Shown: positions 1 to 64,000 of the stretch, in pieces | Layout: the number at the start of each line of letters is the position of its first letter | Position numbering within the stretch: position 1 is the stretch's first letter | NCBI RefSeq assembly: GCF_016612865.1 | Contig: NZ_JAENZZ010000002.1 | Location: forward strand, 806,001 to 870,000 | Direction: 5' to 3' | DNA length: 64,000 nt | From: Blastococcus sp. TML/M2B | GTDB taxonomy: Bacteria > Actinomycetota > Actinomycetes > Mycobacteriales > Geodermatophilaceae | Program-made: the position numbers and the translations under genes | The notes under the pieces: generated by a model | The model's input: the letters and a program-made list of their open reading frames with translations, nothing else | The model's database searches: none | Told to the model about the DNA's origin: nothing

Positions 1-978
1 GCGGCGGTCGGCGTGGACATCGGCTGCGGGATGATCGCCGTCCGCACCCAGTTCACCGCGGACGACGTCGCCGGCCGACCGCTGGACGTGCTGCACCAGC
101 AGATCTCGCGCTCGGTCCCGCTGTCGGCGGGTGGCCGGAACGCGAAGATCCGGGCCAGCGCCGAGCCGCGGATCGCCGAGCTGCGGGACACCCCCGGTGC
201 CGGGCAGGCCGACGCCGAGGCGCGGCAGTGGCCGCAGCAGCTCGGCACGCTGGGCAGCGGCAACCACTTCATCGAACTGTCCCTCGACGAGCAGGACCGG
301 GTGTGGCTGTTCCTGCACTCGGGCTCGCGGGGTGTCGGCAACCGGCTGGCGCAGAAGCACATCAAGGTCGCCCGGGAGCAGTGCGCGAAGCGGCACATCC
401 AGCTGCCCGACCGCGACCTCGCGTACCTGGTGGAGGGCGAGCCGGAGTTCGACCGGTACATCGAGGCGCTGCGCTGGGCGCAGCGGTTCGCCTACCTCAA
501 CCGCGAGGAGATGATGGACCGCTGCGTCGACCAGCTGGGCCGGTTCCTGGGCACCGAGGTCGAGCGGTACGAGACGGTCAACTGCCACCACAACTACACC
601 GAGCGCGAGACGCACTACGGGCGCGAGGTGTGGCTGTCGCGGAAGGGCGCGATCTCGGCGCGGGAGGGTCAGCTCGGCCTGATCCCCGGGTCGATGGGCG
701 CGGCGTCCTACGTGGTCGTGGGCAAGGGGAACGTCCCGTCGCTGATGTCCTCACCGCACGGCGCGGGCCGGAACTTCTCCCGCTCGGCGGCGCGGAAGCG
801 GTTCACGCGGGCGGACCTGGACGCACGGATGGCGGGCATCGCCTGGGGGCGCTCGGACGCGTTCCTCGACGAGCACCCGGACGCGTACAAGCCGATCGAC
901 CAGGTCATGGCCGACGCCGCCGACCTGGTGGAGGTGCGGCACACGCTGCGCCAGATCGTGAACGTGAAGGGCGACTGA
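1..978 (+). CDS. rtcB: RtcB family RNA-splicing ligase, 5' end outside the window
   Basis: RtcB joins RNA 2',3'-cyclic phosphate (or 3'-phosphate) ends to 5'-OH ends, using GTP and Mn2+. The reading frame is open to the left edge; the first visible residues read AAVGVDIGCGM, which is the internal metal-binding motif of the family (Cys ligand), so the true start lies upstream. Other family motifs follow in order: LGSGNHFIE, the NCHHNYTERE metal-binding segment, GSMGAASYVV and SSPHGAGRNFSR, whose His is the one guanylylated in characterised RtcB proteins. The C-terminus is complete. A strong palindrome between this gene and the convergent DUF3048 gene probably ends transcription of both. Archease was not seen. 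The role in RNA repair is taken from the family. Confidence 0.93.
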   Translation, partial: AAVGVDIGCGMIAVRTQFTADDVAGRPLDVLHQQISRSVPLSAGGRNAKIRASAEPRIAELRDTPGAGQADAEARQWPQQLGTLGSGNHFIELSLDEQDRVWLFLHSGSRGVGNRLAQKHIKVAREQCAKRHIQLPDRDLAYLVEGEPEFDRYIEALRWAQRFAYLNREEMMDRCVDQLGRFLGTEVERYETVNCHHNYTERETHYGREVWLSRKGAISAREGQLGLIPGSMGAASYVVVGKGNVPSLMSSPHGAGRNFSRSAARKRFTRADLDARMAGIAWGRSDAFLDEHPDAYKPIDQVMADAADLVEVRHTLRQIVNVKGD

Positions 979-994
979 GCACCGGGCCGGCACC

Positions 995-1082
995 ATGCGC
1001 AGACCGCGCTCGGACGCACGAGGGTGGTCATCCCCGCGGGGATGACCACCCTCTGACGTATGCGGGTGATGCGCAGACCGCG
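995..1082. repeat. 14-bp direct repeat flanking the palindrome
   Basis: ATGCGCAGACCGCG occurs at 995-1008 and again at 1069-1082, in the same orientation, on either side of the 32-bp palindrome at 1021-1052. The arrangement of direct repeats around an inverted repeat resembles a small insertion with a target duplication, but no coding sequence lies inside. Confidence 0.7.
1021..1052. terminator. Perfect 32-bp palindrome, bidirectional terminator
   Basis: A perfect inverted repeat with 16-base arms, left arm AGGGTGGTCATCCCCG, with no spacer. It lies between the convergent ends of rtcB (978) and the DUF3048 gene (1085). There is no long U tract, as is usual for high-GC actinobacterial terminators. 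Confidence 0.75.
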
Positions 1083-1084
1083 GC

Positions 1085-2149
1085 TCAACCCAGGGTGACC
1101 CTGCCCGTCCCGGCAGGCACGAGCTCGACCCAGGTGTTCCCGGGCGCGAGCAGCACGGGCGCGCCGCCGGGGCCGGTCAGGACGACCGGCGCGGTCTCCG
1201 ACGCCTTCGACCAGCTCGCGGCGATGGTGCTGCCGCCGCTGGCGATGAGCGCCTCGCCGCCGCCGACCATGCGGGTCTCGGGGACCGGGTTGCCGGCCGG
1301 GTCGCGGAACGCGGTGTTGACGACGTCGACGCGCAGCACCACGACGTTCTTGGCGGCGAGCTGCGCGCCGTCCGACCCGGTCGCGGGTGTGTCGCCCTCG
1401 GCCCGCATCCAGCCCTCGTCCGGCACGCTCCACGCCCAGCTCGGGCGTCCGCTGCCGAGCTTGAGCTGCACCCGCGTGGTCGGCGTCCCCAGCGCGGCCG
1501 CGGTGGACGGCTGGCCGTCCGGCGCGAAGGAGAACTCGGGCGACGGCGGCGCCAGGTGGGCGGCGTCGGCCTGGGCCAGGAACCGCGCCGGGTCGGCGTG
1601 CACGTTGTGCGGCGCGGACCGGGTGGTCACCCGGAAGAAGCCGTCGGCGCCGGCGTCCTGGCTGAGCAACTGCGACCCGGTGTCGCCGATCGCCCGCACG
1701 AAGTCCGGGCCACCACCGGAGAAGGCGAACAGGCCGCGCAGCGGGCCGGCGATCGCGGCGTCCATCGGGCGCACCGAGCGGATCGGCCCGATCTCCGGCG
1801 GCACGTGCGAGTGGTAGACGGCGACGAAGCGGGTGATGCCGCCCTCGACGACCTCCTCCCACACCACGTCGGCGCTGCCCAGACCGGTCTGCGGCCGCGC
1901 GGCGGGCGAGTTCTCGATCTTCACCGCGAGCGCCGGGCGCTGCGGCGGCGCCTCGGCCATCACCCCGGTCAGCGGCCACGGCACCAGAACGGGTGCGGGT
2001 GGCGCGTCGGGGACCGCGGAGCTGGTCGAGCCGACCGGCGACAGCCCGTCGGAGCCGCAGCCGGCCAGCGGCAGTGCGAGCGCACCGATCAGCGCGAGGG
2101 CTCCGGCCGTGCGGCCGAGGGAGCGGCGGGAAGGCGTCCGGTGGGACAT
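1085..2149 (-). CDS. DUF3048 domain lipoprotein (YerB-like)
   Basis: The 354-residue product is a predicted exported lipoprotein. A basic N-terminus is followed by a hydrophobic stretch ending in the lipobox LPLAGC, with Cys31 as the lipidated residue. The body carries DUF3048 hallmarks: PALAVKIENSPAARPQTGL, ADVVWEEVVEGGITRF and IGPIRSVRP, followed by a second conserved half. B. subtilis YerB belongs to this family; the molecular function is unknown, with an extracytoplasmic or envelope role presumed. The ATG at 2149 gives a complete signal peptide. The gene stands alone, convergent with rtcB across the 1021-1052 palindrome. Confidence 0.88.
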   Translation of the reverse strand: MSHRTPSRRSLGRTAGALALIGALALPLAGCGSDGLSPVGSTSSAVPDAPPAPVLVPWPLTGVMAEAPPQRPALAVKIENSPAARPQTGLGSADVVWEEVVEGGITRFVAVYHSHVPPEIGPIRSVRPMDAAIAGPLRGLFAFSGGGPDFVRAIGDTGSQLLSQDAGADGFFRVTTRSAPHNVHADPARFLAQADAAHLAPPSPEFSFAPDGQPSTAAALGTPTTRVQLKLGSGRPSWAWSVPDEGWMRAEGDTPATGSDGAQLAAKNVVVLRVDVVNTAFRDPAGNPVPETRMVGGGEALIASGGSTIAASWSKASETAPVVLTGPGGAPVLLAPGNTWVELVPAGTGRVTLG

Positions 2150-2262
2150 GAGGGCGAGCTCCTGCGTGCGGTGCGGACCGCCCGCCGAACGGGCTCCGCG
2201 TCACGATAGGGCGCAGAGACCATGACCGAGCGTGACGCCACACCGCATGTGACGGCTGAGGC

Positions 2263-4452
2263 TCAGGTGCGGGAGAGGGCCAGCACCGTGACGTCGTCGG
2301 TCCCCGGCGGGGCCAGCGCGCCGAGCACCGACTCGAGCAGCTGCTCCGGCGCCGCCGGACCGCCGGCCACCGCCTGGCGCAGCGCATCGAGCCCGCTCTG
2401 CAGCCCACCGCGGCCCCGCTCGACCAGGCCGTCGCTGAACAGCACCAGCCGGTCGTCGCCGACCAGCCTCAGCCGGGCCTCGGCGTAGGTCGGCGCGTCC
2501 AGCACCCCGAGCGCCGGCCCGCGACCGCCCATCACGTACTCGGCGCCGCCCTCGTGCGCGTGCAGCACCGGCAGGTGCCCGGCGCTGGCGACCACGACCT
2601 CGCCGGTCCCCGGATCGAGCTGGGCGACCACCACGGTCGCCATCTCGCCGGGCAGCAGCGCGCTCGTCACCTCGTTGATCATCGCCAGGGCCGCTGCCGG
2701 ACCGGCCGCGCGCAGCAGGTGCGCCCGCAGCGCGTGCCGCAGCTGCGCGGTCACCGACGCGGCGGCCAGGCCGTGCCCCGCGACGTCCCCGAGGACGACG
2801 GCGAGCGTCCCGCCGGGCAGCGGCACCAGGTCGTACCAGTCGCCGCCGACGACGTCCTCCGCGCTGGGCACGTACCGGGCGGCCATCGCCACCCCGGGCA
2901 CCTTCGGCAGCTCCTCGAGCAGGAGCGTGCGCTGCAGCGCCCCGGCCAGCCGGTTGTCCTCCTCGGACCGGTTCAGCGTGGCGGCGGCGAGGTGCCCGGC
3001 CAGGGCTCGGGCGGCGGCCACCTCGTGCTCGCGCCACGGCCGCGACGTGCCGCGGACGATCTCGCTCCACGCGTCGAACGAGCGGCGCGGGCTCAGCCGC
3101 GGGCCGTCGTCGGTCTGCGCGACCTTGGACTCGTAGGGGTTGCCGCCCCAGGTCACCTCGCGCAGCGTCTCCGGCCGGAACCAGGCCAGGAAGTCGCCCG
3201 GCCCGACCGGGACGGCGAGCACCCCGCTGGCGGTGTCGACGAGGTCGGCGGCGTCCGGCACCAGTGACGAGGCCGCGTCGGTGGCGGTCGCGCCGGCGGC
3301 CAGCAGCGCCGCCACGATCCCGGGCACCCGCTCGGCGGGCGGCGTCGTCCCCAGGAGCCGGAGCTGACCGCCCAGTCGCACCGCGGCACCGGCGGCGGGC
3401 AGCAGGTCCAGGACGGTCACGTCCTGCTCGGTGAGCGCAGCCCCGAGCGCGCGCGGCGTCCGGCCGACGGCGGCGGAGAGCTCGGCGGCGCGCTCGGCGA
3501 CGTCGACGATGCCGTCCAGCTCGCTCTCGGCGACCACGGTGCGCAGCAGCAGCGAGGCGGTGCGGCCGAGGAACTCCGCGGCGGTGCGGTCGGCGTAGGA
3601 CGGGCGGTGCGGGCCGGCGTAGTGGTGGCAGGAGATGAGCCCCCACAGCCGGCCGCGGTCGATGAGCGAGACCGACATCGACGAGACCACGCCCATGTTG
3701 GCCAGGTACTCCAGGTGCACCGGCGAGACGCTGCGCAGCATGGCGCCCGACAGGTCCAGCGGGCGCCCGGTGCCGGGGACGACGGCCGGCTCCAGCGGCA
3801 CCCGCGCGTAGCCGGCGTCGGGGATCAGCCGCATCCAGTTGGTCGTGTAGAGCTCCCGGGCCTGGGCAGGGATGTCGCTGGCCGGGAAGCGCAGCCCGAG
3901 GAACGGCTCGAGGTCGTCCCGGCGGGCCTCGGCGATCACCTCGCCGTTCCACTCCGGGTCGAAGCGGTAGACCATCACCCGGTCGAACCCGGTGACCGTG
4001 CGGACGTCGCGCGCCAGCGTCGCGCTGAGCTGCTCGAGCGTGGTCGACGCCGCCAGCCGCTGGAGCACACCGGGCAGCCGCCGGTGCCAGGCGGCACCGG
4101 CCTGCTCTGCGCCGGCCACGGGCTCCCACTCGGTGATCAGCAGCCCGTCCGCCCGGTGCAGGACGAGGTCGACCTCCGTACCGGCGACGGTCATGCGCAG
4201 CGGGTTCACCTCGGCGAGGTCACCGGCCAGCCCCGTCCGCAGGGTCGCGAGCGCCTCGTCGTCCAGCACGTCGGCGAGGCCGGCCGGCGTCCGACCGAAC
4301 AGCTCCGCGGCGTTCGCCGAGGCGACGACGACGCCGAGGTCGGGCTCACGGACGCCGAGCAGCACCCCGTGCGGCTGGACCGCGCCGGGGACGGCGATCG
4401 GCTCGTCTGCACAGCGCGCGAGCGCCTCGTCGTCGACCCGACCGGCGGTCAC
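2263..4452 (-). CDS. Bacteriophytochrome-PP2C (SpoIIE) phosphatase
   Basis: A 729-residue light-sensing phosphatase. Domains in order: PAS (about 15-110), GAF (about 125-300), PHY (about 310-490) and a SpoIIE/PP2C phosphatase (about 515-729). The chromophore pocket looks intact: Cys14 in the RCADEPIAVPG motif for biliverdin attachment, ASDIP with Asp193, His246, and the CHH at 275-277. A PHY tongue-like PRRSF is present. The phosphatase has GGDWYD and GDVAGHG metal motifs and a terminal DDVTVLAL. The gene overlaps the upstream STAS gene by 4 bp (ATGA), so the two are translationally coupled. The inferred role is light-controlled dephosphorylation of the STAS partner. Confidence 0.92.
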   Translation of the reverse strand: MTAGRVDDEALARCADEPIAVPGAVQPHGVLLGVREPDLGVVVASANAAELFGRTPAGLADVLDDEALATLRTGLAGDLAEVNPLRMTVAGTEVDLVLHRADGLLITEWEPVAGAEQAGAAWHRRLPGVLQRLAASTTLEQLSATLARDVRTVTGFDRVMVYRFDPEWNGEVIAEARRDDLEPFLGLRFPASDIPAQARELYTTNWMRLIPDAGYARVPLEPAVVPGTGRPLDLSGAMLRSVSPVHLEYLANMGVVSSMSVSLIDRGRLWGLISCHHYAGPHRPSYADRTAAEFLGRTASLLLRTVVAESELDGIVDVAERAAELSAAVGRTPRALGAALTEQDVTVLDLLPAAGAAVRLGGQLRLLGTTPPAERVPGIVAALLAAGATATDAASSLVPDAADLVDTASGVLAVPVGPGDFLAWFRPETLREVTWGGNPYESKVAQTDDGPRLSPRRSFDAWSEIVRGTSRPWREHEVAAARALAGHLAAATLNRSEEDNRLAGALQRTLLLEELPKVPGVAMAARYVPSAEDVVGGDWYDLVPLPGGTLAVVLGDVAGHGLAAASVTAQLRHALRAHLLRAAGPAAALAMINEVTSALLPGEMATVVVAQLDPGTGEVVVASAGHLPVLHAHEGGAEYVMGGRGPALGVLDAPTYAEARLRLVGDDRLVLFSDGLVERGRGGLQSGLDALRQAVAGGPAAPEQLLESVLGALAPPGTDDVTVLALSRT

Positions 4453-4829
4453 GCTCCGGCGTCGCGGTCGGCGATGGTCGCGCGGATCTCGCCGGGCGAG
4501 CTGACCAGCGGCACGTAGGCGCCGAGGTCGAGCAGGTCGATGGTGAGCCGCACGGGCCCGTTCGACCGGGGGGCCACCACGTGCAGCCGGACGCCGGCCG
4601 TGCCGGCCTTGCGGGCGATGCCGAGCAGCGTGCGGGCACCGGAGGAGTCCAGGAACGTGGTGTGGGTGAGGTCGATGACGAACTCGGGCGAGCGGACCAT
4701 CGACTCGTCCGCGGCGGCCTCCAGGCGCGGGGCGGTCGACAGGTCGAGCTCACCACGTACGGTGAGGGCGGGACGGCCGGCCACGGTCGCCGGTTCCACG
4801 TCGAACAGCACTGCACCGCCCCCTCTCAT
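4449..4829 (-). CDS. STAS domain anti-sigma factor antagonist
   Basis: The 126-residue product is an SpoIIAA/RsbV-like STAS protein. The segment TTFLDSSGARTLL contains the conserved DSSG, whose serine is the usual phosphorylation site for the anti-sigma kinase. In partner switching, the unphosphorylated form binds the kinase and frees the sigma factor. ATG at 4829 is preceded by GACGAG; an in-frame ATG at 4856 would add nine residues. It sits 52 bp from the divergent anti-sigma kinase gene and overlaps the phosphatase gene by 4 bp. The three products fit one regulatory switch. The target sigma factor is not in the window. Confidence 0.88.
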   Translation of the reverse strand: MRGGGAVLFDVEPATVAGRPALTVRGELDLSTAPRLEAAADESMVRSPEFVIDLTHTTFLDSSGARTLLGIARKAGTAGVRLHVVAPRSNGPVRLTIDLLDLGAYVPLVSSPGEIRATIADRDAGA

Positions 4830-4880
4830 CTCGTCGTTCCGTCGAGCGTAGGACATCGGTGCCGAGGGGACAGACCTGCC

Positions 4881-5306
4881 ATGGACATCTCGTTCAGCGT
4901 CCGGCTGCCGCGCGATGCGCGCAGCCTGCCCCTGATGCGCGGGCTGCTGCGCCAGGCGCTCGAGCACCTGGACGTCGCGAGGTCGACGATCGAGGAGGTC
5001 GTGCTCGCCCTCACCGAGGCGTGCGCGAACGTCGTGCAGCACGCCGGGGAGCACGAGGAGTACCAGGTCGACGTCGCCATCACCGACGACACGTGCCGGG
5101 TCAGCGTGCTCGACGACGGCCAGGGCTTCGACTTCGAGCAGGCGACGGCGGCCGAGGGGTCGCCGCTGGACACCGGCCGCGGTCTGGTCCTCATGCAGGC
5201 GCTGGTCGACAAGCTCGAGTTCGTCCGGTCCGACGACGGTCGGCACCGCGTGGAGCTGATCAAGCGGCTGCGCACCGAGCCCACCCTGCGACTGCTCCAG
5301 CCCTGA
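4881..5306 (+). CDS. Anti-sigma factor serine kinase (HATPase_c, RsbW/SpoIIAB-like)
   Basis: The 141-residue product carries a single GHKL ATPase domain: N-box EACANVVQHA, G1 box DDGQGF and G2-like GRGLVLMQAL. Proteins of this type bind and inhibit a sigma factor and phosphorylate the STAS antagonist. ATG at 4881 follows GAGGGGA at good spacing. It is divergent from the STAS-phytochrome phosphatase operon; the shared 50-bp gap probably holds both promoters. No membrane segment or sensor is attached. Confidence 0.88.
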   Translation: MDISFSVRLPRDARSLPLMRGLLRQALEHLDVARSTIEEVVLALTEACANVVQHAGEHEEYQVDVAITDDTCRVSVLDDGQGFDFEQATAAEGSPLDTGRGLVLMQALVDKLEFVRSDDGRHRVELIKRLRTEPTLRLLQP

Positions 5307-5343
5307 TCCCGACCCCTGCGCACCGGTGGACGACGATGACGGC

Positions 5344-6613
5344 GTGAACGCTGTCCACCAGTCCCCCGAGGGGTTCGAGGCGCAGGTGCGCGACGCCGTC
5401 CGCCGGCTCGACGGCGTGGCCGAGCGGACGCCGCTGCAGCGCAACGCCCGGCTCTCCGCGCTGACCGGCGCCGACGTCTGGCTGAAGCGCGAGGACCTGC
5501 AGGTCGGGCGCTCGTACAAGATCCGCGGCGCGTACACGATGATCTCGGCGCTCGGTCCCGAGCAGCGCTCCGCCGGCGTCGTCTGCGCCAGCGCGGGCAA
5601 CCACGGGCAGGGCCTGGCCTACGCCTGCCGCGCGCTGCAGGTGCGCGGCCGGGTGTTCGTGCCCGGGACGACGCCGCGGCAGAAGCGCGAGCGGATCGCC
5701 GCCCTCGGTGGCGACATGGTCGAGCTGGTCGTGACCGGCGACTCGTACGACGAGGCGGCGGCCGCCGCGGCGGTGTTCGCGGCGACGTCGGGGGCCACGC
5801 TGGTGCCGGCCTTCGACTCGCCGGCGACGGTGGCCGGGCAGGCGACCGTCGCCGTGGAGGTGCTCGAGCAGCTGCCCGAACCGCCGGACGTCGTCGTCCT
5901 GCCGGTCGGCGGTGGCGGGCTGCTCGCGGGTGCCGGCACCTGGCTGCGCGCCCACTCCCCCACCACCCGGCTCATCGGCGTGGAGCCGGCGGGGGCGGCG
6001 AACATGGCCGCGGGCGCTGGCCGCCGGTCAGCCGGTCGACCTGCCGGAGATGGACACCTTCGTCGACGGCGCCGCGGTCCGCCGGGCCGGCGCGGTCACC
6101 TTCCCGATGGTGCGCGACGCGGGCGCGGAGCTCCTGGCCGTCCCCGAGGGGCAGATCTGCACCGAGATGCTCGACCTGTACCAGACCGACGGGATCATCG
6201 CCGAGCCCGCGGGCGCACTGGCGACGGCGGCGCTCAGCGGCGGGCTGATCGACCTGGCGCCGGGCTCCACGGTGGTCTGCGTGCTCTCCGGCGGCAACAA
6301 CGACGTCAGCCGGTACGCCGAGGTGGTCGAGCGCTCGCTGGTGCACCGCGGGCTCAAGCACTACTTCCTCGTCGAGTTCCCGCAGGAACCCGGCGCGCTG
6401 CGCCGCTTCCTCGACGAGGTGCTCGGCCCGGACGACGACATCGTGCGGTTCGAGTACGTCAAGCGCGACAACCGGGAGACCGGCGCCGCGCTGACCGGCA
6501 TCGAGCTGGGCCGGGTCGAGGGCCTGGCCGAGCTGCTCGAGCGGGTCGAGGCCAGCCCGCTGCGCATCGAGCACCTGCTGCCCGGGTCGACGGCCTACCG
6601 CTTCCTGGTCTGA
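5344..6613 (+). CDS. ilvA: Threonine ammonia-lyase with ACT-like C-terminal domain, one frameshift
   Basis: This PLP enzyme converts threonine to 2-oxobutanoate plus ammonia, the first step of isoleucine synthesis. The catalytic half shows the PLP lysine in RSYKIRGAY, then SAGNHGQG and the phosphate loop GGGGLLAG. The C-terminal half has SGGNND followed by one ACT-like regulatory segment (HYFLVEFPQEPGALRRFL). The frame breaks after EPAGAANMAA: the run GGG at 6012-6014 has one base too many, and removing it restores ALAAGQPVDLPEMDTFVDG. The corrected length is about 422 residues, normal for the family. The GTG at 5344 is the preferred start, with GTG 5326 also possible. Either a real mutation or a sequence error explains the shift. 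Confidence 0.88.
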
Positions 6614-6621
6614 CCCGCTCC

Positions 6622-6679
6622 CCGGCAGGTCGTCCTGCCGGATCTAGTGCTCTGAGTCTGTGGCGACTCAGAGCACTAG
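6622..6679. terminator. Two tandem hairpins between convergent genes
   Basis: Two perfect inverted repeats sit back to back. The first is CCGGCAGG-TCGT-CCTGCCGG at 6622-6641. The second has 15-base arms CTAGTGCTCTGAGTC (6644-6658) and its complement (6665-6679) around a 6-base loop. They separate ilvA from the convergent dehydrogenase gene and probably terminate both. Confidence 0.8.
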
Positions 6680-6737
6680 GACCGACGGACCGCCCCCCGG
6701 GCGGACCCCCTGGCCCGGGTGGGCGGCGTCCGCGGTC

Positions 6738-7691
6738 CTACGGCTCGAGCACCCGCACGGGCTCGCCGGCCACCCACGCGGCGACGTCCTCCACCGCTTC
6801 GCCGTAGAACACCTCGTAGGTGCCACGGGTGACGTAGCCCAGGTGCGGGGTGAGCACGGTGCGCGGGGCCGAGCGCAGCGGGTGGTCCCGGGGCAGCGGC
6901 TCGGTGTCGAAGACGTCGAGCCCGGCGCCGGCGATCCGGCCGCCGTGCAGCGCGTCGAGGAGCGCCTGCTGGTCGACGATCGGCCCGCGGCTGGTGTTGA
7001 CCAGGACGGCGGTCGGCTTCATCCGGCCGAGGTCGTCGGCGCCGATGAGGCCGCGGGTCCGCCGGGACAGCAGCAGGTGGACCGTGACGACGTCGGCGGT
7101 GGCGAAGAGCTCGTCGCGCTCCACCCGGCGGACGCCGACCTCCGCGGCCCGCTCGTCGGTGAGGTTCTGGCTCCACGCCACGACGTCCATGCCGAACGCC
7201 TGGCCGACGCGGGCGACCCGGCTGCCGAGCCGCCCCAGCCCGACGACGCCGAGCCGGGCGCCGTCCAGGTCGCCGCCGAGGGTCTGCTGCCAGCCCCCGG
7301 CCCGGACGGAGGCGTCCTCGCGCGGGATGTGCCGCAGCGTGGCCAGGACCAGCCCCCAGGTGAGCTCGGCGGTGGCTGCCGCCCCCGCACCGGTCCCGCA
7401 GACGGTGATGCCCCGCTCGGCGGCCGCGGCGACGTCGATCGCGCGGTTGCGCATGCCCGTGGTCACCAGCAGCCGCAGGTTCGGCAGCCGCTCGAGCAGG
7501 TCCCGCTGGAACTCGGTGCGCTCCCGCATGGCGACGACGACGTCGAAGGGCTCCAGCCGCGCGGCGAGCGCCTCGACGTCGGAGACCGAGTCGTGGAACC
7601 CGACCACCTGGACCGGCCCCGGCACGCGGGACCAGTCGCAGAAGTCGGCGGCGACGGACTGGTAGTCGTCGAGGACGGCGATGCGGATCAC
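6738..7691 (-). CDS. D-isomer-specific 2-hydroxyacid dehydrogenase family protein
   Basis: A 317-residue NAD(P)-dependent oxidoreductase of the D-2-hydroxyacid dehydrogenase family. The Rossmann glycine motif reads VVGLGRLGSR. Catalytic motifs are present: Arg in NTSRGPIVD, Glu in DVFDTEPL and His in LTPHLGY. The N-terminal catalytic half begins MIRIAVLDDYQ, common in the family branch annotated as phosphoglycerate dehydrogenase-like, but the C-terminal ACT domain of SerA is absent. The substrate cannot be read from sequence. It ends convergent to ilvA and lies downstream of a terminator of the 48-residue gene. Confidence 0.88.
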   Translation of the reverse strand: MIRIAVLDDYQSVAADFCDWSRVPGPVQVVGFHDSVSDVEALAARLEPFDVVVAMRERTEFQRDLLERLPNLRLLVTTGMRNRAIDVAAAAERGITVCGTGAGAAATAELTWGLVLATLRHIPREDASVRAGGWQQTLGGDLDGARLGVVGLGRLGSRVARVGQAFGMDVVAWSQNLTDERAAEVGVRRVERDELFATADVVTVHLLLSRRTRGLIGADDLGRMKPTAVLVNTSRGPIVDQQALLDALHGGRIAGAGLDVFDTEPLPRDHPLRSAPRTVLTPHLGYVTRGTYEVFYGEAVEDVAAWVAGEPVRVLEP

Positions 7692-7740
7692 GCCCCCGGT
7701 CTACTACACCGCCGTCGCCAGGGGCCCGGCGCCGGACGTG

Positions 7741-7779
7741 CGACGGCCCCCGACCGGCGGATGCGGTCGGGGGCCGTCG
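7741..7779 (-). terminator. Hairpin terminator of the 48-residue gene
   Basis: Perfect 15-bp stem CGACGGCCCCCGACC (7741-7755) with its complement at 7765-7779 and a 9-base loop. It lies 16 bp past the stop of the small leftward gene and before the start of the dehydrogenase gene. Confidence 0.8.
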
Positions 7780-7794
7780 TCGGGCGCCGGTGGG

Positions 7795-7941
7795 TCAGCG
7801 GGGGCGCTTGCCGCCGGCGTTCTTGTTCTGGAAGTCGGCGAGCATCTTCTTGAGCTTCGCCTGGTTCTGCGGCTTGCGCGCTTCCTGGATCACCCGTGCG
7901 GCGACCCCGGACGCGATGAGCTTCCGGAGCATTCCGGCCAT
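7795..7941 (-). CDS. Small basic protein, 48 residues, unknown function
   Basis: The product begins MAGMLRKLIASGVAARVIQ and ends GGKRPR. It is rich in Lys, Arg, Gln and Ala and looks largely helical. ATG at 7941 is preceded by GAGGAGG at ideal spacing, and a strong hairpin follows the stop, so this short gene looks real. A longer frame starts upstream but has no sensible composition. There is no recognised domain; nucleic-acid or membrane-surface binding is only a guess from charge. Confidence 0.65.
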   Translation of the reverse strand: MAGMLRKLIASGVAARVIQEARKPQNQAKLKKMLADFQNKNAGGKRPR

Positions 7942-8323
7942 GTTCGCCTCCTCAGCTGTGGACTGACCCCGTCCCTGCCCCGTGACGGCGGCCGCCAACC
8001 CCCGTCGGGATCCCGGTCCACCGGCCGGAGGACGCGATCGGCGCCGAGCCGCGTGAGTGGGCCGCTGCCGTCGGTGACGCCACGCCTCGCACAGAGAAGT
8101 AAGCGCCCGATCACGTTCCGCTATGTGGGCGAGAGGTGCCGGCGGGGCCGGACGGCGACCGGCGTGCTGGGGCCGCGAGTCGCCCAACGGGCACCCGGGC
8201 GTGGCGGCCGGCCCATCACCCGGACGACGCCGCGGCGCGGTCCGGCAGGGGCCGGTCGATCCACCTAGCGTCGTCGCGGTCCGGCCGAGGCCTTCGACGT
8301 CGCCTCCGGCGACACCCGGCCGG
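7942..8323. other. Intergenic region upstream of the riboswitch
   Basis: No convincing gene. A TAGCGT -10-like hexamer at about 8267-8272 is placed to start transcription just before the c-di-AMP riboswitch. The promoter of the leftward 48-residue gene should also lie here but was not located. Confidence 0.45.
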
Positions 8324-8464
8324 ACACCGCCGAACCGGCGCCGAACGTCTCGGCGCCGGGCCGGGGACCCACGCGCAGTCCCTGGGGTGAAGCGCGACCG
8401 GCTCGACCGGTCCCGCCGGGCGATCTCCCCGCCCGAACCCGTCAGCTAACTCGGTAGGCGGTTG
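8324..8464 (+). promoter_or_regulatory. c-di-AMP riboswitch (ydaO-yuaA class)
   Basis: The leader of the NlpC/P60 gene carries hallmarks of the ydaO class. They are CCGAAC repeats near the 5' end (8331-8346), a GGGGTGAAGCGC segment (8384-8395), and the near-invariant 3' block CCCGTCAGCTAACTCGGTAG (8438-8457). The closing P1 stem can form between ACCGCC (8326-8331) and GGCGGT (8457-8462). In actinobacteria this class controls cell-wall hydrolase genes and normally lowers expression when c-di-AMP is high. The ATG of the controlled gene is 26 bp beyond the motif, with CAGGAG between. Confidence 0.88.
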
Positions 8465-8490
8465 ATGGAGAACAGGAGAACGCGTCGTCC

Positions 8491-9003
8491 ATGACGACTA
8501 CCCGCACGTCCTCGTCCAGCCGCGTCCGCGGGGCGACCCTCGCCCTCCTCACCGGCGCCGGTCTCGCCCTCACCCCCCTGGCCGCCTCGGTCGCCGTCGC
8601 CCCGCCCGCCGCCGCTGCGCCCGTGATGTTCTCCGCAGCCCCGGCACCGACGCCGACCACGCAGGCGGCCGTCAACCACGCCCTGGCGCAGCAGGGCAAG
8701 CCGTACGTGTACGGCGGCACGGGCCCCGGCGGCTTCGACTGCTCGGGTCTGACCTTCGCGGCCTACAAGGCGGCCGGCGTGCAGCTGCCGCGCACGTCGC
8801 GCGCACAGGCGACCGCCGGCGTCGAGGTCCCCTGGTACGCCATGCAGCCGGGTGACCTGATCACGTTCTACGACCCGGTCGGGCACGTGGGGATGGCCAT
8901 CGGCAACGGGATGATGGTGCACTCGTCGACCTACGGGAAGCCGGTCTCGATCGTGCGGGTCGACTCGGTGCCCGGCTACCACAGCACCCGCCGCGTCGCC
9001 TGA
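8491..9003 (+). CDS. Secreted NlpC/P60 peptidoglycan endopeptidase
   Basis: The 170-residue product has a Sec signal peptide (Arg-containing start, hydrophobic core LLTGAGLALTPLAASVAVA, Ala-rich cleavage region) and a C-terminal NlpC/P60 domain. Catalytic Cys lies in FDCSGLT, catalytic His in GHVGMAIG, and a third polar His in MVHSSTYG. Such enzymes cut peptide stems of peptidoglycan, typically the D-Glu to diamino-acid bond. There are no coiled-coil or LysM segments, so this is a minimal secreted form. Expression is inferred to respond to c-di-AMP through the leader riboswitch. A hairpin follows the stop. Confidence 0.93.
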   Translation: MTTTRTSSSSRVRGATLALLTGAGLALTPLAASVAVAPPAAAAPVMFSAAPAPTPTTQAAVNHALAQQGKPYVYGGTGPGGFDCSGLTFAAYKAAGVQLPRTSRAQATAGVEVPWYAMQPGDLITFYDPVGHVGMAIGNGMMVHSSTYGKPVSIVRVDSVPGYHSTRRVA

Positions 9004-9014
9004 TCTCCGCAGCT

Positions 9015-9053
9015 GTCGGCACCGGGCCGGGCCATCACCGGCCCGGTGTCGAC
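9015..9053 (+). terminator. Terminator of the NlpC/P60 gene
   Basis: Sixteen-base stem with one G-T pair: GTCGGCACCGGGCCGG (9015-9030), 7-base loop, complement at 9038-9053. It lies 12 bp after the stop codon. Confidence 0.8.
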
Positions 9054-9221
9054 ACGGCGACATGGCGACCCGTCGACGTGTCCACACAATGCGCCAACCG
9101 GACGGTCCGGTTTCGGGTTGATCCGCCGGAGCGCGTCAGATCACGCGCAGATAACGTCAGTGCCAGCCGACGGCCCGTACCGGTCCGTCACCCCCCGCCC
9201 CACTTCCCCTGGAGCAGCGCT

Positions 9222-9563
9222 GTGCCTTCGTCCTACCGCCCCTTCCTGTCCCTGGTCCCCGACGAGACGGTCGACACCCACGACCAGCCGTCGTGGAGCA
9301 CCCCGTGGACCGAGCCCGTCGCCCCCGACGACGAGTCGTGGCGGCTGTCGGCGCTGTGCGGTGAGACCGACCCGGAGGCGTTCTTCCCGGAGAAGGGCGG
9401 CTCGACCCGCGACGCCAAGCGCGTCTGCACCGGCTGCGACGTGCGGGCCGAGTGCCTGGAGTTCGCGCTGCGCAACGACGAGCGCTTCGGCATCTGGGGC
9501 GGGCTCTCCGAGCGCGAGCGCCGGCGGCTGCGCGTGGCCCGTCGCGACGCCATCACCGCCTGA
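9222..9563 (+). CDS. WhiB family iron-sulfur regulator (WhiB2/WhmD-like)
   Basis: The 113-residue product has the four WhiB cysteines: LCGETDPEAFFPEKGG supplies the first, and CTGCDVRAEC the other three (C-x2-C-x5-C). The GIWGG turn and a basic ERERRRLRVARR tail follow. The family binds a 4Fe-4S cluster and acts with the primary sigma factor. The motif FFPEKGGSTRDAKRVC is most like the WhiB/WhiB2/WhmD branch that governs sporulation septation or cell division. GTG at 9222 is chosen because GGAG lies 7 bp upstream and WhiB proteins are short; the longer frame upstream is not supported. Confidence 0.92.
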   Translation: MPSSYRPFLSLVPDETVDTHDQPSWSTPWTEPVAPDDESWRLSALCGETDPEAFFPEKGGSTRDAKRVCTGCDVRAECLEFALRNDERFGIWGGLSERERRRLRVARRDAITA

Positions 9564-9597
9564 GCGGCAGGAGCCCGCGCCGGGTAGGGACGACGAG

Positions 9598-10119
9598 GTG
9601 ACGCCTCCTCCCCCGGTGCTGCTGCTCGACGTCGACGGCGTGCTCAACGCCGTCCGGCACGACCTGCCCGTGGGTTGGCGGCGCGGCCGCTTCAACGGCT
9701 ACGTCCTGTCCTGGGATCCGTCGGTCGTGGCCCGGCTGCGGGCGTTGCACGAGTCCGGCCGGGTGGAGCTGCAGTGGCTGACCACGTGGACCGAGCTCGC
9801 CGACGAGCTGCTGGCCGGGCCGCTGGGGCTGCCCCGCGGGCTGCGCACGCACGGCCGCGACGCGCTGCCCACCGGCTTCGGCGGCACGCTCGGCGGCGTC
9901 GCCGGCTGGTGGAAGCTGACCGCCGCGCAGGCCGTCGCAGCGGCGGAGCCGGGCCGCCGCATCGTCTGGATCGACGACGACCTCGCCGACCAGGCCGACG
10001 ACGCGAGCGCGTGGATCAGCGGCCACGGCCAGGTGCTGGTGGTGGCGCCCGCCTACTCCACCGGGCTCACGCACGCCGAGCTGGACCGGGTCGAGCGCTG
10101 GCTGGCCGACGGCGGCTGA
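9598..10119 (+). CDS. HAD-like hydrolase domain protein
   Basis: The 173-residue product opens with VLLLDVDGVLNAV, the DxD nucleophile motif of the HAD superfamily. A later IVWIDDDLADQADD matches the acidic motif IV, and LQWLTTW could hold motif II (T). The family branch is the small HAD-domain-in-swiss-army-knife-RNA-repair-like proteins common in actinobacteria, whose substrates are unknown. GTG at 9598 follows a weak GACGAG. It starts 34 bp after whiB. Confidence 0.75.
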   Translation: MTPPPPVLLLDVDGVLNAVRHDLPVGWRRGRFNGYVLSWDPSVVARLRALHESGRVELQWLTTWTELADELLAGPLGLPRGLRTHGRDALPTGFGGTLGGVAGWWKLTAAQAVAAAEPGRRIVWIDDDLADQADDASAWISGHGQVLVVAPAYSTGLTHAELDRVERWLADGG

Positions 10120-10202
10120 CGCCCGCCGCCCGGCCGCGCCGCAAGACCTGTCCGCCCGCCCGTCGCGGTGCCACTCTGCGCGGTGGACCGCAGGGGGTAA
10201 CC

Positions 10203-10664
10203 GTGGATACCGGAACCGAAGCGAACCGAACCCGGCCGACGGGAGGCCGTGTGCTGGTGCTGGCCGCGCCGGCCGGCCCCGCGGAGGCCGACCAAACGCG
10301 CGCCTTCTGCGCGTTCCTCGCCACCGCCGGCGTCGAGGCGTGGCTGGAGTCGCTGACGTCCAACGAGCCCCCGGACCTGCAGCGGCTGCTGGAGGACACC
10401 ACCGTCTCCTGGGTGCTGGTCGTCGCGTCGACGGCCCTGCCGAGTCGGGAGGTCGACGTCCCGCCCGGCCACTGCCCCGCCCTGGTCCCGGTGGTCCTCC
10501 CCGGCGGGCGGGCCGAGGACCTGCCCTGCTGGGCGCGCCCGGAGGGTGGCGCGGTCGTCCCGGTCACCGACTTCAGCGCGGAGGGCGCCGCTCCGCTTCT
10601 CGGGCTGCTGCTCCCGCCCGCGTCCCCGAACGGCCACGCACCGATCAGACCGTCGGGAGGGTGA
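10203..10664 (+). CDS. Uncharacterised 153-residue protein, possible TIR/SEFIR-like fold
   Basis: GTG at 10203 follows GCAGGGGG. The product has alternating beta/alpha segments: RVLVLAAPAGPAEADQTRAF, LATAGVEAWLES, VSWVLVVASTALPS and CPALVPVVLPGG. This pattern, with an early strand, a helix of acidic/Arg residues and a later serine-containing strand, resembles TIR/SEFIR-type folds. The catalytic Glu of NADase TIR domains is not obvious. It overlaps the convergent CocE-like gene by 20 bp. Function unknown; the fold suggestion is weak. Confidence 0.55.
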   Translation: MDTGTEANRTRPTGGRVLVLAAPAGPAEADQTRAFCAFLATAGVEAWLESLTSNEPPDLQRLLEDTTVSWVLVVASTALPSREVDVPPGHCPALVPVVLPGGRAEDLPCWARPEGGAVVPVTDFSAEGAAPLLGLLLPPASPNGHAPIRPSGG

Positions 10665-12327
10665 TCGACGACGGCGTCGGCCCGCCGGAGCGGATCCGGT
10701 GGGTGACCGGTCGGCTGCGCGTGGCCTTCCCGAGCGGCTCGCCGGTGCCGAGGTTGCGGGCGTAGCGCGGGTGCGCCCCACCGGAGACCTGCAGGCGGAT
10801 CCGGTGGCCGGCGCGGAAGCGGTGCGCGGTGTCGGTCAGGGTGGTCTCGATCGTCCGCAGCCCCGCGCGCGGCACCTCCCCCGGCGCCGGATCGAGCCGG
10901 ACCAGCCGGTCGGTCACGTTGATCGAGGCGCCGTTCGGCTGGACGTCGCAGAGCCGCACGAACACGTCGGCGTACGGGTTGTCCGACTCGACGACCAGCC
11001 GCACCCGCACCCCGCCCTGGACCTCCACCGGTCGGCGCAACGGCTCGGTGGTGAAGGTGCGGACGTCGGCGCGGGCCTCGAGCGCCCGGTTGTCCCGCTG
11101 CCCGGCGCTGTTCGCGAGCACCCGCCCGCCGATCGAGGGCGTCGGATCGGTCGGGTCGTAGGTGAACCGGGTGACCGCGGCCTCGACGGGGGCGTCGTCG
11201 ACCAGTCGGCCGCCGCCGGCGAGGTGGAAGGTGCGCTCGGTGGCCACCGGGGGCCAGTCGGGCAGCGTCCGCCAGGTGCGGGCGCCGCTGACGTGCACCC
11301 GCACCGGCTCGGGCCGCTCGGGTGCCGGCGGAGCGCCGTCCACGGGCAGGTGGATGGCGAGCCAGGCCAGGCTCTCCGGCGTCGTGACCGCGGGGTCGAT
11401 GCCCAGGTGCGCCCAGGGGCCGAGGGTCAGGGCGACGTCGACGCCGCGCTGCCGCAGGACGCCGTACTGGTACAGCGTCTGCTCGAGGAACCAGTCCTGC
11501 CAGCCGCCGATGAGCATCGTGGGCACGGTCGAGGAGTGCACGGCCGGCGTCGCGCGGTACCGGTCCCAGTAGGGGTCGGCGAGGTCGGGGTGGTCCATCC
11601 ACTCGTCGAACCAGGGCGCCGGGGTGCCGCCGAACCGCTCGGCCAGGCCCTGCAGCGGCAGCTCGCCGAGGAAGGGGGCCAGCCGCCGCTCCGCCGTCGC
11701 CAGCCGGACCAGGCCGCGCAGGAAGCCGACCTGCTCCTGGTGGGCGACCAGGTCGGTCCAGATCGCCAGGTTGGTGAGCTGGAAGGCGCCGTCGATCAGC
11801 CCGGCCTGGGCGAGGTCGTGCGGGCCGATGTGCAGGACCATGGCCGTGAGCTCGGGCGGCGGGTCGAGCGCCAGCGCCCACTGCGTGTAGCCGAGGTAGC
11901 TGGGCCCGAGGGTGGCCAGCCGGCCGTCGAACCAGGGCTGCTCGCGCAGCCACGCGCCGGTGTCCTGGCCGTCGTGCTCCTCGTTGACCACGGGCGTGAA
12001 GTCGCCACCGGAGCCGAAGGTGCCGCGCACGCTCTGCAGGACCACGGCGTAACCGCGCTCGGCGTACGGCACCGCCGTGGACACGGCGAACCCGGCTCCA
12101 CGCCCGTACGGGGAGCGCAGCAGCACCACGGGGTGCGGGCCGGCGGTGGCGGGCAGGTAGACGTCGGCCCGCAGCGCGGCGCCGTCGCGCATCGGGACGT
12201 CGACGTCGCCCAGCACCTGGACCGGCGCGAGTGGGGCGGGCAGCTTCCACCGGCGGCCCAGCGCGGCGGCAGCGAGGCGGGCCGGGCGCGGGAGCGGCCG
12301 GGGCGAGGGAGGATCGGGCCGGCGCAC
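10645..12327 (-). CDS. CocE/NonD family alpha/beta hydrolase (X-Pro dipeptidyl-peptidase-like)
   Basis: A 560-residue serine hydrolase. The N-terminal alpha/beta fold shows PMRDGAALRADVYLP, RSPYGRG (oxyanion region) and the nucleophile elbow GPSYLGYTQ. An Asp/His pair lies in the later alpha/beta part, and a C-terminal jelly-roll domain includes VRLRLCD-like and GHRIRLQVSGGAHPRYARN segments. Members include cocaine esterase and X-Pro dipeptidyl-peptidases; the natural substrate here is unknown. No signal peptide is evident. A TAGGGT -10 on the minus strand at 12362-12367 would start this gene. Confidence 0.88.
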   Translation of the reverse strand: MRRPDPPSPRPLPRPARLAAAALGRRWKLPAPLAPVQVLGDVDVPMRDGAALRADVYLPATAGPHPVVLLRSPYGRGAGFAVSTAVPYAERGYAVVLQSVRGTFGSGGDFTPVVNEEHDGQDTGAWLREQPWFDGRLATLGPSYLGYTQWALALDPPPELTAMVLHIGPHDLAQAGLIDGAFQLTNLAIWTDLVAHQEQVGFLRGLVRLATAERRLAPFLGELPLQGLAERFGGTPAPWFDEWMDHPDLADPYWDRYRATPAVHSSTVPTMLIGGWQDWFLEQTLYQYGVLRQRGVDVALTLGPWAHLGIDPAVTTPESLAWLAIHLPVDGAPPAPERPEPVRVHVSGARTWRTLPDWPPVATERTFHLAGGGRLVDDAPVEAAVTRFTYDPTDPTPSIGGRVLANSAGQRDNRALEARADVRTFTTEPLRRPVEVQGGVRVRLVVESDNPYADVFVRLCDVQPNGASINVTDRLVRLDPAPGEVPRAGLRTIETTLTDTAHRFRAGHRIRLQVSGGAHPRYARNLGTGEPLGKATRSRPVTHRIRSGGPTPSSITLPTV

Positions 12328-12361
12328 GGGATCTCCTGGTCAGAGCGGCGGGGACGGCGCG

Positions 12362-12412
12362 ACCCTAGCGGCGGGTTGCGACGGTCTGCTCGTCGGCGCG
12401 GGGCCCTAGGGT
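12362..12412. promoter_or_regulatory. Divergent promoter pair
   Basis: The gap between the CocE-like gene and the alcohol dehydrogenase remnant carries mirrored -10-like hexamers: TAGGGT on the minus strand (12362-12367) and TAGGGT on the plus strand (12407-12412). The -35 elements are not clear. Confidence 0.4.
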
Positions 12413-12442
12413 CGGGGCATCGTCGTCCCGCGAGGAGCTGAC

Positions 12443-13251
12443 ATGCGCGCAGTGCAGTACCGGACCGTCGGCAGCGAACCCGAGGTCGTGGAGATCCCGA
12501 CGCCCGAACCGGGGCCGGGCCAGGTGCGGTTGAAGGTGACCGCGGCCGGGCTGTGCCACTCGGATGCGTTCGTGATGAGCCTGCCCGAGGGCGTCTATCA
12601 GCTGCCGCTGACGCTGGGCCACGAGGGCGCCGGCGTCGTCGACGCGCTCGGCGACGGCGTGAGCGGCGTCGAGCTGGGCCAGCCGGTCGCCGTCTACGGC
12701 GCGTGGGGCTGCGGGCGGTGCCACGCCTGCGCCCGGGGTGCGGAGAACTACTGCCCGCATGCGGGCGGGCTCGGCATCTACCCGCCCGGGCTGGGCGCGC
12801 CCGGCGCTCTGGCCGAGTACCTGATTGTGGACGACGCCCGGCACCTGGTCCCGCTCGGCGACCTCGACCCGGTGTCCGCGGTCTCGCTCACCGATGCCGG
12901 GCTGACGCCGTACCACGCGATCGTCTCCTCGCTCGGCGCGCTGCCGGCCGGGAGCACCGCCGTGGTGATCGGCGTCGGCGGGCTCGGGCACGTGGGCATC
13001 CAGATCCTGCGGGCGATCACCGGGGCGACCGTCGTCGCCCTGGACCTCAGCGACGACAAGCTCAAGCTCGCCCGCGAGGTCGGCGCGCACCGCGCGCTGC
13101 ACTCCGACGAGTCGGCGGTCGCGGCGATCCGCGAGCTGACCGGCGGGGTGGGCGCGCAGGCGGTGTTCGACTTCGTCGGCGCCGCCCCGACGCTGGAGAT
13201 CGCCCGGCAGACCGTGGCGATGGACGGCGTCATCCAGATCGTCGGCGAGGG
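12443..13251 (+). pseudogene. Zinc-dependent alcohol dehydrogenase, 3' end lost
   Basis: About 270 residues of a medium-chain NAD(P)-dependent alcohol dehydrogenase are present: catalytic zinc GLCHSD and GHEGAG, the structural-zinc region CGRCHACARGAENYC, and the Rossmann motif GVGGLGHVG. After IQIVGEG, where relatives continue with about 70 more residues, the sequence becomes remnants of leftward GGDEF genes. The frame stays open only because the DNA is so GC-rich. SD GAGGAG and ATG 12443 are intact, so a truncated or chimeric protein may still be made. The missing C-terminus includes part of the catalytic domain that folds back on the N-terminal half, so activity is unlikely. Confidence 0.82.
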
Positions 13252-13309
13252 TCACGAGCAGGCCCGCCGCGCCACCGAACCCGTAGAAGGTGGCGAGCGT
13301 GCGCGCCAT
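13250..13309 (-). pseudogene. N-terminal fragment of a second gene, probably a GGDEF protein
   Basis: On the minus strand, ATG at 13309 begins MARTLATFYGFGGAAGLLVT and then runs into the dehydrogenase remnant at about 13250. It lies some 70 bp downstream of the GGDEF fragment, as the next gene would. The identity is inferred from position and from this opening being like hydrophobic N-termini of membrane GGDEF proteins. Confidence 0.45.
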
Positions 13310-13383
13310 GATGCGCGTCGTCGCCACCTCGGGCGTTACGGACCGGCTCACCTCCTGGGTGTCGGCAGCTCCAGGGCCGGGCG

Positions 13384-13580
13384 GAGGCGCTGTCGCCCGG
13401 GCGGTACTGGGCGACGCCGCAGGACAGCGACACCCCGTCGTGCAGCGCGCAGACCCGGCGGACGAGGGCGAGCGCCTCCTCCCCCGTCCGGCCGGGTAGG
13501 AGCAGGGAGAACTCGTCGCCGCCGTGGCGGGCCAGCCGTCGGCGACCGCGCAGCACCCGGCTACCGTGCCGGGAGGTCCG
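13384..13580 (-). pseudogene. GGDEF (diguanylate cyclase) domain fragment
   Basis: A minus-strand segment reads RHGGDEFSLLLPGRTGEEAL and, after about ten residues, GVSLSCGVAQYRPGDSA. This is the core of a GGDEF domain, with the GGDEF codons at 13509-13523. The N-terminal sensor part and the last strands of the domain are missing, so it cannot make c-di-GMP. It lies between the truncated dehydrogenase and the start of the glycohydrolase gene and marks a deletion scar. Confidence 0.75.
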
Positions 13581-13599
13581 CGCCGTCCCCGGAGGTTCG

Positions 13600-14994
13600 A
13601 TGAGCTCGTCCATGCACCGCTCGCACCGGGTGGCCGGAGCACTCGTCGGCTCCGCCGTGGGTGACGCGCTCGGCGCGCCCTTCGAGTTCGGCCCGGCCGG
13701 GGCCTTCTCCGCCCGCTTCCCGGCGCCGGCCCGCGGCGCGAAGACCGAGATGTGCGGCGGCGGGTCGCTGGGCTGGGCGCCGGGCGAGTTCACCGACGAC
13801 ACGCAGATGGCGCTGCTCGTCGCGTCGTCCCTGGTCGACGCCGGCCGGCTGGACCCGGCCGACGTCTTCGACCGGTTCGCGCAGTGGGCGGCGGCCGACC
13901 CGCCGGACATCGGCAACCAGACGCGGGCGGTGCTGGGCTCGGGCCGGCCGTGGTCGTCGGCCGCGTCCGAGCACTTCGCGCGGTCGGGCCACGCGGCGGG
14001 CAACGGCTCGCTGATGCGCGCGACGCCGTCGGCGATCTGGTTCGCCCGGTTCGGGACCGCGGCCACCACGGACGCCGCCCGGCAGCTCTCGGCGCTGACC
14101 CACGGCGACCCGTCCGCCGGCGAGGGCTGCGCGGTGCACGCCGAGCTGATGCGGGTGGCCCTGGACGGCGGCGACCCGCTGGCCGCGATCCCCGCGGCGC
14201 TGGAGCTGGTGGCACCCGAGCACCGCGAGCGGTGGGCGACGGTGCTCGCCCCCGACTGGACGCCCGATCAGGCGACCGAGTCGAACGGCGCGGTGTGGCC
14301 GACGCTCGGTCAGGCGGTGTGGGCGCTGCGGCACGGGTCGGACTTCGCCGAGGTGCTGCGCCTGGTGATCGACCTGGGCGGGGACACCGACACGGTCGCG
14401 TGCGTGGCCGGCGGGCTCGCCGGGGCCGTGCACGGGATGGGTGGGATCCCGAGCCGGTGGGCGTCGGTGGTGCACGGCCGGGTGCCCGGGTTCGCGGAGA
14501 AGCTGTGGCGGCTGGCGGACCTGCAGCAGCTGGCGGCCGCGCTGGACGGCGGGGTGCAGCAGAGCTACGACCCGGGCGTGATCCCGCGGATCGGCCCCGA
14601 GGAGGTGCTGCCGGGCATCTGGGCGGCGAACCTCGACGGCGCGCGGTACAGCGAGCAGGACTTCGCCGTCATCTCGCTGTGCCGGCTGGGCGAGCCGTTC
14701 GAGCACGAGCTGCAGCGGATGGCGTACGTCGCCGACAACGAGCACAACAGCGACCTGGACGTCGTGCTCGCCGACGTGCTGGAGGACATGGCGGCGCTGC
14801 GCGCCGAGGGACACCGGTTGCTGGTGCACTGCCACGGCGGCGCCTCGCGGACCGGGCTGGTGCTGCGCGCCTGGCTGATGCGTACCGAGGGGATGACGGC
14901 GGAGGAGGCGACGGCGCACGTCGCCGCGCGCTGGCCGCACCTCGGGTTGTGGAACGCCAGCTTCACCCAGGCCCTGGACCGGCTCGCCCGCTGA
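13600..14994 (+). CDS. ADP-ribosylglycohydrolase fused to a dual-specificity-type phosphatase
   Basis: A 464-residue two-domain enzyme. Residues about 5-310 form a DraG/ARH-type ADP-ribosylglycohydrolase: GDALGAPFE, metal-binding FTDDTQM and GGDTDTVACVAGG. Residues about 325-464 form a cysteine phosphatase with the P-loop VHCHGGASRTG (C-x5-R, as in PTP/DSP enzymes). Fusions of ARG with this phosphatase class are known in NAD/ADP-ribose metabolic or conflict gene sets. An ARPP-1-like protein and an ADP-ribosyltransferase lie 10 kb to the right. ATG 13600 follows GGAGG. It overlaps the convergent 146-residue gene by 32 bp. Confidence 0.9.
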   Translation: MSSSMHRSHRVAGALVGSAVGDALGAPFEFGPAGAFSARFPAPARGAKTEMCGGGSLGWAPGEFTDDTQMALLVASSLVDAGRLDPADVFDRFAQWAAADPPDIGNQTRAVLGSGRPWSSAASEHFARSGHAAGNGSLMRATPSAIWFARFGTAATTDAARQLSALTHGDPSAGEGCAVHAELMRVALDGGDPLAAIPAALELVAPEHRERWATVLAPDWTPDQATESNGAVWPTLGQAVWALRHGSDFAEVLRLVIDLGGDTDTVACVAGGLAGAVHGMGGIPSRWASVVHGRVPGFAEKLWRLADLQQLAAALDGGVQQSYDPGVIPRIGPEEVLPGIWAANLDGARYSEQDFAVISLCRLGEPFEHELQRMAYVADNEHNSDLDVVLADVLEDMAALRAEGHRLLVHCHGGASRTGLVLRAWLMRTEGMTAEEATAHVAARWPHLGLWNASFTQALDRLAR

Positions 14995-15403
14995 CGCCGG
15001 TGGCGTCCACCAGTGGGCCGTCGTTCCGGACGCCGTAGCTCAGCCGGGCGCGTTCGCGGGCCACCACCGGCCCCCCGGCGCCGATCCAGCGACACCCCGG
15101 GGAGACCTCGCCGGTGCTCGCGGAGACGACGAAGCAGGTGACGTTCGGCCACCCGGTGGCGGCGCAGAACTCGCCGATGTCGGCGAGCACCCGGGACGCG
15201 GCGAGCGCGGCCAGGCCCGGCTGGACCTGCTCGGCGAACTCCCTGTAGGTCACGGGTCGGTCGCCGGTCCGCGCGAGCTCCTGCAGCAGGCGGAGCCCGT
15301 CGACCACGCGCCGCGCCCGCCCGGCCGACCACGCGCGGTCCGCCAGGTAGCCGGCCAGGACCGGGTGCAGCGTTGCCCTGCTCGACCCGGCCCCGTCCAC
15401 CAC
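14963..15403 (-). CDS. Uncharacterised protein with a domain shared with the 35.6-kb zinc-ribbon gene
   Basis: The 146-residue product has a helical N-terminus followed by VTYREFAEQV, LADIGEFCAATGWPNVTCFV and VSASTGEVSPG. This layout (TY-x2-A-x-Q, a helix, then a strand ending in TGEV-x-G) recurs in the protein at 35595-36179 (ITYEQLAHQL, LSALVVRAGTGGVGDG). Such small domains are often found beside restriction and defence genes, but no function is known. GTG starts at 15403 or 15400 are possible. It ends inside the convergent glycohydrolase-phosphatase gene. Confidence 0.6.
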   Translation of the reverse strand: MVDGAGSSRATLHPVLAGYLADRAWSAGRARRVVDGLRLLQELARTGDRPVTYREFAEQVQPGLAALAASRVLADIGEFCAATGWPNVTCFVVSASTGEVSPGCRWIGAGGPVVARERARLSYGVRNDGPLVDATGVSGRAGPGPG

Positions 15404-15439
15404 GGCTCCGAGCGTGGCACGGCCCGCCGCCGTCCCGTC

Positions 15440-15467
15440 CCCGGGCGGGCGGAGCGCCCGCCCCGGG
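15440..15467 (-). terminator. GC-rich hairpin after the ScyD/ScyE-like gene
   Basis: Stem GGGCGGGCG (15443-15451) and CGCCCGCCC (15455-15463) with a 3-base loop, extended by CCC/GGG across a bulge. It lies about 30 bp beyond the stop of the leftward gene. Confidence 0.6.
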
Positions 15468-15495
15468 AGGGGCGTCGGGTCAGGGCATCGTGGGA

Positions 15496-16617
15496 TCAGG
15501 GTGTCCGGGCGAACGCCCCCTCACCGATCCGCTGGACCTCACCCAGCCCGTTCGGCAGGTTGGCGAAGCTGGCCACGGCCCACGCGGTGGAGTACAGCGT
15601 GCCGCTGGCCATCTCCAACCCGGCGGGCATGGTGACCTCGGCGACGGCCCGGGAGCCGTCGGGCGAGATGCGCGTCAGGTTGCCGACCGTCGCGGGGTCG
15701 AAGCCGGCCGGTGGCGGGCCGTCACCCTCGGGAGCGCCCGCGATGACGTTCGAGACGTAGACGGTGCGGTCGTCGCCGACGGCGACCCCGGTGACCGACG
15801 TCAGGCCGTCGATGTGGCGCAGCACCTTGCCGTGCTGGTCGAGGACGTAGACCCGGGCCGCTCCCGGGGCCTCCGCGCCGAGGGTGCCGACGTAGATGAG
15901 CCCGTCCGGTCCCTGGGTGATCTCGGTCGGGACGGGGTCGCAGCCGACGGTGCCGGGGTTGTTCTCCGCCGTCGCGCACTCCGGGGTGCCGGTGATCACG
16001 GGTGGGACGAAGAAGGTGCTGATCGCCCCGGTGGCCAGGTCGATGGAGAGGACGTCGTTCGCACCGGCGTCGGCCACCAGCAGCCGGTCCTTCTGGGCGA
16101 GCACCGAGAACGGGTTGGACAGCGCGTCGACGGGCTGGCCGTTGACGAGCTGCACCTGGCCGTCGGGGTTGTTGGCCTTCTCGTAGGCGAGAAGGTCGAA
16201 CGAGCGCAGGACCTTCCCGTCCGGCGTCGCCTCGAGGACGACGTTCTGCGGTTCACCGGCCGGCCGGGGCGGGGGTGGCGGGGCGCCCTCCTCCGGCGGC
16301 GGGCCGGCCTCGCCGACGGCGACGTAGATCAGCCCGTTCGCCGCGTCGACGCCCTGCGGATTGCCGAGGCCGCTGAGCAGCGTGCGCACCTTCCCGGTGT
16401 AGAGGTCCACCGAGGAGACCTCGCCGCTGTCGGACTCGGCGACGAGGAGCACCCCGTGGCTGAGCGTGCTCAGCTGGCGGGGGCCGTCGAGGCCGGTGGC
16501 GAAGGTGGTGATCGGTGGGATGCCGTGCTGGTCGCTGTGGGCGCTGGCCGTCGCCGGTGCCGCGAGCACGAGTGCCACGGCGGTGGCCGCGCCCGCGGCC
16601 GTCCTGTAGTGCCGCAT
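15496..16617 (-). CDS. Secreted ScyD/ScyE family beta-propeller-like protein
   Basis: The 373-residue product has a signal peptide (AAGAATAVALVLAAPATASA) and repeats typical of the family: TTFATGLDGPRQLSTLSHGV, GNPQGVDAANGLIYVAVGE, VTGVAVGDDRTVYVSN and MPAGLEMASGTLYSTAWA. The family is named for cyanobacterial scytonemin-cluster genes but is widespread in actinobacteria, where its role is unknown. An NHL-like propeller fold is likely. ATG 16617 is chosen because GGGAGA precedes it and it gives a clean signal peptide. Confidence 0.8.
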   Translation of the reverse strand: MRHYRTAAGAATAVALVLAAPATASAHSDQHGIPPITTFATGLDGPRQLSTLSHGVLLVAESDSGEVSSVDLYTGKVRTLLSGLGNPQGVDAANGLIYVAVGEAGPPPEEGAPPPPPRPAGEPQNVVLEATPDGKVLRSFDLLAYEKANNPDGQVQLVNGQPVDALSNPFSVLAQKDRLLVADAGANDVLSIDLATGAISTFFVPPVITGTPECATAENNPGTVGCDPVPTEITQGPDGLIYVGTLGAEAPGAARVYVLDQHGKVLRHIDGLTSVTGVAVGDDRTVYVSNVIAGAPEGDGPPPAGFDPATVGNLTRISPDGSRAVAEVTMPAGLEMASGTLYSTAWAVASFANLPNGLGEVQRIGEGAFARTP

Positions 16618-16785
16618 GGATCTGTCTCCCTTGAGCAGGGGTTCCCCGAGGACGCGCAGGAACCTGCCAGGGACATGCGGCGTCGCGGACGCGACTTTGG
16701 TCCCGACTTCTGCCCCGGTGCGCGCGGCGTCGCAGGCGGTAGCAGCGCTCCTACGCCGTGATCCGGAACCGGCCCGACTCACTCG

Positions 16786-17301
16786 TCAGGGACAGGTCTC
16801 CTCGCGCTTCACCACACCGAAGTCGAGCTGCCCCTCGACGTCGCCGGTGACCCGCTGCCCGGGCGGCACGTTCTGATCGCAGACGATCCAGTTCGAGTCG
16901 AGGACCTGGTTCCGGCTGCCCAGCAGGTCGTGGGAGACGCTGTAGAAGACGCCGAGCTCCTGCACCGCGTCCTGCGCCGACTGCAGGTCCGAGCCGACGA
17001 GGTCGGGCATGACGAAGTCGACGGTGCTCGCGCTCGGGGCGCTGCTCGTCGCCTGCGGAGTCGGTGCCGGTGGGACGGTCGAGGACGGCGCGGTCGTCGT
17101 CGGGGTGGTCGTCGCTGCGGCGCGCGGCGCGGCCGAGGCGGACGCCGAGGACGACGACGTGGTCGCGGCTGCGGACGTGCCGGCCTCGCCGCTGAGGCCG
17201 CCCACCACCGCACCGCCGATGCCGATCACGGCCAGGCCGCCGACGACGACCCACCACGGCAGCGCGGAGGACTGCGGGCCGGCTCCCGTCGGGTGCGCCA
17301 T
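16786..17301 (-). CDS. Membrane-anchored single-PASTA-domain protein
   Basis: The 171-residue product has a short cytoplasmic N-terminus, one membrane helix (LPWWVVVGGLAVIGIGGAVV), a long Ser/Thr/Ala/Pro-rich linker and one C-terminal PASTA domain (MPDLVGSDLQSAQDAVQELG, VCDQNVPPGQRV). PASTA domains bind muropeptides or beta-lactams in Ser/Thr kinases and PBPs; here no kinase is attached. The start codon overlaps the stop of the upstream helix-hairpin-helix gene by one base (TGATG), so the two are coupled. Confidence 0.82.
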   Translation of the reverse strand: MAHPTGAGPQSSALPWWVVVGGLAVIGIGGAVVGGLSGEAGTSAAATTSSSSASASAAPRAAATTTPTTTAPSSTVPPAPTPQATSSAPSASTVDFVMPDLVGSDLQSAQDAVQELGVFYSVSHDLLGSRNQVLDSNWIVCDQNVPPGQRVTGDVEGQLDFGVVKREETCP

Positions 17302-18008
17302 CAGAAGACCGCGCGTTCCTGCAGGCTCTCGAGGGCCGACGCCGTCAGCGGCACCCTCACCACCAGCTCGGCCATGTCGTACCAGGGGCCGATCGCCCGT
17401 CGCTGGACGATGGCTTCCGCCGCAACGGCGTCGATGCCGGTGACGCGCGCGATCACCTCGGCCGGGGCGGTGTTGACGTCGATCAGGCCGCCGTCGTCGT
17501 AGCCGCGACCGAGGTCGGGACGGCCGATCCCGAGCTCACGCTGCAGGCCCGGGTTGGCCTCGATGAGCCGTCGCGTCTCCTCGCGGCGGGCCCGCGCGGC
17601 GAGCGCACGGGCGACGAGCGGGTCGGCGTGCACGGGCACGACGCCGCCCCCGCCGTAGACGGCGCGGCGGAGGGGGCGCAGCTGGATGCAGGCCATGACG
17701 ATCACGAACAGCGCGCTGAGCCCGCCGATGGTGCTGAGCGTCGGGTTGCCCGACGTCCCGTCCGGCTGCTGCGGGGGCATCAGCGAGAACAGGACGACGA
17801 GGTAGATGCCGGCGGCGGTGTAGGTCAGCGCCAAGGTGCGGACATCGCGTCGGCCGAGCCGGGTCGCCGCGTGCCAGAACGGCACGGCGGCGAAGATCCC
17901 GGCCGATGCGATGGCCAGCACGAGGTACCAGCCGCCGGCCCGGAACCGCTCGCCGGACGTGGACGGCCCCCGCGGCGGAGGAGCCGGGAGGTAGGGCGGC
18001 GGGGTCAC
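17301..18008 (-). CDS. Membrane protein with helix-hairpin-helix (ComEA-like) C-terminus
   Basis: The 235-residue product has a Pro-rich N-terminus and membrane segments WYLVLAIASAGIFAAVPFWH, LALTYTAAGIYLVVLFSLM and IGGLSALFVIVMACIQL. The soluble C-terminus contains LIDVNTAPAEVIARVTGID and then AIVQRRAIGPW, a helix-hairpin-helix pair of the ComEA/T2SK type. GTG 18008 begins the Pro-rich head. This membrane layout with a short DNA-binding-like tail is common in actinobacteria beside PASTA proteins; its function is unknown. Confidence 0.75.
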   Translation of the reverse strand: MTPPPYLPAPPPRGPSTSGERFRAGGWYLVLAIASAGIFAAVPFWHAATRLGRRDVRTLALTYTAAGIYLVVLFSLMPPQQPDGTSGNPTLSTIGGLSALFVIVMACIQLRPLRRAVYGGGGVVPVHADPLVARALAARARREETRRLIEANPGLQRELGIGRPDLGRGYDDGGLIDVNTAPAEVIARVTGIDAVAAEAIVQRRAIGPWYDMAELVVRVPLTASALESLQERAVF

Positions 18009-18081
18009 GCGGTTCCCTTCGGTGCAGCGGTTCGGTCGAGCGACGGTGCTCGGCGGCGCGGACCGCTGCCCCGCGGTGGGG

Positions 18082-18252
18082 TCAGCGAGCCACGTTGTCC
18101 CGGAGCTGCGCAGGCGACGGCACCGGCGGCTGCTCGCGGAAGCCCGCGTCGAAGCGCTGGGTGACGGCGATCTCGCCGGTGTCGGGGGCGGCATGCCGGC
18201 CGGCTCGCGGAAGAGCGAACTCGGCGGTCTGGTCGAGGAGGTGCTTGGCCAC
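18082..18252 (-). CDS. Small hypothetical protein, 56 residues
   Basis: GTG 18252 follows AAGGGA at 7 bp. The product opens with AKHLLDQTAEFALPRAG and ends PSPAQLRDNVAR, Pro- and Arg-rich with no domain recognised. It lies between the zinc-ribbon gene and the helix-hairpin-helix gene on the same strand. Support comes only from the ribosome binding site and plausible composition. Confidence 0.4.
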   Translation of the reverse strand: MAKHLLDQTAEFALPRAGRHAAPDTGEIAVTQRFDAGFREQPPVPSPAQLRDNVAR

Positions 18253-18421
18253 AGCTGGTCCCTTTCGTGGTCGTCGCACCAAGCTACGGAACGCCTGACG
18301 TCACATCCGGAACTGACACGGCATCTCCGGGGCGGGCGGGACCGGCGCGGCGTCTGGGGCGACCGAGAAGTCGACGGGTCGACATCCCCACGCGTCGCCC
18401 ACCGGATGTGGCCTGGGCGAG

Positions 18422-18917
18422 TCAGAAGTCGCACATCCCGCACGTGCCGTTCCGGGACTTCTCCATGTTGTGCTTCTCGCAGATGTCGCCTCGCACGACC
18501 TCGACACCGGCGGGTGCCGCCTCCCCCGCCGGGGCGGTAGTCGGGCAACTCGATCAACGTCTCGGCAGACGGGTTGACGTACGTCTTCCCCGCCCATGCC
18601 ACGGCCCGCCCACCCCGGCCGAGGGCGATGTACGAGCCGCTGTGGACGATCCAGACCTGGTCGTGCTCGACGCCGGAGAGGTGGCTCTCGATCAGCGGCC
18701 AGTTGCTCCGGGCGGCACCGAACTCCGGCAACGCCTCGGCCAGCGACGCGAAGTACCGCCGTCCCTCACCGCGCAGTTCACGCTCGCACAGCGTGCAGAT
18801 CTCGCCGTCGGTGTCGGCGGCCTGGATGACCGGCTTGCCGACGAGGTGCGAACAGCCTCGAATGTGTCGCCGCCCGCCAGTTCCGGTGCGGAAGAGGGGC
18901 ACGTCCGACGCGCTCAC
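18422..18917 (-). CDS. Zinc-binding protein with C-terminal zinc ribbon, one frameshift
   Basis: The N-terminal part has GRRHIRGCSHLVG and ICTLCEREL (a CxxC zinc site), then a beta-rich segment DQVWIVHSGSYIALGRGGRA and AWAGKTYVNPSAETLIELPDY. The frame then breaks in a C/G-rich stretch (18523-18534). Removing one base of the run at 18531-18534 restores RPAGEAAPAGVEVVRGDICE and then KHNMEKSRNGTCGMCDF before the stop at 18422. This tail is a zinc ribbon C-x2-HNM-x5-G-x-C-x2-C, with the same spacing as the tail of the 35595-36179 product. Start is GTG 18917. The corrected length is about 165 residues. Function unknown; it lies next to a helicase and an exonuclease. Confidence 0.65.
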
Positions 18918-19011
18918 GCAGTGACTCCGTCCTGTTGGTCGCGAGCAGTGTCGATCAACGGTGTGACAGTTCGGGCCGGCCGCCGTCGGACGGTGGCTCC
19001 GATCAGCCGAC

Positions 19012-20658
19012 TCAGCCCGGCGACGAGTGGGTGAGTCGCCGGACGACGGCCTCGCCGCCGACGCGGCGGATGAGCTCCAGGTCGCCGCAGACGACCAGCA
19101 GGTCGCGGGCGCGGGACAGTCCGACGTAGAGCATCTCCCGGGCGCGGGACTCGTCCCGGAAACCGTTCACCGCCAGGACGACGGCCGGCCGCTCGAGCCC
19201 CTTGAACCCGAGGACGTGCCCGTAGAACACGTCCTCGCCGTCCCAGAAGGACGACCAGTACGAGTCCTGGCCGGCCTGCTGACGGGCCGCCTGCTCGGGG
19301 TGCCGCCGGTAGGTCGTCAGCAGCGCGACGGCGTCGTACGGGTAGCCGTCGTCGAGCAGCCCCTCGATGGCGTCGTCGGCAGCATCGAGGGCGTCGTCGG
19401 TCGCGCACTGGACGAAGCGCACCGGCACGCCGTTACCGCCGCGGTTCTTCATCTGCGACGTCGTCAGGCTGCCGAAGGTGCCGGCGATCTGCTTGGTGTT
19501 GCGCAGGTTCTCGGTGAGGTTGATCGGCGTCAGGGCCACCGTCGGACGCCCCTGCCGGGCGAAGACCCGCTGCCCCTCGTCGGCGAAGACGTACAGGCAG
19601 CCGTCGTCCGGGGATCGGAGCGCGGCAACCACCGCAGGCCACCAGCTCTCGGCGAAGTCCTGCGCCTCGTCGATCACGATGGCGTCGAAGCGCTCCGCTT
19701 CGGGCAGCTGCCCGGCCAGGGCCACCATCTCCTGGGGCAGGAGCTCCTCCCAGTACGGGCTGTCGTCGTCCGATCCGGCGGGCACGCCCCACGCGATTCC
19801 GAGGTAGTGGAAGGTGCCGACGTAGGCGGGCTGCTGCTTGGCCGGCCACGTGGCGACCCGGCGCTTGAGGAACTCGGCGAGGCCGCGCGAGTAGCACATG
19901 ACGGCGACCCGCTGACCCTCCGCGGTGAGCCGCCGCGCCTTCTCGAGCGCGAGCCACGTCTTGCCCGAACCCGCGCCACCGCGGATCTCGACGCGGGAGT
20001 TGCCCTCGAGCATGTCGAGGACGCGCGCCTGGTCGCGGGTGAGCAGATCGCACTCGGCCTCGCGCTCGTGCAGGCCGGCGACCAGGTCCTGCTGCGGGAT
20101 GCCGACGCCCTGCAGGCACTCGACGAGCCGATCGACCTCCTCGGCCGTCGGTGCCGGCACGTCCTGCTCGAGCTGCCGGAGGGCCGACGCGATGCGGCCG
20201 GCGGCCCCCGGCAGGTCGGTCCGGTCGAGCACCAGCCAGCGCGGAGCGTCAGGGGCCGCGAAGTCCTCCGGCAGTGTCGTCGTGGGCAGCGCGACGAGGT
20301 GGACCATCCGCGGGTCGCCGGCGCTCCAGCGCCGGTCCTTGCGGAGGTAGTCGCGCAGCAGGTACTTGCACACCTTGGCCTGGTCGACCGGGCGGATCCG
20401 CTTGTCGATGCCGCCGCCGTGCTGGCGCCACTCCCCGTCCCGGAGAGAGACGCTGCCGCCCTTCACCTCGATGACGGCGATGCCGAACCCGGGCCAGGCG
20501 ACGATGACGTCGGCCTCGCGGTCCTCCTTGCGGTCGGTGAACCGCTGCCCGCAGACGAGGACGGCGTCATCGGGCAGCTGCTCGCTCAGCGCCTCGGCGA
20601 ACAGCCGCTCGGCGGGCGAGCCGAAGTCCGCGTCCGCCGGGAGGATGCGCGCCGTCAC
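19012..20658 (-). CDS. NERD-domain UvrD-like SF1 helicase
   Basis: The 548-residue product begins with a nuclease-related domain (NERD): EADVIVAWPGFGIAVIEVKG carries the D-x-ExK core. From about residue 190 a UvrD/PcrA-like helicase follows: Walker A GGAGSGKTWLA, DEAQDF motif II, ENLRNT, GFKGLERPAV (motif V-like) and YVGLSRAR (motif VI). Such NERD-UvrD proteins act on DNA and are common in defence islands. GTG 20658 overlaps the stop of the upstream exonuclease gene (GTGA), so the pair is translationally coupled. Confidence 0.85.
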   Translation of the reverse strand: MTARILPADADFGSPAERLFAEALSEQLPDDAVLVCGQRFTDRKEDREADVIVAWPGFGIAVIEVKGGSVSLRDGEWRQHGGGIDKRIRPVDQAKVCKYLLRDYLRKDRRWSAGDPRMVHLVALPTTTLPEDFAAPDAPRWLVLDRTDLPGAAGRIASALRQLEQDVPAPTAEEVDRLVECLQGVGIPQQDLVAGLHEREAECDLLTRDQARVLDMLEGNSRVEIRGGAGSGKTWLALEKARRLTAEGQRVAVMCYSRGLAEFLKRRVATWPAKQQPAYVGTFHYLGIAWGVPAGSDDDSPYWEELLPQEMVALAGQLPEAERFDAIVIDEAQDFAESWWPAVVAALRSPDDGCLYVFADEGQRVFARQGRPTVALTPINLTENLRNTKQIAGTFGSLTTSQMKNRGGNGVPVRFVQCATDDALDAADDAIEGLLDDGYPYDAVALLTTYRRHPEQAARQQAGQDSYWSSFWDGEDVFYGHVLGFKGLERPAVVLAVNGFRDESRAREMLYVGLSRARDLLVVCGDLELIRRVGGEAVVRRLTHSSPG

Positions 20659-21953
20659 GCGGGGGCTCCGACCGCCGAGAGGGACTCCCAGTAGACCGCC
20701 TCGCTGATGACCCGGACGCCGAGCGCCCGCGCCTTGGCCGCCTTTCCCGACTGCGAGTGCGGGTCTGCGCAGACGAGCACGGCGGTCTGCTTCGAGACCG
20801 AGGTCGCGGGCACCAGTCCGGCGTCCCGCGCCGACTGCTCCAGGTCCGCGCGGGCGCGGCTCATGGCACCGGTGAACACGACCTTGTCCCCGGTCGCGAA
20901 GACCCCCGGCCGTCGCGGCAGGGAGACCTGCGCGCCGCTGCGGACGACGGCCAGGGCCAGGTCGACGTCCCGGCCGGTCAGCCCGAGCAGGACCGCGACC
21001 CGCTCGAGATCGGCCCGCTCCTCCGTGGTGACGACGCCGTCGGCGTACGCCGTCGTGGCGAGCGCCTCCAGGTAGATCCGGTGCGCCGCGACGACGTGGT
21101 CGGCACCGCAGCCGAGCTCGCCGGCGAGAGCCAGGAGCTGATCTGCCTCCGTGACGCTGACCAGCCGGTCCTCCAGCACCTGGTCGAGGACGGCGAGGTA
21201 CGGCGCCATGCTCGGCGGCGCGTCGTCGAGCGCGGGCAACGCCGCCACCAGGCCGCCGAGATAACCGTCGCGCTGCCGGACCGCCGCGGTCGCGGCGGTC
21301 CGGGGCAGCGTCGGGCACGGCGGGCAGGGGTCGCCGGCGTGCACGGCAGCCGCCGTCACGAGGTCCGCCCAGCCACCGCCCATGGGCTCGAAGCCGAGGT
21401 AGCTGCCGTCCTCGGAGAAGTCGACGCGGAAGCCGGCACCGGCGAGCGAGCCCTGACCGAGGTCGGACGCCAGCATCGACAGCATCAGCTCGGCCGTGGC
21501 GCGGGCGTCGTGGAGCGCGGCGTGGGCCTGGGCGAGCGGGATGTCGAGGAAGCCGCAGAGCGCCTGCAGCGACCGGGTACCGGCGCCGAAGAACAACGGG
21601 GCCAGCCGCATCGTGCACAGCGACGGCGAGAGGGTGAACGACACCCCGGCGCGACCGAACTCACGCGCCAGGAAGCGCAGGTCGAAGAGCGCGTTGTGCG
21701 CGACGACGACCCGACCGGCGAGCAGCGAGCGGAGGTGCGGCGCGACGTCGCCGAAGAGCGGGGCGTCGACGACGTCGGCTGCCCGGATGCCGTGGATCGC
21801 CGTCGGGCCGACGTCCCGGCCCGGGTTCAGCAGCGTCTCGAACTCGGCCTCCACCTCGCCGCGGGAGTCGAGGAGGACGATCCCGACCTCCAGCACCCGG
21901 TCGGTCCGCGGGGACAGGCCCGTGGTCTCCACGTCGATCACGGCCACCGTCAC
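20655..21953 (-). CDS. DEDDh exonuclease with TerB-like and BRCT domains
   Basis: A 432-residue DnaQ-family protein. Exonuclease motifs: Exo I DVETTG (residues about 7-12), Exo II HNALFD and Exo IIIe HAALHDARAT. The middle region (VVTTEERADLERVAVLLGL) is like the TerB/tellurite-resistance fold. The C-terminus holds a BRCT domain: TGDKVVFTGAMSRARADLEQ and ALGVRVISEAVYWESL. The layout resembles actinobacterial DNA polymerase III epsilon-like proteins used in repair. It is coupled to the downstream NERD helicase, so the two likely work on the same DNA substrate. Confidence 0.85.
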   Translation of the reverse strand: MTVAVIDVETTGLSPRTDRVLEVGIVLLDSRGEVEAEFETLLNPGRDVGPTAIHGIRAADVVDAPLFGDVAPHLRSLLAGRVVVAHNALFDLRFLAREFGRAGVSFTLSPSLCTMRLAPLFFGAGTRSLQALCGFLDIPLAQAHAALHDARATAELMLSMLASDLGQGSLAGAGFRVDFSEDGSYLGFEPMGGGWADLVTAAAVHAGDPCPPCPTLPRTAATAAVRQRDGYLGGLVAALPALDDAPPSMAPYLAVLDQVLEDRLVSVTEADQLLALAGELGCGADHVVAAHRIYLEALATTAYADGVVTTEERADLERVAVLLGLTGRDVDLALAVVRSGAQVSLPRRPGVFATGDKVVFTGAMSRARADLEQSARDAGLVPATSVSKQTAVLVCADPHSQSGKAAKARALGVRVISEAVYWESLSAVGAPA

Positions 21954-22112
21954 GGCGAACCTCCTGAGCGCACTCTCGCGCCCCCGTGGCGCCGTCCGGA
22001 CGCTGCCACAGCCCGACCGACAATTCCCCGAGTTTCGATCCGGACGGGCCCCGCATCCGCCACAGTCACCCCACCGCCCACACGAGTGGGCCGGCGGACC
22101 CCTCTGCTGGCG

Positions 22113-23282
22113 TCAGTGCGGCTCGACGATGCGGGCCAGTGCGCGCTCCAGCGCCGCTATCGCCGCCCGCCGCTCCACCGGTTCGGTGAGCGCGAGCAGC
22201 GGCACGTGCACATGGTGGGTGGTCGAGGAGGTCCGCTCGAGCCGGAAACCCGGGAACTCCGCGCTGACGGCGACGGCGTCCTCGGGGTCCAGGCCGACGG
22301 AGAGCGTCTGCGGACGCGCATAGGCGGCGACCCGCTCCTCCCCCAGCGGCCGCACGGCCACGTAGTGCGGCATGACCGACAGCGTCAGTGGGATCCGCTC
22401 GCCGAGCTCATCCACCAGCCGCTGGATGTGCGGATGCACCTTGACACCCGGCAACGCCTGGAACGACCGTGCGGGACCGGTCGGGCTCTCGGCCCGACCC
22501 GTCCGGGTGCGGTCCTTGCGAACCGGCCGGACGCCGAGCACCTCGACCGCGTCCCGACTGTCGGCGGAACGTCGGTAGAGCTCAGCGGGCTTGCCCATCA
22601 CGCCGGCCCCAGGCTCCTTGCGGGCCGACTGGCCCGTGGGCTGGATGAGGCCCCTGCCGACCATGTAGCGCCGGAACGTGTCGATCGACGGGCGGGCCTC
22701 CCCCGCACCCGGCCGCGGCGCGACGGCGTCGTGCAGCGCCTGCAGGGCCTTGAGCGTGAACAGCTCACCGAGCAGGTGCGCCGGGTCCGGCTGGAGCGCG
22801 TAGTCCTGCCGCACGCGGTCGACGGCGAGGCGCACGATCTCGTCGTGGTCGAAGGGCTGCCCGGCGGCGTCCTCGACCGGCACCACCCGCACGTCGGGGC
22901 GGTTACCGAGCACCGGACCGACGTCCTCGGCGAGCAGGAGGACGGCATGGGCGACGGAGAGCACCCAACCGCGGTCGTCCCGGTCGGGATGGTCGAACAC
23001 GTGCAGCTGCATGGGACGCGTCCCCTGGAGGCCGGCCTTCTCCGCGAGTGAGCGGAGCACGGCGTTGGCGAGCGTCTCCCCCTCGTGCAGGAAGGTGCCG
23101 GGGAGCGCCCACTCCCCCTCGTGCGCGCCGCCGTCGGGCCTTCGGTGCTGCACGACACCGAGGGAACCCGTGCGCACGTCGACGACAAGGACGGCCGTGT
23201 CGACCGCGACGGACGGCCGGGGGTAGTCGGTCAGTCCGCGGTTCGACCGGTCGTGGTGACGCCGCACGCTCTCGTTGCTCAC
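22113..23282 (-). CDS. NrtR-like Nudix transcriptional regulator with extra C-terminal domain
   Basis: A 389-residue protein. Residues about 25-165 form a Nudix domain whose Nudix box is degenerate: PGTFLHEGETL then VLRSLAEKAG, where REUxEE is expected, so hydrolysis is unlikely. A winged helix typical of NrtR follows: LFTLKALQALHDAV, IDTFRRYMVGRGLIQPTG and GKPAELYRRS. NrtR proteins sense ADP-ribose-type ligands and repress NAD genes. About 110 further residues (IPLTLSVMPHYVAVRP, HHVHVPLLAL) look like a DUF5655-type domain. GTG 23282 seems nearly leaderless. It is divergent from the ARPP-1/ART/HD operon and is its probable regulator (inference). Confidence 0.8.
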   Translation of the reverse strand: MSNESVRRHHDRSNRGLTDYPRPSVAVDTAVLVVDVRTGSLGVVQHRRPDGGAHEGEWALPGTFLHEGETLANAVLRSLAEKAGLQGTRPMQLHVFDHPDRDDRGWVLSVAHAVLLLAEDVGPVLGNRPDVRVVPVEDAAGQPFDHDEIVRLAVDRVRQDYALQPDPAHLLGELFTLKALQALHDAVAPRPGAGEARPSIDTFRRYMVGRGLIQPTGQSARKEPGAGVMGKPAELYRRSADSRDAVEVLGVRPVRKDRTRTGRAESPTGPARSFQALPGVKVHPHIQRLVDELGERIPLTLSVMPHYVAVRPLGEERVAAYARPQTLSVGLDPEDAVAVSAEFPGFRLERTSSTTHHVHVPLLALTEPVERRAAIAALERALARIVEPH

Positions 23283-23355
23283 ACGGTTGACATTACCGGC
23301 ATGTGTGCGTCAAAGTCTGATTACAAGCAAAAGTGCTTCGAAGTAGGGAGACGCC
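23283..23355. promoter_or_regulatory. Divergent promoter/operator between the Nudix regulator and the ART operon
   Basis: This 73-bp gap is markedly more AT-rich than its surroundings. It holds TTGAC (23287-23291) and GTCAA (23309-23313) as an inverted pair, the first also serving as a good -35 (TTGACA) for the rightward operon. A second inverted repeat, AAGCA-AAAG-TGCTT, lies at 23325-23338. These are candidate operators for the NrtR-like regulator. AGGGAGA (23345-23351) is the ribosome binding site of the next gene. Confidence 0.5.
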
Positions 23356-24207
23356 ATGACCTCCTCCACCACCAGGCTGCACGTCGGGCAGGGCACGCAC
23401 CGCGGTCCGCTCACCGTCTTCCCGATCTGGACGGACGCGCCGTCCACGCCCCGCGGGTACCTGACGGGGGCGTCCGCACCTGTCGACGTCGCGGAGCGCG
23501 CCGGCACGCCCGCCGTGGACCAACTGGTGCTCACCAACCGTGGCGAGCGCCCGGTTCTCCTGCTCGCCGGCGAGCTGCTCGAGGGCGGCTGGCAGACGCG
23601 GGCGCTGACCGCCACGACGCTGCTGGCGCCGGGCACGCCGTCCGTCGAGCGTGTGGTGTGCGTCGAGGAGGGCCGGTGGGGCGGCGACCTCGCCCACGCG
23701 CGGAAGGCGCGGCGCGTGCCCTTCGCCGTGCGCGCCCGGTTCGACCGCCCCGACGCCCAGCAGGCGGTCTGGGAGCGCGTCAGCCGGTACGACGCCGTCG
23801 CAGGGCCGTCGCACACCGGGTCACTGGCCGACCGGCTGGACCGCACCGCCCCCGCGGCCCGTGACCTGACTCGCGGGCTCCGCCCCCTCGCCGGGCAGCG
23901 CGGGCTCCTCGTCGGCATCGCCGGCCGCCCCGCTTGGCTGGAGGTGTTCGACAGCGGGCGGACGCTCGCCGAGCACTGGTCGGGTCTCCTGCACGCGGCA
24001 GCCCTCGACGGCCTGGGCAGATCGCCCCTCCGCACGCCGGGCGCGGCGGCACGCTCGTTCGCCGAACGTGTCGAAGGCACCCGGCACACTGCCGTCAGCC
24101 CGGCCGGTCTCGGCCGCCGGCTGTCCGGCGGCACCCATCTCCGCGTGGACGACGTCCGCTGGCACGACCGCACCATCCACCTCTCCGCCGTCCTCCAGGA
24201 GGCCTGA
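23356..24207 (+). CDS. ARPP-1-like domain protein
   Basis: The 283-residue product has the look of the ARPP-1 family (a domain named for its genomic association with ADP-ribosylglycohydrolase and rhodanese/phosphatase proteins): GPLTVFPIWTDAP, NRGERPVLLLAGELLEGGWQ and VVCVEEGRW. No catalytic motif is certain. In known contexts the family sits among NAD/ADP-ribose genes. The ATG is preceded by AGGGAGA. The stop TGA abuts the ATG of the ADP-ribosyltransferase gene, so this is the first gene of a three-gene operon. Confidence 0.72.
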   Translation: MTSSTTRLHVGQGTHRGPLTVFPIWTDAPSTPRGYLTGASAPVDVAERAGTPAVDQLVLTNRGERPVLLLAGELLEGGWQTRALTATTLLAPGTPSVERVVCVEEGRWGGDLAHARKARRVPFAVRARFDRPDAQQAVWERVSRYDAVAGPSHTGSLADRLDRTAPAARDLTRGLRPLAGQRGLLVGIAGRPAWLEVFDSGRTLAEHWSGLLHAAALDGLGRSPLRTPGAAARSFAERVEGTRHTAVSPAGLGRRLSGGTHLRVDDVRWHDRTIHLSAVLQEA

Positions 24208-25464
24208 ATGCTGTTCGACGAGGTGCGCCGCCGCGTGACCGAGAGCGTCGCCGACTGGGACGACGAGGACGTCCACCTCCGCGTGGAGGAGACCGCACGG
24301 CACCCCGTGCACGTGACCATCAGCAGCAAGCACCCCTCGACCTACTTCACCCAGCGGGTGGACCTGGCCGCCGACGGCACCGTCCACCTGCCGGCGCCTG
24401 ACGACGGCTTCACCTCGGTCACTGCGACGGGCAGCAGCGCAAGAACGGCGACCAGCACGGAGGAGGCCGCTGCGCTCATCGCGGGGGCGGTGTCGGATGC
24501 CGTCCGGGTGCTGCGGGAGCTCCAGGCCAGGAACCTCGAGTGGGCCCGACCTGCCACCCAGCCGCAGGTGACGGCCGACGACCTGGCGGCGGCGTGCACG
24601 CTCTGGCAGGGCGGCCAGAACGTCGGGTCCTCACCGGTGCGCGCGGCGGCGCGGGTGCTCAGCGGGGTCCGCCACTACTTCCACGCGGACTTCATCACCG
24701 CCTATGAAGAGAAGGCCCGGACGACGCCTGAGGTCCTGGCCGCCGGCGTGGCCCTGTTGCGGGCGGTCAACGCGGCACAGCCACAGGACGCGGACGGCTG
24801 GCCCGCCCGCGTCGGGCTCCCTGCAGGCGGGTTCGCCGGTCGGGGCATCTCGTCGAAGCCCGCCGAGGACCCGCAGATCGAGAAGCGTCTGGCGACCGGG
24901 CGGATCGAGATGCCGCTCTGGGGCGTCTCCCTCTCCCCCGACGTGGCGGCCGGCTTCGGGACGCGGTTCCTGTTCGAGCTCGTCGGTGCGTTCCCCGCCG
25001 TCCCGGCCTGGGTGCACTCGGGCATCAAGGACGAGGAGCAGGAGCTGATCACCGGCGGGCAGTACCGGGTGCTGTCGCAGGAGGAGCGCGACGGGACCAC
25101 GCACGTCCGGCTGCGCTGGATCGGCGCGAGCGGCGACAGGGTCGGCTCCGACGCGCTGCTGCTGTCCGTGCTCGGCGCCGTCTCCGACGTCATGGACAGC
25201 GAGCTGAGGCGAACCGCGGACGCCGAGACGCTGCGTCTGGGCCTGGGCCTGGGCCGCGACAACTGGGCGGAGATCACCCGGAAGGCCGAGTCGGACACCG
25301 CCAGAGTGGTCCGATATTGGGAGCTGGACGCCGACTGGAACGCCAAGGGCGACGATCCGTACACCCATGCCGCTGCCATCCGCGCGGCCTCACGGACGAC
25401 CACCGTGACGGCGGACGTCAACTCGATCGTCGCCGCCGTCCTAACGGGCAAGGAGACCCCATGA
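24208..25464 (+). CDS. ADP-ribosyltransferase (R-S-ExE type)
   Basis: The 418-residue product has an N-terminal beta/alpha region of unknown type, then an ART fold in about residues 130-290. Key signals in order: GRG with Arg212 (motif R), a SLS strand at 241-243 followed by PDVAAGFG (motif S), and DEEQELITGGQYRVL with Glu277-x-Glu279 (motif ExE). The surrounding phrases LPLWG-like MPLWGVSLSP and VPAWVHSG are typical of the fold. Such enzymes transfer ADP-ribose from NAD to protein or nucleic acid. The target is unknown. The C-terminal 130 residues may bind a partner. It overlaps the next gene by ATGA. Confidence 0.72.
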   Translation: MLFDEVRRRVTESVADWDDEDVHLRVEETARHPVHVTISSKHPSTYFTQRVDLAADGTVHLPAPDDGFTSVTATGSSARTATSTEEAAALIAGAVSDAVRVLRELQARNLEWARPATQPQVTADDLAAACTLWQGGQNVGSSPVRAAARVLSGVRHYFHADFITAYEEKARTTPEVLAAGVALLRAVNAAQPQDADGWPARVGLPAGGFAGRGISSKPAEDPQIEKRLATGRIEMPLWGVSLSPDVAAGFGTRFLFELVGAFPAVPAWVHSGIKDEEQELITGGQYRVLSQEERDGTTHVRLRWIGASGDRVGSDALLLSVLGAVSDVMDSELRRTADAETLRLGLGLGRDNWAEITRKAESDTARVVRYWELDADWNAKGDDPYTHAAAIRAASRTTTVTADVNSIVAAVLTGKETP

Positions 25465-26120
25465 CCACGACCCTCGAGACACGCGCCGAGATGGGTGCTG
25501 GGCCGCTGAGCGAGCGTTTCGACGAAGCATTGGTGTTCGCGTCCCGGCACCACCGGGAGCAGCCGAGGAAGGGCTCGCGGGTGCCGTACATGTCGCACCT
25601 GATGAGCGTCAGCTCCCTCGTGCTCGAGCACGGCGGCACCGAGGACCAGGCAATTGCCGCACTGCTGCACGACGCGGTGGAGGACGCGCCGGCGGGCCAG
25701 GGCGGCGCCGTGCTGGCCGACATCCGGTCACGCTTCGGCGATGCGGTCGCCGACATCGTCCGGGCGTGTTCGGACGGCCTGGACGCCGACGGCAACCGGA
25801 GCGGGACGTGGGCGGAGCGCAAGCGGCCCTACGTCGCCGGCCTCGCCGACAAGCCGCTCGACGCGCTACTGGTCACGGCGGCCGACAAGACGCACAACGG
25901 GCTCTGCATCGCAGCCGACGTCCGCCGGTACGGGCGGGACTTCTGGTCGACGTTCAACGCGACCCGCGACGAGCTGCTCGGGTACTACACGAGCGTCGAG
26001 CGTGCGTTGGCAGAGCGGCTGCCCGCCACCTCCATCGCCGACGCGCTGCATCGCGCCGTCACCGAGCTTCTCGCCGCCGCCGACGTCGAGCGGGGTGAGG
26101 TGCCGGCGGCGATGCCGTAG
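25461..26120 (+). CDS. HD-domain phosphohydrolase, SpoT/MESH1-like
   Basis: The 219-residue product carries an HD domain of the RelA/SpoT hydrolase type: His in PYMSHLMSV, LLHDAVEDAP (HD pair plus ED), and ADKTHNGLCIAADV. No synthetase, TGS or ACT domain is present, so it resembles small alarmone hydrolases. Its ligand could be (p)ppGpp or an ADP-ribose-derived nucleotide. ATG 25461 overlaps the stop of the ADP-ribosyltransferase gene (ATGA), so their products are made together. It may act as the detoxifying or signalling arm of the operon (inference). Confidence 0.8.
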   Translation: MTTTLETRAEMGAGPLSERFDEALVFASRHHREQPRKGSRVPYMSHLMSVSSLVLEHGGTEDQAIAALLHDAVEDAPAGQGGAVLADIRSRFGDAVADIVRACSDGLDADGNRSGTWAERKRPYVAGLADKPLDALLVTAADKTHNGLCIAADVRRYGRDFWSTFNATRDELLGYYTSVERALAERLPATSIADALHRAVTELLAAADVERGEVPAAMP

Positions 26121-26244
26121 CGGCTCACCGGTACCAGGGAAGACTCTCCCACCCGGGTCACCGCGGGCGGGTCGATACCTGCGAGACGTTGTCCCTTTCA
26201 CACCTCTGTGATCGTCTTCGCGAGAGCGCGAGGAGGAGGTCAGG

Positions 26245-26367
26245 GTGGCCACGTCTATCGCTAGTTGGTACGCGAATCATTCACAGGTCGGGCCCGATGG
26301 CTCGCCGGACGACATGTGCGTCGAGCCGCAGGCTCCGTGGGACCTGGAGGCCACCGGAGGCTACTGA
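26245..26367 (+). CDS. Forty-residue ORF with a near-perfect ribosome binding site
   Basis: GTG 26245 is preceded by AGGAGGAGGT (26231-26240), the best Shine-Dalgarno in this part of the window. The product reads MATSIASWYANHSQVGPDGS followed by PDDMCVEPQAPWDLEATGGY, acidic and aromatic with one Cys. It does not resemble shadow translations, which are Arg/Pro-rich here. It could be a peptide precursor, an antitoxin, or the start of a gene truncated by rearrangement. Confidence 0.45.
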   Translation: MATSIASWYANHSQVGPDGSPDDMCVEPQAPWDLEATGGY

Positions 26368-26557
26368 CGGAGGTCTCGTCAAGTAGCGACAAGATCGACG
26401 GCGAAGCCGTCCTCGGAGGATCCGACCGGAAGGTCGGGGACTGGGGGCAGCTTCGCTGCTGTTCGGGCCGGATCAGCCGTCTTCGTGGGCGGATCGGCGG
26501 CCGTCGCGGGTCATCGGAGGCCCTGAGTGCCGTTCCGGATCGTTCGACCTCGATCGC
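26368..26557. other. Gap with no recognised feature
   Basis: About 190 bp between the 40-codon ORF and the end of the leftward broken gene. No reliable ORF, tRNA or strong hairpin was seen. Confidence 0.4.
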
Positions 26558-27097
26558 CTAGGCGTCCTCGGACCTCACCGCCCCGCGCTGCTCGCCCAGA
26601 TTGTCGCGGGTGCGCAGCAGCAGCCAATAGCCGTCCTCCGGCGTGCCACGGCGCATTGGCATCGAAAGCGGCGGCGAGCCTGGCCTCGATGAGCAAGTAC
26701 GGCGGCCGGTCCGGCCGTGTGTAGACCAGCGGCCGGCGCGCCACAGGCCCCGACTGATCGCCGGCGCCCCAGGCGTAGCACCCGGCCGGCAGCGCCCCCA
26801 ACCATTCCGGACCATCCCGGCCGCCGGACCGACCGCACCCGGTGAGCAGATCCCGGCGGGTGATCCGCCGGTATCTCTTCCCGAGCGTTGCGGGCGGCAG
26901 ACCATGGAAGAACGTGGTCCAGCCGGATTGCCGATCCGGGCCTCCCACCAATCAGACTGGAAGTCGGATCCGTGCGCGAGGATCTGCGCCTCGGGGGACA
27001 GGTCGCCGACCCGCTGGGCGAACGTGTCGGTCGGCGGGGGCAGGGCCTGCCGCGCCGGATACGGCTCCGGATTGCGCACGGGGCTATTCACGGCCAC
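26558..27097 (-). pseudogene. Hypothetical gene with two compensating frameshifts
   Basis: A product of about 180 residues can be pieced together. It opens VNSPVRNPEPYPARQALPPP and continues through VGDLSPEAQILAHGSDFQSD. The frame then shifts at about 26920-26938 into GWTTFFHGLPPATLGKRYRR, YAWGAGDQSGPVARRPLVY and PPYLLIEARLAAAFDANAPW. It shifts back at about 26645-26655 into TPEDGYWLLLRTRDNLGEQR and the stop at 26558. All pieces have natural composition. It lies 28-34 bp downstream of the 387-residue membrane gene on the same strand, so it is probably its operon partner. No family is recognised. Confidence 0.55.
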
Positions 27098-27125
27098 GCT
27101 CAGTGCCCGTGCAACGCCGCCCGCG

Positions 27126-28289
27126 TCAGGCGACGGTTGCTTCGTGCGGCCGAGTGACGCCCAGAGTTGGTTCAGTCGCGTCGGTTGCCATCGGCTGCAT
27201 CCAGCCGTCAAGGGTCTGCCAGTATGTCGCGTCGGCCTGCAGGTCTGTTTCGTACCGGAGCCTCCACAGCAGACCTGCGTCTGTGTGGGCACTCCAGGCC
27301 AGCAAGTAGTCCCGCAGAAAGGCGTTGATCGACTCGCCGCCTTCGTCGCAGGCGGCCTTCCACGGTTCTTGGTCCTGCAATTCGGCCAGCAGGCGGCGGG
27401 CTGGCGCAACTGGCGCCAGGCAGTCGAGGTTCTTCTTCTGAAGCCCCGCCAATTGACGGTGCATGAACTTGCGCTTGATGTCGCTGTCACCCCAGAACAG
27501 CCGAGTGTCGCGCAGGCCGTCGGCCACCTTGTCCGCCATGGCATTCGCGCCATCCATGATCGTGCCCATGGCCGCCATGAGCGTGGTCGCGTCCGCCGCT
27601 TGTTCCAGGTGGCGGCGGAGCCCGTCATCGCCGACCACCTTGAGCGGGTCACCCGAGCAGGCAAGGTTGTGCGCCTGGACGGCGGTCAGGCGGGCACCCC
27701 AGAGAAGGTGCAGGGCGGCCTCTGCCATCTCGCGCACGTCCGATGTCAGCGAGTAACTCCGATTCATGCCGGGCTGAACGGGACCGTCCATCGACGCGAA
27801 GAACCGGTCGAGAGCCTTGGCGACCAACTGCGCGAGCAGAACCAGATCGACCTCGTCGCGCTTGCTCGCGGACTTCAGCGCGTGGTTGAGGGTGTCGCGG
27901 AGATGGAGTTCTGCGACGTTGACGTCGATGCGTTCTGTGCGCGTCAGGAGATCACTGATCCCGGCCCGGACCTCCTGCAGTCCAACCTGCATCTCGCGCA
28001 GCATGCGCGTCTGCTTCTTGACCTCGAACAGGATCGCCGTGGAGATCGCAAGGTTGACGACAGAGACGCCGAGGTTGGCGAGTTGGACCGCACCTATCAC
28101 GACGGAGGCGTCCGGTCCCGACGGCAGGGGCCCCGTCGGTGTGGGCAGCCCCAGGCCCGCCGCATCAGCGGATCCGACCGGGATGTAGCGGATCTTCCGC
28201 GGGTTTGAGATTGGCCCGTTGGTACCCATGACCTGGTAGACGAGGCGCACGGCCTGGCCGGGTCCGGTACTGGTGTACGGCGCTTCCAC
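27126..28289 (-). CDS. Hypothetical protein with one membrane helix and coiled coil
   Basis: The 387-residue product starts at GTG 28289, preceded by GGAAGGAG. A short N-terminal region (VRLVYQVMGTNGPISNP) is followed by a hydrophobic segment VIGAVQLANLGVSVVNLAIS (about residues 65-90) and a helical, charged stretch (KKQTRMLREMQVGLQEVRAG). The C-terminal 250 residues are helical and soluble. No catalytic motif was recognised. Genes with a single membrane helix plus coiled coil beside an unknown partner are frequent in defence islands as effectors, but that role is only a possibility here. Confidence 0.65.
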   Translation of the reverse strand: MEAPYTSTGPGQAVRLVYQVMGTNGPISNPRKIRYIPVGSADAAGLGLPTPTGPLPSGPDASVVIGAVQLANLGVSVVNLAISTAILFEVKKQTRMLREMQVGLQEVRAGISDLLTRTERIDVNVAELHLRDTLNHALKSASKRDEVDLVLLAQLVAKALDRFFASMDGPVQPGMNRSYSLTSDVREMAEAALHLLWGARLTAVQAHNLACSGDPLKVVGDDGLRRHLEQAADATTLMAAMGTIMDGANAMADKVADGLRDTRLFWGDSDIKRKFMHRQLAGLQKKNLDCLAPVAPARRLLAELQDQEPWKAACDEGGESINAFLRDYLLAWSAHTDAGLLWRLRYETDLQADATYWQTLDGWMQPMATDATEPTLGVTRPHEATVA

Positions 28290-28731
28290 AGCCGCGCTCC
28301 TTCCGTTGCGTGGTGAACGTAGTGGCCGACGGTGACGATCAGGTCGAGCGACTCGCGCTGTGGTGCCAGCGCTCATCGAGCGTCCATGGGCGTCGACAGC
28401 CTGTGCCGCACCCCTCCTGGATGTCCAAGGCCGAACCCCCGTTCGAGGAGGCAGACACAACCGCTATAGCCCCACCGCTCCCGCCACCCCTCATCGAGCG
28501 AAGTCCTGTCAATAATGATCTTGAACACGGCGGGAACTGACCCTGCCCAGCAGGTTCGCGGTCCTGGTCAGCGGCTTCTGTCGTTACCCAGCCGGCCTGG
28601 CCACCACGCGGACTGGACGACAGGACGCGGGGCCGAGCAGCAAGTCAACCTGGACGTCGCGATCCCGGGGAGCCGCTGGCCAGACGGCTACCAGTGACAG
28701 ATCTATCGATCGCGTGACCGCCGGGAGCCGC
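28290..28731. other. Intergenic region with an AT-rich patch
   Basis: No supported gene. Around 28505-28530 the sequence TGTCAATAATGATCTTGAAC is far more AT-rich than its surroundings and resembles the sort of sequence found at insertion-sequence ends. No transposase or matching inverted end was found. Confidence 0.35.
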
Positions 28732-29037
28732 ATGCCACGAGGGACGGCATCGGAGATCCGTCGCGCCGCACACGCCAATCGGCAGATTGGCTACAAGAAA
28801 CTCGCCGCACTCCTGCGAGCGCGCGGGACGGATGTCACCAAGGCTCAGGTGGCCGAGGTCCTGCGGCGAGCACAGCCGGAACGGGCAGGCGGCCAGCCGC
28901 CCAAGAAGACCAGACGGCCGGCGCTGGTGGTGAAGGTGACCGCGGCGGTGCAGGCGAGCCGGACCGTTCACGAGACACCCCTCTGCCAGTCCTGCGGGAT
29001 GCGCCTGAGCATTCACGCCATGTGCCGCTGCTCCTAG
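28732..29037 (+). CDS. Small putative DNA-binding protein with Cys-rich tail
   Basis: ATG 28732 follows GGGAG. The 101-residue product starts MPRGTASEIRRAAHANRQIG and continues YKKLAALLRARGTDVTKAQV, which has helix-turn-helix-like spacing. It ends CQSCGMRLSIHAMCRC, a possible zinc site (CxxC ... CxC). An in-frame GTG at 28714 would add six residues but has no ribosome binding site. The last 21 bp, including the stop, are tandemly duplicated just beyond. No family is recognised; it may be a remnant of a mobile element gene. Confidence 0.45.
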   Translation: MPRGTASEIRRAAHANRQIGYKKLAALLRARGTDVTKAQVAEVLRRAQPERAGGQPPKKTRRPALVVKVTAAVQASRTVHETPLCQSCGMRLSIHAMCRCS

Positions 29038-29060
29038 CCCATGTGGCGCTGCTCCTAACC
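29019..29060. repeat. Tandem duplication of 21 bp
   Basis: CATGTGCCGCTGCTCCTAGC plus C (29019-29039) is repeated head to tail as 29040-29060 with two differences. The repeat carries the stop codon of the preceding small gene, so a second in-phase stop exists. It suggests recent slippage or a small insertion event. Confidence 0.7.
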
Positions 29061-29234
29061 TGCGAGGGCAACGATCTCGTGCACGTGTCTGGACCCCAGG
29101 CTGATCGCCTCGCGCTGCGAAGTTCGCACCTGCTTGGGTCCTTCCCCACCAGGAGTGACGAACGGGACGGATGAGTCCCGGATCCGCCCACAACGGGGCA
29201 TAGCGCTGCTACGGTCCGCCGCGGTCGACACCAC

Positions 29235-29246
29235 GGGGGATGCATG
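29235..29246 (+). promoter_or_regulatory. Start context GGGGGATGCATG shared with the 41.98-kb gene
   Basis: The ATG of the AddB-like gene is embedded in GGGGGATGCATG. The same twelve bases surround the ATG of the tandem SF2 helicase at 41971-41982. Each has a second, out-of-frame ATG four bases upstream. Confidence 0.5.
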
Positions 29247-32200
29247 ACTGCGTACGGCCGCGCTGCGCTCGAGCAGCTCCGCGACACCATCCGGGAGGCC
29301 AAGGGCGGGGATCCGCTGCGGCCGGTCACCGTCCTGGTGCCGAACAACATCGCCGGCATCGTCGCGCGCCGCTTCCTCGTGCAGGGCCTCGGCGACGGGC
29401 ACGCCGGCGTGGCCGCGCTCTTCCCGACGACGATCGCTCGGCTCGCCGAGCAGCTGGCCGCACCGCGTCTGCACCCCCGCCGGCCCGCCACCACCCCTGT
29501 CGTGGCCGCGTCCTGGCGCGCGGCCCTGAGCAAGTCGCCGGGCGTCTTCGCCGAGGTCGCGAACCATCCGGCCACCGTCGAGGCGCTGGTCCGAGCGGGC
29601 AGGGAGCTGCGCGATCTCGACGACGTCGCCCTGAGCGCCGTCGCTACTGCCACGAGCCTCTCCCCCGACCTCATCCGCCTGTACCGCGACGTCCGCGACG
29701 GCTTGACCTCCAGCTGGTACGACGAGACCGACCTCCTCCGAGCCGCGACGGACATCGCCACCTCCGAGCCGCAGCGCGTTGCCGAGATCGGCACGGTCGT
29801 GCTCTACCTGCCGCAGGCCCTGACTCAGGCCGAGGCCGGCTTCGTGCAGGCGCTGAGCGGCACCGGCCAGCTGCGCGTCGTCGCCGGGCTCACCGGCAAC
29901 GCGAAGGCCGACGCCGCCGTCCTCCGTTCTCTGGACCGCATCGACGTCGCAGCGCCCGAGGCGCCGGCGGTCCCCATGGCCAGCCGGGTGCTCACCGCAT
30001 CCGATGCCGACGACGAGGTCCGCTGCATCGTCCGCGACGTCGTCAGGGCCCTCAAGACGAGGAAAGCCCACCGGGTCGCCGTCCTCTATGCCGCACGCAA
30101 CCCGTATGCGCGATTGCTGCACGAGCACCTGGCCGCGGCCGGCATCACGGTGAATGGCCCGGGCACCCGCCCGGTGCACGAGCGCGCCGTCGCCCGCGCC
30201 GTCCTCGAGCTGCTGGAGCTCGCCACCAACGAGGTGCCCCGGGCAGACCTCTTCCGCGTCCTGGCTGCCGCCCCCATGCGCACTACCGACGGCGACCGCA
30301 TCCCCGTCTCTCGCTGGGAGCGGCTGTCCCGCACGGCCGGTGTGGTGCAGGGCGACGACTGGGACCTCCGCCTGCGGCGCTATGCCGATGACCACCGTGA
30401 ACACCTGGAGCAGGCGAAGCTCGACGGCGCCAGCACCGGGCTCGTGGCCCGGCTGGAATCGGACGTCCACAACGCAGACCAGCTCCGCGCCTTTGCCACG
30501 GGTCTACGAGGCGAACTGCACCGCGGCGCACAGCTGACCAGCTGGCGCGAGCTGAGCGACTGGGCGTTGGACCTCGTGCACTCGCTGATCGGCGAGGCCG
30601 AGGAACTCACGAGGCTGCCCGTGGAGGAGCAGGACGCCGCGGCCGCGCTCGAGCAGTCCCTGCGTGCCCTCGGCACCCTGGACAGCCTCGGGGCGCCCGC
30701 CGCGCTGCCTGCCCTCCGCGAGACGCTGGCCAGCCAGCTCGAGAGCGCCCTCCCCCGCGTCGGCCGGTTCGGCGACGGCGTCCTCGTGGCGCCGGTGTCG
30801 GCAGCGGTCGGTCTCGAGGCGGACATCGTCTTCGTCCTCGGCCTGGCCGAATCCCTCTACCCCGGCCGCCTCCGCGAGGACCCGCTGCTCCCCGAACGGG
30901 CGCGTGACGCGAGCGCCGGCCAGCTGCTCAGCTACCGCGAGCGGATCGACACCGCCCACCGCGCCCTCCTGGCTGCGTTCGCCGCAGCACCCGAGGTGGT
31001 GGCCTCCTTCCCACGCGGAGACCTCCGCACCAAAAGCCGGCACCTGCCCAGTCGCTGGCTGCTGCCGACGCTGCGGGAGCTGTCCGGCAACCAGAGCCTC
31101 TCGGCTACCCAGTGGGACAAGGCGCCGATCCACGGGCTCACCACCTCGCCGTCCTTTGCCGGCTCACTCACCACGACGCCGGACCCGGCGTGCGAGCAGG
31201 AGTGGCGCATCCAGGCCTCGCATGCGGGCGTGCGACTGGACGACGCCGTCGTGGCCGCCGCGCAGGAACTGTCCGACGGCCGGGACAGCTGCAGGTTCAC
31301 CCGCTTCGACGGCGACCTGTCCGCAGTGGCCGAGGGCCTGCCCGACTACGCGGCCGGAGAGCGTGCCGTCTCCCCCACGGCCCTGGAGAAGTACGCCGGC
31401 TGTCCGCACGCGTACTTCATCGAGCGGATCCTCGGCGTCCAGCCGGTGGAGCAACCCGAAGACGTGATCACGATCAGCCCGGCCGACATCGGCACGCTGA
31501 TGCACGAGTCCTTCGACGCGCTGGTCACGGAGTTCGCCGACGACCTCCCAGGATTCGGGGAGCCGTGGCGGGATGACCACCGCCGTCGCCTGGCCGAGAT
31601 CGCCGACGTCACGGCCGCCCGGTTCGCCGACGACGGCCGTACCGGCCACCCCCGGCTGTGGCAGCAGACGCTGGTGCGCGTCCAGGCCGACCTGCAGGCC
31701 ATGCTGGTCGCGGACGACGAATGGCGGGCGGAGCACCGCGCGCGCGTGCTCGCCAGCGAGCTGGCGTTCGGCATGCACGGGGCCGATCCGGTCGCCGTTC
31801 TCCTGCCGGACGGCGGCACGCTGCTCATGCGCGGATCGGCGGACAAGGTCGACGAGACCGAGGACGGCCGGCTGGTCGTCACCGACATCAAGAGCGGGAG
31901 CGCCACGTCGTTCAAGGGCCTCAGCGCCGACGACCCCGTCCTGGGCGGCTCGAAGCTGCAGCTGCCGGTCTACGCGCACGCCGCCCGACAGGCCTACGAC
32001 CGGCCCGACGACGAGGTCGAGGCCGCGTACTGGTTCGTCCGGAAGGACAAGGGGCGCATCGCCGTCCCCCTGACTCCCGAGGTGGAGCAGGTCTACGCGG
32101 AGACGCTGCAGACGATCGTGGCGGGCATCCGCGGCGGCCTCTTCCCCGCGCGACCGCCGGAGAAGGACGACTACGCCTACGTGCAGTGCGCCTACTGCAA

Positions 32201-32330
32201 CCCCGACGGCATCGGCCACGGCCAGGCCAGGTCGCGATGGCTGCGCACCAAGCGGGACCCGCGGCTGGCCGAGCTGGTGGCCCTCATCGAGCCGCTGCCG
32301 GCCGCCGACACCGACGGAGACGACGCGTGA
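29244..32330 (+). CDS. AddB-like helicase/nuclease subunit (PD-(D/E)XK)
   Basis: The 1028-residue product resembles AddB/RexB and AdnA-type partners: an inactive UvrD-like N-terminal part without an obvious Walker A, a middle KRAHRVAVLY-like region, and VAPVSAAVGLEADIVFVLGL before the nuclease. The C-terminal PD-(D/E)XK nuclease shows KYAGCPHAYFIERILG, IGTLMHESFDALV, VTDIKSG (active D-x-K) and KLQLPVYAHAAR. Of the four iron-sulfur cysteines of AddB, Cys in GCPHAY and two in CAYCNPDG are visible, and the last is not obvious. Its stop overlaps the GTG of the AddA-like gene (GTGA). Such complexes resect DNA ends. Confidence 0.82.
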   Translation: MTAYGRAALEQLRDTIREAKGGDPLRPVTVLVPNNIAGIVARRFLVQGLGDGHAGVAALFPTTIARLAEQLAAPRLHPRRPATTPVVAASWRAALSKSPGVFAEVANHPATVEALVRAGRELRDLDDVALSAVATATSLSPDLIRLYRDVRDGLTSSWYDETDLLRAATDIATSEPQRVAEIGTVVLYLPQALTQAEAGFVQALSGTGQLRVVAGLTGNAKADAAVLRSLDRIDVAAPEAPAVPMASRVLTASDADDEVRCIVRDVVRALKTRKAHRVAVLYAARNPYARLLHEHLAAAGITVNGPGTRPVHERAVARAVLELLELATNEVPRADLFRVLAAAPMRTTDGDRIPVSRWERLSRTAGVVQGDDWDLRLRRYADDHREHLEQAKLDGASTGLVARLESDVHNADQLRAFATGLRGELHRGAQLTSWRELSDWALDLVHSLIGEAEELTRLPVEEQDAAAALEQSLRALGTLDSLGAPAALPALRETLASQLESALPRVGRFGDGVLVAPVSAAVGLEADIVFVLGLAESLYPGRLREDPLLPERARDASAGQLLSYRERIDTAHRALLAAFAAAPEVVASFPRGDLRTKSRHLPSRWLLPTLRELSGNQSLSATQWDKAPIHGLTTSPSFAGSLTTTPDPACEQEWRIQASHAGVRLDDAVVAAAQELSDGRDSCRFTRFDGDLSAVAEGLPDYAAGERAVSPTALEKYAGCPHAYFIERILGVQPVEQPEDVITISPADIGTLMHESFDALVTEFADDLPGFGEPWRDDHRRRLAEIADVTAARFADDGRTGHPRLWQQTLVRVQADLQAMLVADDEWRAEHRARVLASELAFGMHGADPVAVLLPDGGTLLMRGSADKVDETEDGRLVVTDIKSGSATSFKGLSADDPVLGGSKLQLPVYAHAARQAYDRPDDEVEAAYWFVRKDKGRIAVPLTPEVEQVYAETLQTIVAGIRGGLFPARPPEKDDYAYVQCAYCNPDGIGHGQARSRWLRTKRDPRLAELVALIEPLPAADTDGDDA

Positions 32331-35300
32331 CCACTCCACTCTCAGACGCCGATGCCCGCCGGACCATCGGCGAGGACACCGGTGAGACGCTGTTCGTCGA
32401 GGCCGGCGCAGGCTCGGGCAAGACCAAGAGCCTGGTCGACCGGATCACCCGGCTGGTGCTCATCGACGGCGTGGAGATGCGGTCCATCGCCGCCGTCACC
32501 TTCACCGAGAAGGCCGGCGCGGAGCTGCGCGACCGGCTCCGCGCGGAGCTGGAGCGAGCCGGCGGCGAGCGCGCCGACCAGGCGCTCGACGACCTCGACG
32601 GCGCGGCGATCGGCACCCTGCACTCCTTCGCGCAGCGCATCCTCGGCGAGCACCCGATCGAAGCCGGCCTCCCGCCTCTGCTCGAGGTGGCCGATGAGCT
32701 CAGCTCCGCGGTCACGTTCGAGGAGCGCTGGGCCGAGCAGCGCAAGCGGCTGCTGGACGACGACGCGATCGCTCCGGCCCTCCTGCTGGCGATGTCAGCC
32801 GGCGTGACCCTGGACAACCTGCGGTCGCTGGGCAAGCTGTTCAACGCCGACTGGGACCTGGTCGCCGAGCGCGTCCTGGTCGGTGACGAGCCCGGGGTGC
32901 CGGAGCTGCGGGATCTCGACCGGTTGGTCCGGACGGCGGCCGAGCTCGCCGCGCGCGCCGACGACTGCACCGACGCCGGCGACAAATTGCTCCCTGACCT
33001 GCAGTCCATCGGCGCCTGGGGCCTCCGCCTGGACGCGGCCGTGGATGCGGCGCAGCGGCTCGAGGTGCTGCGCGACGCCACGGGCCTCAAGACGCGGTAC
33101 GGGCAGGCCAAGAACTGGGGCGGCAAGCCGGCGCTCGACGAGCTCAAGGCGGACTGCAAGCAGCTCATCGCTGACGCCGGCGAGCTGGTGGACGAGGTCC
33201 TCGAGACGACGCTGCGGCTGCTCAGCCGGTGGATCGCCGCGCGGGTCCTCGAGGCGGCAGAGGAGCGCCGCGCGGCCGGCCGGCTGGAGTTCCACGACCT
33301 GCTCGTGCTCTCGCGGGACCTGCTGCGGCGCCGGGCCGACGTCCGCGCCGCTCTACAGGCGCGGTATCCGCGGCTGCTGCTCGATGAGTTCCAGGACACC
33401 GACCCCATCCAGATCGAGCTCGCGGTGCGGATCGCCGGTGGTGCGGAGGCGGTGCAGGAGCGGTGGGAGGACGTCGCCGTCCCGCCCGGATCGCTGTTCG
33501 TCGTCGGGGATCCCAAGCAGTCGATCTACCGGTTCCGGCGCGCGGACATCGGCATGTACCTGCGCTCGCAGCGGGTGATCGGCGACGACGTCCGCCTGAC
33601 GACGAACTTCCGGACGACCAAGCCCATCGTCTCGTGGGTCAACGACGTCTTCGGCCGGCTGATCGTCGCCGAACCGGATGTTCAGCCGGCCTACACGCCG
33701 CTGGTCCCACGGCGTGAGCCGGCCGCCGGCTCGCCGGCTGTCGTGGCGCTGGGCGCGGACGCTCATCCGGACAAGCTCTCGGCCGCGGAACTCCGCGAGC
33801 TCGAGGCGGCGGACGTCGCCGGGGTCATCCGGCGGGCGATCGCCGAGGGCTGGCAGATCTTCGACGAGGACGACAAGACCTGGCGACCGGCGCGGCTGGC
33901 GGACATCGTCGTCCTCGTGCCGGCGCGCACGTCGCTGCCCTTCCTGGAAGACGCCCTGGATGCGGCCGGCATCCCGTACCGGGCCGAGGCGAGCTCGCTG
34001 GTGTACGAGGCGCAGGAGGTGCGGGACCTGCTGGCCGCCGCCCGCGCCATCGCGGACCCGAGCGACGGCCTGGCGCTGGTCACCGCGCTCCGGTCGCCGC
34101 TGTACGGCTGCGGGGACGACGATCTGTGGGCCTGGAAGCGCGACGGCGGAGTGCTCAACCTGCTGGCGCCGGTGGACGGGGCCCGCGCCGGGCATCCGGT
34201 CGCGCAAGCGCTGGAGCACCTGCGCCGGCTGCACTACCGGTCGCGCTGGATGGCGCCGAGTGAGGTGCTCGCGGCGCTCGTCGCGGAGCGCCGCATGCTC
34301 GAGGTGGCCGCGCCCGGCCCGTGCGCCCGGGACCAGTGGCGACGGCTGCGCTTCGTCGTCGACCAGGCGCGGGCGTGGTCAGAGTCCGAGCACGGCGGGC
34401 TGCGCGCCTACCTGGCGTGGGCGGCGCAGCAGGGCGAGGAGACGTCGCGGGTTGTCGAGGCGTCGCTGCCGGAGACCGACGCCAGTGCGGTGCGGGTGAT
34501 GACGATTCACGCGGCCAAGGGGCTGGAGTTCCCCATCGTCGTCATGAGCGGCATGACCGCGGGGCCGCGCAACCAGTCCGGAGTGCGGGTGCTGTGGCCG
34601 GCGACCGGCGGCTACGAGGTGTCGCTTCGCAAGGGCGTGACGACCGGCGACTTCGACGTGGCCGCGCCGATCGACGAGCAGATGGACGACCGCGAGCGCC
34701 GGCGGCTGCTGTACGTGGCCGCCACCCGGGCACGGGACCACCTCGTGGTCTCTCTGCACCGGTCGGCGGCCTCCTCGACGCAGACGGCGGCACGGTTGCT
34801 GGCGGACGACGGGCTCGCAGCAGAGGGGGCGGAAGCGTGGTCGGCAGCGGAGCTTCCGGCTGATCTGCCGGCTCTCGTGGAGCCGACTGCGCCGACCACG
34901 CCGCGGGAGTACGACGAGTGGCTTGCCGAGATGACTCAGGTGCGGGAGTCCAGCGCTCGTGTCTCGGCGATGTCGGCTTCGGGGCTGGAGGGCACGGAGC
35001 CGTCGGCGGTCTTCGGTGCTGACGAGCCCGGTGGTGCCAAGGGGCCGCTCAACATCGAGCTGCCCGCGTGGTCGAAGGGCCGGTACGGCACGGCGATCGG
35101 CCGGGCGGTGCACGGGGTGCTGCAGTCGATCGACCTGGCCACCGGCGCGGGCCTGGACGACGCGGTGGCCGCGCAGTGCGTCTCCGAGGGCGTGGAGAGC
35201 CATGCGGATGTCGTGACCGCGCTGGTTCGATCCGCGTTGTCGTCGGAGGTGGTGCAGCGGGCGGCTGCCCGCGAGCACTGGCGGGAGATGTACGTCGGAA

Positions 35301-35566
35301 CGGTGCAGGCCGATGGGACCGTGCTCGAGGGCTACGTCGACCTCGTCTACCGGGAGGACGACGGCTCTCTGGTGGTTGTCGACTACAAGACCGACGCCAT
35401 CCCCGCCGAGGCCATCGCCGCCCGCGCGCAGTACTACGCGCCGCAGATCCGGACGTACGGGCGCTTGCTGATGGCCGCTGGCGGCGCGACCTTCGTGGAC
35501 CAGCGGCTCGCATTCCTGACACCAGCCAGGGCACACGTCGTCCCTGCGCCGTCGACAACGACATGA
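32327..35566 (+). CDS. AddA-like UvrD helicase with C-terminal nuclease
   Basis: The 1079-residue product is a full SF1A helicase: Walker A AGAGSGKTKSLV (about residue 25), AVTFTEKAGAELRDR (motif Ia), LLLDEFQDTDPIQ (motif II), VGDPKQSIYRFRRAD (motif III), TIHAAKGLEFPIVV (motif V) and YVAATRARDHL (motif VI). The C-terminus is a RecB-like nuclease: IGRAVHGVLQSID and VVVDYKTDAIP. GTG 32327 overlaps the AddB stop. Most actinobacteria use AdnAB or RecBCD in the core genome; this pair lies among defence genes, so a dedicated role against invading DNA is plausible. Confidence 0.88.
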   Translation: MTTPLSDADARRTIGEDTGETLFVEAGAGSGKTKSLVDRITRLVLIDGVEMRSIAAVTFTEKAGAELRDRLRAELERAGGERADQALDDLDGAAIGTLHSFAQRILGEHPIEAGLPPLLEVADELSSAVTFEERWAEQRKRLLDDDAIAPALLLAMSAGVTLDNLRSLGKLFNADWDLVAERVLVGDEPGVPELRDLDRLVRTAAELAARADDCTDAGDKLLPDLQSIGAWGLRLDAAVDAAQRLEVLRDATGLKTRYGQAKNWGGKPALDELKADCKQLIADAGELVDEVLETTLRLLSRWIAARVLEAAEERRAAGRLEFHDLLVLSRDLLRRRADVRAALQARYPRLLLDEFQDTDPIQIELAVRIAGGAEAVQERWEDVAVPPGSLFVVGDPKQSIYRFRRADIGMYLRSQRVIGDDVRLTTNFRTTKPIVSWVNDVFGRLIVAEPDVQPAYTPLVPRREPAAGSPAVVALGADAHPDKLSAAELRELEAADVAGVIRRAIAEGWQIFDEDDKTWRPARLADIVVLVPARTSLPFLEDALDAAGIPYRAEASSLVYEAQEVRDLLAAARAIADPSDGLALVTALRSPLYGCGDDDLWAWKRDGGVLNLLAPVDGARAGHPVAQALEHLRRLHYRSRWMAPSEVLAALVAERRMLEVAAPGPCARDQWRRLRFVVDQARAWSESEHGGLRAYLAWAAQQGEETSRVVEASLPETDASAVRVMTIHAAKGLEFPIVVMSGMTAGPRNQSGVRVLWPATGGYEVSLRKGVTTGDFDVAAPIDEQMDDRERRRLLYVAATRARDHLVVSLHRSAASSTQTAARLLADDGLAAEGAEAWSAAELPADLPALVEPTAPTTPREYDEWLAEMTQVRESSARVSAMSASGLEGTEPSAVFGADEPGGAKGPLNIELPAWSKGRYGTAIGRAVHGVLQSIDLATGAGLDDAVAAQCVSEGVESHADVVTALVRSALSSEVVQRAAAREHWREMYVGTVQADGTVLEGYVDLVYREDDGSLVVVDYKTDAIPAEAIAARAQYYAPQIRTYGRLLMAAGGATFVDQRLAFLTPARAHVVPAPSTTT

Positions 35567-35594
35567 AGACCATTGATGGATCTCGGAGGCGCTG

Positions 35595-36179
35595 ATGGTT
35601 GAGTCACCTGGCACCTGGCACGACTCGGACCCGACAAGGAAGGTCGACTGGCATGTGGCGGTAACTGCGTGGGTGCAGGCCACCGAAGGCATTCTCGAGG
35701 GGGTCGCCTCCACCTACGGCAGCTCGATCACGTACGAGCAACTCGCTCACCAGTTGTTCGAGAAGACCCGCTACCGGACGCGCATGATGCTGGGCCACTG
35801 GATCGGTCAGGTGCTCGGACCGGTGCAGGCTGCCACCCTCACCGAGGGCAAGCCCCCTCTGTCAGCTCTGGTCGTGAGGGCCGGGACCGGTGGCGTGGGC
35901 GACGGGTACGTCAACCACGAGCACCCCGGGGGCTTCGCCTCGTTCGCCGAGCGGCAGCGTGCCGCCGCCGTCGACCGCCTCACCTGCTACCGCGCGTACT
36001 GCGACCATGTCCCCGACGACGCAACACCACAGATGACGGCGCTCTTCATCGCCAAACGGACGTCGCTCGACACCGTCGAGCGGACACCCCGCCAGAAGCC
36101 TGCGCCCCCTCCTCCCAAGATCTGCTCTACCCACAACATGGTGCTTCCCGCCAGCGGTCGCTGCGACTACTGCGCCTAA
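35595..36179 (+). CDS. Hypothetical protein with C-terminal zinc ribbon
   Basis: The 194-residue product has a conserved core ITYEQLAHQLFEKT, MMLGHWIGQVLGPV and PPLSALVVRAGTGGVGDGYV. The last two segments have counterparts in the 14963-15403 product. A Pro-rich linker leads to a tail KICSTHNMVLPASGRCDYC, a zinc ribbon C-x2-HNM-x5-G-x-C-x2-C. The same tail, with identical spacing, ends the frameshifted gene at 18422-18917. ATG 35595 lies 28 bp after the AddA-like gene, suggesting one operon AddB-AddA-zinc protein. Function unknown; recruitment of a nuclease or helicase partner is a guess. Confidence 0.72.
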   Translation: MVESPGTWHDSDPTRKVDWHVAVTAWVQATEGILEGVASTYGSSITYEQLAHQLFEKTRYRTRMMLGHWIGQVLGPVQAATLTEGKPPLSALVVRAGTGGVGDGYVNHEHPGGFASFAERQRAAAVDRLTCYRAYCDHVPDDATPQMTALFIAKRTSLDTVERTPRQKPAPPPPKICSTHNMVLPASGRCDYCA

Positions 36180-36219
36180 CCGCTTCGAACCGCTGACCGT
36201 CGTGGGGCAGACTGCCTGA

Positions 36220-39200
36220 TCACTGGCGCCCGTCATCGGGGCGGTACCCGAGCTCGGCCAGTCGCCGTCGGGCGACGCCCAGCTCAGCTTCGGTGAACAA
36301 CGGCGCAAAGCGCGGGTCGAGGACAGTCGCCTCGACGCTGTGCCTGAGGAGTCCATCTGCAGCCAAGGTCCGCAGCAACCTCAGCGGCTTCTCTCGCCCG
36401 AGCAGGAACCGGGCCAGCCGAAGCGCTCCTGATTCGACCAGCTTCTGGCCCCACCACTCGTTGAGGTAGTCACTGATCTCGAGCAGGTTGCCGTCGAGTT
36501 GCTTCTGAAGAAGCGCTTCGAGCTCATCGAGGTCGTCGGGGCCCTTGGCGACGCCGGCAGTGAATGTCGACTCGTGTCCATCCCGGATTGCCGTGCCCAG
36601 CTCTGAGGACTCGCCGGAAGGACGTGACGTGGCGTGCGACTCCGATTGGCCGGCCAGCACGTAGTGCGCACCGCGCCCGGCCCCGCGCAGTTCCAGGAGG
36701 CCTTCATCGGCCAACCGGGCGAGGAGACGTTTGGCATCGACCCGGTCCACATCGAGCAGGTGTCGAACCATCTCATTGGTCAGGGGCCCTCGAGCCGCAA
36801 GCTCCAACACCAGCTGCGCCTTGTCGCCGAAGGCCACGTCGTTCGAACGGCTCACCGGCTGTCGCGTGCTGGTCAGCGTCGGGCTTGCGGTAGGAACCCT
36901 CGGCACGTGGTCCGAGGTTCCCGTGAGGACATAGTGCGTCCCCTTCGTGGCGCCTCGCTTCTCCAGCAGCCCTTGCTCGGTCAGGGCGCCCAACACCCGT
37001 CGCGCTTCCTCGGAACCGATGCTCAGGAACTGGCGCACGACCTCGTTGGTCAGCGCACCATCCGTGGCCAACTCGAGGACGAGGAGGCGCGTCTCCTCGT
37101 CCACTGCTCCGTACGACCGGGCTGCGTGGGCGACAGCAGGGGCTGGCCGGGCATCCGGCTCGCTGCTCGGCGGTATCGCTTCCGGCCGCGGCTGGGCCGG
37201 TACCGCAGGGGGGATCACCTCTACCTGGATCGGCGCTCTCGTGGTCGGCAAGACCGAAGTGGTCGGCCCCGCGGTTGCCCGCATCAGCGGCACGCCGGGG
37301 GGCGCCTCGTCGACCTCCTCGAGCTCCGCGTCGGCCTCGCCCTCCGTGGCGGGCAGATCCTGCGGCGTCCAGTCCACCGGGGGCTGGCCGTCCGTTGCGA
37401 TGCACGCAGGCCCGATGCCGCGCTTGTCGAGCGTGACCCAGAGATCGGCGAGCGCGCCCTCCGGATCCAGGTAGTACCTCGACTCGCGAATCCGCCAGAA
37501 CTGCCAGCCGCAGCGTCGCAACTCCAGCTCGCGCGCAAAGTCACTGGTCACCTGCTCCGGCGAGCTGTGCCACGCGTCCCCGTCGCACTCGACGGCCAAC
37601 TTGCCCTGCGCCCCGGTGACGACGAGGTCGATCCGCCGACCATTCACCTCGACCTGCGGGGTCACGTGGTAGCCGCGCTGCTGGAGCCGCCGGAAGACAC
37701 GCTGCTCGAACAGGCTGTCGAAGTGGGGGTGCCGCTCGTCCTCTCCCACGTCCCCCGGCATCGGCGCTGCGGCGGCAACGGGCATCGACGCCATGTACGA
37801 CAGCAGTTGGGACCGCAGATCATCCTGGCGCAGCTGGTCGGCCATCACGGAGTGGAACAGCCACAACTGGTCACGCGCACGCGATGCCGCGACGTTGTAC
37901 GAGCGCTGGGCGTCCAACCGGGTCTGCGATGCCCGCTTGTGGTCCGGCGCTGTGACCAGGCTCAGCAGGACGACATCTCGCTCGTCCCCCTGGAACTCCG
38001 GAGGCGTGCCGACGCGGATATCGCGACGCTCCCACTCCTCCGGCTCGACCCGGTTGAGCAAGGCATCGCGGATGAGTCCCACCTGCGCCTGCCCTTGAAG
38101 GACGATTACGCCGAACGTCTTGCCGTCGTAGTCCGGATCCGCCAGACAGCCGACCAGCGCTTCGACGATCGCCTCCGCTTCGACCTCGTTGCGCAGCAGG
38201 GCGTTCGCACCCTCGATGTACGCCCCAGGCACGAACGAGGTCTTGAGCGGGGGCAAGCGATCCGCACCGTGCTGCCGAACCGGGACGAGCGGGGCGTCTC
38301 GGTAGAACATCTGCGACGACCACGTGATGATCTCCGGCATGCACCGGAAGTGCTCGCGCAGCCGGATGACCTGACCGAACCGAGTGCGGAGGATGGAGAA
38401 GACGCTGGATCGCGGGGTGAAGGTGGATCGCAGATAGTTCGGCATGTCCGGAAGCAGGGTGTCCAGCCGTTCGAACACCTTGTCTAGCGCCCCGTGCTTC
38501 ACCTCCGACGGGGGTGCACTGCTTGTCATCGCCCACGACGATCACGCGGGGCGCGAGCCAGAGCAGGAACAGGTTCTCGATGCCGACCTGGCTCGCCTCG
38601 TCGACGATCACGACGTCGAAGGCGTTCTGATGCGGCGGGATGGAGGCAAGCACCTCCTGCAGCGGCATCACCCAGGCCGGTACCGCTTGCTGGGCCGCGG
38701 TCATCGCCTCGCGAGCGGCAAGACGGTAGCGCTGGGCGTACTTGCCGGTGCCCTTCCCGACGTTGGACATGCTGTCCCGGTAGGCCTGCAACGCGGTCAC
38801 CTGGGTGGCGTTCATCCGCTCGAGGCAGGCCTTCCAGGCCTGCTGCGCTGCCAGCTCGGCGGTGAGCTTGGCGATGTCCCGATCCACTCCGGCGAGGTCC
38901 CGGTCGAGCACTGCTTCGCGGCCTGGTGCCGTCCGTTCCCGGACGAAGGTTGCGGCACGAGCCCAACTCCAGGCCTCCTCGAGCTGCGCGATCCGCTCGA
39001 CCCAGACCTCCTCTTCCGCCGTGTCACGGAGCAGGGTCAGCAGAGCAGGAGCCGTCGTCCCGAGCCGTTGCGTCAGCTCGTCGCAGCGCAGCTGCGCGCG
39101 ACGCTCCCTGCTTGCGACTTCCAGGTCGTGGAGCGCCGCCTCGAAGGTCTCGGCGTCGGCTCGGCGGAGCGCCTCCACCGCGGCCTCGAGCTCCGGAGGA

Positions 39201-41770
39201 CGCTGAGCGCGGTCGATCGTCGACGCCAGCGCAGCAGCCAGTCGCCCCAGTTCGTCGGACGCACGCCGAGCGACCTCCACGTCAGCGAACACGGTCGCGA
39301 CGTCGACGAAGGTGCGGACCCCCTGGGTCGTCGCCAGATCAGCGCGCGGCATCGCCGGGATGCGGCCGAGCGCGGAAGTCAGCCGGTCCCGCGCGCTGCG
39401 GAGAAACTCGATGGCCTCGATCGTCTGGACGACGCGGTGCGCGTGAGACACCTGGAGCGCTCGCGGACCGGCCACGCCGCCTGGGATCTGGACCATGGCG
39501 GTTGCCGAGGCGAAAGCCTGCAGCCGGGCCAAGGTGAAGAGGTGGAGCGCCACCAGGTGCGCCTGCTCAGCCGTGGTTACCGACTGCCCTTCGACCACCG
39601 CATCCGGGAGGTACGGCTCGGCGGCTTTCTGCTGCTCGCTCTTGAAGAGCTTCTTCAGCGCACCGCCGTCCTGCAGGTAGCGGGCGAGGTTGGCGAAGAC
39701 CTGGGCGACTGGTGCTGGTTGGGCGTCGGTGGCGACCTGGACGTCACGGAAGCCGATCTCGGCACTCATCGTCATCGCGTCGTCGACGAGCTGGCGCGCC
39801 TGGCCGACCTGCTGCCACAGCAGCTCGTTGTCCCGGCGCAGCACGCTGTCCAGGACCGGCATCGCCCAAGAGGCGTCGACCCCGGCGGACAGGCTGCTGA
39901 TCCCGTCCCGGATCTCACCGCACACCGCGATGAGCTCGGTGAGCGTGCCCGCATCCAGTTGTCCGAGGACCTCCGCCAGCGGGCCGGACTGGCCGGCCCG
40001 CGCTGCCTCGCCGCGCGCGACATCCTTCGCGAGCCGCCGCACGACCTGCACGTCGGGGATCGCGTCGGCCGCAGGGATCGACTGCTCGCGTCGACGGCGC
40101 CGGAGATCTGTGTCGCCGGGCAGTTCTCGGCGGAGCTCGTCGAACTCTGCGGTCGTGAGCGACAACGCGCCCAGAGCCGGCACGGGCATCCAGCCGTGCT
40201 CGCCCTGCGCCGCGGCCACCCGCTCGGCCACACGGGCCAGCGTGCCCGCATAGCCGGGGGCGACCTCGGGGTGCTGATAGGTCTCGGCTTCGCGGAGGGA
40301 GCGGATGTCCTCGAGGAGGCCGGCGCGCCGCGTCCGGGCCTGATCCAGCTTGCCGGCGAGGTCGGCGATGACCCGCCCGCTGCGCGCTGGGTTGTACGAC
40401 GAGTGCTCAGCGGCGAGCCGGCTCACGCTCCTGCTCAGTTCCAGCGACCCGCCGCGGCTGGCGTCGGTGATCGAGACGCACAGCTCCTGCATCTCGGTGG
40501 GCAACTTGTCGCGGAGGACCTTGAGGGCCTGGGCTTTCTCACTCGTGACCAGCACTCGCTGGCCACGCGCCAGCAGAGCCGACATCAGGTTGGCGATCGT
40601 GTGCGTCTTGCCCGTCCCCGGGGGGCCCTCGACCACCACACCGGTGTCGCCGCGCAGGCGGTGGATGATCTGGCCCTGCTCCTCGTTGGCAGGCAGCGGG
40701 AACAGCGGGTCGTCGGCCAGGTCGACCGCCGCCGTCGCGCCCGTGGCCTCGAGCCAGGTCACCCGGTCCTCGGCCTCGATCGACTCGACGAGCTGCGCGA
40801 GACCAAGCGGCACGGGTTCGCCGGCCTCGGCCAGCGTGCGCTCGATGTCGTTGTAGTACTCCTGCAGCGCATATGCGCCTCGCCGCCTCAGGACGATCGC
40901 CGGTGACGGCGTGAGGGAGGAGGTGTTCCGCCCCGGCGCAGCCCAGGCTGCCGTGATGTCGACCGGGGCGAGGACCGCTCGCGCTGCCCACTCCTTGAGG
41001 AAGACCAGCGCGTTGTCGCTGGCCGGCCGGACGTCGAGCTCCACGATGCGCGCGCGCAGGGCGGCGGTCCCGCCGTCGTCGAACACGTCGAGGCCGGACA
41101 GCACACGGGAGTCCTCCAGTGACGTGGCCGTGGACGGGTCGAGCCGGACGATGACGTCGCCGGTCTCGATCTCGATGTCGACCGTCGCCCGGTGTGCGAG
41201 GACGTGGGTGCTGACACCGTGGGCGGGCAGGTTCAGCAGCCCCCCGGCTACGACGACCTCGACGCTCTCCGGGTTCTCGAGCGTCTGCTGCCGCATCGTG
41301 CGCAGCCGGTCGTACGTCTGGTGCAGCAAGCGCTGCGGGCGGTCGCGCGCCGCCCACCGTTGCCATTCCGGGAGCCAGGCGTCGTACGCAAGGGCGACCT
41401 CCGGCCGCTCACCCAGGGCGACGCGGTCGCCGTCAGGGCCCGGCCCCTCCGACCTGATCTTCGGCGCCTCCAGGGCGCTGTTGTCCCGCTCTGACACCGG
41501 CACCCAGCCCTGCAGCACCGCCGGGGGTGCTGGCGAGGACTCGAGGACGACCCGGGGCAGCCGGAGCACAGCCTCTCCCGCAGCGGCCTCTGGATCCACG
41601 GCCGCCAGCTCCCGGACGTCGTCGAGCCAGAGGTGGTCGAGGTGGCCGGTCACCAGGCGCACCGGGACGGCGCGCGCCGTGACGAGATCCTTGAGGAACT
41701 GGATCAACCGGTTGACCTTGTCCTTGAGGACAGGATCCGTTGCTCGCGTGGCAGCAGGCGCCGTGGACAA
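36220..41770 (-). CDS. Giant SF1 helicase with Vsr-like nuclease and winged-helix repeats, one frameshift
   Basis: About 1850 residues after correction. An N-terminal region (about 1-380) of unknown type precedes an SF1B helicase: GPPGTGKTHTIANL (Walker A), VVIVDEASQVGIENLF (motif II), GDDKQC, then FRCMPEIITWSS and YNVAASRARDQLW (motif VI). A Vsr/MTES_1575-type PD-(D/E)XK domain follows (FEQRVFRRLQQRGYHV, IDLVVTGAQGKLAVECDGDA, ELRRCGWQFWRIRES). Two winged-helix repeats follow (LVLELATDGALTNEVVRQFL; LVLELAARGPLTNEMVRHLL). The frame breaks in the G run at 38510-38514; removing one base gives CTPSEVKHGALDKVFERLD. The start is TTG 41770 after GGGGAGAG. The layout recalls single-gene antiphage helicases with Vsr domains. 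Confidence 0.85.
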
Positions 41771-41970
41771 GCTCTCTCCCCGTAGTACGAGCTGCGCGAT
41801 GAGGCGGATCGCGCTCGCAGGGTCACGTTAGGTGCGACCTACGACACTGACCAGGTCTCGAACGCAACGAATGCGTCTCGTACGTCCCGAGGGCCACACA
41901 CCCGGGTGACGGCTCGACCGGCAGCCCGGCGGGTGTCCTAGCGTCGGCGCGTCGCGATCGGCTCGTACTC

Positions 41971-41982
41971 GGGGGATGCATG
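41971..41982 (+). promoter_or_regulatory. Second copy of start context GGGGGATGCATG; TAGCGT -10 upstream
   Basis: Identical to the twelve bases at 29235-29246 around the AddB-like start. A TAGCGT -10-like hexamer lies at about 41939-41944. This 209-bp gap separates the divergent giant helicase and tandem SF2 helicase and should hold both promoters. Confidence 0.5.
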
Positions 41983-44900
41983 TCCACGCACGATGACGCC
42001 ATCGTCGATCCCTGGGTGGTGCTGCGTCGGCTGATGGCGGAGAACCGAGCGCTGCGGCGGGAGCGGGACGAGCTGCTCGCGAGGGTTGACGATCTGGAAC
42101 TGCAGCTGCTGGCGGAGCCGACCACCGATGTGACGGTCGAGGACTCCGGCCCCGTCCTGCACCCTCGACCCAGCGACGACACGGACCGCGAGGCGGCGGG
42201 GATCATGCCGCCTCCGGTCGCCGTGCCGGAGGTCCTGCGGCGGCCGGCGCGGGCTCGGAGGACCTACCCGGACCTTCCCGACCTGGGAGACCTGCTGCGC
42301 CCGTGGCAGCGCGAGGCCCTCGACGCTTGGCGTGCCGCCGGTCATCGCGGCGTGGTCGAGGCGGTGACCGGCGCCGGTAAGACGTTCGTGGGCCTCGCAG
42401 CCGCCCGGGACGCGCTGGTGGCCGGTGGCCGCGTCGTCGTCGTGGTGCCGACCACCGAGTTGCAGGACCAGTGGCATGCAGGGCTGGTCGAGCGGCTTCC
42501 CGGCGTGCGCATCGGCCGCCTCGGCGGCGGCCGGCAGGACGACCTCGACACCCACGACGTGCTCGTCGCGATCGTGAACTCGGCCGCCCGACGGACCTTT
42601 CATCCGCGCGAGGATGACCTGCTCATCGCCGACGAGTGCCACCGCTACGGCGCTCCTGGCTTCGCCCAGGCACTGGAGGGGGGTTTCGAGAACCGCCTCG
42701 GTCTGACCGCCACCTTCGAGCGCGAGGACGACGGCATCGAGGCCTACCTCCGCCCCTACTTCGGCGGGATCGTCTTCACGCTCTGGTACGACCGCGCCTT
42801 GACCGAGGGCATCATCGCGCCCTTCGACATCGCTCTCGTCGCCGTCGACCTGAGCGCTGAGGAGCAGCGCGAGTACGACTACTGCTCTGACCGCATGGAT
42901 GTCGCGGCGCGGACCCTCGAGAACCGCTTCGGCGTCTCCCGCGACTCCTACGGCGCCTTCATGTCGACGCTCAACCGGTTGGCGCGCGGGCAGGGCCAGG
43001 ACAGCGCCTCCGCCTACGCGCGGATGTACCTCGGGCCCATGAGTGCTCGCCGAGGGCTCCTCGCCGGCTCGCAGCGGAAGCTGGACGCCCTGGCCCTGCT
43101 GGAGCCGGCCGTCCGGAGCGCTCATGGAGCTCTGGTCTTCACGCAGACCAAGGAGAGCGCGGCGAGCGCGGCGGACGTCTTCGAGGACGCCGGCATCCCG
43201 GCGTCCACCCTCTACTCCGGTCTCGATCGCGAGGAGCGGCGCGATCGCATGACCGCCTTCCGCGACCGCGTCGCCCACCTGCTCGCTGCACCGCGGGTGC
43301 TCGACGAGGGAGTCGACGTCCCTGAGGCGGACCTGGCGGTCATCGTGGCCGCGAACCGCAGCCGGCGGCAGCTCGTCCAGCGACTCGGCCGGGTCCTGCG
43401 CCTCAAGAGCGACGGCCGCGCCGCACGGCTGGTCATCCTGTACGCCCGCGGGACCTTCGAGGACCCGACCCTGCACGACGACAACCCGCTCGCGTCGGTC
43501 CTCCCCCACAGCCGTCGATCCGCGGAGTTCTCCCTCCCCGACGACCGTGACGCCCTGCTCCGCTTCCTCATCGGCGACGGGTGGGAGCCCGGGGAGCTGG
43601 TCGACGCTGCTCCGGTCCCGTCGACGTCCGAGGTGCCAGCTGCCCTCGAGGACGTGAGCTCCGCGTCGGAGCCGCCTGTCCGCCCCTTCCCGTACCAGCA
43701 GGAGATCCTGGACGACCTCGCCGCGGAGCGCATCGTCCACGGGCACTCCCGCAACTTGGTCGTGATGGCGACCGGGACCGGCAAGACGGTCGTCTCGGCT
43801 CTCGACTACCAGCGCCTCCGCGCCGCGGGCACCGTGGAGACCCTCCTTTTCGTCGCGCACCGCAAGGAGCTCCTGGCCCAGAGCCGCGACACCTTCCGGC
43901 GCGTCCTGGACGACGACACGTTCGGCGAGCTCTTCGTCGGCGGGGAGCGGCCCCGGGCATGGCAGCACGTCTTCGCCTCCGTCCAGTCCCTCGCGCACCT
44001 CGATCTCGACGACCTGAGCGCGCAGCACTTCGACTTCGTGGTCGTCGACGAGTTCCACCATGCAGAGGCGTCGACCTACCGCCGGCTGCTCGAGCACCTC
44101 GCACCCACGGTGCTCCTCGGGCTGACGGCGACCCCGGAACGCGCGGACGGCGCCGATGTGCGCCGCTGGTTCGACGGCCGCACAGCTGTCGAGCTGCGGC
44201 TCTGGGAGGCGCTGGAGCAGAAGCTCCTCTCCCCCTTCGAGTACTACGGCATCCACGACGGTGTGCCCTTGGATCAGCTCCAGTGGAAGCGCGGCCGCGG
44301 CTACGACGTCACTGAGCTGACCGAGCTCTACACACGCTCGCAGGGCCGCATCCGGGTCATCCTCGACGCCCTAAGGGGCAAGGTCGCCGACCCGCTCCGA
44401 ATGCGCGCGCTCGGCTTCTGCGTGAGCGTCCAGCACGCGCGCTTCATGGCCGAGGCCTTCACCGCGGAGGGCATCCCGAGCGTCGCGGTGACCAGCGAGA
44501 CCAGCGCCACTGAGCGGGCGGCAGCGCTCGCCGCGCTCGCGGACCGGTCGGTGAACGTGCTCTTCACCGTTGACCTGTTCAACGAGGGGCTCGACCTGCC
44601 GGCGATCGACACGGTGCTGTTCCTGCGGCCGACGGAGAGCGCCACCGTCTTCCTGCAGCAGCTCGGTCGCGGCCTACGCCTGTCCGAGGACAAGACGCAC
44701 CTGACGGTGCTGGACTTCATCGGCGCCCAGCACCGCGATTTCAGGTTCGACAAGCGGTTCCGAGCCCTGACCGGCACGTCTCGCGGCGGCCTGCGTCAGG
44801 AGGTCGAGCGAGGCTTTCCCCACCTGCCCGACGGATGCCGCATCGAGATGGACCCGGTGGCGCAGGACGTCGTCGTCGACAACATCAAGCGCTCGCTCAG

Positions 44901-45843
44901 CGTGTCCTGGAACGGGCTGCTCGGCGAGGTGCGGGACCAGAGCAGCCCCAGCCTGGCGCAGTTCCTGGAGGACAACGGCGTCGAGGTGGAGGACCTCTAC
45001 CGCGGCACCGGGCGCAGCTGGTTGGACCTCCGACGGTCGGTCGGGTGGGACACCAGCACGCCCGGAACGGACGACAAGGCGCTCGCCGGCGCCTTCGGCC
45101 GGCTGCTGCACATCGACGACGTCGAGCGGCTGGAGTTCATCGAGTCCTTCGCCAGCGTCGCCAGCCGCCGCCAGCACCTCGACGTCAGCGAGCGGGTGCA
45201 GCGGCTGGCGGCCATGCTCCACTTCTCCATGTGGGGGTGGCGGGTGCCCTTCACGAGCATGGCGGATTCGCTCGAGCTCCTGCTGGCCAATCCCGGTCGG
45301 GCAGAGGAGCTCATCGAGCTGAGCGGAGCCCTTCGCGAGCGCATCCGCCACGCCACACCGACCCTGGATCTGACTGAGCCCTGCCCGCTCCACCTGCACG
45401 CCCACTACAGCCGGGATGAGGCCTTCGCCGCGTTCGGCATGCGCGACCTCAGCGGTACGTTCGGCTCGGGCGTTCGCTGGATCCCCGGTGACCAGGCCGA
45501 CGTCTTCTTCGTGACGTTGCACAAGACGGAGGCGCAGTTCTCCGCCACCACGATGTACGCCGACCGACCGCGCTCACCGACGCTCTTCCAGTGGGAGTCG
45601 CAGAGCACGACCGCGGAGACGTCACCAACAGGGCAGCGGTACGTCAACCACCGCGAGCACGGCTCCACGGTGCACCTCTTCCTCCGGGAGACGAAGACGA
45701 CGGAGACCGGCGGCACGCCGCCGTTCCTCTACGCCGGCCCGATGACGTACGAGTCGCACACCGGCGAGCGCCCCATGCGGATCCTGTGGCGGCTGGAGCA
45801 CGAACTGCCCGCGTCCGTCCTCGAGCTCGCCTCCACGATCTGA
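41980..45843 (+). CDS. Tandem fusion of two SF2 helicases ending in DUF3427
   Basis: The 1287-residue product has a short coiled coil (RALRRERDELLARVDDLELQ). It then has an XPB-like helicase (about residues 95-500): RPWQREALDAW, VTGAGKTFVG, IADECHRYGAPG, GLTATFERE and VQRLGRVLRLK. A second DEAD-type helicase follows (about 565-950): PFPYQQEILDDL, MATGTGKTVVSAL, VVVDEFHHAEAST, LLGLTATPERADG and LQQLGRGLRLSEDKT. The C-terminal region (FQWESQSTTAETSPTGQRYV, FLYAGPMTYESHTGERPMR) is DUF3427. DUF3427 helicases usually carry an N-terminal PLD-type nuclease; here a whole second helicase takes that place. The HNH gene starts 22 bp downstream. Confidence 0.88.
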   Translation: MSTHDDAIVDPWVVLRRLMAENRALRRERDELLARVDDLELQLLAEPTTDVTVEDSGPVLHPRPSDDTDREAAGIMPPPVAVPEVLRRPARARRTYPDLPDLGDLLRPWQREALDAWRAAGHRGVVEAVTGAGKTFVGLAAARDALVAGGRVVVVVPTTELQDQWHAGLVERLPGVRIGRLGGGRQDDLDTHDVLVAIVNSAARRTFHPREDDLLIADECHRYGAPGFAQALEGGFENRLGLTATFEREDDGIEAYLRPYFGGIVFTLWYDRALTEGIIAPFDIALVAVDLSAEEQREYDYCSDRMDVAARTLENRFGVSRDSYGAFMSTLNRLARGQGQDSASAYARMYLGPMSARRGLLAGSQRKLDALALLEPAVRSAHGALVFTQTKESAASAADVFEDAGIPASTLYSGLDREERRDRMTAFRDRVAHLLAAPRVLDEGVDVPEADLAVIVAANRSRRQLVQRLGRVLRLKSDGRAARLVILYARGTFEDPTLHDDNPLASVLPHSRRSAEFSLPDDRDALLRFLIGDGWEPGELVDAAPVPSTSEVPAALEDVSSASEPPVRPFPYQQEILDDLAAERIVHGHSRNLVVMATGTGKTVVSALDYQRLRAAGTVETLLFVAHRKELLAQSRDTFRRVLDDDTFGELFVGGERPRAWQHVFASVQSLAHLDLDDLSAQHFDFVVVDEFHHAEASTYRRLLEHLAPTVLLGLTATPERADGADVRRWFDGRTAVELRLWEALEQKLLSPFEYYGIHDGVPLDQLQWKRGRGYDVTELTELYTRSQGRIRVILDALRGKVADPLRMRALGFCVSVQHARFMAEAFTAEGIPSVAVTSETSATERAAALAALADRSVNVLFTVDLFNEGLDLPAIDTVLFLRPTESATVFLQQLGRGLRLSEDKTHLTVLDFIGAQHRDFRFDKRFRALTGTSRGGLRQEVERGFPHLPDGCRIEMDPVAQDVVVDNIKRSLSVSWNGLLGEVRDQSSPSLAQFLEDNGVEVEDLYRGTGRSWLDLRRSVGWDTSTPGTDDKALAGAFGRLLHIDDVERLEFIESFASVASRRQHLDVSERVQRLAAMLHFSMWGWRVPFTSMADSLELLLANPGRAEELIELSGALRERIRHATPTLDLTEPCPLHLHAHYSRDEAFAAFGMRDLSGTFGSGVRWIPGDQADVFFVTLHKTEAQFSATTMYADRPRSPTLFQWESQSTTAETSPTGQRYVNHREHGSTVHLFLRETKTTETGGTPPFLYAGPMTYESHTGERPMRILWRLEHELPASVLELASTI

Positions 45844-45865
45844 CCACTAAGCTGCCGTCGGGCCT

Positions 45866-46804
45866 GTGAACGACAGCGGGTCTGCACCTGAGGACGGGGG
45901 CGCTGTGCTGGACGAGCAAGTGCGGACAGCGATGTTCGCCCACCTTGAGCGGCTCACCGCCCTGCACCCCGAGGGGGTGAGGTCCGCAGAGATCAACCAG
46001 TTCAGCGTCGGAGGACAGCCGCTGAAGCTCGTGGTCCAGCCGGGCATCTGGAAGCCGGCAGCTTTGGACGCCGCTCTGACGATTCGCACGACCTTCACCG
46101 CGCCCAACCAACTCCCCCCGTATGAAGACGCCATCGCGCCGGGCGGCCTGGTGAAGTACGCCTACCGCGGGACGGATCCCGACCACTCCGACAACCGCGC
46201 CCTCCGACGGGCTCTACAGGAGCAGCGGCCGCTGGCGTACTTCATCGGGGTGGCGAAGAGCATCTACCAGGCGCAGTTCCCCGTCTACGTCGTGGCCGAG
46301 CACCGCGAGGAGCACGCCTTCCTCATCGCCGTCGACCAGGCACAGCGCTTCGTCGACCCTGAACTTATCGATGCCCTGACTCCCGACCGCCGGTCGTACC
46401 TGGAGCGGGTCGTGCGCGCTCGGCTGCACCAACCGGTATTCCGAGCCCGGGTCCTGCAGGCCTACTCGAAGCAGTGCGCCGTGTGCCGCCTGCAGCACAC
46501 CGACCTGCTGGACGCCGCTCACATCGTCCGCGACTCCGATGAGGGCGGGCTCCCCGTGGTGCCGAACGGGCTTAGCCTCTGCAAGATCCACCACGCCGCG
46601 TACGACCGCAACATCATGGGCGTGCGGCCTGACTTTGTCGTCCAGGTGCGGAGGGACATCCTGATCGAGGTCGACGGGCCGATGCTCAAGCACGGCATCC
46701 AGGAGATGCACGGAGCCCGATTGAGCCTCCCTCACCAGCAGGGCGCGCGGCCTGACCCGGAGCGCCTCGAGCAGAGGTACGAGGAGTTCCTCGAGGCAAG
46801 CTGA
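45866..46804 (+). CDS. HNH restriction endonuclease-like protein
   Basis: The 312-residue product has an N-terminal half with KYAYRGTDPDHSDNRALRRA and RPLAYFIGVAKSIYQAQFPV, as in many putative HNH restriction endonucleases, where this part may recognise modified DNA. The C-terminal HNH nuclease reads CAVCRLQHTDLLDAAHIVRD, then NGLSLCKIHHAAYDRNIMGV (CxxC ... AH ... N ... CxxHH). GTG 45866 is 22 bp after the tandem helicase stop, so the two form an operon. A joint restriction role is inferred. Confidence 0.85.
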   Translation: MNDSGSAPEDGGAVLDEQVRTAMFAHLERLTALHPEGVRSAEINQFSVGGQPLKLVVQPGIWKPAALDAALTIRTTFTAPNQLPPYEDAIAPGGLVKYAYRGTDPDHSDNRALRRALQEQRPLAYFIGVAKSIYQAQFPVYVVAEHREEHAFLIAVDQAQRFVDPELIDALTPDRRSYLERVVRARLHQPVFRARVLQAYSKQCAVCRLQHTDLLDAAHIVRDSDEGGLPVVPNGLSLCKIHHAAYDRNIMGVRPDFVVQVRRDILIEVDGPMLKHGIQEMHGARLSLPHQQGARPDPERLEQRYEEFLEAS

Positions 46805-46927
46805 CGAGCCCCGCTCCTGACGTCAGAGAACCGTCGCTTCGCCGTGGTCCGGGTTCGCCGTGCAGCTGGTACGACGGTCCCGGGTCCGCATGACCGGTGA
46901 CCGTCCGAGTTAGCCGTCAGCGCCCTG

Positions 46928-48793
46928 TCATGGCACCGCGTTCGCCGTAACAGCGGTCAGGTCGTCGGGGTTCCAGAGTTGCTTGGCAATATCGCGGTAT
47001 AGGTTGCCACGCTCGACGATGTCAGCCGCCTTGAACTCCTCGTGGGCGCGAAACGGCAGACCCGAGTCCTTGACGAAGGCCAAGAAGCCGGGGTTCTTCT
47101 CGTAGGCCTGGGGATCCAGACTGCCGGCAAGCAAATTCTGACTGAAGTACCTCGGACGCTTCTGCGCGTAGGTCTCGTCGTTGTAGCTCGCGTTGAACTG
47201 CTTGGGCAGCAGCAACAGGTCACCGATCCGATTCCGATGACGAGCAAAATCGGCTTCGTGGCTGAAGTCTTCGACGTGCCGCTCGGGATGATCGGCCCAG
47301 ATGTGCTCAACCTCGTACTTCACCTTCGCGCCGTTCGTGAGCTCGATGTAGTTCGACGCTTGGCCAGATTTCACGGTGATGTGATCGGTGATTCGAGCCA
47401 GGATCTTGTGGAGCTGGCTCCGGTTCTGCTGGTGGACGTACAAGCCGTCGTAGTCGAAGGACTCGTCGACCTTAAGCAGGTAGTCACGCAGCAACTTGGC
47501 CAGGTCAGGCTCGCTGAGGCCACGGATGTCGCGCATGACCGTGAACATGGCATATTGCATCGTTGAGTACGCCGTCGCGCGGAAGTTCCATATGCGGCGC
47601 GCGAGGAGGATGTCGGTGAACCGGCCGACCAACTCCAGCTTTCTGTCGATGGCGGCTGCGTTGTCATCGACTCGGAGCGGCGCCAAGAGCAGCTGATTCT
47701 GCAGTGTGAACCCGAGGTCGGCGTTGAAGCGGATGAAGCGCAGAGCGCTGTCTGGCTGGAAGGGCCCCGTCGATGCGGTAAGGATGCGCGCGTAGTGGTG
47801 GCTGTAGAAGTCGAGGTCACGGACCACAAAGTTATAGAAGTCGTCGCGCGCCTTCAGGCCAACGCTATCGTTGGCGCCGCGGAGCCAGCGGTGAAACTCG
47901 GTGCCGATCCGATCCCAGTCCTCGGGACGCGCTCCCTTCCTGCGCTCACGAATCTTGGTCGAGTACTGGCTTCGCAGCCACGTCTTGAGGAAGTCGGAGC
48001 TGGCGTCCTCCGCCTGCTCGTCGAGGCTGCGCAGCCGTTTGCGCCACAGCTCGTTGGCCTTTGTGCGAGGCTTCCCGTCTTCCATGTTGGCGAGCAAGTA
48101 CCCCTTGAGCATGTCTGCCGGGGTGAGCTTGAGGCCGCGATCGTTCATTGTCTCGAAGATGGCGTAGGCGTCGTCGTCGCTGTACGCAGTGATCTGGACG
48201 AGCTGGACCCGGTCCTTGAGCCAATCGATGAAGAACGGGAGCGCGGCCCCCTTCAGCTCGTCAGGGAAGATTCCGTCGAGTTCCGCGTACCTGGCTACGA
48301 GCGTGTGAACTGACTCCGCTGCGTCCGAGGGCGGTTCGTATTCGCCGAACTCGAACAGGGCCTCCATGCAGTCGTTGCGGTCGGGAACACCGAGGTTAAA
48401 CGACTTCTCACCGAACTTCTCCGAGTAGATGAGCTCGTCGATGCTGACGACCTCTTCTCGCCCCTGCTGGAGACGCCGTAGGTACGTGAGGAACAGCGTA
48501 AGGCTAGTCAGCCGCTGCTGGCCATCGACAACGAAGGGCTGACTGCCTTTCTGTGAGATGATGATGGAACCGAGGTAGTAGCCGGGGTACTTGGCGACGT
48601 CCTTGCGGGCGTGGTCGGACTCATAGAGGTCGAGGAACTTGGCTGTTAGATCGGCGACGAGCTCAGCGATCTGCTTCGACTCCCACTTGTACTCGCGCTG
48701 ATAGTAGTCGATCGAGTACTTCTTCTTTTCCAAGACTTCGGCGATAGTCTTGGCAACGCCGTCAATCGTCCGGTCAATATCGGTCCCAGTCAT
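46928..48793 (-). CDS. DUF262/DUF1524 (GmrSD-like) protein
   Basis: The 621-residue product starts with a DUF262 domain: IDYYQREYKWESKQIAELV and FVVDGQQRLTSLTLFLTYL, where DGQQR is the ParB-like nucleotide-using motif. Later it has YAIFETMNDRGLKLTPADML. The C-terminal DUF1524 HNH-like nuclease shows KYEVEHIWADHPERH and RNRIGDLLLLPKQFNASYND. GmrSD of E. coli, built the same way, cleaves glucosylated hydroxymethylcytosine DNA in an NTP-dependent manner. ATG 48793 lies 5 bp after the Res stop, with GGTAGGGACG as the ribosome site. It is the last gene of the five-gene operon. Confidence 0.87.
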   Translation of the reverse strand: MTGTDIDRTIDGVAKTIAEVLEKKKYSIDYYQREYKWESKQIAELVADLTAKFLDLYESDHARKDVAKYPGYYLGSIIISQKGSQPFVVDGQQRLTSLTLFLTYLRRLQQGREEVVSIDELIYSEKFGEKSFNLGVPDRNDCMEALFEFGEYEPPSDAAESVHTLVARYAELDGIFPDELKGAALPFFIDWLKDRVQLVQITAYSDDDAYAIFETMNDRGLKLTPADMLKGYLLANMEDGKPRTKANELWRKRLRSLDEQAEDASSDFLKTWLRSQYSTKIRERRKGARPEDWDRIGTEFHRWLRGANDSVGLKARDDFYNFVVRDLDFYSHHYARILTASTGPFQPDSALRFIRFNADLGFTLQNQLLLAPLRVDDNAAAIDRKLELVGRFTDILLARRIWNFRATAYSTMQYAMFTVMRDIRGLSEPDLAKLLRDYLLKVDESFDYDGLYVHQQNRSQLHKILARITDHITVKSGQASNYIELTNGAKVKYEVEHIWADHPERHVEDFSHEADFARHRNRIGDLLLLPKQFNASYNDETYAQKRPRYFSQNLLAGSLDPQAYEKNPGFLAFVKDSGLPFRAHEEFKAADIVERGNLYRDIAKQLWNPDDLTAVTANAVP

Positions 48794-48798
48794 CGTCC

Positions 48799-51700
48799 CT
48801 ACCCCGTCACGAGTTCCATCAGCTTGGAGTAGCTGTCGGCGACGTCGTACTTTACTTGGCCCTCGAACTTCTTGTTGACGTCGGCGAAGAATTTCCGGGC
48901 GCATTCGATCTTCGCGTCCTCGATACCTTTCAGTTGAAGGGTAGAGAGGGAGCCCTTTGTCTCGGCGACGAAGTACACGTGCTTGACCGAACCCTCGGTG
49001 AAGGCGATCGCCCAGTCGGGATTGTAATCGCCGACCGGCGTTGGAATGAAGAACCCGCGCGGCAACTTGGCGTACACCTCTACCTCGGAGCTTGTGTCCA
49101 GCTCCGTGACGAGATCACGTTCAACCTTCGAGTCCGTGACGACGTAGTCATACACGTGCTTCTTGAGCTTCTCACCAGCCTTGGCGAAGTCCTGGGCACT
49201 CTGGTTCTCCGTGAAGATGGCCATGTCGAAGCGGTCCTCCAGCGCGTCGTACGCCAGATGCTCGACGATAACCGTGGCCTTCTGTTCGTTGATGAGTCGC
49301 GCGGCTTCGGTAATAAATTGCTCCGGATTCAGGCGGAACTTGCCGAACGTGTTCGGATTGATCCGCCCAAGGATCGCAGCGGCAGTGCGCCGAGTGAGCT
49401 GGGTCTTCTCGGTCACCTCCCCCAGCAGGTCGTACTTTACCTGAGACCCGGCAGACACTGTCGCGGTCTGGGTTGATGTCGTGGAGACGTCAAATCCGGT
49501 GCCACTGGTCAGGTCATCAGCGTCTAGCGACTCCCGCTGCCTGCCGGCCTGGACGACGTACTGCATGGCTGCGACGTTCAAGTGGGTGTCGAGTGATGCC
49601 ACGCACTTGCCCACCAACTCGGCCGAGTCGAACTCGACCTGATAGACGGCCTTGTGGTTGATCCGACTCCAGAGCTCTTGGAACTCCTTCTTCTTGAAGT
49701 TCGCCTCGTTGAGGGGGATCTTCTTGGGTTTGCGGTCGTTCGTCGGCGCGGGGATGTCGATGTACAGGGCGTCGATCAATGGCCAAACGAAGTCGATGAC
49801 CGGCTTGAGCACTTCGGACAACGGCTCCGCGAGCGACCCGGCGTCTTTGTCCTCCTTGTACTTCTGCGTCACGAGCCCGTCGTCGTCGACGTAGTCGTTG
49901 CGCACAAGGTAATTGTACAGAGCGGTTGCGAGCTTCTCGTCGACGTCGCTCTCGCCGGACTCGGTGTGGATCGTCATGCCAGTAAAGAACTTGATGCTGG
50001 CCTTTCGTGGGCGCAGCGTCGCCAGCGACTCTGCGATCTCCTTCTGCAGCCCGGCGACGAAGTCGGTATAGGACTCGTCAGTCACGACGGTCAGCTGGTT
50101 GATGGCATGCACCGTAACGGGATTGTCCATGCGCTCGCCATCTTGGTTGACGGCGAGCCTCAGTCCACGCCCGATCTCCTGCCGCCGCGAGATGGTGTTG
50201 TCACTCTTCTTGAGCATGCCCATGACGAAGACATTTGGATTGTCCCATCCTTCGCGGAGGGCCGAGTGCGAGAACAGGAACCGCACAGGCTCATCGAAGG
50301 ACAACAGACGTTCCTTGTCCCTGAGGATCAAGTCGTAGGCCGCAACGTCCTTCGACTGGCCCTTCTCATCGCCGGTCTTGTGCACGTCGCCGTCGACGAG
50401 CCGCTTGCTCTTCTTGTCGATCGAGAAATAGCCCTGGTGCACATCCCGAGCTTCGTCACGGCTGAGGTACTTCTTGTATACCGCTGTTGCGTCATCGAGC
50501 TCCAGCTCCCCGAGGACCTCCTCGACGACGGCGGCGTACTCCTCCTCGAACACTCGTGCGTAGTCGCCAAGGGTGTCCTCGCGGTCGTAGTCGCGGTACT
50601 TGGCGACCTCGTCGATGAAGAAGAGCGAAAGAACCTTGATGCCTTGGCCGAAGAGTTCACGCTCCTTAGCGATGTGCGCGCGGATGACTTCGCGGATCTG
50701 GATACGCCGCTTGGTCTGCTCGGTGACGTCGCGGTCGGCGAGCTGCCCGGCGATGACGATGTCCCCGTTGCTGAGCGTGATGGTGTCGTCGATCGCGCTG
50801 ACGTCGGTGACCACAAGGTCCTTATAGGCCTCGAGGCCGTTCGCGAGGTCATGAAGTCGGGTGCCCTGGGTGACCCGCCTGGGTTGCCGCTTGATCGGAC
50901 CGCCCTTTGTCTGCACTTCCAGTTCCACACGGGCCGTGGGCGGCTGGCCCTTCTTGACCTCGATCGCATCGAGGTAGAGGTAGGCGGTGGAGCCGGCCAG
51001 GCCCTTGACCGTAATGCCACGGACAGCGATCTTCTTTACGAGCTTCTGGTTGTATGCATCGAGGGCGTCGAGTCGGTGGACTTTGGTGTGCTCAACCTTG
51101 TGAGTGGCCGAGTAGCGCAGCACCATCAGGGCGTTGAAGCGGGACAGCGCCTCAAGCGACTTCGGAGCACCGATTTTTTGTGGCTCGTCGATGATGACGA
51201 TAGGTCTGTTCGCGCTGATCACGTCGATCGGCTTGCGAGACTGGAAGTCGTCCAGCACATCGTAGATGCGCCGGTTGTCCTTTCCCGTGGCGTTGAAGGC
51301 TTGGATGTTGATGATCATGACCTGCACGCCGGCGTCTGAACTGAATCGCTCGAGCTCATGCAGCTGCGAGGAGTTGTAAATGAAGAAGCGCGGCTTGGTG
51401 CCGTAGGTCTGCTGGAAGTGTTCAGCCGTGACGTCGAACGACTTCTTGACGCCCTCGCGAATCGCCACGGACGGGACCACGATGATGAACTTCGACCAGC
51501 CGTACCGCTTATTCAGCTCCATGATTGTCTTGATGTAAACGTAGGTCTTGCCCGTGCCAGTCTCCATCTCGACGTCGAGGTTCGGAGCGCCGAGCGCAGC
51601 CTTGCTGTCCGCAACCCTCGGCGCCAGCGGCAAGTTCCGAGATTTCTGAACCTGGTGAAGGTTGGCGAGCAACTGGGCCGCGGAGAGCTCGATCTCGGCG

Positions 51701-51882
51701 TTGCGCAGACCGGAGTCTGATGTCGTACTTGTCCCGAACAGGGCCGGCGCGGTGCTCGGCTTCACCTTGCCAGGGTCGATCCTGTAGGAGACGTCACTAC
51801 GTCGAGGTTGGCCGGAGAAGACGTCAACGACCGAGTCGACAGCGCCCGTCTGGTACAGCTGGGTCTTGAATTGAAGCTTCAT
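48799..51882 (-). CDS. Type III restriction-like Res subunit (SF2 helicase-nuclease)
   Basis: The 1027-residue product begins MKLQFKTQLYQTGAVDSVVD. The helicase has Walker A METGTGKTYVYIKTI, PIVIIDEPQKIGAPKSLEAL (motif II DEPQ), RYSATH and LREGWDNPNVFVM with EIGRGLRLAVNQDG. The C-terminal endonuclease reads NPDWAIAF then VYFVAETKGS, a PD-ExK pattern. This is the restriction subunit of type III systems, which translocates and cuts when Mod recognises unmodified sites. It starts 5 bp after the Mod gene and is visibly less GC-rich than backbone genes. Confidence 0.9.
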   Translation of the reverse strand: MKLQFKTQLYQTGAVDSVVDVFSGQPRRSDVSYRIDPGKVKPSTAPALFGTSTTSDSGLRNAEIELSAAQLLANLHQVQKSRNLPLAPRVADSKAALGAPNLDVEMETGTGKTYVYIKTIMELNKRYGWSKFIIVVPSVAIREGVKKSFDVTAEHFQQTYGTKPRFFIYNSSQLHELERFSSDAGVQVMIINIQAFNATGKDNRRIYDVLDDFQSRKPIDVISANRPIVIIDEPQKIGAPKSLEALSRFNALMVLRYSATHKVEHTKVHRLDALDAYNQKLVKKIAVRGITVKGLAGSTAYLYLDAIEVKKGQPPTARVELEVQTKGGPIKRQPRRVTQGTRLHDLANGLEAYKDLVVTDVSAIDDTITLSNGDIVIAGQLADRDVTEQTKRRIQIREVIRAHIAKERELFGQGIKVLSLFFIDEVAKYRDYDREDTLGDYARVFEEEYAAVVEEVLGELELDDATAVYKKYLSRDEARDVHQGYFSIDKKSKRLVDGDVHKTGDEKGQSKDVAAYDLILRDKERLLSFDEPVRFLFSHSALREGWDNPNVFVMGMLKKSDNTISRRQEIGRGLRLAVNQDGERMDNPVTVHAINQLTVVTDESYTDFVAGLQKEIAESLATLRPRKASIKFFTGMTIHTESGESDVDEKLATALYNYLVRNDYVDDDGLVTQKYKEDKDAGSLAEPLSEVLKPVIDFVWPLIDALYIDIPAPTNDRKPKKIPLNEANFKKKEFQELWSRINHKAVYQVEFDSAELVGKCVASLDTHLNVAAMQYVVQAGRQRESLDADDLTSGTGFDVSTTSTQTATVSAGSQVKYDLLGEVTEKTQLTRRTAAAILGRINPNTFGKFRLNPEQFITEAARLINEQKATVIVEHLAYDALEDRFDMAIFTENQSAQDFAKAGEKLKKHVYDYVVTDSKVERDLVTELDTSSEVEVYAKLPRGFFIPTPVGDYNPDWAIAFTEGSVKHVYFVAETKGSLSTLQLKGIEDAKIECARKFFADVNKKFEGQVKYDVADSYSKLMELVTG

Positions 51883-51887
51883 CTAGG

Positions 51888-53862
51888 TCAGACGGCCTTC
51901 ACATCGGTAGAAGGCGAGAGTTCCTTAAAGATCTGTTCAGCGTTGATGCGCGCGTCATCGGAATCGAAGCCAAAGTCACGAAACACGGCGCGAAGCGGCT
52001 CGCGCTTGGCGAGCGACCGCACGAGATCGGGGCTCACGTTGTCCTCGAAGCAGGCAATCAGGACATCGTCCTCCATGACCAAGACCTCGTAGCCTTCGAC
52101 GCTCTCGACGGCGATCGGTGTGGAGATGTCCAGCCCCCAGCCAAGCAGGACTTCGAAAAGCAGGTCCTCACCGGACCGTCCAGGCTTGACGCTGTGCTCC
52201 AGCTCGCTCAGCTGGAGCTGGTCGGTGTCATCAGGGGAACGTAGGACGTCCGCCATGTTGGAGGAGTCGATGCGGAACGTTCTGAAACCGATATCGAGAC
52301 GGTCTCCCGTCATGCCCGCCTCCTCGCGGAGTCTCAAGCCCACCTGCCGAATTCGTTCACGAGCGATCTGCCCGATCTGAGTGAAGCCGGCCTCACGGGC
52401 ACCGGACTTCTCCGGCGTCTCCTCGTCGAGTTGAACCATGATGAAACGCCGAGACCCGCCGTCAACGGAGTTCAAGTGCATCACCGCATGCGCGGCGGAG
52501 CCCGACCCCGCGAAGAAGTCCATGACCAAGGCTTCCCGGTCCGATCCCGTCACAACGTCGAACCATCTGGCCAGCACATACTCATCCTTGGGGTAATCGA
52601 AGACGCCTGGTCCGACAAGGCGCGCCAGACGTTGCGAAGCAGTCGTTCGGATCTGGGTGAAGACCGACTCTGCGACTTGACTGTCCAGCTCTTCGAGGAA
52701 GGTTTTCCCCCGCGGAATTTTTTTCTCGTCCTGTCCGAACTCGACGAGGCCGGCTTCAATCTGCTCCTTGAGCCTGGCTTCGGTGAACCTCCACCCGGTG
52801 CTGGGGATCGAGACCGGCCTGCCCGTCACAGGATGCAGCACCTCGAATCGCGGTCCCCCTCCTCCCGGCCAACCGAGATCCTTGTCCGCGTTGTAGATGC
52901 GGCCGGTGTCGTCGATAGTCTTGAAGCGCGTCACGGCGGCGGTGATATCCGGCTGCATGGAGAGCCACGCACGATAAATGGACGTTGCTGCGGCGGCATC
53001 ATAACCACTCTCGGCCCCACGCCTCCCGCCCCGCAGCCAACGCCTCATCGACACCGGTCTTGCGCTCTCGCCACCGAACCCCGAGCTCCTGAAGGCGCGC
53101 CTCGTTTCGCGCGTAGATCACCAGGTAGTCATGTCCGACAGAGACATAGCGAGAGTCGTTTTTGCGGCCACCCTGCCAAACGACGGTCGCGATGTAGTTT
53201 CGTTCGCCGAACGCCTGATTGGCGACCGCACGCAAGTTCGCCAATTCGGCATCGTCGATCGACATGATCAGGACCCCGTCGTCGGCCAGCAGGTTTCGCG
53301 CGAGGATTAGGCGCGGATAGATCATGCTGAGCCAGTCAGAATGAAACCGGCCATTGGACTCCGGGTTTGCATGAAGACGAGCACCCTCGTCATCAATTTG
53401 ACGAGACCGCCGTAGATATTCGGCCGTCGACTCCGCGAACTCGTCGCGATACACGAAGTCATTTCCGGTGTTGTACGGCGGGTCGATATAGATGACCTTA
53501 ACCTTGCCCAGATATGACTCTTGGAGCAGCTTTAGCGCGTCGAGATTGTCGCCCTCAATGAAGAGATTCTTCGTGCTGTCGAAGTCGACCGACTCGTCGC
53601 GAACGGGACGCAGCGTCTTCGCGATCGGAGCGTTGGCGGCAAACGCCGCCGCGCGCTTGCCTGGCCAGTCGAGCTGATAGCGCTCCCGCGGCCCCTCGAC
53701 TAGGTGATCAGAGAGTTCCTGGCGAAGCAGATCGAAGTCGACTGTACTGACCGAAATTCCTTCGGCGTCGACGGTCTCTGTGATGACGCGGGGGAACAAT
53801 TCAGCGATTTTGGCTACATTGCTCGCTGTCAGGTCCGGTGACGCCATTCGGAGCTTCTCCAC
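51888..53862 (-). CDS. Type III-like adenine methyltransferase Mod, one frameshift
   Basis: About 657 residues after correction. The methyltransferase motifs are in beta-class order: YIDPPYNTGNDF (motif IV) in the first half and DFFAGSGSAAHAVMHL (motif I) in the second. The N-terminal AKTLRPVRDESVDFDSTKNL is typical of Mod proteins. The frame breaks near 53013-53018. Removing one base from the CCCC run there restores GREAWGESGYDAAAATSIYR. GTG 53862 follows GAGGG; ATG 53847 is an alternative. Mod modifies one strand of an asymmetric site and guides Res. The broken frame, if real, would disable modification while Res stays intact, which is unlikely to be tolerated. Confidence 0.87.
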
Positions 53863-53870
53863 GTTGGCCC

Positions 53871-54572
53871 TCAGTTCGTATTGCCCGTGGCCGGGCTGTC
53901 GGTCGCACCCATAAGATCAGTGAGCGCGGCTTGCTTTGACTTCAAGGCTCGTCGTAGCTCAACCTTCCGATTGAGCTGCGGTTCGTTCCGCATTTTCCGC
54001 TCCAAGGCTGCGATCTCGCGCTCCAGCGACCGAACTGTCGTGAGTCTGTCGACCACGTCCGACACACTTTCGCCGGCGCGTGGCGCTACGGACGTAAGCG
54101 GCTGCAGCAGCGCCGTATACAGTCCCATCAGGGCGATGGCTGTGGGGAGCGGGACTCGCTCGCCGGACACAGGCTGCCATTCAGTGCTGAAGTAGGGGCC
54201 CAATTTCGGTATACCCGCTCCGAGCTGCTTGTGAGCGGCGGCCATGCGGATGGTTCCGTTCTCGCCCTCTCCCCGGCTGATTTCGAAGATGATCGGAGTT
54301 CGGACTGCCTTGTCGATCGCAGCGAGCACGCCCTCCGCGACGTCCTCTTCCTTTGCTCCGATCTCGAAGACTTGGATCTCTGGGATCTCAACGCTGCCCG
54401 GAAGGTTGATCGTCGACTCCGCGAGCTTGTAGGCCCATGTGATCCGTCGTACGTCGGAGACGAAGCGGTCCTTGATCGTGGATCCGATGCTCGCGTGCTC
54501 GTAGAACTTGGTCTTGGGAACCGTTCGGCCGAACCGGGCTGCGGCCGGCCAGCGATACAGCCGATCCCTCAT
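53871..54572 (-). CDS. DUF4391 domain protein
   Basis: The 233-residue product reads MRDRLYRWPAAARFGRTVPK, then KTKFYEHASI, FVSDVRRITWAYKLAEST and PEIQVFEI. It has a C-terminal helical, charged segment. This is DUF4391, an uncharacterised family repeatedly found between a helicase and type III-like mod/res genes. ATG 54572 overlaps the stop of the upstream SNF2 helicase gene by four bases, and Mod begins 8 bp after its stop. It is probably a structural or regulatory subunit of the same complex (inference). Confidence 0.8.
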   Translation of the reverse strand: MRDRLYRWPAAARFGRTVPKTKFYEHASIGSTIKDRFVSDVRRITWAYKLAESTINLPGSVEIPEIQVFEIGAKEEDVAEGVLAAIDKAVRTPIIFEISRGEGENGTIRMAAAHKQLGAGIPKLGPYFSTEWQPVSGERVPLPTAIALMGLYTALLQPLTSVAPRAGESVSDVVDRLTTVRSLEREIAALERKMRNEPQLNRKVELRRALKSKQAALTDLMGATDSPATGNTN

Positions 54573-57500
54573 GCGGTGCCCTGCGCTGGGTCCACGATGG
54601 CGATGAAGGCGATGAGCTCGAAATCGTCCAGTCCGCCGATGGTCTGGGTGAGCGCGGTCGTAGCTCCGTCGGAGAAGAGGCTGTCCAGGTCGCGCTCGGC
54701 CGTCACGTCGACCATCGAGCTGATCGCCGCGGTGAGCAGCTCCGAGTAGTGCCCCATCTCAGCGCCCTCGTTGGTGGCCGAGTTAAAGATGCGCGTGACC
54801 GCACCGACCGGCTCGTCGTGGGGGCGACATCCGGCACGGATGAGGTCGAGGAGGTACTTGACCTCCGTGTGGTCGGCGATGACGTTGCCGTCGCCGTCGA
54901 GATAGACGAGGTAGTGCGGGTGGAGTCGGTTGCCGCGGTTGATGTTCTTGTCGGTGTTCACGTTGTGAAGGACGAAGAGCGCTCCCGGCTTGAGTCCCTT
55001 GTCCGCTTGGGCCGGCACGACGGCATGGAGCCCCTTGGGCGCGCTGGCGAGGTCGCCGTACTCTTTGATGTAGCCCAGAAGATCCATGCGGAAGTCGTTG
55101 AGGCCGAGGTCAGTGATCGAGACACCGGTGCGGACGTCTTCGAGCTCGATGACCTCGTTCTGCAGCTTGCGGAGCTGTTCCTTGCGGAAGGCTGCGTCGC
55201 CGTCCTCCAGGGTCAGGACGTTGTCGTCGGCGGTTCCCGCTAAGTCAGCGATGACCATGCGGTTTTCGACTCGTTCCTTCAGGTTGATGTACTCGTCCAG
55301 AGAGATGTCGGGCCAGAAGTTGACCAACTGGATGTACGTGTTCGTGGAACCGATGCGATCCACGCGACCGAAGCGCTGGATGATCCGGACCGGATTCCAG
55401 TGGATGTCGTAGTTGACGAGATAGTCGCAATCCTGAAGGTTCTGGCCCTCGCTAATCACGTCGGTGGCGATCAGCACGTCGAGCTCGCCCGCCGCCTTGG
55501 GCATGGTCAGGTGTCGCTGTTTGGACTTCGGCGAGAAGAGTGTGAGCACCTGTTGGAAGTCATAGCCAGGACCGAGCGTGGTCCTCGCGGTGTGACCACC
55601 GCCGGTCACCAGGGCGGACTCGAGGCCAGCCTTGCTCAGGCGTGGCGCGAGCTCCCGGTAGAGGTACTCGGCGGTGTCGGCGAAGGCCGAGAAGATGAGC
55701 ACCTTGCGGTTGCCCTCGTTGATCGGGTGAGCGGCCTTGCCGGCGATCAGGTCCGTGAGTGCCCGGAGCTTGCGGTCGTGCTCCGGTGTGACCCTCCGCA
55801 TCTCATCAAGCAATTCGCGGAGCGTCTCACGGTCGTTCCACAGGTCGCGTCGCCAGGACTTAACGTCGACGTCATCAAGATCGATCTTGATGTTCTCGCC
55901 GAACGCGAGCGCGTCGGCGCCCAAGGCGTCCTCGTCATCGACGTCTAGGCCAGCGAAATCGATGTTCATGTCGGCGATCGCGCCCTCGTGAGAGTCGAGC
56001 CTGCCCAGTGTGCGGTCGACGGCTCCCTCGATCTTCGCGAGCGTTAGCCGGAAGGCCTCGACTGAGCTCTCCAACCGCTTCAGCAAGTTGACGGTCATCA
56101 GCTTCTTCAGCCCTTGCTCACGGCCCCGCTGCCCGAGGTTTGACCGTGCCATTCCACCCTCGATGTTGTACAGGTCGTCGTACTTCTGCACGCGGCTATC
56201 GAGTACGTACTTCAACGGCGTGTAGACGGCGAGCGTTAGCTCCTGCAGTTGCTCGAAGATCTCTTTGAACGTCGGGACCGTTTGGAGGTCAGTAAGCGGC
56301 TCACGGATCGAGGCCGGCGGCATGCGCTCGGGAAACGCACCGATCTCGGCGGTGTCGTAGAACGCCTGGATGTGCTTGCGTGACCGTGCAATGGTGACCG
56401 AGTCGAGCAACTCGAAGAAATCGAAGTCCAGCATCTTCAAGATCGCGGCCGGGGTGCGAGACTCTGGCGGTAGCTTCGACCACTCGTTGAACGCCCGTTG
56501 GGCGTCACTGAAGACCCTCTCCACGGTCGTGGACAGGCTGAGATGCTTCGCGAGGCTCTCCGACTCGCCCTCATAGGCGAGCTGGAGCTGGTTCTTCAGG
56601 TCGTTGAACCGGTTGTTGACCGGTGTTGCCGACAGCATGAGCACCTTGGACTTCACGCCCTCGCGGATCACCTGCCGCATCAGCCGCTGGTAGCGGGATT
56701 CCTTCTCCTCCGCATAGTCGGCGTTGCGGAAGTTATGGGACTCGTCGATGACGACGAGGTCGTAGTTGCCCCAGTTCACTCGGTCAAGCCGGAGTCCCCC
56801 AGACTCACCCTTGGTGCGGGATAAGTCGGTGTGGGCGAGAACGTCGTAGTTGAAGCGATCCTTGGCGAAGATGTTCGTCGTCAAGTTCGCGTTGTAGTTC
56901 GTCCAGTTCTCCAATAGCTTCTTTGGAGCCAGCACTAGCACCGACTTGTTGCGCAGCTCGTAGTACTTGATCACGGCGAGGGCTGTAAAGGTCTTACCGA
57001 GGCCGACGCTGTCAGCGAGGATGCAGCCGTTGTAGGTTTCGAGCTTGTTGATGATCCCCGTTGCAGCGTCCCGCTGGAAGTTGTAGAGCGAGTTCCAGAC
57101 CGCCGAATCTTTGTAGCCGGTGCGATCGTTGGGCAGCACGTCCTCGCTGATGTCGTCGAGGAATTCGGCGAACAGGTTGTAGAGGATCAGGAAGTAAATG
57201 CGCGCCGGTGAGTTCTCGGCGTACACGCTGGCGATGTGATCGTGAACCGCGTCGGTGACGTCGTCAAGCTGGTCTGAGTTGTGCCAGATCTGGTCGAACA
57301 GTCGGATGTACTGCGCCGTCATCGGCGCATCGTCGACGCGGTGCACCATGTTCGAGACTGCGTTGCCCCGCTCGTAGCCGAGGTCGGCGGTCGTGAACCC
57401 CTGGAGCGGCATGTAGGCAGCCTTGCCGTCGATCACGGCGAATTGCTGCATCGGATTGCCGGTTGAGTTGGACCGGAACGTGACCTTGCGGCGCACCCAG

Positions 57501-57832
57501 TCCGCGCACTCCCGTGCGATCGCGCGCTGCGTGAGCTTGTTTCGCAGCCGGATCTCAAACTCCGAGCCGTGGAGGCTCGACTCGCCACCCTTGGCATGCG
57601 GGATGAAGAACTCACGGCGCTCCTTGCGGAGCTTGTCCGTGGCCTTGCTCGTCACGAAGGAAGGCGAGGTGAAAATGAACTTCAGCTCGTTGACCTGCTC
57701 CAGCTCCTTGCGGAGGGCCTCGAACGCGAAGATTGAGAATGTCGACGCCGCGATGCGGACCTTCGACCCAGGCGTGATCGCGGCCTTGACATCGTCGCCG
57801 AGTAGCTCGTTGACATTGTCGATGATTTTCAT
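54569..57832 (-). CDS. SNF2-like helicase with N-terminal PLD domain
   Basis: The 1087-residue product starts with a PLD-like region (KVRIAASTFSIFAFEALRKE, HGSEFEIRLRNKL). A DEAD/SNF2 ATPase follows from about residue 250: LYNFQRDAATGIINKLETYN, LADSVGLGKTFTALAVI (Walker A), VVIDESHNFRN (motif II) and MLSATPVNNRFNDLKNQ. The second core has VLIATDVISEGQNLQDCDYL and QRFGRVDRIGS (motifs V and VI). It is the first gene of the five-gene leftward operon; the promoter must lie in the remnant-filled region beyond 57832. Similar PLD-SNF2 proteins accompany DISARM- and type III-like systems. Confidence 0.88.
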   Translation of the reverse strand: MKIIDNVNELLGDDVKAAITPGSKVRIAASTFSIFAFEALRKELEQVNELKFIFTSPSFVTSKATDKLRKERREFFIPHAKGGESSLHGSEFEIRLRNKLTQRAIARECADWVRRKVTFRSNSTGNPMQQFAVIDGKAAYMPLQGFTTADLGYERGNAVSNMVHRVDDAPMTAQYIRLFDQIWHNSDQLDDVTDAVHDHIASVYAENSPARIYFLILYNLFAEFLDDISEDVLPNDRTGYKDSAVWNSLYNFQRDAATGIINKLETYNGCILADSVGLGKTFTALAVIKYYELRNKSVLVLAPKKLLENWTNYNANLTTNIFAKDRFNYDVLAHTDLSRTKGESGGLRLDRVNWGNYDLVVIDESHNFRNADYAEEKESRYQRLMRQVIREGVKSKVLMLSATPVNNRFNDLKNQLQLAYEGESESLAKHLSLSTTVERVFSDAQRAFNEWSKLPPESRTPAAILKMLDFDFFELLDSVTIARSRKHIQAFYDTAEIGAFPERMPPASIREPLTDLQTVPTFKEIFEQLQELTLAVYTPLKYVLDSRVQKYDDLYNIEGGMARSNLGQRGREQGLKKLMTVNLLKRLESSVEAFRLTLAKIEGAVDRTLGRLDSHEGAIADMNIDFAGLDVDDEDALGADALAFGENIKIDLDDVDVKSWRRDLWNDRETLRELLDEMRRVTPEHDRKLRALTDLIAGKAAHPINEGNRKVLIFSAFADTAEYLYRELAPRLSKAGLESALVTGGGHTARTTLGPGYDFQQVLTLFSPKSKQRHLTMPKAAGELDVLIATDVISEGQNLQDCDYLVNYDIHWNPVRIIQRFGRVDRIGSTNTYIQLVNFWPDISLDEYINLKERVENRMVIADLAGTADDNVLTLEDGDAAFRKEQLRKLQNEVIELEDVRTGVSITDLGLNDFRMDLLGYIKEYGDLASAPKGLHAVVPAQADKGLKPGALFVLHNVNTDKNINRGNRLHPHYLVYLDGDGNVIADHTEVKYLLDLIRAGCRPHDEPVGAVTRIFNSATNEGAEMGHYSELLTAAISSMVDVTAERDLDSLFSDGATTALTQTIGGLDDFELIAFIAIVDPAQGTA

Positions 57833-58403
57833 GCGCCACTCCGCGAAACTTCAGCTCGGTCAAGGTCCGCATCTGCCCCGCACCGACTCGGCCCCTCTTT
57901 GGCCGCTTGTGCACCCATGCGACCGCCAGCTCCGCCAGTTGGCATTACCAGAGAAGCGACGGACGCGAGGGGGGCTCGGCCGGGGACTGGCTGCGGCGCG
58001 TCGACCGCCGCTGGGTCAGCGGGACCGGCTCGCTCGGCCGCTTGCGAGCTGATGGGGATCACGATCGACATCCGGATGGGTACCTCCTGCGGCGGACAGT
58101 ACATACGGGCGGGAGCAGATCCGAAGATTGCGGCCCTGAATTGGCTCAATGCCGTCGGCTGCTCGGCCTTCTCTCGGCCGCTGGCTCAGCCCCTGGGCGC
58201 GCGACGCCGTCCGGCCGGCCGCGGCCAGTCCGTCGAAGGTGGCGATCAGCTCGTCAGCCATGCCAGACGTGAGCGCGTTGCGCCTGTCCGCGGCGTTCAG
58301 CGTCACGACCGCGACGCCGCCGCCCACGTCAAGCAGCCCTTCACCGAAGTCGGGGCCGTATCCCTTCGCGCAAGCCGGGTTGCCCGCTATCAGACGCGGC
58401 GAA
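57833..58403. other. Island edge region
   Basis: Apart from the hydratase fragment at 58231-58346 no gene is supported. The promoter for the leftward five-gene operon should be near 57850-57950. No tRNA or attachment repeat was recognised. Confidence 0.4.
58231..58346 (-). pseudogene. Enoyl-CoA hydratase gene fragment, duplicated from 63.0 kb
   Basis: This 116-bp block aligns without gaps to 63011-63126, inside the intact enoyl-CoA hydratase-like gene, with 13 differences counted by eye. On the minus strand it reads LLDVGGGVAVVTLNAADRRN and GMADELIATFDGLAA, matching residues about 8-46 of the full protein. No start codon precedes it, and unrelated sequence follows. It sits between the first gene of the restriction operon and the backbone membrane gene. 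It marks a junction of an inserted block or the trace of a local duplication. Confidence 0.8.
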
Positions 58404-58431
58404 GGCGCCGACCGCCATCGCGGTCGGCGCC
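58404..58431 (-). terminator. Terminator of the six-helix membrane protein gene
   Basis: Perfect 12-bp stem GGCGCCGACCGC (58404-58415) with complement at 58420-58431 and a CATC loop, about 12 bp beyond the stop of the leftward gene. Confidence 0.8.
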
Positions 58432-58442
58432 CTCGGCTCGCC

Positions 58443-59156
58443 TCAGGCGCGCAGCGCCGCCCGGGCGACCGGGACGAGCGAAGCCAGCACGACCAGCTCC
58501 CCCACAACGCTTACCCACACGGGGAACTCGCCGCTGGCGAGCACGAAGCCGACCAGCATGGCCGGCGCGGCCCACACCGCGATGTCCGCACGTGCTCGAA
58601 CCACGGCGGCCGCGGAAACCAGCGTGCCCAGGATCGCCATCAGCACCAGTGAGCCCAGGACGGCGAACGGCGCACCGTCCTGCACTACCTCCCACGCCTC
58701 CACCGACGACGCCCCGCCCCGCTCGGCCAGCTCGATAGCTACTAGCCGCATGCCGGCGAAGCCGCCGCCGCCCACGCTGCCGACAACCAGCAGTGCGGCC
58801 GCGATACCCGACAGCCAGGTGGCGCTGCGGCGACCGGCGAGCGCCAGCATCGCGGCGCCGGCCACCCCGGCGAGCATGGCGACCAGGTAGGCGATGACCG
58901 AGAGGACCTGGCGCGTCGGGTCCTCCGCCAGGCCGGCCAGCCAGGGTCCGGCCTCGTCCCGCGGCAGCCCGTCCGTGCTGAGCAGGTACTGGGCCGCGAG
59001 CGCGATCGGGCCCAGGAAGGCGGCGCCCACCAGCAGGCGGCGGCGGGCGTGCACGCCGGGAGCGGGAGCCGGAGCGGCCGGGGTGGGGACGGCGGGGCCG
59101 TCGATGTGGTCCGGGGCGACGACGCCGCTGCCGAGCCGGGTGGTGGTGCTGTCCAT
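58443..59156 (-). CDS. Integral membrane protein, about six helices, unknown function
   Basis: The 237-residue product has a Pro/Ala-rich cytoplasmic head and hydrophobic segments LLVGAAFLGPIALAAQYLL, VLSVIAYLVAMLAGVAGAAM, WLSGIAAALLVVGSVGGGGF, FAVLGSLVLMAILGTLVSAA, VWAAPAMLVGFVLA and VVGELVVLASLVPVARAA. No transport or catalytic motif was recognised. ATG 59156 follows GAGGAGA. It is divergent from the histidine kinase/response regulator pair and may be one of its targets (inference from position). Confidence 0.75.
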   Translation of the reverse strand: MDSTTTRLGSGVVAPDHIDGPAVPTPAAPAPAPGVHARRRLLVGAAFLGPIALAAQYLLSTDGLPRDEAGPWLAGLAEDPTRQVLSVIAYLVAMLAGVAGAAMLALAGRRSATWLSGIAAALLVVGSVGGGGFAGMRLVAIELAERGGASSVEAWEVVQDGAPFAVLGSLVLMAILGTLVSAAAVVRARADIAVWAAPAMLVGFVLASGEFPVWVSVVGELVVLASLVPVARAALRA

Positions 59157-59306
59157 CGGGATGTCTCCTCGCGATGCCGGCTCCGTCGGCCGGGCTGCAA
59201 CCACCGTCGCGACGGCGCCGTCCTCCCCGCATCGGACGCCTGTCCCGTTCCCCCGCGGGTGGTGTGTCCCTGGCGACCGGGACATCCGCGCTGCCACGAT
59301 GCCGCG

Positions 59307-61277
59307 GTGATCGACGTCCGGAGCGCCGTGGCCGTCACCGCGGCCACCGGCGGAGCCGCCGTCGCGGTCGCGGCCGCGGTCATCGCGCCGACAGCGGACG
59401 TCGGTGCCGACGCCGTCGCCTGGGGGCTCGCCGGCGCGCTCGGCTTCGGCGGCCTGGGCGCCCTGGTCATCACCCAGCGCCCGCGGCTGGCCGCCGGCTG
59501 GCTCATGCTCGTCGTCGGCGTGTGCAGCGGCGGGGTGTCGCTGGCGGCGGTCCTGGCGGCGGCGATCCTGCCGTCCGACCCGGGCTCGAGTGCCGGTGCG
59601 CTCGCCTACTGGGTGCAGACGTGGCTGTGGGTGCCCGCCTACGCGCCGGTCCCCACGCTGCTCCTGCTGGTCCTCCCCGACGGCCCCCTGCCCGGGCGCT
59701 TCTGGCGAGCGACGACGGCGGTCGCGGCGGCAGCCAACGTGCTGGGGCCGCTGGCGTGGGCCCTGACGCCCTACGACCAGCAGGACCAGCCGGTGCCCGC
59801 GGAGTACGGCGACGTCCGCAACTCGGTCGGGGTCGACGGCGCCTGGTCGGTCGTCAACCTGTCGCTGCTGCTGCTCGTCGTCAGCGCCGTCCTCGGCATC
59901 GCCTCCCTCGTCGTCCGTCTGCGCCGGAGCGCAGGCCGGGAGCGGGACCAGGTCCTCTGGGTCCTCGCCGGCGCCCTCGGGACCGTCATGCTCGTCGCCC
60001 TGGCGTGGATCGTGCCGTCGGCGCAGCTCCTGCTGATCGCCGCGGCGCTGCTGCCGCTGCCGGCCGCGGTCACCTGGGCGCTGCTGCGCGCCCGGCTCTG
60101 GGACCTCGACATCGCGCTGGGGCGGACCCTCGTCTACCTGGCGCTGAGCCTGCTCGCGCTGGCGGTGTACGGCGGGCTGCTGGTGCTGGCGGGTTCGGTG
60201 CTCGGCGACCTCACCGGCTCGACCGACCTGCTGGTCTTCGCGATCGCCGCCGTCCTCGTGCAACCGGCTCGGGACGGGCTGCAGCGGCGGGTCAACCGGC
60301 TGCTGTACGGGGACGTCGTCGAGCCGGAGATCGCCATCGGCGAGCTCGGCCGGCGGGTCGACTCCGCGGCGTCGCCCGCGCACGTGCTGCCGGCTGTCGT
60401 GGATGTGCTGGCCCGCACGCTGCGGCTGCCATTCGTCGCCCTGCGGCTGCCGGGGCGGGAACCGGTCGCGCACGGGACGCCGACGACGTCCGCCGAGACC
60501 GTGCCGCTGGTCCACCAGGGCCGGACCGTGGGCGAGCTGGATCTCGCGCTGCCGCCGGGCGGGCTCGGACCGCGGGTGCGGACGATGCTCGACGAGCTGG
60601 TGCGCCAGACCGCGCAGGTCGCGCACGCGGTGCTGCTGCAGGAGGAGGTGCAGCGCTCGCGGGAGTCGATCGTCACCTCGCGCGAGGAGGAGCGCCGCCG
60701 GCTGCGGCACGACCTGCACGACGACCTCGGACCGGGACTGGCGGCGACGGCGATGCAGCTCGAAGCGGTCGGCGAACTGCTCGAACGGGATCCCGGGCGG
60801 GCCGGGTTCATGCTGGACCAGGCGGCCGGCTACCTGCGCAGCACCGTGGCCGAAGTACGGCGGATCGTCGACGACCTGCGGCCTGCCGCCCTCGGTGACC
60901 TCGGTCTGGTCGGGGCGGTGCGCGCGCACGCCGCCCGCCTGGCCGACGGCGGCCTGCAGGTCACTGTCGACGCGCCGGACGAGCTGGACGACCTGCCCGC
61001 CGCGGCGGAGGTGGCAGCCTTCCGCATCGTGGGCGAGGCGATGACCAACGTGGCGCGGCACGCGCGAGCCTCGCGGCTGCACGTCTCGATCCGTCACCGG
61101 GCGGGACGGCTCGAGCTGTGCGTCGAGGACGACGGGATCGGCGTGCGGCCGGGGGCCCGCACCGGCGTCGGGCTGGGCTCGATGCACCAGCGCGCGGCGG
61201 AGCTCGGCGGCACCTGCGAGATCACCGGCGGCGCCGGCACGACGGTGCGCGCCGTCCTCCCGACGGGGGCGGGATGA
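59307..61277 (+). CDS. Membrane sensor histidine kinase (HisKA_3 type)
   Basis: A 656-residue kinase. An N-terminal membrane region of about nine helices (residues 5-300) senses an unknown signal. A GAF-like segment (about 330-430) follows, then the dimerisation helix with REEERRRLRHDLHDDLGPGL (phospho-His in HDLHDDLG). The HATPase domain has EAMTNVARHARA (N box), VEDDGIGV and GVGLGSMHQRAAELGG (G boxes). This is the NarX/DesK-like class. GTG 59307 is the likely start. Its stop overlaps the response regulator ATG (ATGA), so the two form a cognate pair. Confidence 0.9.
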   Translation: MIDVRSAVAVTAATGGAAVAVAAAVIAPTADVGADAVAWGLAGALGFGGLGALVITQRPRLAAGWLMLVVGVCSGGVSLAAVLAAAILPSDPGSSAGALAYWVQTWLWVPAYAPVPTLLLLVLPDGPLPGRFWRATTAVAAAANVLGPLAWALTPYDQQDQPVPAEYGDVRNSVGVDGAWSVVNLSLLLLVVSAVLGIASLVVRLRRSAGRERDQVLWVLAGALGTVMLVALAWIVPSAQLLLIAAALLPLPAAVTWALLRARLWDLDIALGRTLVYLALSLLALAVYGGLLVLAGSVLGDLTGSTDLLVFAIAAVLVQPARDGLQRRVNRLLYGDVVEPEIAIGELGRRVDSAASPAHVLPAVVDVLARTLRLPFVALRLPGREPVAHGTPTTSAETVPLVHQGRTVGELDLALPPGGLGPRVRTMLDELVRQTAQVAHAVLLQEEVQRSRESIVTSREEERRRLRHDLHDDLGPGLAATAMQLEAVGELLERDPGRAGFMLDQAAGYLRSTVAEVRRIVDDLRPAALGDLGLVGAVRAHAARLADGGLQVTVDAPDELDDLPAAAEVAAFRIVGEAMTNVARHARASRLHVSIRHRAGRLELCVEDDGIGVRPGARTGVGLGSMHQRAAELGGTCEITGGAGTTVRAVLPTGAG

Positions 61278-61951
61278 GCCAACTGAAGACGGTGCTCGTC
61301 GTCGACGACCACCCGATGTTCCGCGACGGCTTGGTGTCCCTGGTCGAGTCGCTCGACTGGGCCGAGGTCGTCGGCCAGGCGGAGGACGCTGAGTCGGCCG
61401 TCGCGCTGGCCCGCGACGCGCGCCCCGACATCGTGCTGATGGATCTGCACCTGGCCGCGGGCAACGGCCTGGATGCCACCGCCCGCATCACCGCGGAGCT
61501 GCCGGGCACCGCGAAGGTGCTCGTGCTGACCATGGTGGAGAACGACGACGCCGTGGCCGCCGCCCTGCACGCCGGGGCCCGCGGCTACCTCGTCAAGGGC
61601 GCGAGCCGGGCACAGATCCGCCGCGCGCTGGAGGCGGTGGCCGACGGCGAGACGATCCTCGGCCGGGGCACCGCCGGCGCGCTGGCCCGGCTCACCGCTA
61701 ACGGGGATGCCCTGAGCGCCTTCCCGACGCTGACCGACCGCGAGCGTGAGGTGCTGGGGCAGCTCGCGGCCGGGCTGAGCAACGGGGAGATCGCGGCGCG
61801 CCTGTTCCTGTCGGACAAGACGGTGCGCAACGTCGTCTCGGCGATCTTCGGCAAGCTGGAGGTCTCCAGCCGGGCGGAGGCGGTGGCCCGGGCGCGGGAC
61901 GCGGGGCTCGGGGGTGCCGCGCCGGGCCTGGGTCGGCGGTCGGACGGCTAA
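61274..61951 (+). CDS. NarL/FixJ-family response regulator
   Basis: The 225-residue product has a receiver domain: VVDDHPMF acidic pocket, phospho-acceptor Asp in DIVLMDLHLAAG, VLTM (Thr switch) and GYLVKGAS (Lys). A LuxR-type helix-turn-helix follows: LTDREREVLGQLAAGLSNGE, then IAARLFLSDKTVRN. It is translationally coupled to the preceding histidine kinase. The targets are unknown; the divergent membrane protein gene is a candidate. Confidence 0.93.
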   Translation: MSQLKTVLVVDDHPMFRDGLVSLVESLDWAEVVGQAEDAESAVALARDARPDIVLMDLHLAAGNGLDATARITAELPGTAKVLVLTMVENDDAVAAALHAGARGYLVKGASRAQIRRALEAVADGETILGRGTAGALARLTANGDALSAFPTLTDREREVLGQLAAGLSNGEIAARLFLSDKTVRNVVSAIFGKLEVSSRAEAVARARDAGLGGAAPGLGRRSDG

Positions 61952-62390
61952 GTCAGGTACCGGTACGGGCCATCGACATGCCGGGCCAGCCGGGTCCAGG
62001 CTGGAAGGCCCCCCGACGGAGCTGTGCCGGCTCGTCCACGGGCGCCGCGACGAGACGAAGCGTCGTCGCGCTCGGGGCCGACGCCTCCCGGCGGGGCAGG
62101 TTGTCGCGACACCAGCGCTCGCAGTCGGCCAGCAAGTTGCCGGTGGACATCGGGCGGAACGCTCCGCTGGACGGCAGGCCGGACAACGCTGCACAGCTCC
62201 CTGGGTGAGAACGACGGGACCGCACGTCCTCACCGGCCCGCGAGGAGCCGCCCGGGCAAGAGGAACCACCGGTCGTGAACGACCGTGGACCTGCCGGGAG
62301 CGCGCCGGGAGACGGGGAAGGACGCAGAATCGAACCTAGGCCACTCCCCCGCCCCGGCCCGGCATCCCGGCTCCCGGCGCGCCCTCCGAC
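61952..62390. other. Intergenic region between response regulator and enoyl-CoA hydratase
   Basis: No convincing gene in 439 bp. A minus-strand frame of 64 codons ending at 61953 has a weak ribosome site and was not accepted. A short hairpin CGGTCG-TGAA-CGACCG lies at about 62267-62282. Confidence 0.4.
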
Positions 62391-63137
62391 CTACTGGGCC
62401 GAGCGGCGCATCGACCACATCTGCGCCGGGCGCTCCGACTGCATCGCGACGTCCCACGGGATCGCGCCGTTGACGACCTCCTTGCGGAAGTTGCCCACCG
62501 CCACCCGCGCCAGCTCCGGGTCGGCCGCCACGCGCTGCGCCAGCTCGATCGCCCGGCCCTCGACCGCCGCGTCGTCCAGCGACTCCCACGCCAGCCCGAG
62601 CTCGACGGCCTTGTCGCCGTTGATCTCCTCGCCGAACAGCGCCATCGCCGCCGCGGCCTCCCGGCCGATCAGCCGCGACAGGATGACGAAGTGCCCGCCG
62701 CCCGGGTGCATACCGCGCCGCAGGAAGCCCGCGAGGAGGCGGACGTCGCGAGCCACGATCCGCAGGTCCGCCGCCAGCAGCATGTTCATGCCGGCACCCA
62801 CCGCCGAGCCACGCACCGCCGCCACGGTCGGCACGCGGACCTGGCCCAGCCGGTAGAAGGAGTCGTAGATCTTGCCCATGCCCTCGTAGGCGTCCGGCGT
62901 CGCCGGGTCCTTGCCGGCCGAAGTCAGCGTCGCGACGTCGCCGCCCGCGCAGAACGACTTGCCGACGCCGCGGATGACCAGCGCGCCCACCTCCGGCTTC
63001 GCGTCCACCTCGTCGAAGGTCGCGATCAGCTGGTCGGCCATGCCGGGCGTCAGCGCGTTGCGCCGGTCCGGGGCGTTCAGCGTCACGATCGCGACGCCGC
63101 CGTCCACCTCGAGCAGCACTTCACCGGTTTCGGCCAC
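62391..63137 (-). CDS. Enoyl-CoA hydratase/isomerase family protein
   Basis: A 248-residue crotonase-fold protein: GGVAIVTLNAPDRRNALT, GVGKSFCAGGDVATL (CoA/oxyanion region) and AAVRGSAVGAGMNML (second oxyanion Gly). The positions where enoyl-CoA hydratase has its two catalytic Glu residues fall in GFLRRGMHPGGG and AAAAMALFG, where no Glu is seen. The specific hydratase reaction is therefore doubtful, and another crotonase activity (isomerase, thioesterase or other) is possible. GTG 63137 follows GAGAGGTGGG. A 116-bp piece of this gene is duplicated at 58231-58346. Confidence 0.87.
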   Translation of the reverse strand: MAETGEVLLEVDGGVAIVTLNAPDRRNALTPGMADQLIATFDEVDAKPEVGALVIRGVGKSFCAGGDVATLTSAGKDPATPDAYEGMGKIYDSFYRLGQVRVPTVAAVRGSAVGAGMNMLLAADLRIVARDVRLLAGFLRRGMHPGGGHFVILSRLIGREAAAAMALFGEEINGDKAVELGLAWESLDDAAVEGRAIELAQRVAADPELARVAVGNFRKEVVNGAIPWDVAMQSERPAQMWSMRRSAQ

Positions 63138-63234
63138 GAGCCCACCTCTCGAACGAGCGCACCGGCCCCGACGCCGGCTCCGCCTCTCTGACAGGCATCA
63201 GACCACGGGCCGCGGCGGTCTGCGCCATGGCGTC

Positions 63235-64000
63235 TCAGCCCTCGTCGTCCTTGTCTTCGCCGCCACGCCAACGACCTGCTCGCGCGGCAATGCCGCTGGA
63301 CAGCTTGCCGGTCACCGATCGCGCCTTGCCGAAGGTCTCGGTGCCGAGCTGCTTGGCGACGCCGAGCCCGTCGGCCCCCGTCGCGAGGGCCGCGTCCCTG
63401 GCTTCGACCGCGGCGGCACGCCAAGCCTTCGCCTCGAGCGCCGCTCCTCCGGACTCGATCCCCAAGCTGCCGTGGAAGCCGGCGACATCGAGGGCGACGC
63501 GTTCCCGCGATCGAACGACGGCCGGGGACTGCATGGGGTTCATCAGCACGTTTGCGTTCGCCTTCGCCGCTGCGGCGTCCATCCGGTTCAGCAGCTGAAC
63601 CGTGCACTCGGCGATGGTGTCGAGGCGCTTCTGCCTGGCCGCCTTCAGCCCGCGCCGGTGTCCGTCCAGATCGTCCGGGGCGACGTCGAGCACGCGGTCG
63701 AGCTCGAGCACCGCGATCGCGTCCTGGAGCTGGAAGCACCGCGCCAGCACGGCGAGCCACTCCTGGGCCTTCGCCTCGGCGGTCTTCGCCGCCTTCGCCA
63801 GGTCAGCGATGGTCGACGTGCGCTCCACCTTGTCCGCGAGCGCGTCGAGCTGCCGCAGTGCGTACGCCTGCGTGCGCGCGATCGTCGCTGACGACGCCTG
63901 AACCTTCGACCACGTCACCTCGTTGACCCGACCGCCGTGCTCGCGGAGCGTCATGGCCTCGTCGATGTCGAAACCGACCCCGATCAGGTCCGCGATGACG
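63235..64000 (-). CDS. Coiled-coil hypothetical protein, 5' end outside the window
   Basis: At least 240 residues are visible. The frame stays open to the right edge (reading VIADLIGVGFDIDEAMTLRE), so the true start is outside. The product is almost all helical and rich in Ala, Lys and Arg, with AKAAKTAEAKAQEWLAVLAR and DGHRRGLKAARQKRLDTIAE, and ends with an acidic GGEDKDDEG tail. No domain was recognised. It is on the same strand as the enoyl-CoA hydratase-like gene, with a 97-bp gap. Confidence 0.72.
   Translation of the reverse strand, partial: VIADLIGVGFDIDEAMTLREHGGRVNEVTWSKVQASSATIARTQAYALRQLDALADKVERTSTIADLAKAAKTAEAKAQEWLAVLARCFQLQDAIAVLELDRVLDVAPDDLDGHRRGLKAARQKRLDTIAECTVQLLNRMDAAAAKANANVLMNPMQSPAVVRSRERVALDVAGFHGSLGIESGGAALEAKAWRAAAVEARDAALATGADGLGVAKQLGTETFGKARSVTGKLSSGIAARAGRWRGGEDKDDEG

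What the first reader, a model, noticed from the sequence alone, without database searches (positions are those of the whole stretch)
22113..26120. NAD/ADP-ribose module: degenerate Nudix-NrtR regulator, ARPP-1-like protein, ADP-ribosyltransferase and SpoT-like HD hydrolase
Three rightward genes are fused head to tail (TGA/ATG abutting, then ATGA) and face a Nudix-winged-helix regulator whose Nudix box has lost its Glu residues (RSLAEK for REUxEE). The middle gene shows Arg212, SLS 241-243 and Glu277-x-Glu279 of R-S-ExE ADP-ribosyltransferases. An ADP-ribose sensor, a transferase, an alarmone-type hydrolase and an ARPP-1 protein in one switch suggests a regulated ADP-ribosylation or nucleotide-based conflict system. 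I do not know this exact combination as a described system.
Basis: partly seen in the sequence, partly recalled or inferred. Interest (0 to 1): 0.85.

Follow-up and report, generated by a model that had tools for sequence, protein, structure and literature searches.

The report
ADP-ribose operon with added transferase-like gene
A soil actinobacterium carries a known kind of ADP-ribose-removing, ADP-ribose-sensing defence-like operon to which a previously undescribed, probably ADP-ribosylating enzyme has been added, so the cell may write as well as erase this chemical mark; the enzyme's identity rests on conserved residues and still needs a structure or an assay.

Summary
The four genes are real and in place (the HD gene starts at 25461). 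Most of the combination is in print: Nudix repressor, ARPP, ADP-ribosylglycohydrolase (ARG) fused to a rhodanese-type phosphatase, and alarmone-type HD phosphatase belong to the ARG-centred systems predicted in PMC9503650. New is the third gene (24208-25464): no match in Pfam, PADLOC or PDB sequences, relatives found only in Geodermatophilaceae. Its centre keeps R212, S241, E277 and E279 (R-S-ExE) in 7 of 7 sequences, but AlphaFold models of it are too poor (pLDDT mostly below 50) to show or refute an ADP-ribosyltransferase fold. It lies directly before the HD gene in 13 of 15 loci and is decayed in 8 of 15; the HD gene stays intact in 6 of the 7 decayed loci that have one. Best reading: a lineage-specific variant of the ARG system with its own transferase, a writer-eraser pair under an ADP-ribose-sensing repressor.

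The parts
22113..23282 (-). NrtR-type repressor: degenerate Nudix sensor + winged helix + C-terminal domain of unknown family
23283..23355 (.). divergent promoter/operator region (TTGACA near its start, by eye); a spaced inverted repeat recurs in several relatives but was not significant in the window itself
23356..24207 (+). ARPP-1 protein; Q80 and C102 invariant in 17 of 17 aligned
24208..24552 (+). orphan protein, N-terminal helix-sheet-helix domain (residues 1-115)
24553..25131 (+). orphan protein, central R-S-ExE ADP-ribosyltransferase-like region (R212, S241, E277, E279; residues 116-308)
25132..25464 (+). orphan protein, C-terminal helix-sheet-helix domain (residues 309-418) and stop codon
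25461..26120 (+). SpoT/small-alarmone-hydrolase-like HD protein, HDxxED and DK.HN motifs intact
13612..14994 (+). ADP-ribosylglycohydrolase fused to a DSP/rhodanese-type phosphatase; the presumed eraser, apart from the operon in this genome
19012..20658 (-). NERD-UvrD helicase found near the operon in many relatives (syntenic marker, perhaps not part of it)

Best explanation
A lineage-specific variant of the ARG-centred ADP-ribose conflict system. Shown: an NrtR-like repressor faces an operon which in relative G198 reads ARPP - ARG/phosphatase - 154-aa gene - ART-like gene - HD hydrolase (G213 lacks ARPP; G281 has another gene in place of the 154-aa one); in the window ARG is missing from the operon and a solitary ARG lies 8.4 kb before ARPP. 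Inferred: the operon is off until ADP-ribose rises, which releases the catalytically dead Nudix repressor. The ART-like protein, with two small flanking domains that may hold it or its target, transfers ADP-ribose from NAD to a host or phage target and so slows growth or phage replication. ARG removes the adduct (antidote). The phosphatase, ARPP and HD process the released sugar nucleotides; the HD protein, being SpoT/MESH1-like, may take the 2'-phosphate from NADP(H) or phospho-ADP-ribose or hydrolyse an alarmone. The ART-like gene is the costly part and is often lost.
For: Operon order and junctions in relatives. In 112 family genomes ARPP occurs in 19, NrtR in 33, HD in 27, the ART-like protein or remnants in 14 (15 matched; G258 dropped as too short); HD in 13 of these 14 against 14 of 98 others, NrtR in 11 of 14 against 22 of 98, ARPP in 8 of 14 against 11 of 98 (not corrected for relatedness). 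Motif residues invariant. Purifying selection on the central domain: dN/dS 0.28-0.35 in 4 comparisons. Catalytic-type residues invariant in ARG-phosphatase, ARPP and HD, and the Nudix box degenerate in all 27 aligned. ADP-ribose releases the mycobacterial NrtR, whose Nudix motif is also degenerate, from DNA (PMC6800001, passages). SAH/Mesh1 enzymes cleave NADPH as well as alarmones (PMC9765508, abstract). Repeated decay of the ART-like gene with HD kept.
Against: The ART fold is not shown: no Pfam, NCBIfam, PHROG or PDB support, hhalign with T4 ModA/ModB gives nothing, and the models of the centre have pLDDT mostly below 50. The motif with loose spacing arises in 0.7-1.7% of shuffles and was written after seeing the sequence. 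G233 has ART-like gene + HD without NrtR, ARPP or ARG beside them, and G113 has a short form without HD beside it. NrtR-ARG-HD loci without an ART-like gene exist in several genomes, so the system does not need it. Nothing here shows toxicity, defence or a target.
Confidence: 0.5

Rival explanations
1. The operon only repairs: as proposed for ARG-centred systems in PMC9503650, it removes ADP-ribose put on host molecules by phage transferases, and the orphan protein is an accessory (an inactive ART-like reader, or a chaperone of modified proteins) rather than a writer. (Overlaps with the last rival, so the odds do not add to one.)
For: All other parts match the published predicted system; the gene's flanking domains are small helix-sheet-helix folds, the kind of shape that paper assigns to TY-chaperones (this assignment is my inference); many loci do without the gene.
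Against: R, S and both Glu of the motif are kept in 7 of 7 catalytic regions, which a mere binder would not need; the gene decays often while its neighbours stay, more like a costly effector than a helper.
Confidence: 0.22
2. The orphan protein and the HD hydrolase are a toxin-antitoxin-like pair that merely lodges in the ARG operon: the orphan makes a toxic nucleotide (for example an ADP-ribosylated or phosphorylated one) and the HD protein destroys it.
For: HD gene directly downstream in 13 of 15 loci, ATGA overlap in the window, and ART-like gene + HD alone in G233; [quoted passage not shown]
Against: HD also sits beside ARG and NrtR without any ART-like gene in other genomes (G211, G236, G239, G152), and the HD gene stays intact in 6 of 7 loci after the ART-like gene decayed, so its main partner looks like ARG.
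Confidence: 0.15
3. The orphan centre is not an ART; the R-S-ExE match is chance, and the gene is an accessory protein of unknown kind.
For: No profile or structure support anywhere.
Against: Only four Arg, four Glu and four Ser of the region are invariant in six sequences and the motif residues are among them.
Confidence: 0.25

Closest known systems
ARG-centred ADPr-counteracting conflict systems (Viruses 2022, PMC9503650; section 3.8 read in full, other passages)
   Same: ARG, fused R-P phosphatase, Nudix-HTH negative regulator, ARPP, alarmone-type HD phosphatase, variable accessory genes, actinobacterial occurrence
   Different: that set was picked for the absence of a coupled ART; here an ART-like gene lies inside the operon of some Geodermatophilaceae, and in the window ARG is outside the operon
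DraT-DraG type ART-ARG pairs (as mentioned in PMC9503650)
   Same: putative writer next to an ARG eraser
   Different: orphan writer without sequence kinship shown, plus repressor, ARPP and HD
DarTG / CmdTAC (PMC11618068, abstract only; DarTG from search listings)
   Same: bacterial ADP-ribosylation toxin under control of partner proteins; CmdTAC includes a chaperone
   Different: no macrodomain or NADAR match among the four operon proteins; different genes and a transcriptional switch
NrtR NAD regulons (PMC6800001, passages)
   Same: Nudix-HTH repressor with degenerate Nudix motif
   Different: no NAD-synthesis family among the proteins scanned here
Small alarmone hydrolases / Mesh1 (PMC9765508, abstract)
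   Same: HD protein with HDxxED motif
   Different: embedded in an ADP-ribose operon

Membership tests
ARG-centred ADPr conflict system | ADP-ribosylglycohydrolase in the neighbourhood | tested here: met
   in the window 8.4 kb before ARPP, inside the operon in relatives such as G198, G213, G281
ARG-centred ADPr conflict system | coupled R-P/DSP phosphatase | tested here: met
   DSPc 3.3e-12 in the same polypeptide; C407 and R413 invariant in 30 of 30 aligned
ARG-centred ADPr conflict system | Nudix-HTH regulator | tested here: met
ARG-centred ADPr conflict system | ARPP with conserved Cys and Gln | tested here: met
   PF20208 5e-61; C102 and Q80 invariant in 17 of 17 aligned; that these are the paper's Cys and Gln is my inference
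ARG-centred ADPr conflict system | no genomically coupled ART (selection criterion of the authors) | tested here: inconclusive
   an ART-like gene is coupled, but its fold is not shown
R-S-E ADP-ribosyltransferases | Arg, Ser and ExE in order and conserved | tested here: met
R-S-E ADP-ribosyltransferases | ART fold | tested here: inconclusive
   AlphaFold pLDDT mostly below 50 in the centre; no useful structure match
R-S-E ADP-ribosyltransferases | profile match to a known ART family | tested here: inconclusive
   none found; ARTs diverge strongly, so absence is weak evidence
Small alarmone hydrolase / SpoT HD | HD_4 domain with HDxxED and downstream D..N | tested here: met
   PF13328 6e-18; H46, H70 D71, E74 D75, D142, N146 invariant in 21 of 21 aligned; residue roles recalled
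NrtR | ADP-ribose binding and DNA release | not testable with these tools
   -
DarTG | macrodomain or NADAR antitoxin beside the ART | tested here: not met
   no such Pfam match in the four operon proteins

The most novel reading that the evidence does not exclude
A self-contained, ADP-ribose-switched writer-eraser immunity system: a new ART family, boxed in by two small flanking domains, is the effector; ARG is the antidote; the HD hydrolase regulates NADP(H)/phospho-ADP-ribose for it; and the dead-Nudix repressor turns the product ADP-ribose into a feed-forward signal. This would turn the published view of these operons (countering foreign ARTs) around for this lineage.
Probability: 0.3. Interest if true: 0.75.

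Novelty: new variant of a known kind. Interest (0 to 1): 0.5.

Why it matters
The ARG/ARPP/Nudix operons have a predicted function, removal of ADP-ribose put on by phage enzymes; the listings of my searches showed no experimental test of it. A natural variant that may carry its own transferase, with relatives in which that gene has decayed while neighbours stay, gives ready-made gene sets to ask whether these operons write, erase or both, and whether ADP-ribose is the signal.

Tried and rejected

Relatives elsewhere: none in IMG/VR (33, seeded by short peptide patterns), plasmids, phages or, apart from the window itself, in 396 genomes of the phylum (48). The class-wide HD search gave HD proteins at 39-51% identity in 22 other genomes; of the 23 loci examined besides the window (about 1.5 kb of flank each), none had the ART-like gene, one had an ARG piece and one an NrtR beside the HD gene (84).

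Operator: a 10-6-10 inverted repeat recurs in G198, G213, G219, G248 and G281, reached by 6 to 46 of 200 shuffles; of the 20 regions examined the others, the window among them (best repeat reached by 161 of 200), do not show it as their best repeat (68). Not claimed as a site.

The idea that the window's ARG belongs to the operon and moved away was rejected: in the ARG tree it nests among ARGs of the same genus that have no NrtR, ARPP, HD or ART-like gene within the 1.5 kb examined (92).

Row dropped before counts: G258 (27 residues, E 5e-4). Literature searches: 15, 16, 23, 74, 75, 96, 97, 128; the paper I recalled as first describing some of these families was not held.
Full report
What is there. 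The window is bases 806001-870000 of contig C2 of a 4.1-Mb genome. Genomes counted as its genus or family include named Blastococcus, Geodermatophilus and Klenkia records (I equate G213, G198, G248, G113 and G219 with L014, L015, L016, L017 and L013 because contig lengths or coordinates agree), so the host is a Geodermatophilaceae actinobacterium, probably Blastococcus (inference). The four genes of the finding are present. The Nudix-winged-helix gene is 22113-23282 on the minus strand; ARPP 23356-24207, the orphan gene 24208-25464 and the HD gene 25461-26120 follow on the plus strand without gaps.

What the parts are. ARPP-1 is a firm Pfam match (5e-61); the HD protein matches HD_4 (6e-18); the regulator matches NUDIX (2.3e-9) and, below cut-off, the NrtR winged helix. 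Among the family's gene-called proteins with over 85% coverage, residues that look catalytic are kept: ARPP Q80 and C102 in 17 of 17, HD motif residues in 21 of 21, ARG-phosphatase C407 and R413 in 30 of 30; the REUxEE part of the Nudix box begins R-S-L in 27 of 27 regulators, so catalysis looks lost in all of them. In M. smegmatis NrtR a degenerate Nudix motif goes with no detectable hydrolysis and ADP-ribose-induced release from DNA (PMC6800001, passages).

The part that was missed. An ADP-ribosylglycohydrolase fused to a dual-specificity-type phosphatase lies at 13612-14994. In relatives with the operon such a gene stands inside it: NrtR facing ARPP - ARG/phosphatase - 154-aa gene - ART-like gene - HD in G198; G213 has no ARPP, and G281 has a different gene between ARG and the ART-like gene. 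A homologue of the window's ARG (E at most 1e-60) is found in 87 of 112 family genomes, and in a tree of 53 ARGs the window copy nests among copies of its own genus without operon partners in the 1.5 kb examined. So the window's operon lacks its own ARG, and the resident solitary ARG, 8.4 kb before ARPP, may serve.

Known or not. PMC9503650 (section 3.8, read in full) predicts ARG-centred immune systems with R-P phosphatase, Nudix or WYL repressor, ARPP, alarmone-type HD phosphatase and chaperones, and proposes that they undo ADP-ribosylation by phage enzymes; the authors looked for ARG neighbourhoods without a coupled ART. The window's system is of that kind in all parts but one. I found no description of an ART inside such an operon in my searches, which cover open-licence papers only and were mostly seen as listings.

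The orphan gene. It encodes 418 residues without Pfam, PADLOC or PDB sequence match (the weak NCBIfam lines are far below their cut-offs, and the PDB lines have E of 0.4 or more). Relatives were found only in Geodermatophilaceae: a match in 15 of 112 family genomes, of which I drop G258 as too short; five public contigs, all of that family; the six matching genomes among 200 of the order include one outside the family, G037, with 61 residues and a stop, which I do not count; none besides the window in 396 genomes of the phylum, none in plasmids, phages or IMG/VR. In six sequences the central region has only four invariant Arg, four Glu and four Ser, and these include R212, E277, E279 and S241; with G248 added, the four stay invariant in 7 of 7. 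Central-domain dN/dS is 0.28-0.35 in four comparisons with the window, against 0.36-0.79 for the N-terminal and 0.35-0.55 for the C-terminal domain and 0.18-0.30 for the HD protein. In G113 the central region alone occurs, after a different N-terminal part. AlphaFold with 4 sequences models residues 1-111 and 314-415, with short dips, as small helix-sheet-helix domains with fair confidence and fails on the centre; a second model of the centre has mean pLDDT 42. The order of elements in the poor models (four helices, strand before the Arg, strand before the Ser motif, strands after ExE) is what I recall of ARTs, but at that confidence it is no evidence. Structure searches with the centre gave nothing. 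I put the chance that it is an ART near 0.7.

Co-occurrence and decay. Among 112 family genomes, HD is found in 13 of the 14 with the orphan gene or a remnant and in 14 of 98 others (Fisher p 7e-9); NrtR 11 of 14 against 22 of 98 (7e-5); ARPP 8 of 14 against 11 of 98 (3e-4); all 19 ARPP genomes have NrtR (from; relatedness not corrected; in G113 the HD gene counted is about 10 kb away and 60% identical). There are 15 loci (two in G219). Full length and open: 5 (G000, G198, G213, G281, G233). Short: 1 (G113). Split by contig ends, state unknown: 1 (G219 C20). Decayed: 8 (G219 C8 by two stops, G170, G248, G146, G057, G268, G269, G215). The HD gene lies directly downstream in 13 of 15 (not G113, G215) and is intact in 6 of the 7 decayed loci that have it; in G219 C8 it matches only residues 1-188, with a gene that looks like a transposase overlapping its end. 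In G146 a deletion has removed most of ARG and most of the orphan gene together. Against a simple story: G233 keeps the orphan gene and HD with no NrtR, ARPP or ARG beside them (a partial ARG lies on another contig), and NrtR-ARG-HD loci without the orphan gene exist (G211, G236, G239, G152).

How it most likely works. Inferred: the repressor keeps the operon low and lets go when ADP-ribose rises. The orphan protein, if a transferase, modifies a target; ARG strips the mark and yields ADP-ribose, which feeds the switch; phosphatase, ARPP and HD process products. SAH enzymes cleave NADPH as well as alarmones (PMC9765508, abstract), so the HD protein could act on NADP(H) or phospho-ADP-ribose next to an NAD-consuming enzyme; this is my proposal, untested. 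Repeated loss of the orphan gene with neighbours kept fits a costly effector. The rivals are a purely repairing operon with an accessory orphan, an orphan-HD toxin-antitoxin-like pair, and a chance motif; the tests between them are listed.

Verdict. Observation confirmed; interpretation partly right; system largely known; the added ART-like gene makes it a new variant of a known kind, of moderate interest until its fold or activity is shown.

Noticed in passing
window 46928-57832: Defence island: GmrSD-type restriction protein, type III restriction enzyme, type III methyltransferase matched by two separate neighbouring ORFs (51888-52958 and 52999-53862), DUF4391 protein, and an HKD+Snf2 helicase.
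   Followed up: partly
window 28714-29037; L166 7412-7708: Small proteins that look alike by eye (similar N-terminal part, Cys-containing tail ending CRCS) occur near the window operon and next to the decayed orphan gene of G269.
   Followed up: no
L014 9531-9989; L016 9516-9980; L011 10228-10692: A 152-154-aa gene (no Pfam match for the L014 copy) between ARG and the orphan gene resembles the C-terminal domain of the window's Nudix regulator, which shorter NrtR relatives lack.
   Followed up: partly
L047 11823-12659; L049 13074-13907: A protein of about 278 aa starting with a zinc-ribbon-like CxxC motif lies in or beside the operon in G281 and G057.
   Followed up: no
L174, L175 (G219 contig C20): Both ends of a 19-kb contig lie inside the orphan gene, in the same orientation, as if the contig were circular or a repeat had broken the assembly.
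   Followed up: no
L051 9432-10320 (G200): In a same-genus relative ARPP and ARG survive only as neighbouring partial matches, another decayed form of the operon.
   Followed up: no
window 19012-20658: NERD-UvrD helicase near the Nudix gene here and in many relatives; best PADLOC match is the NERD helicase of reverse-transcriptase defence systems.
   Followed up: partly
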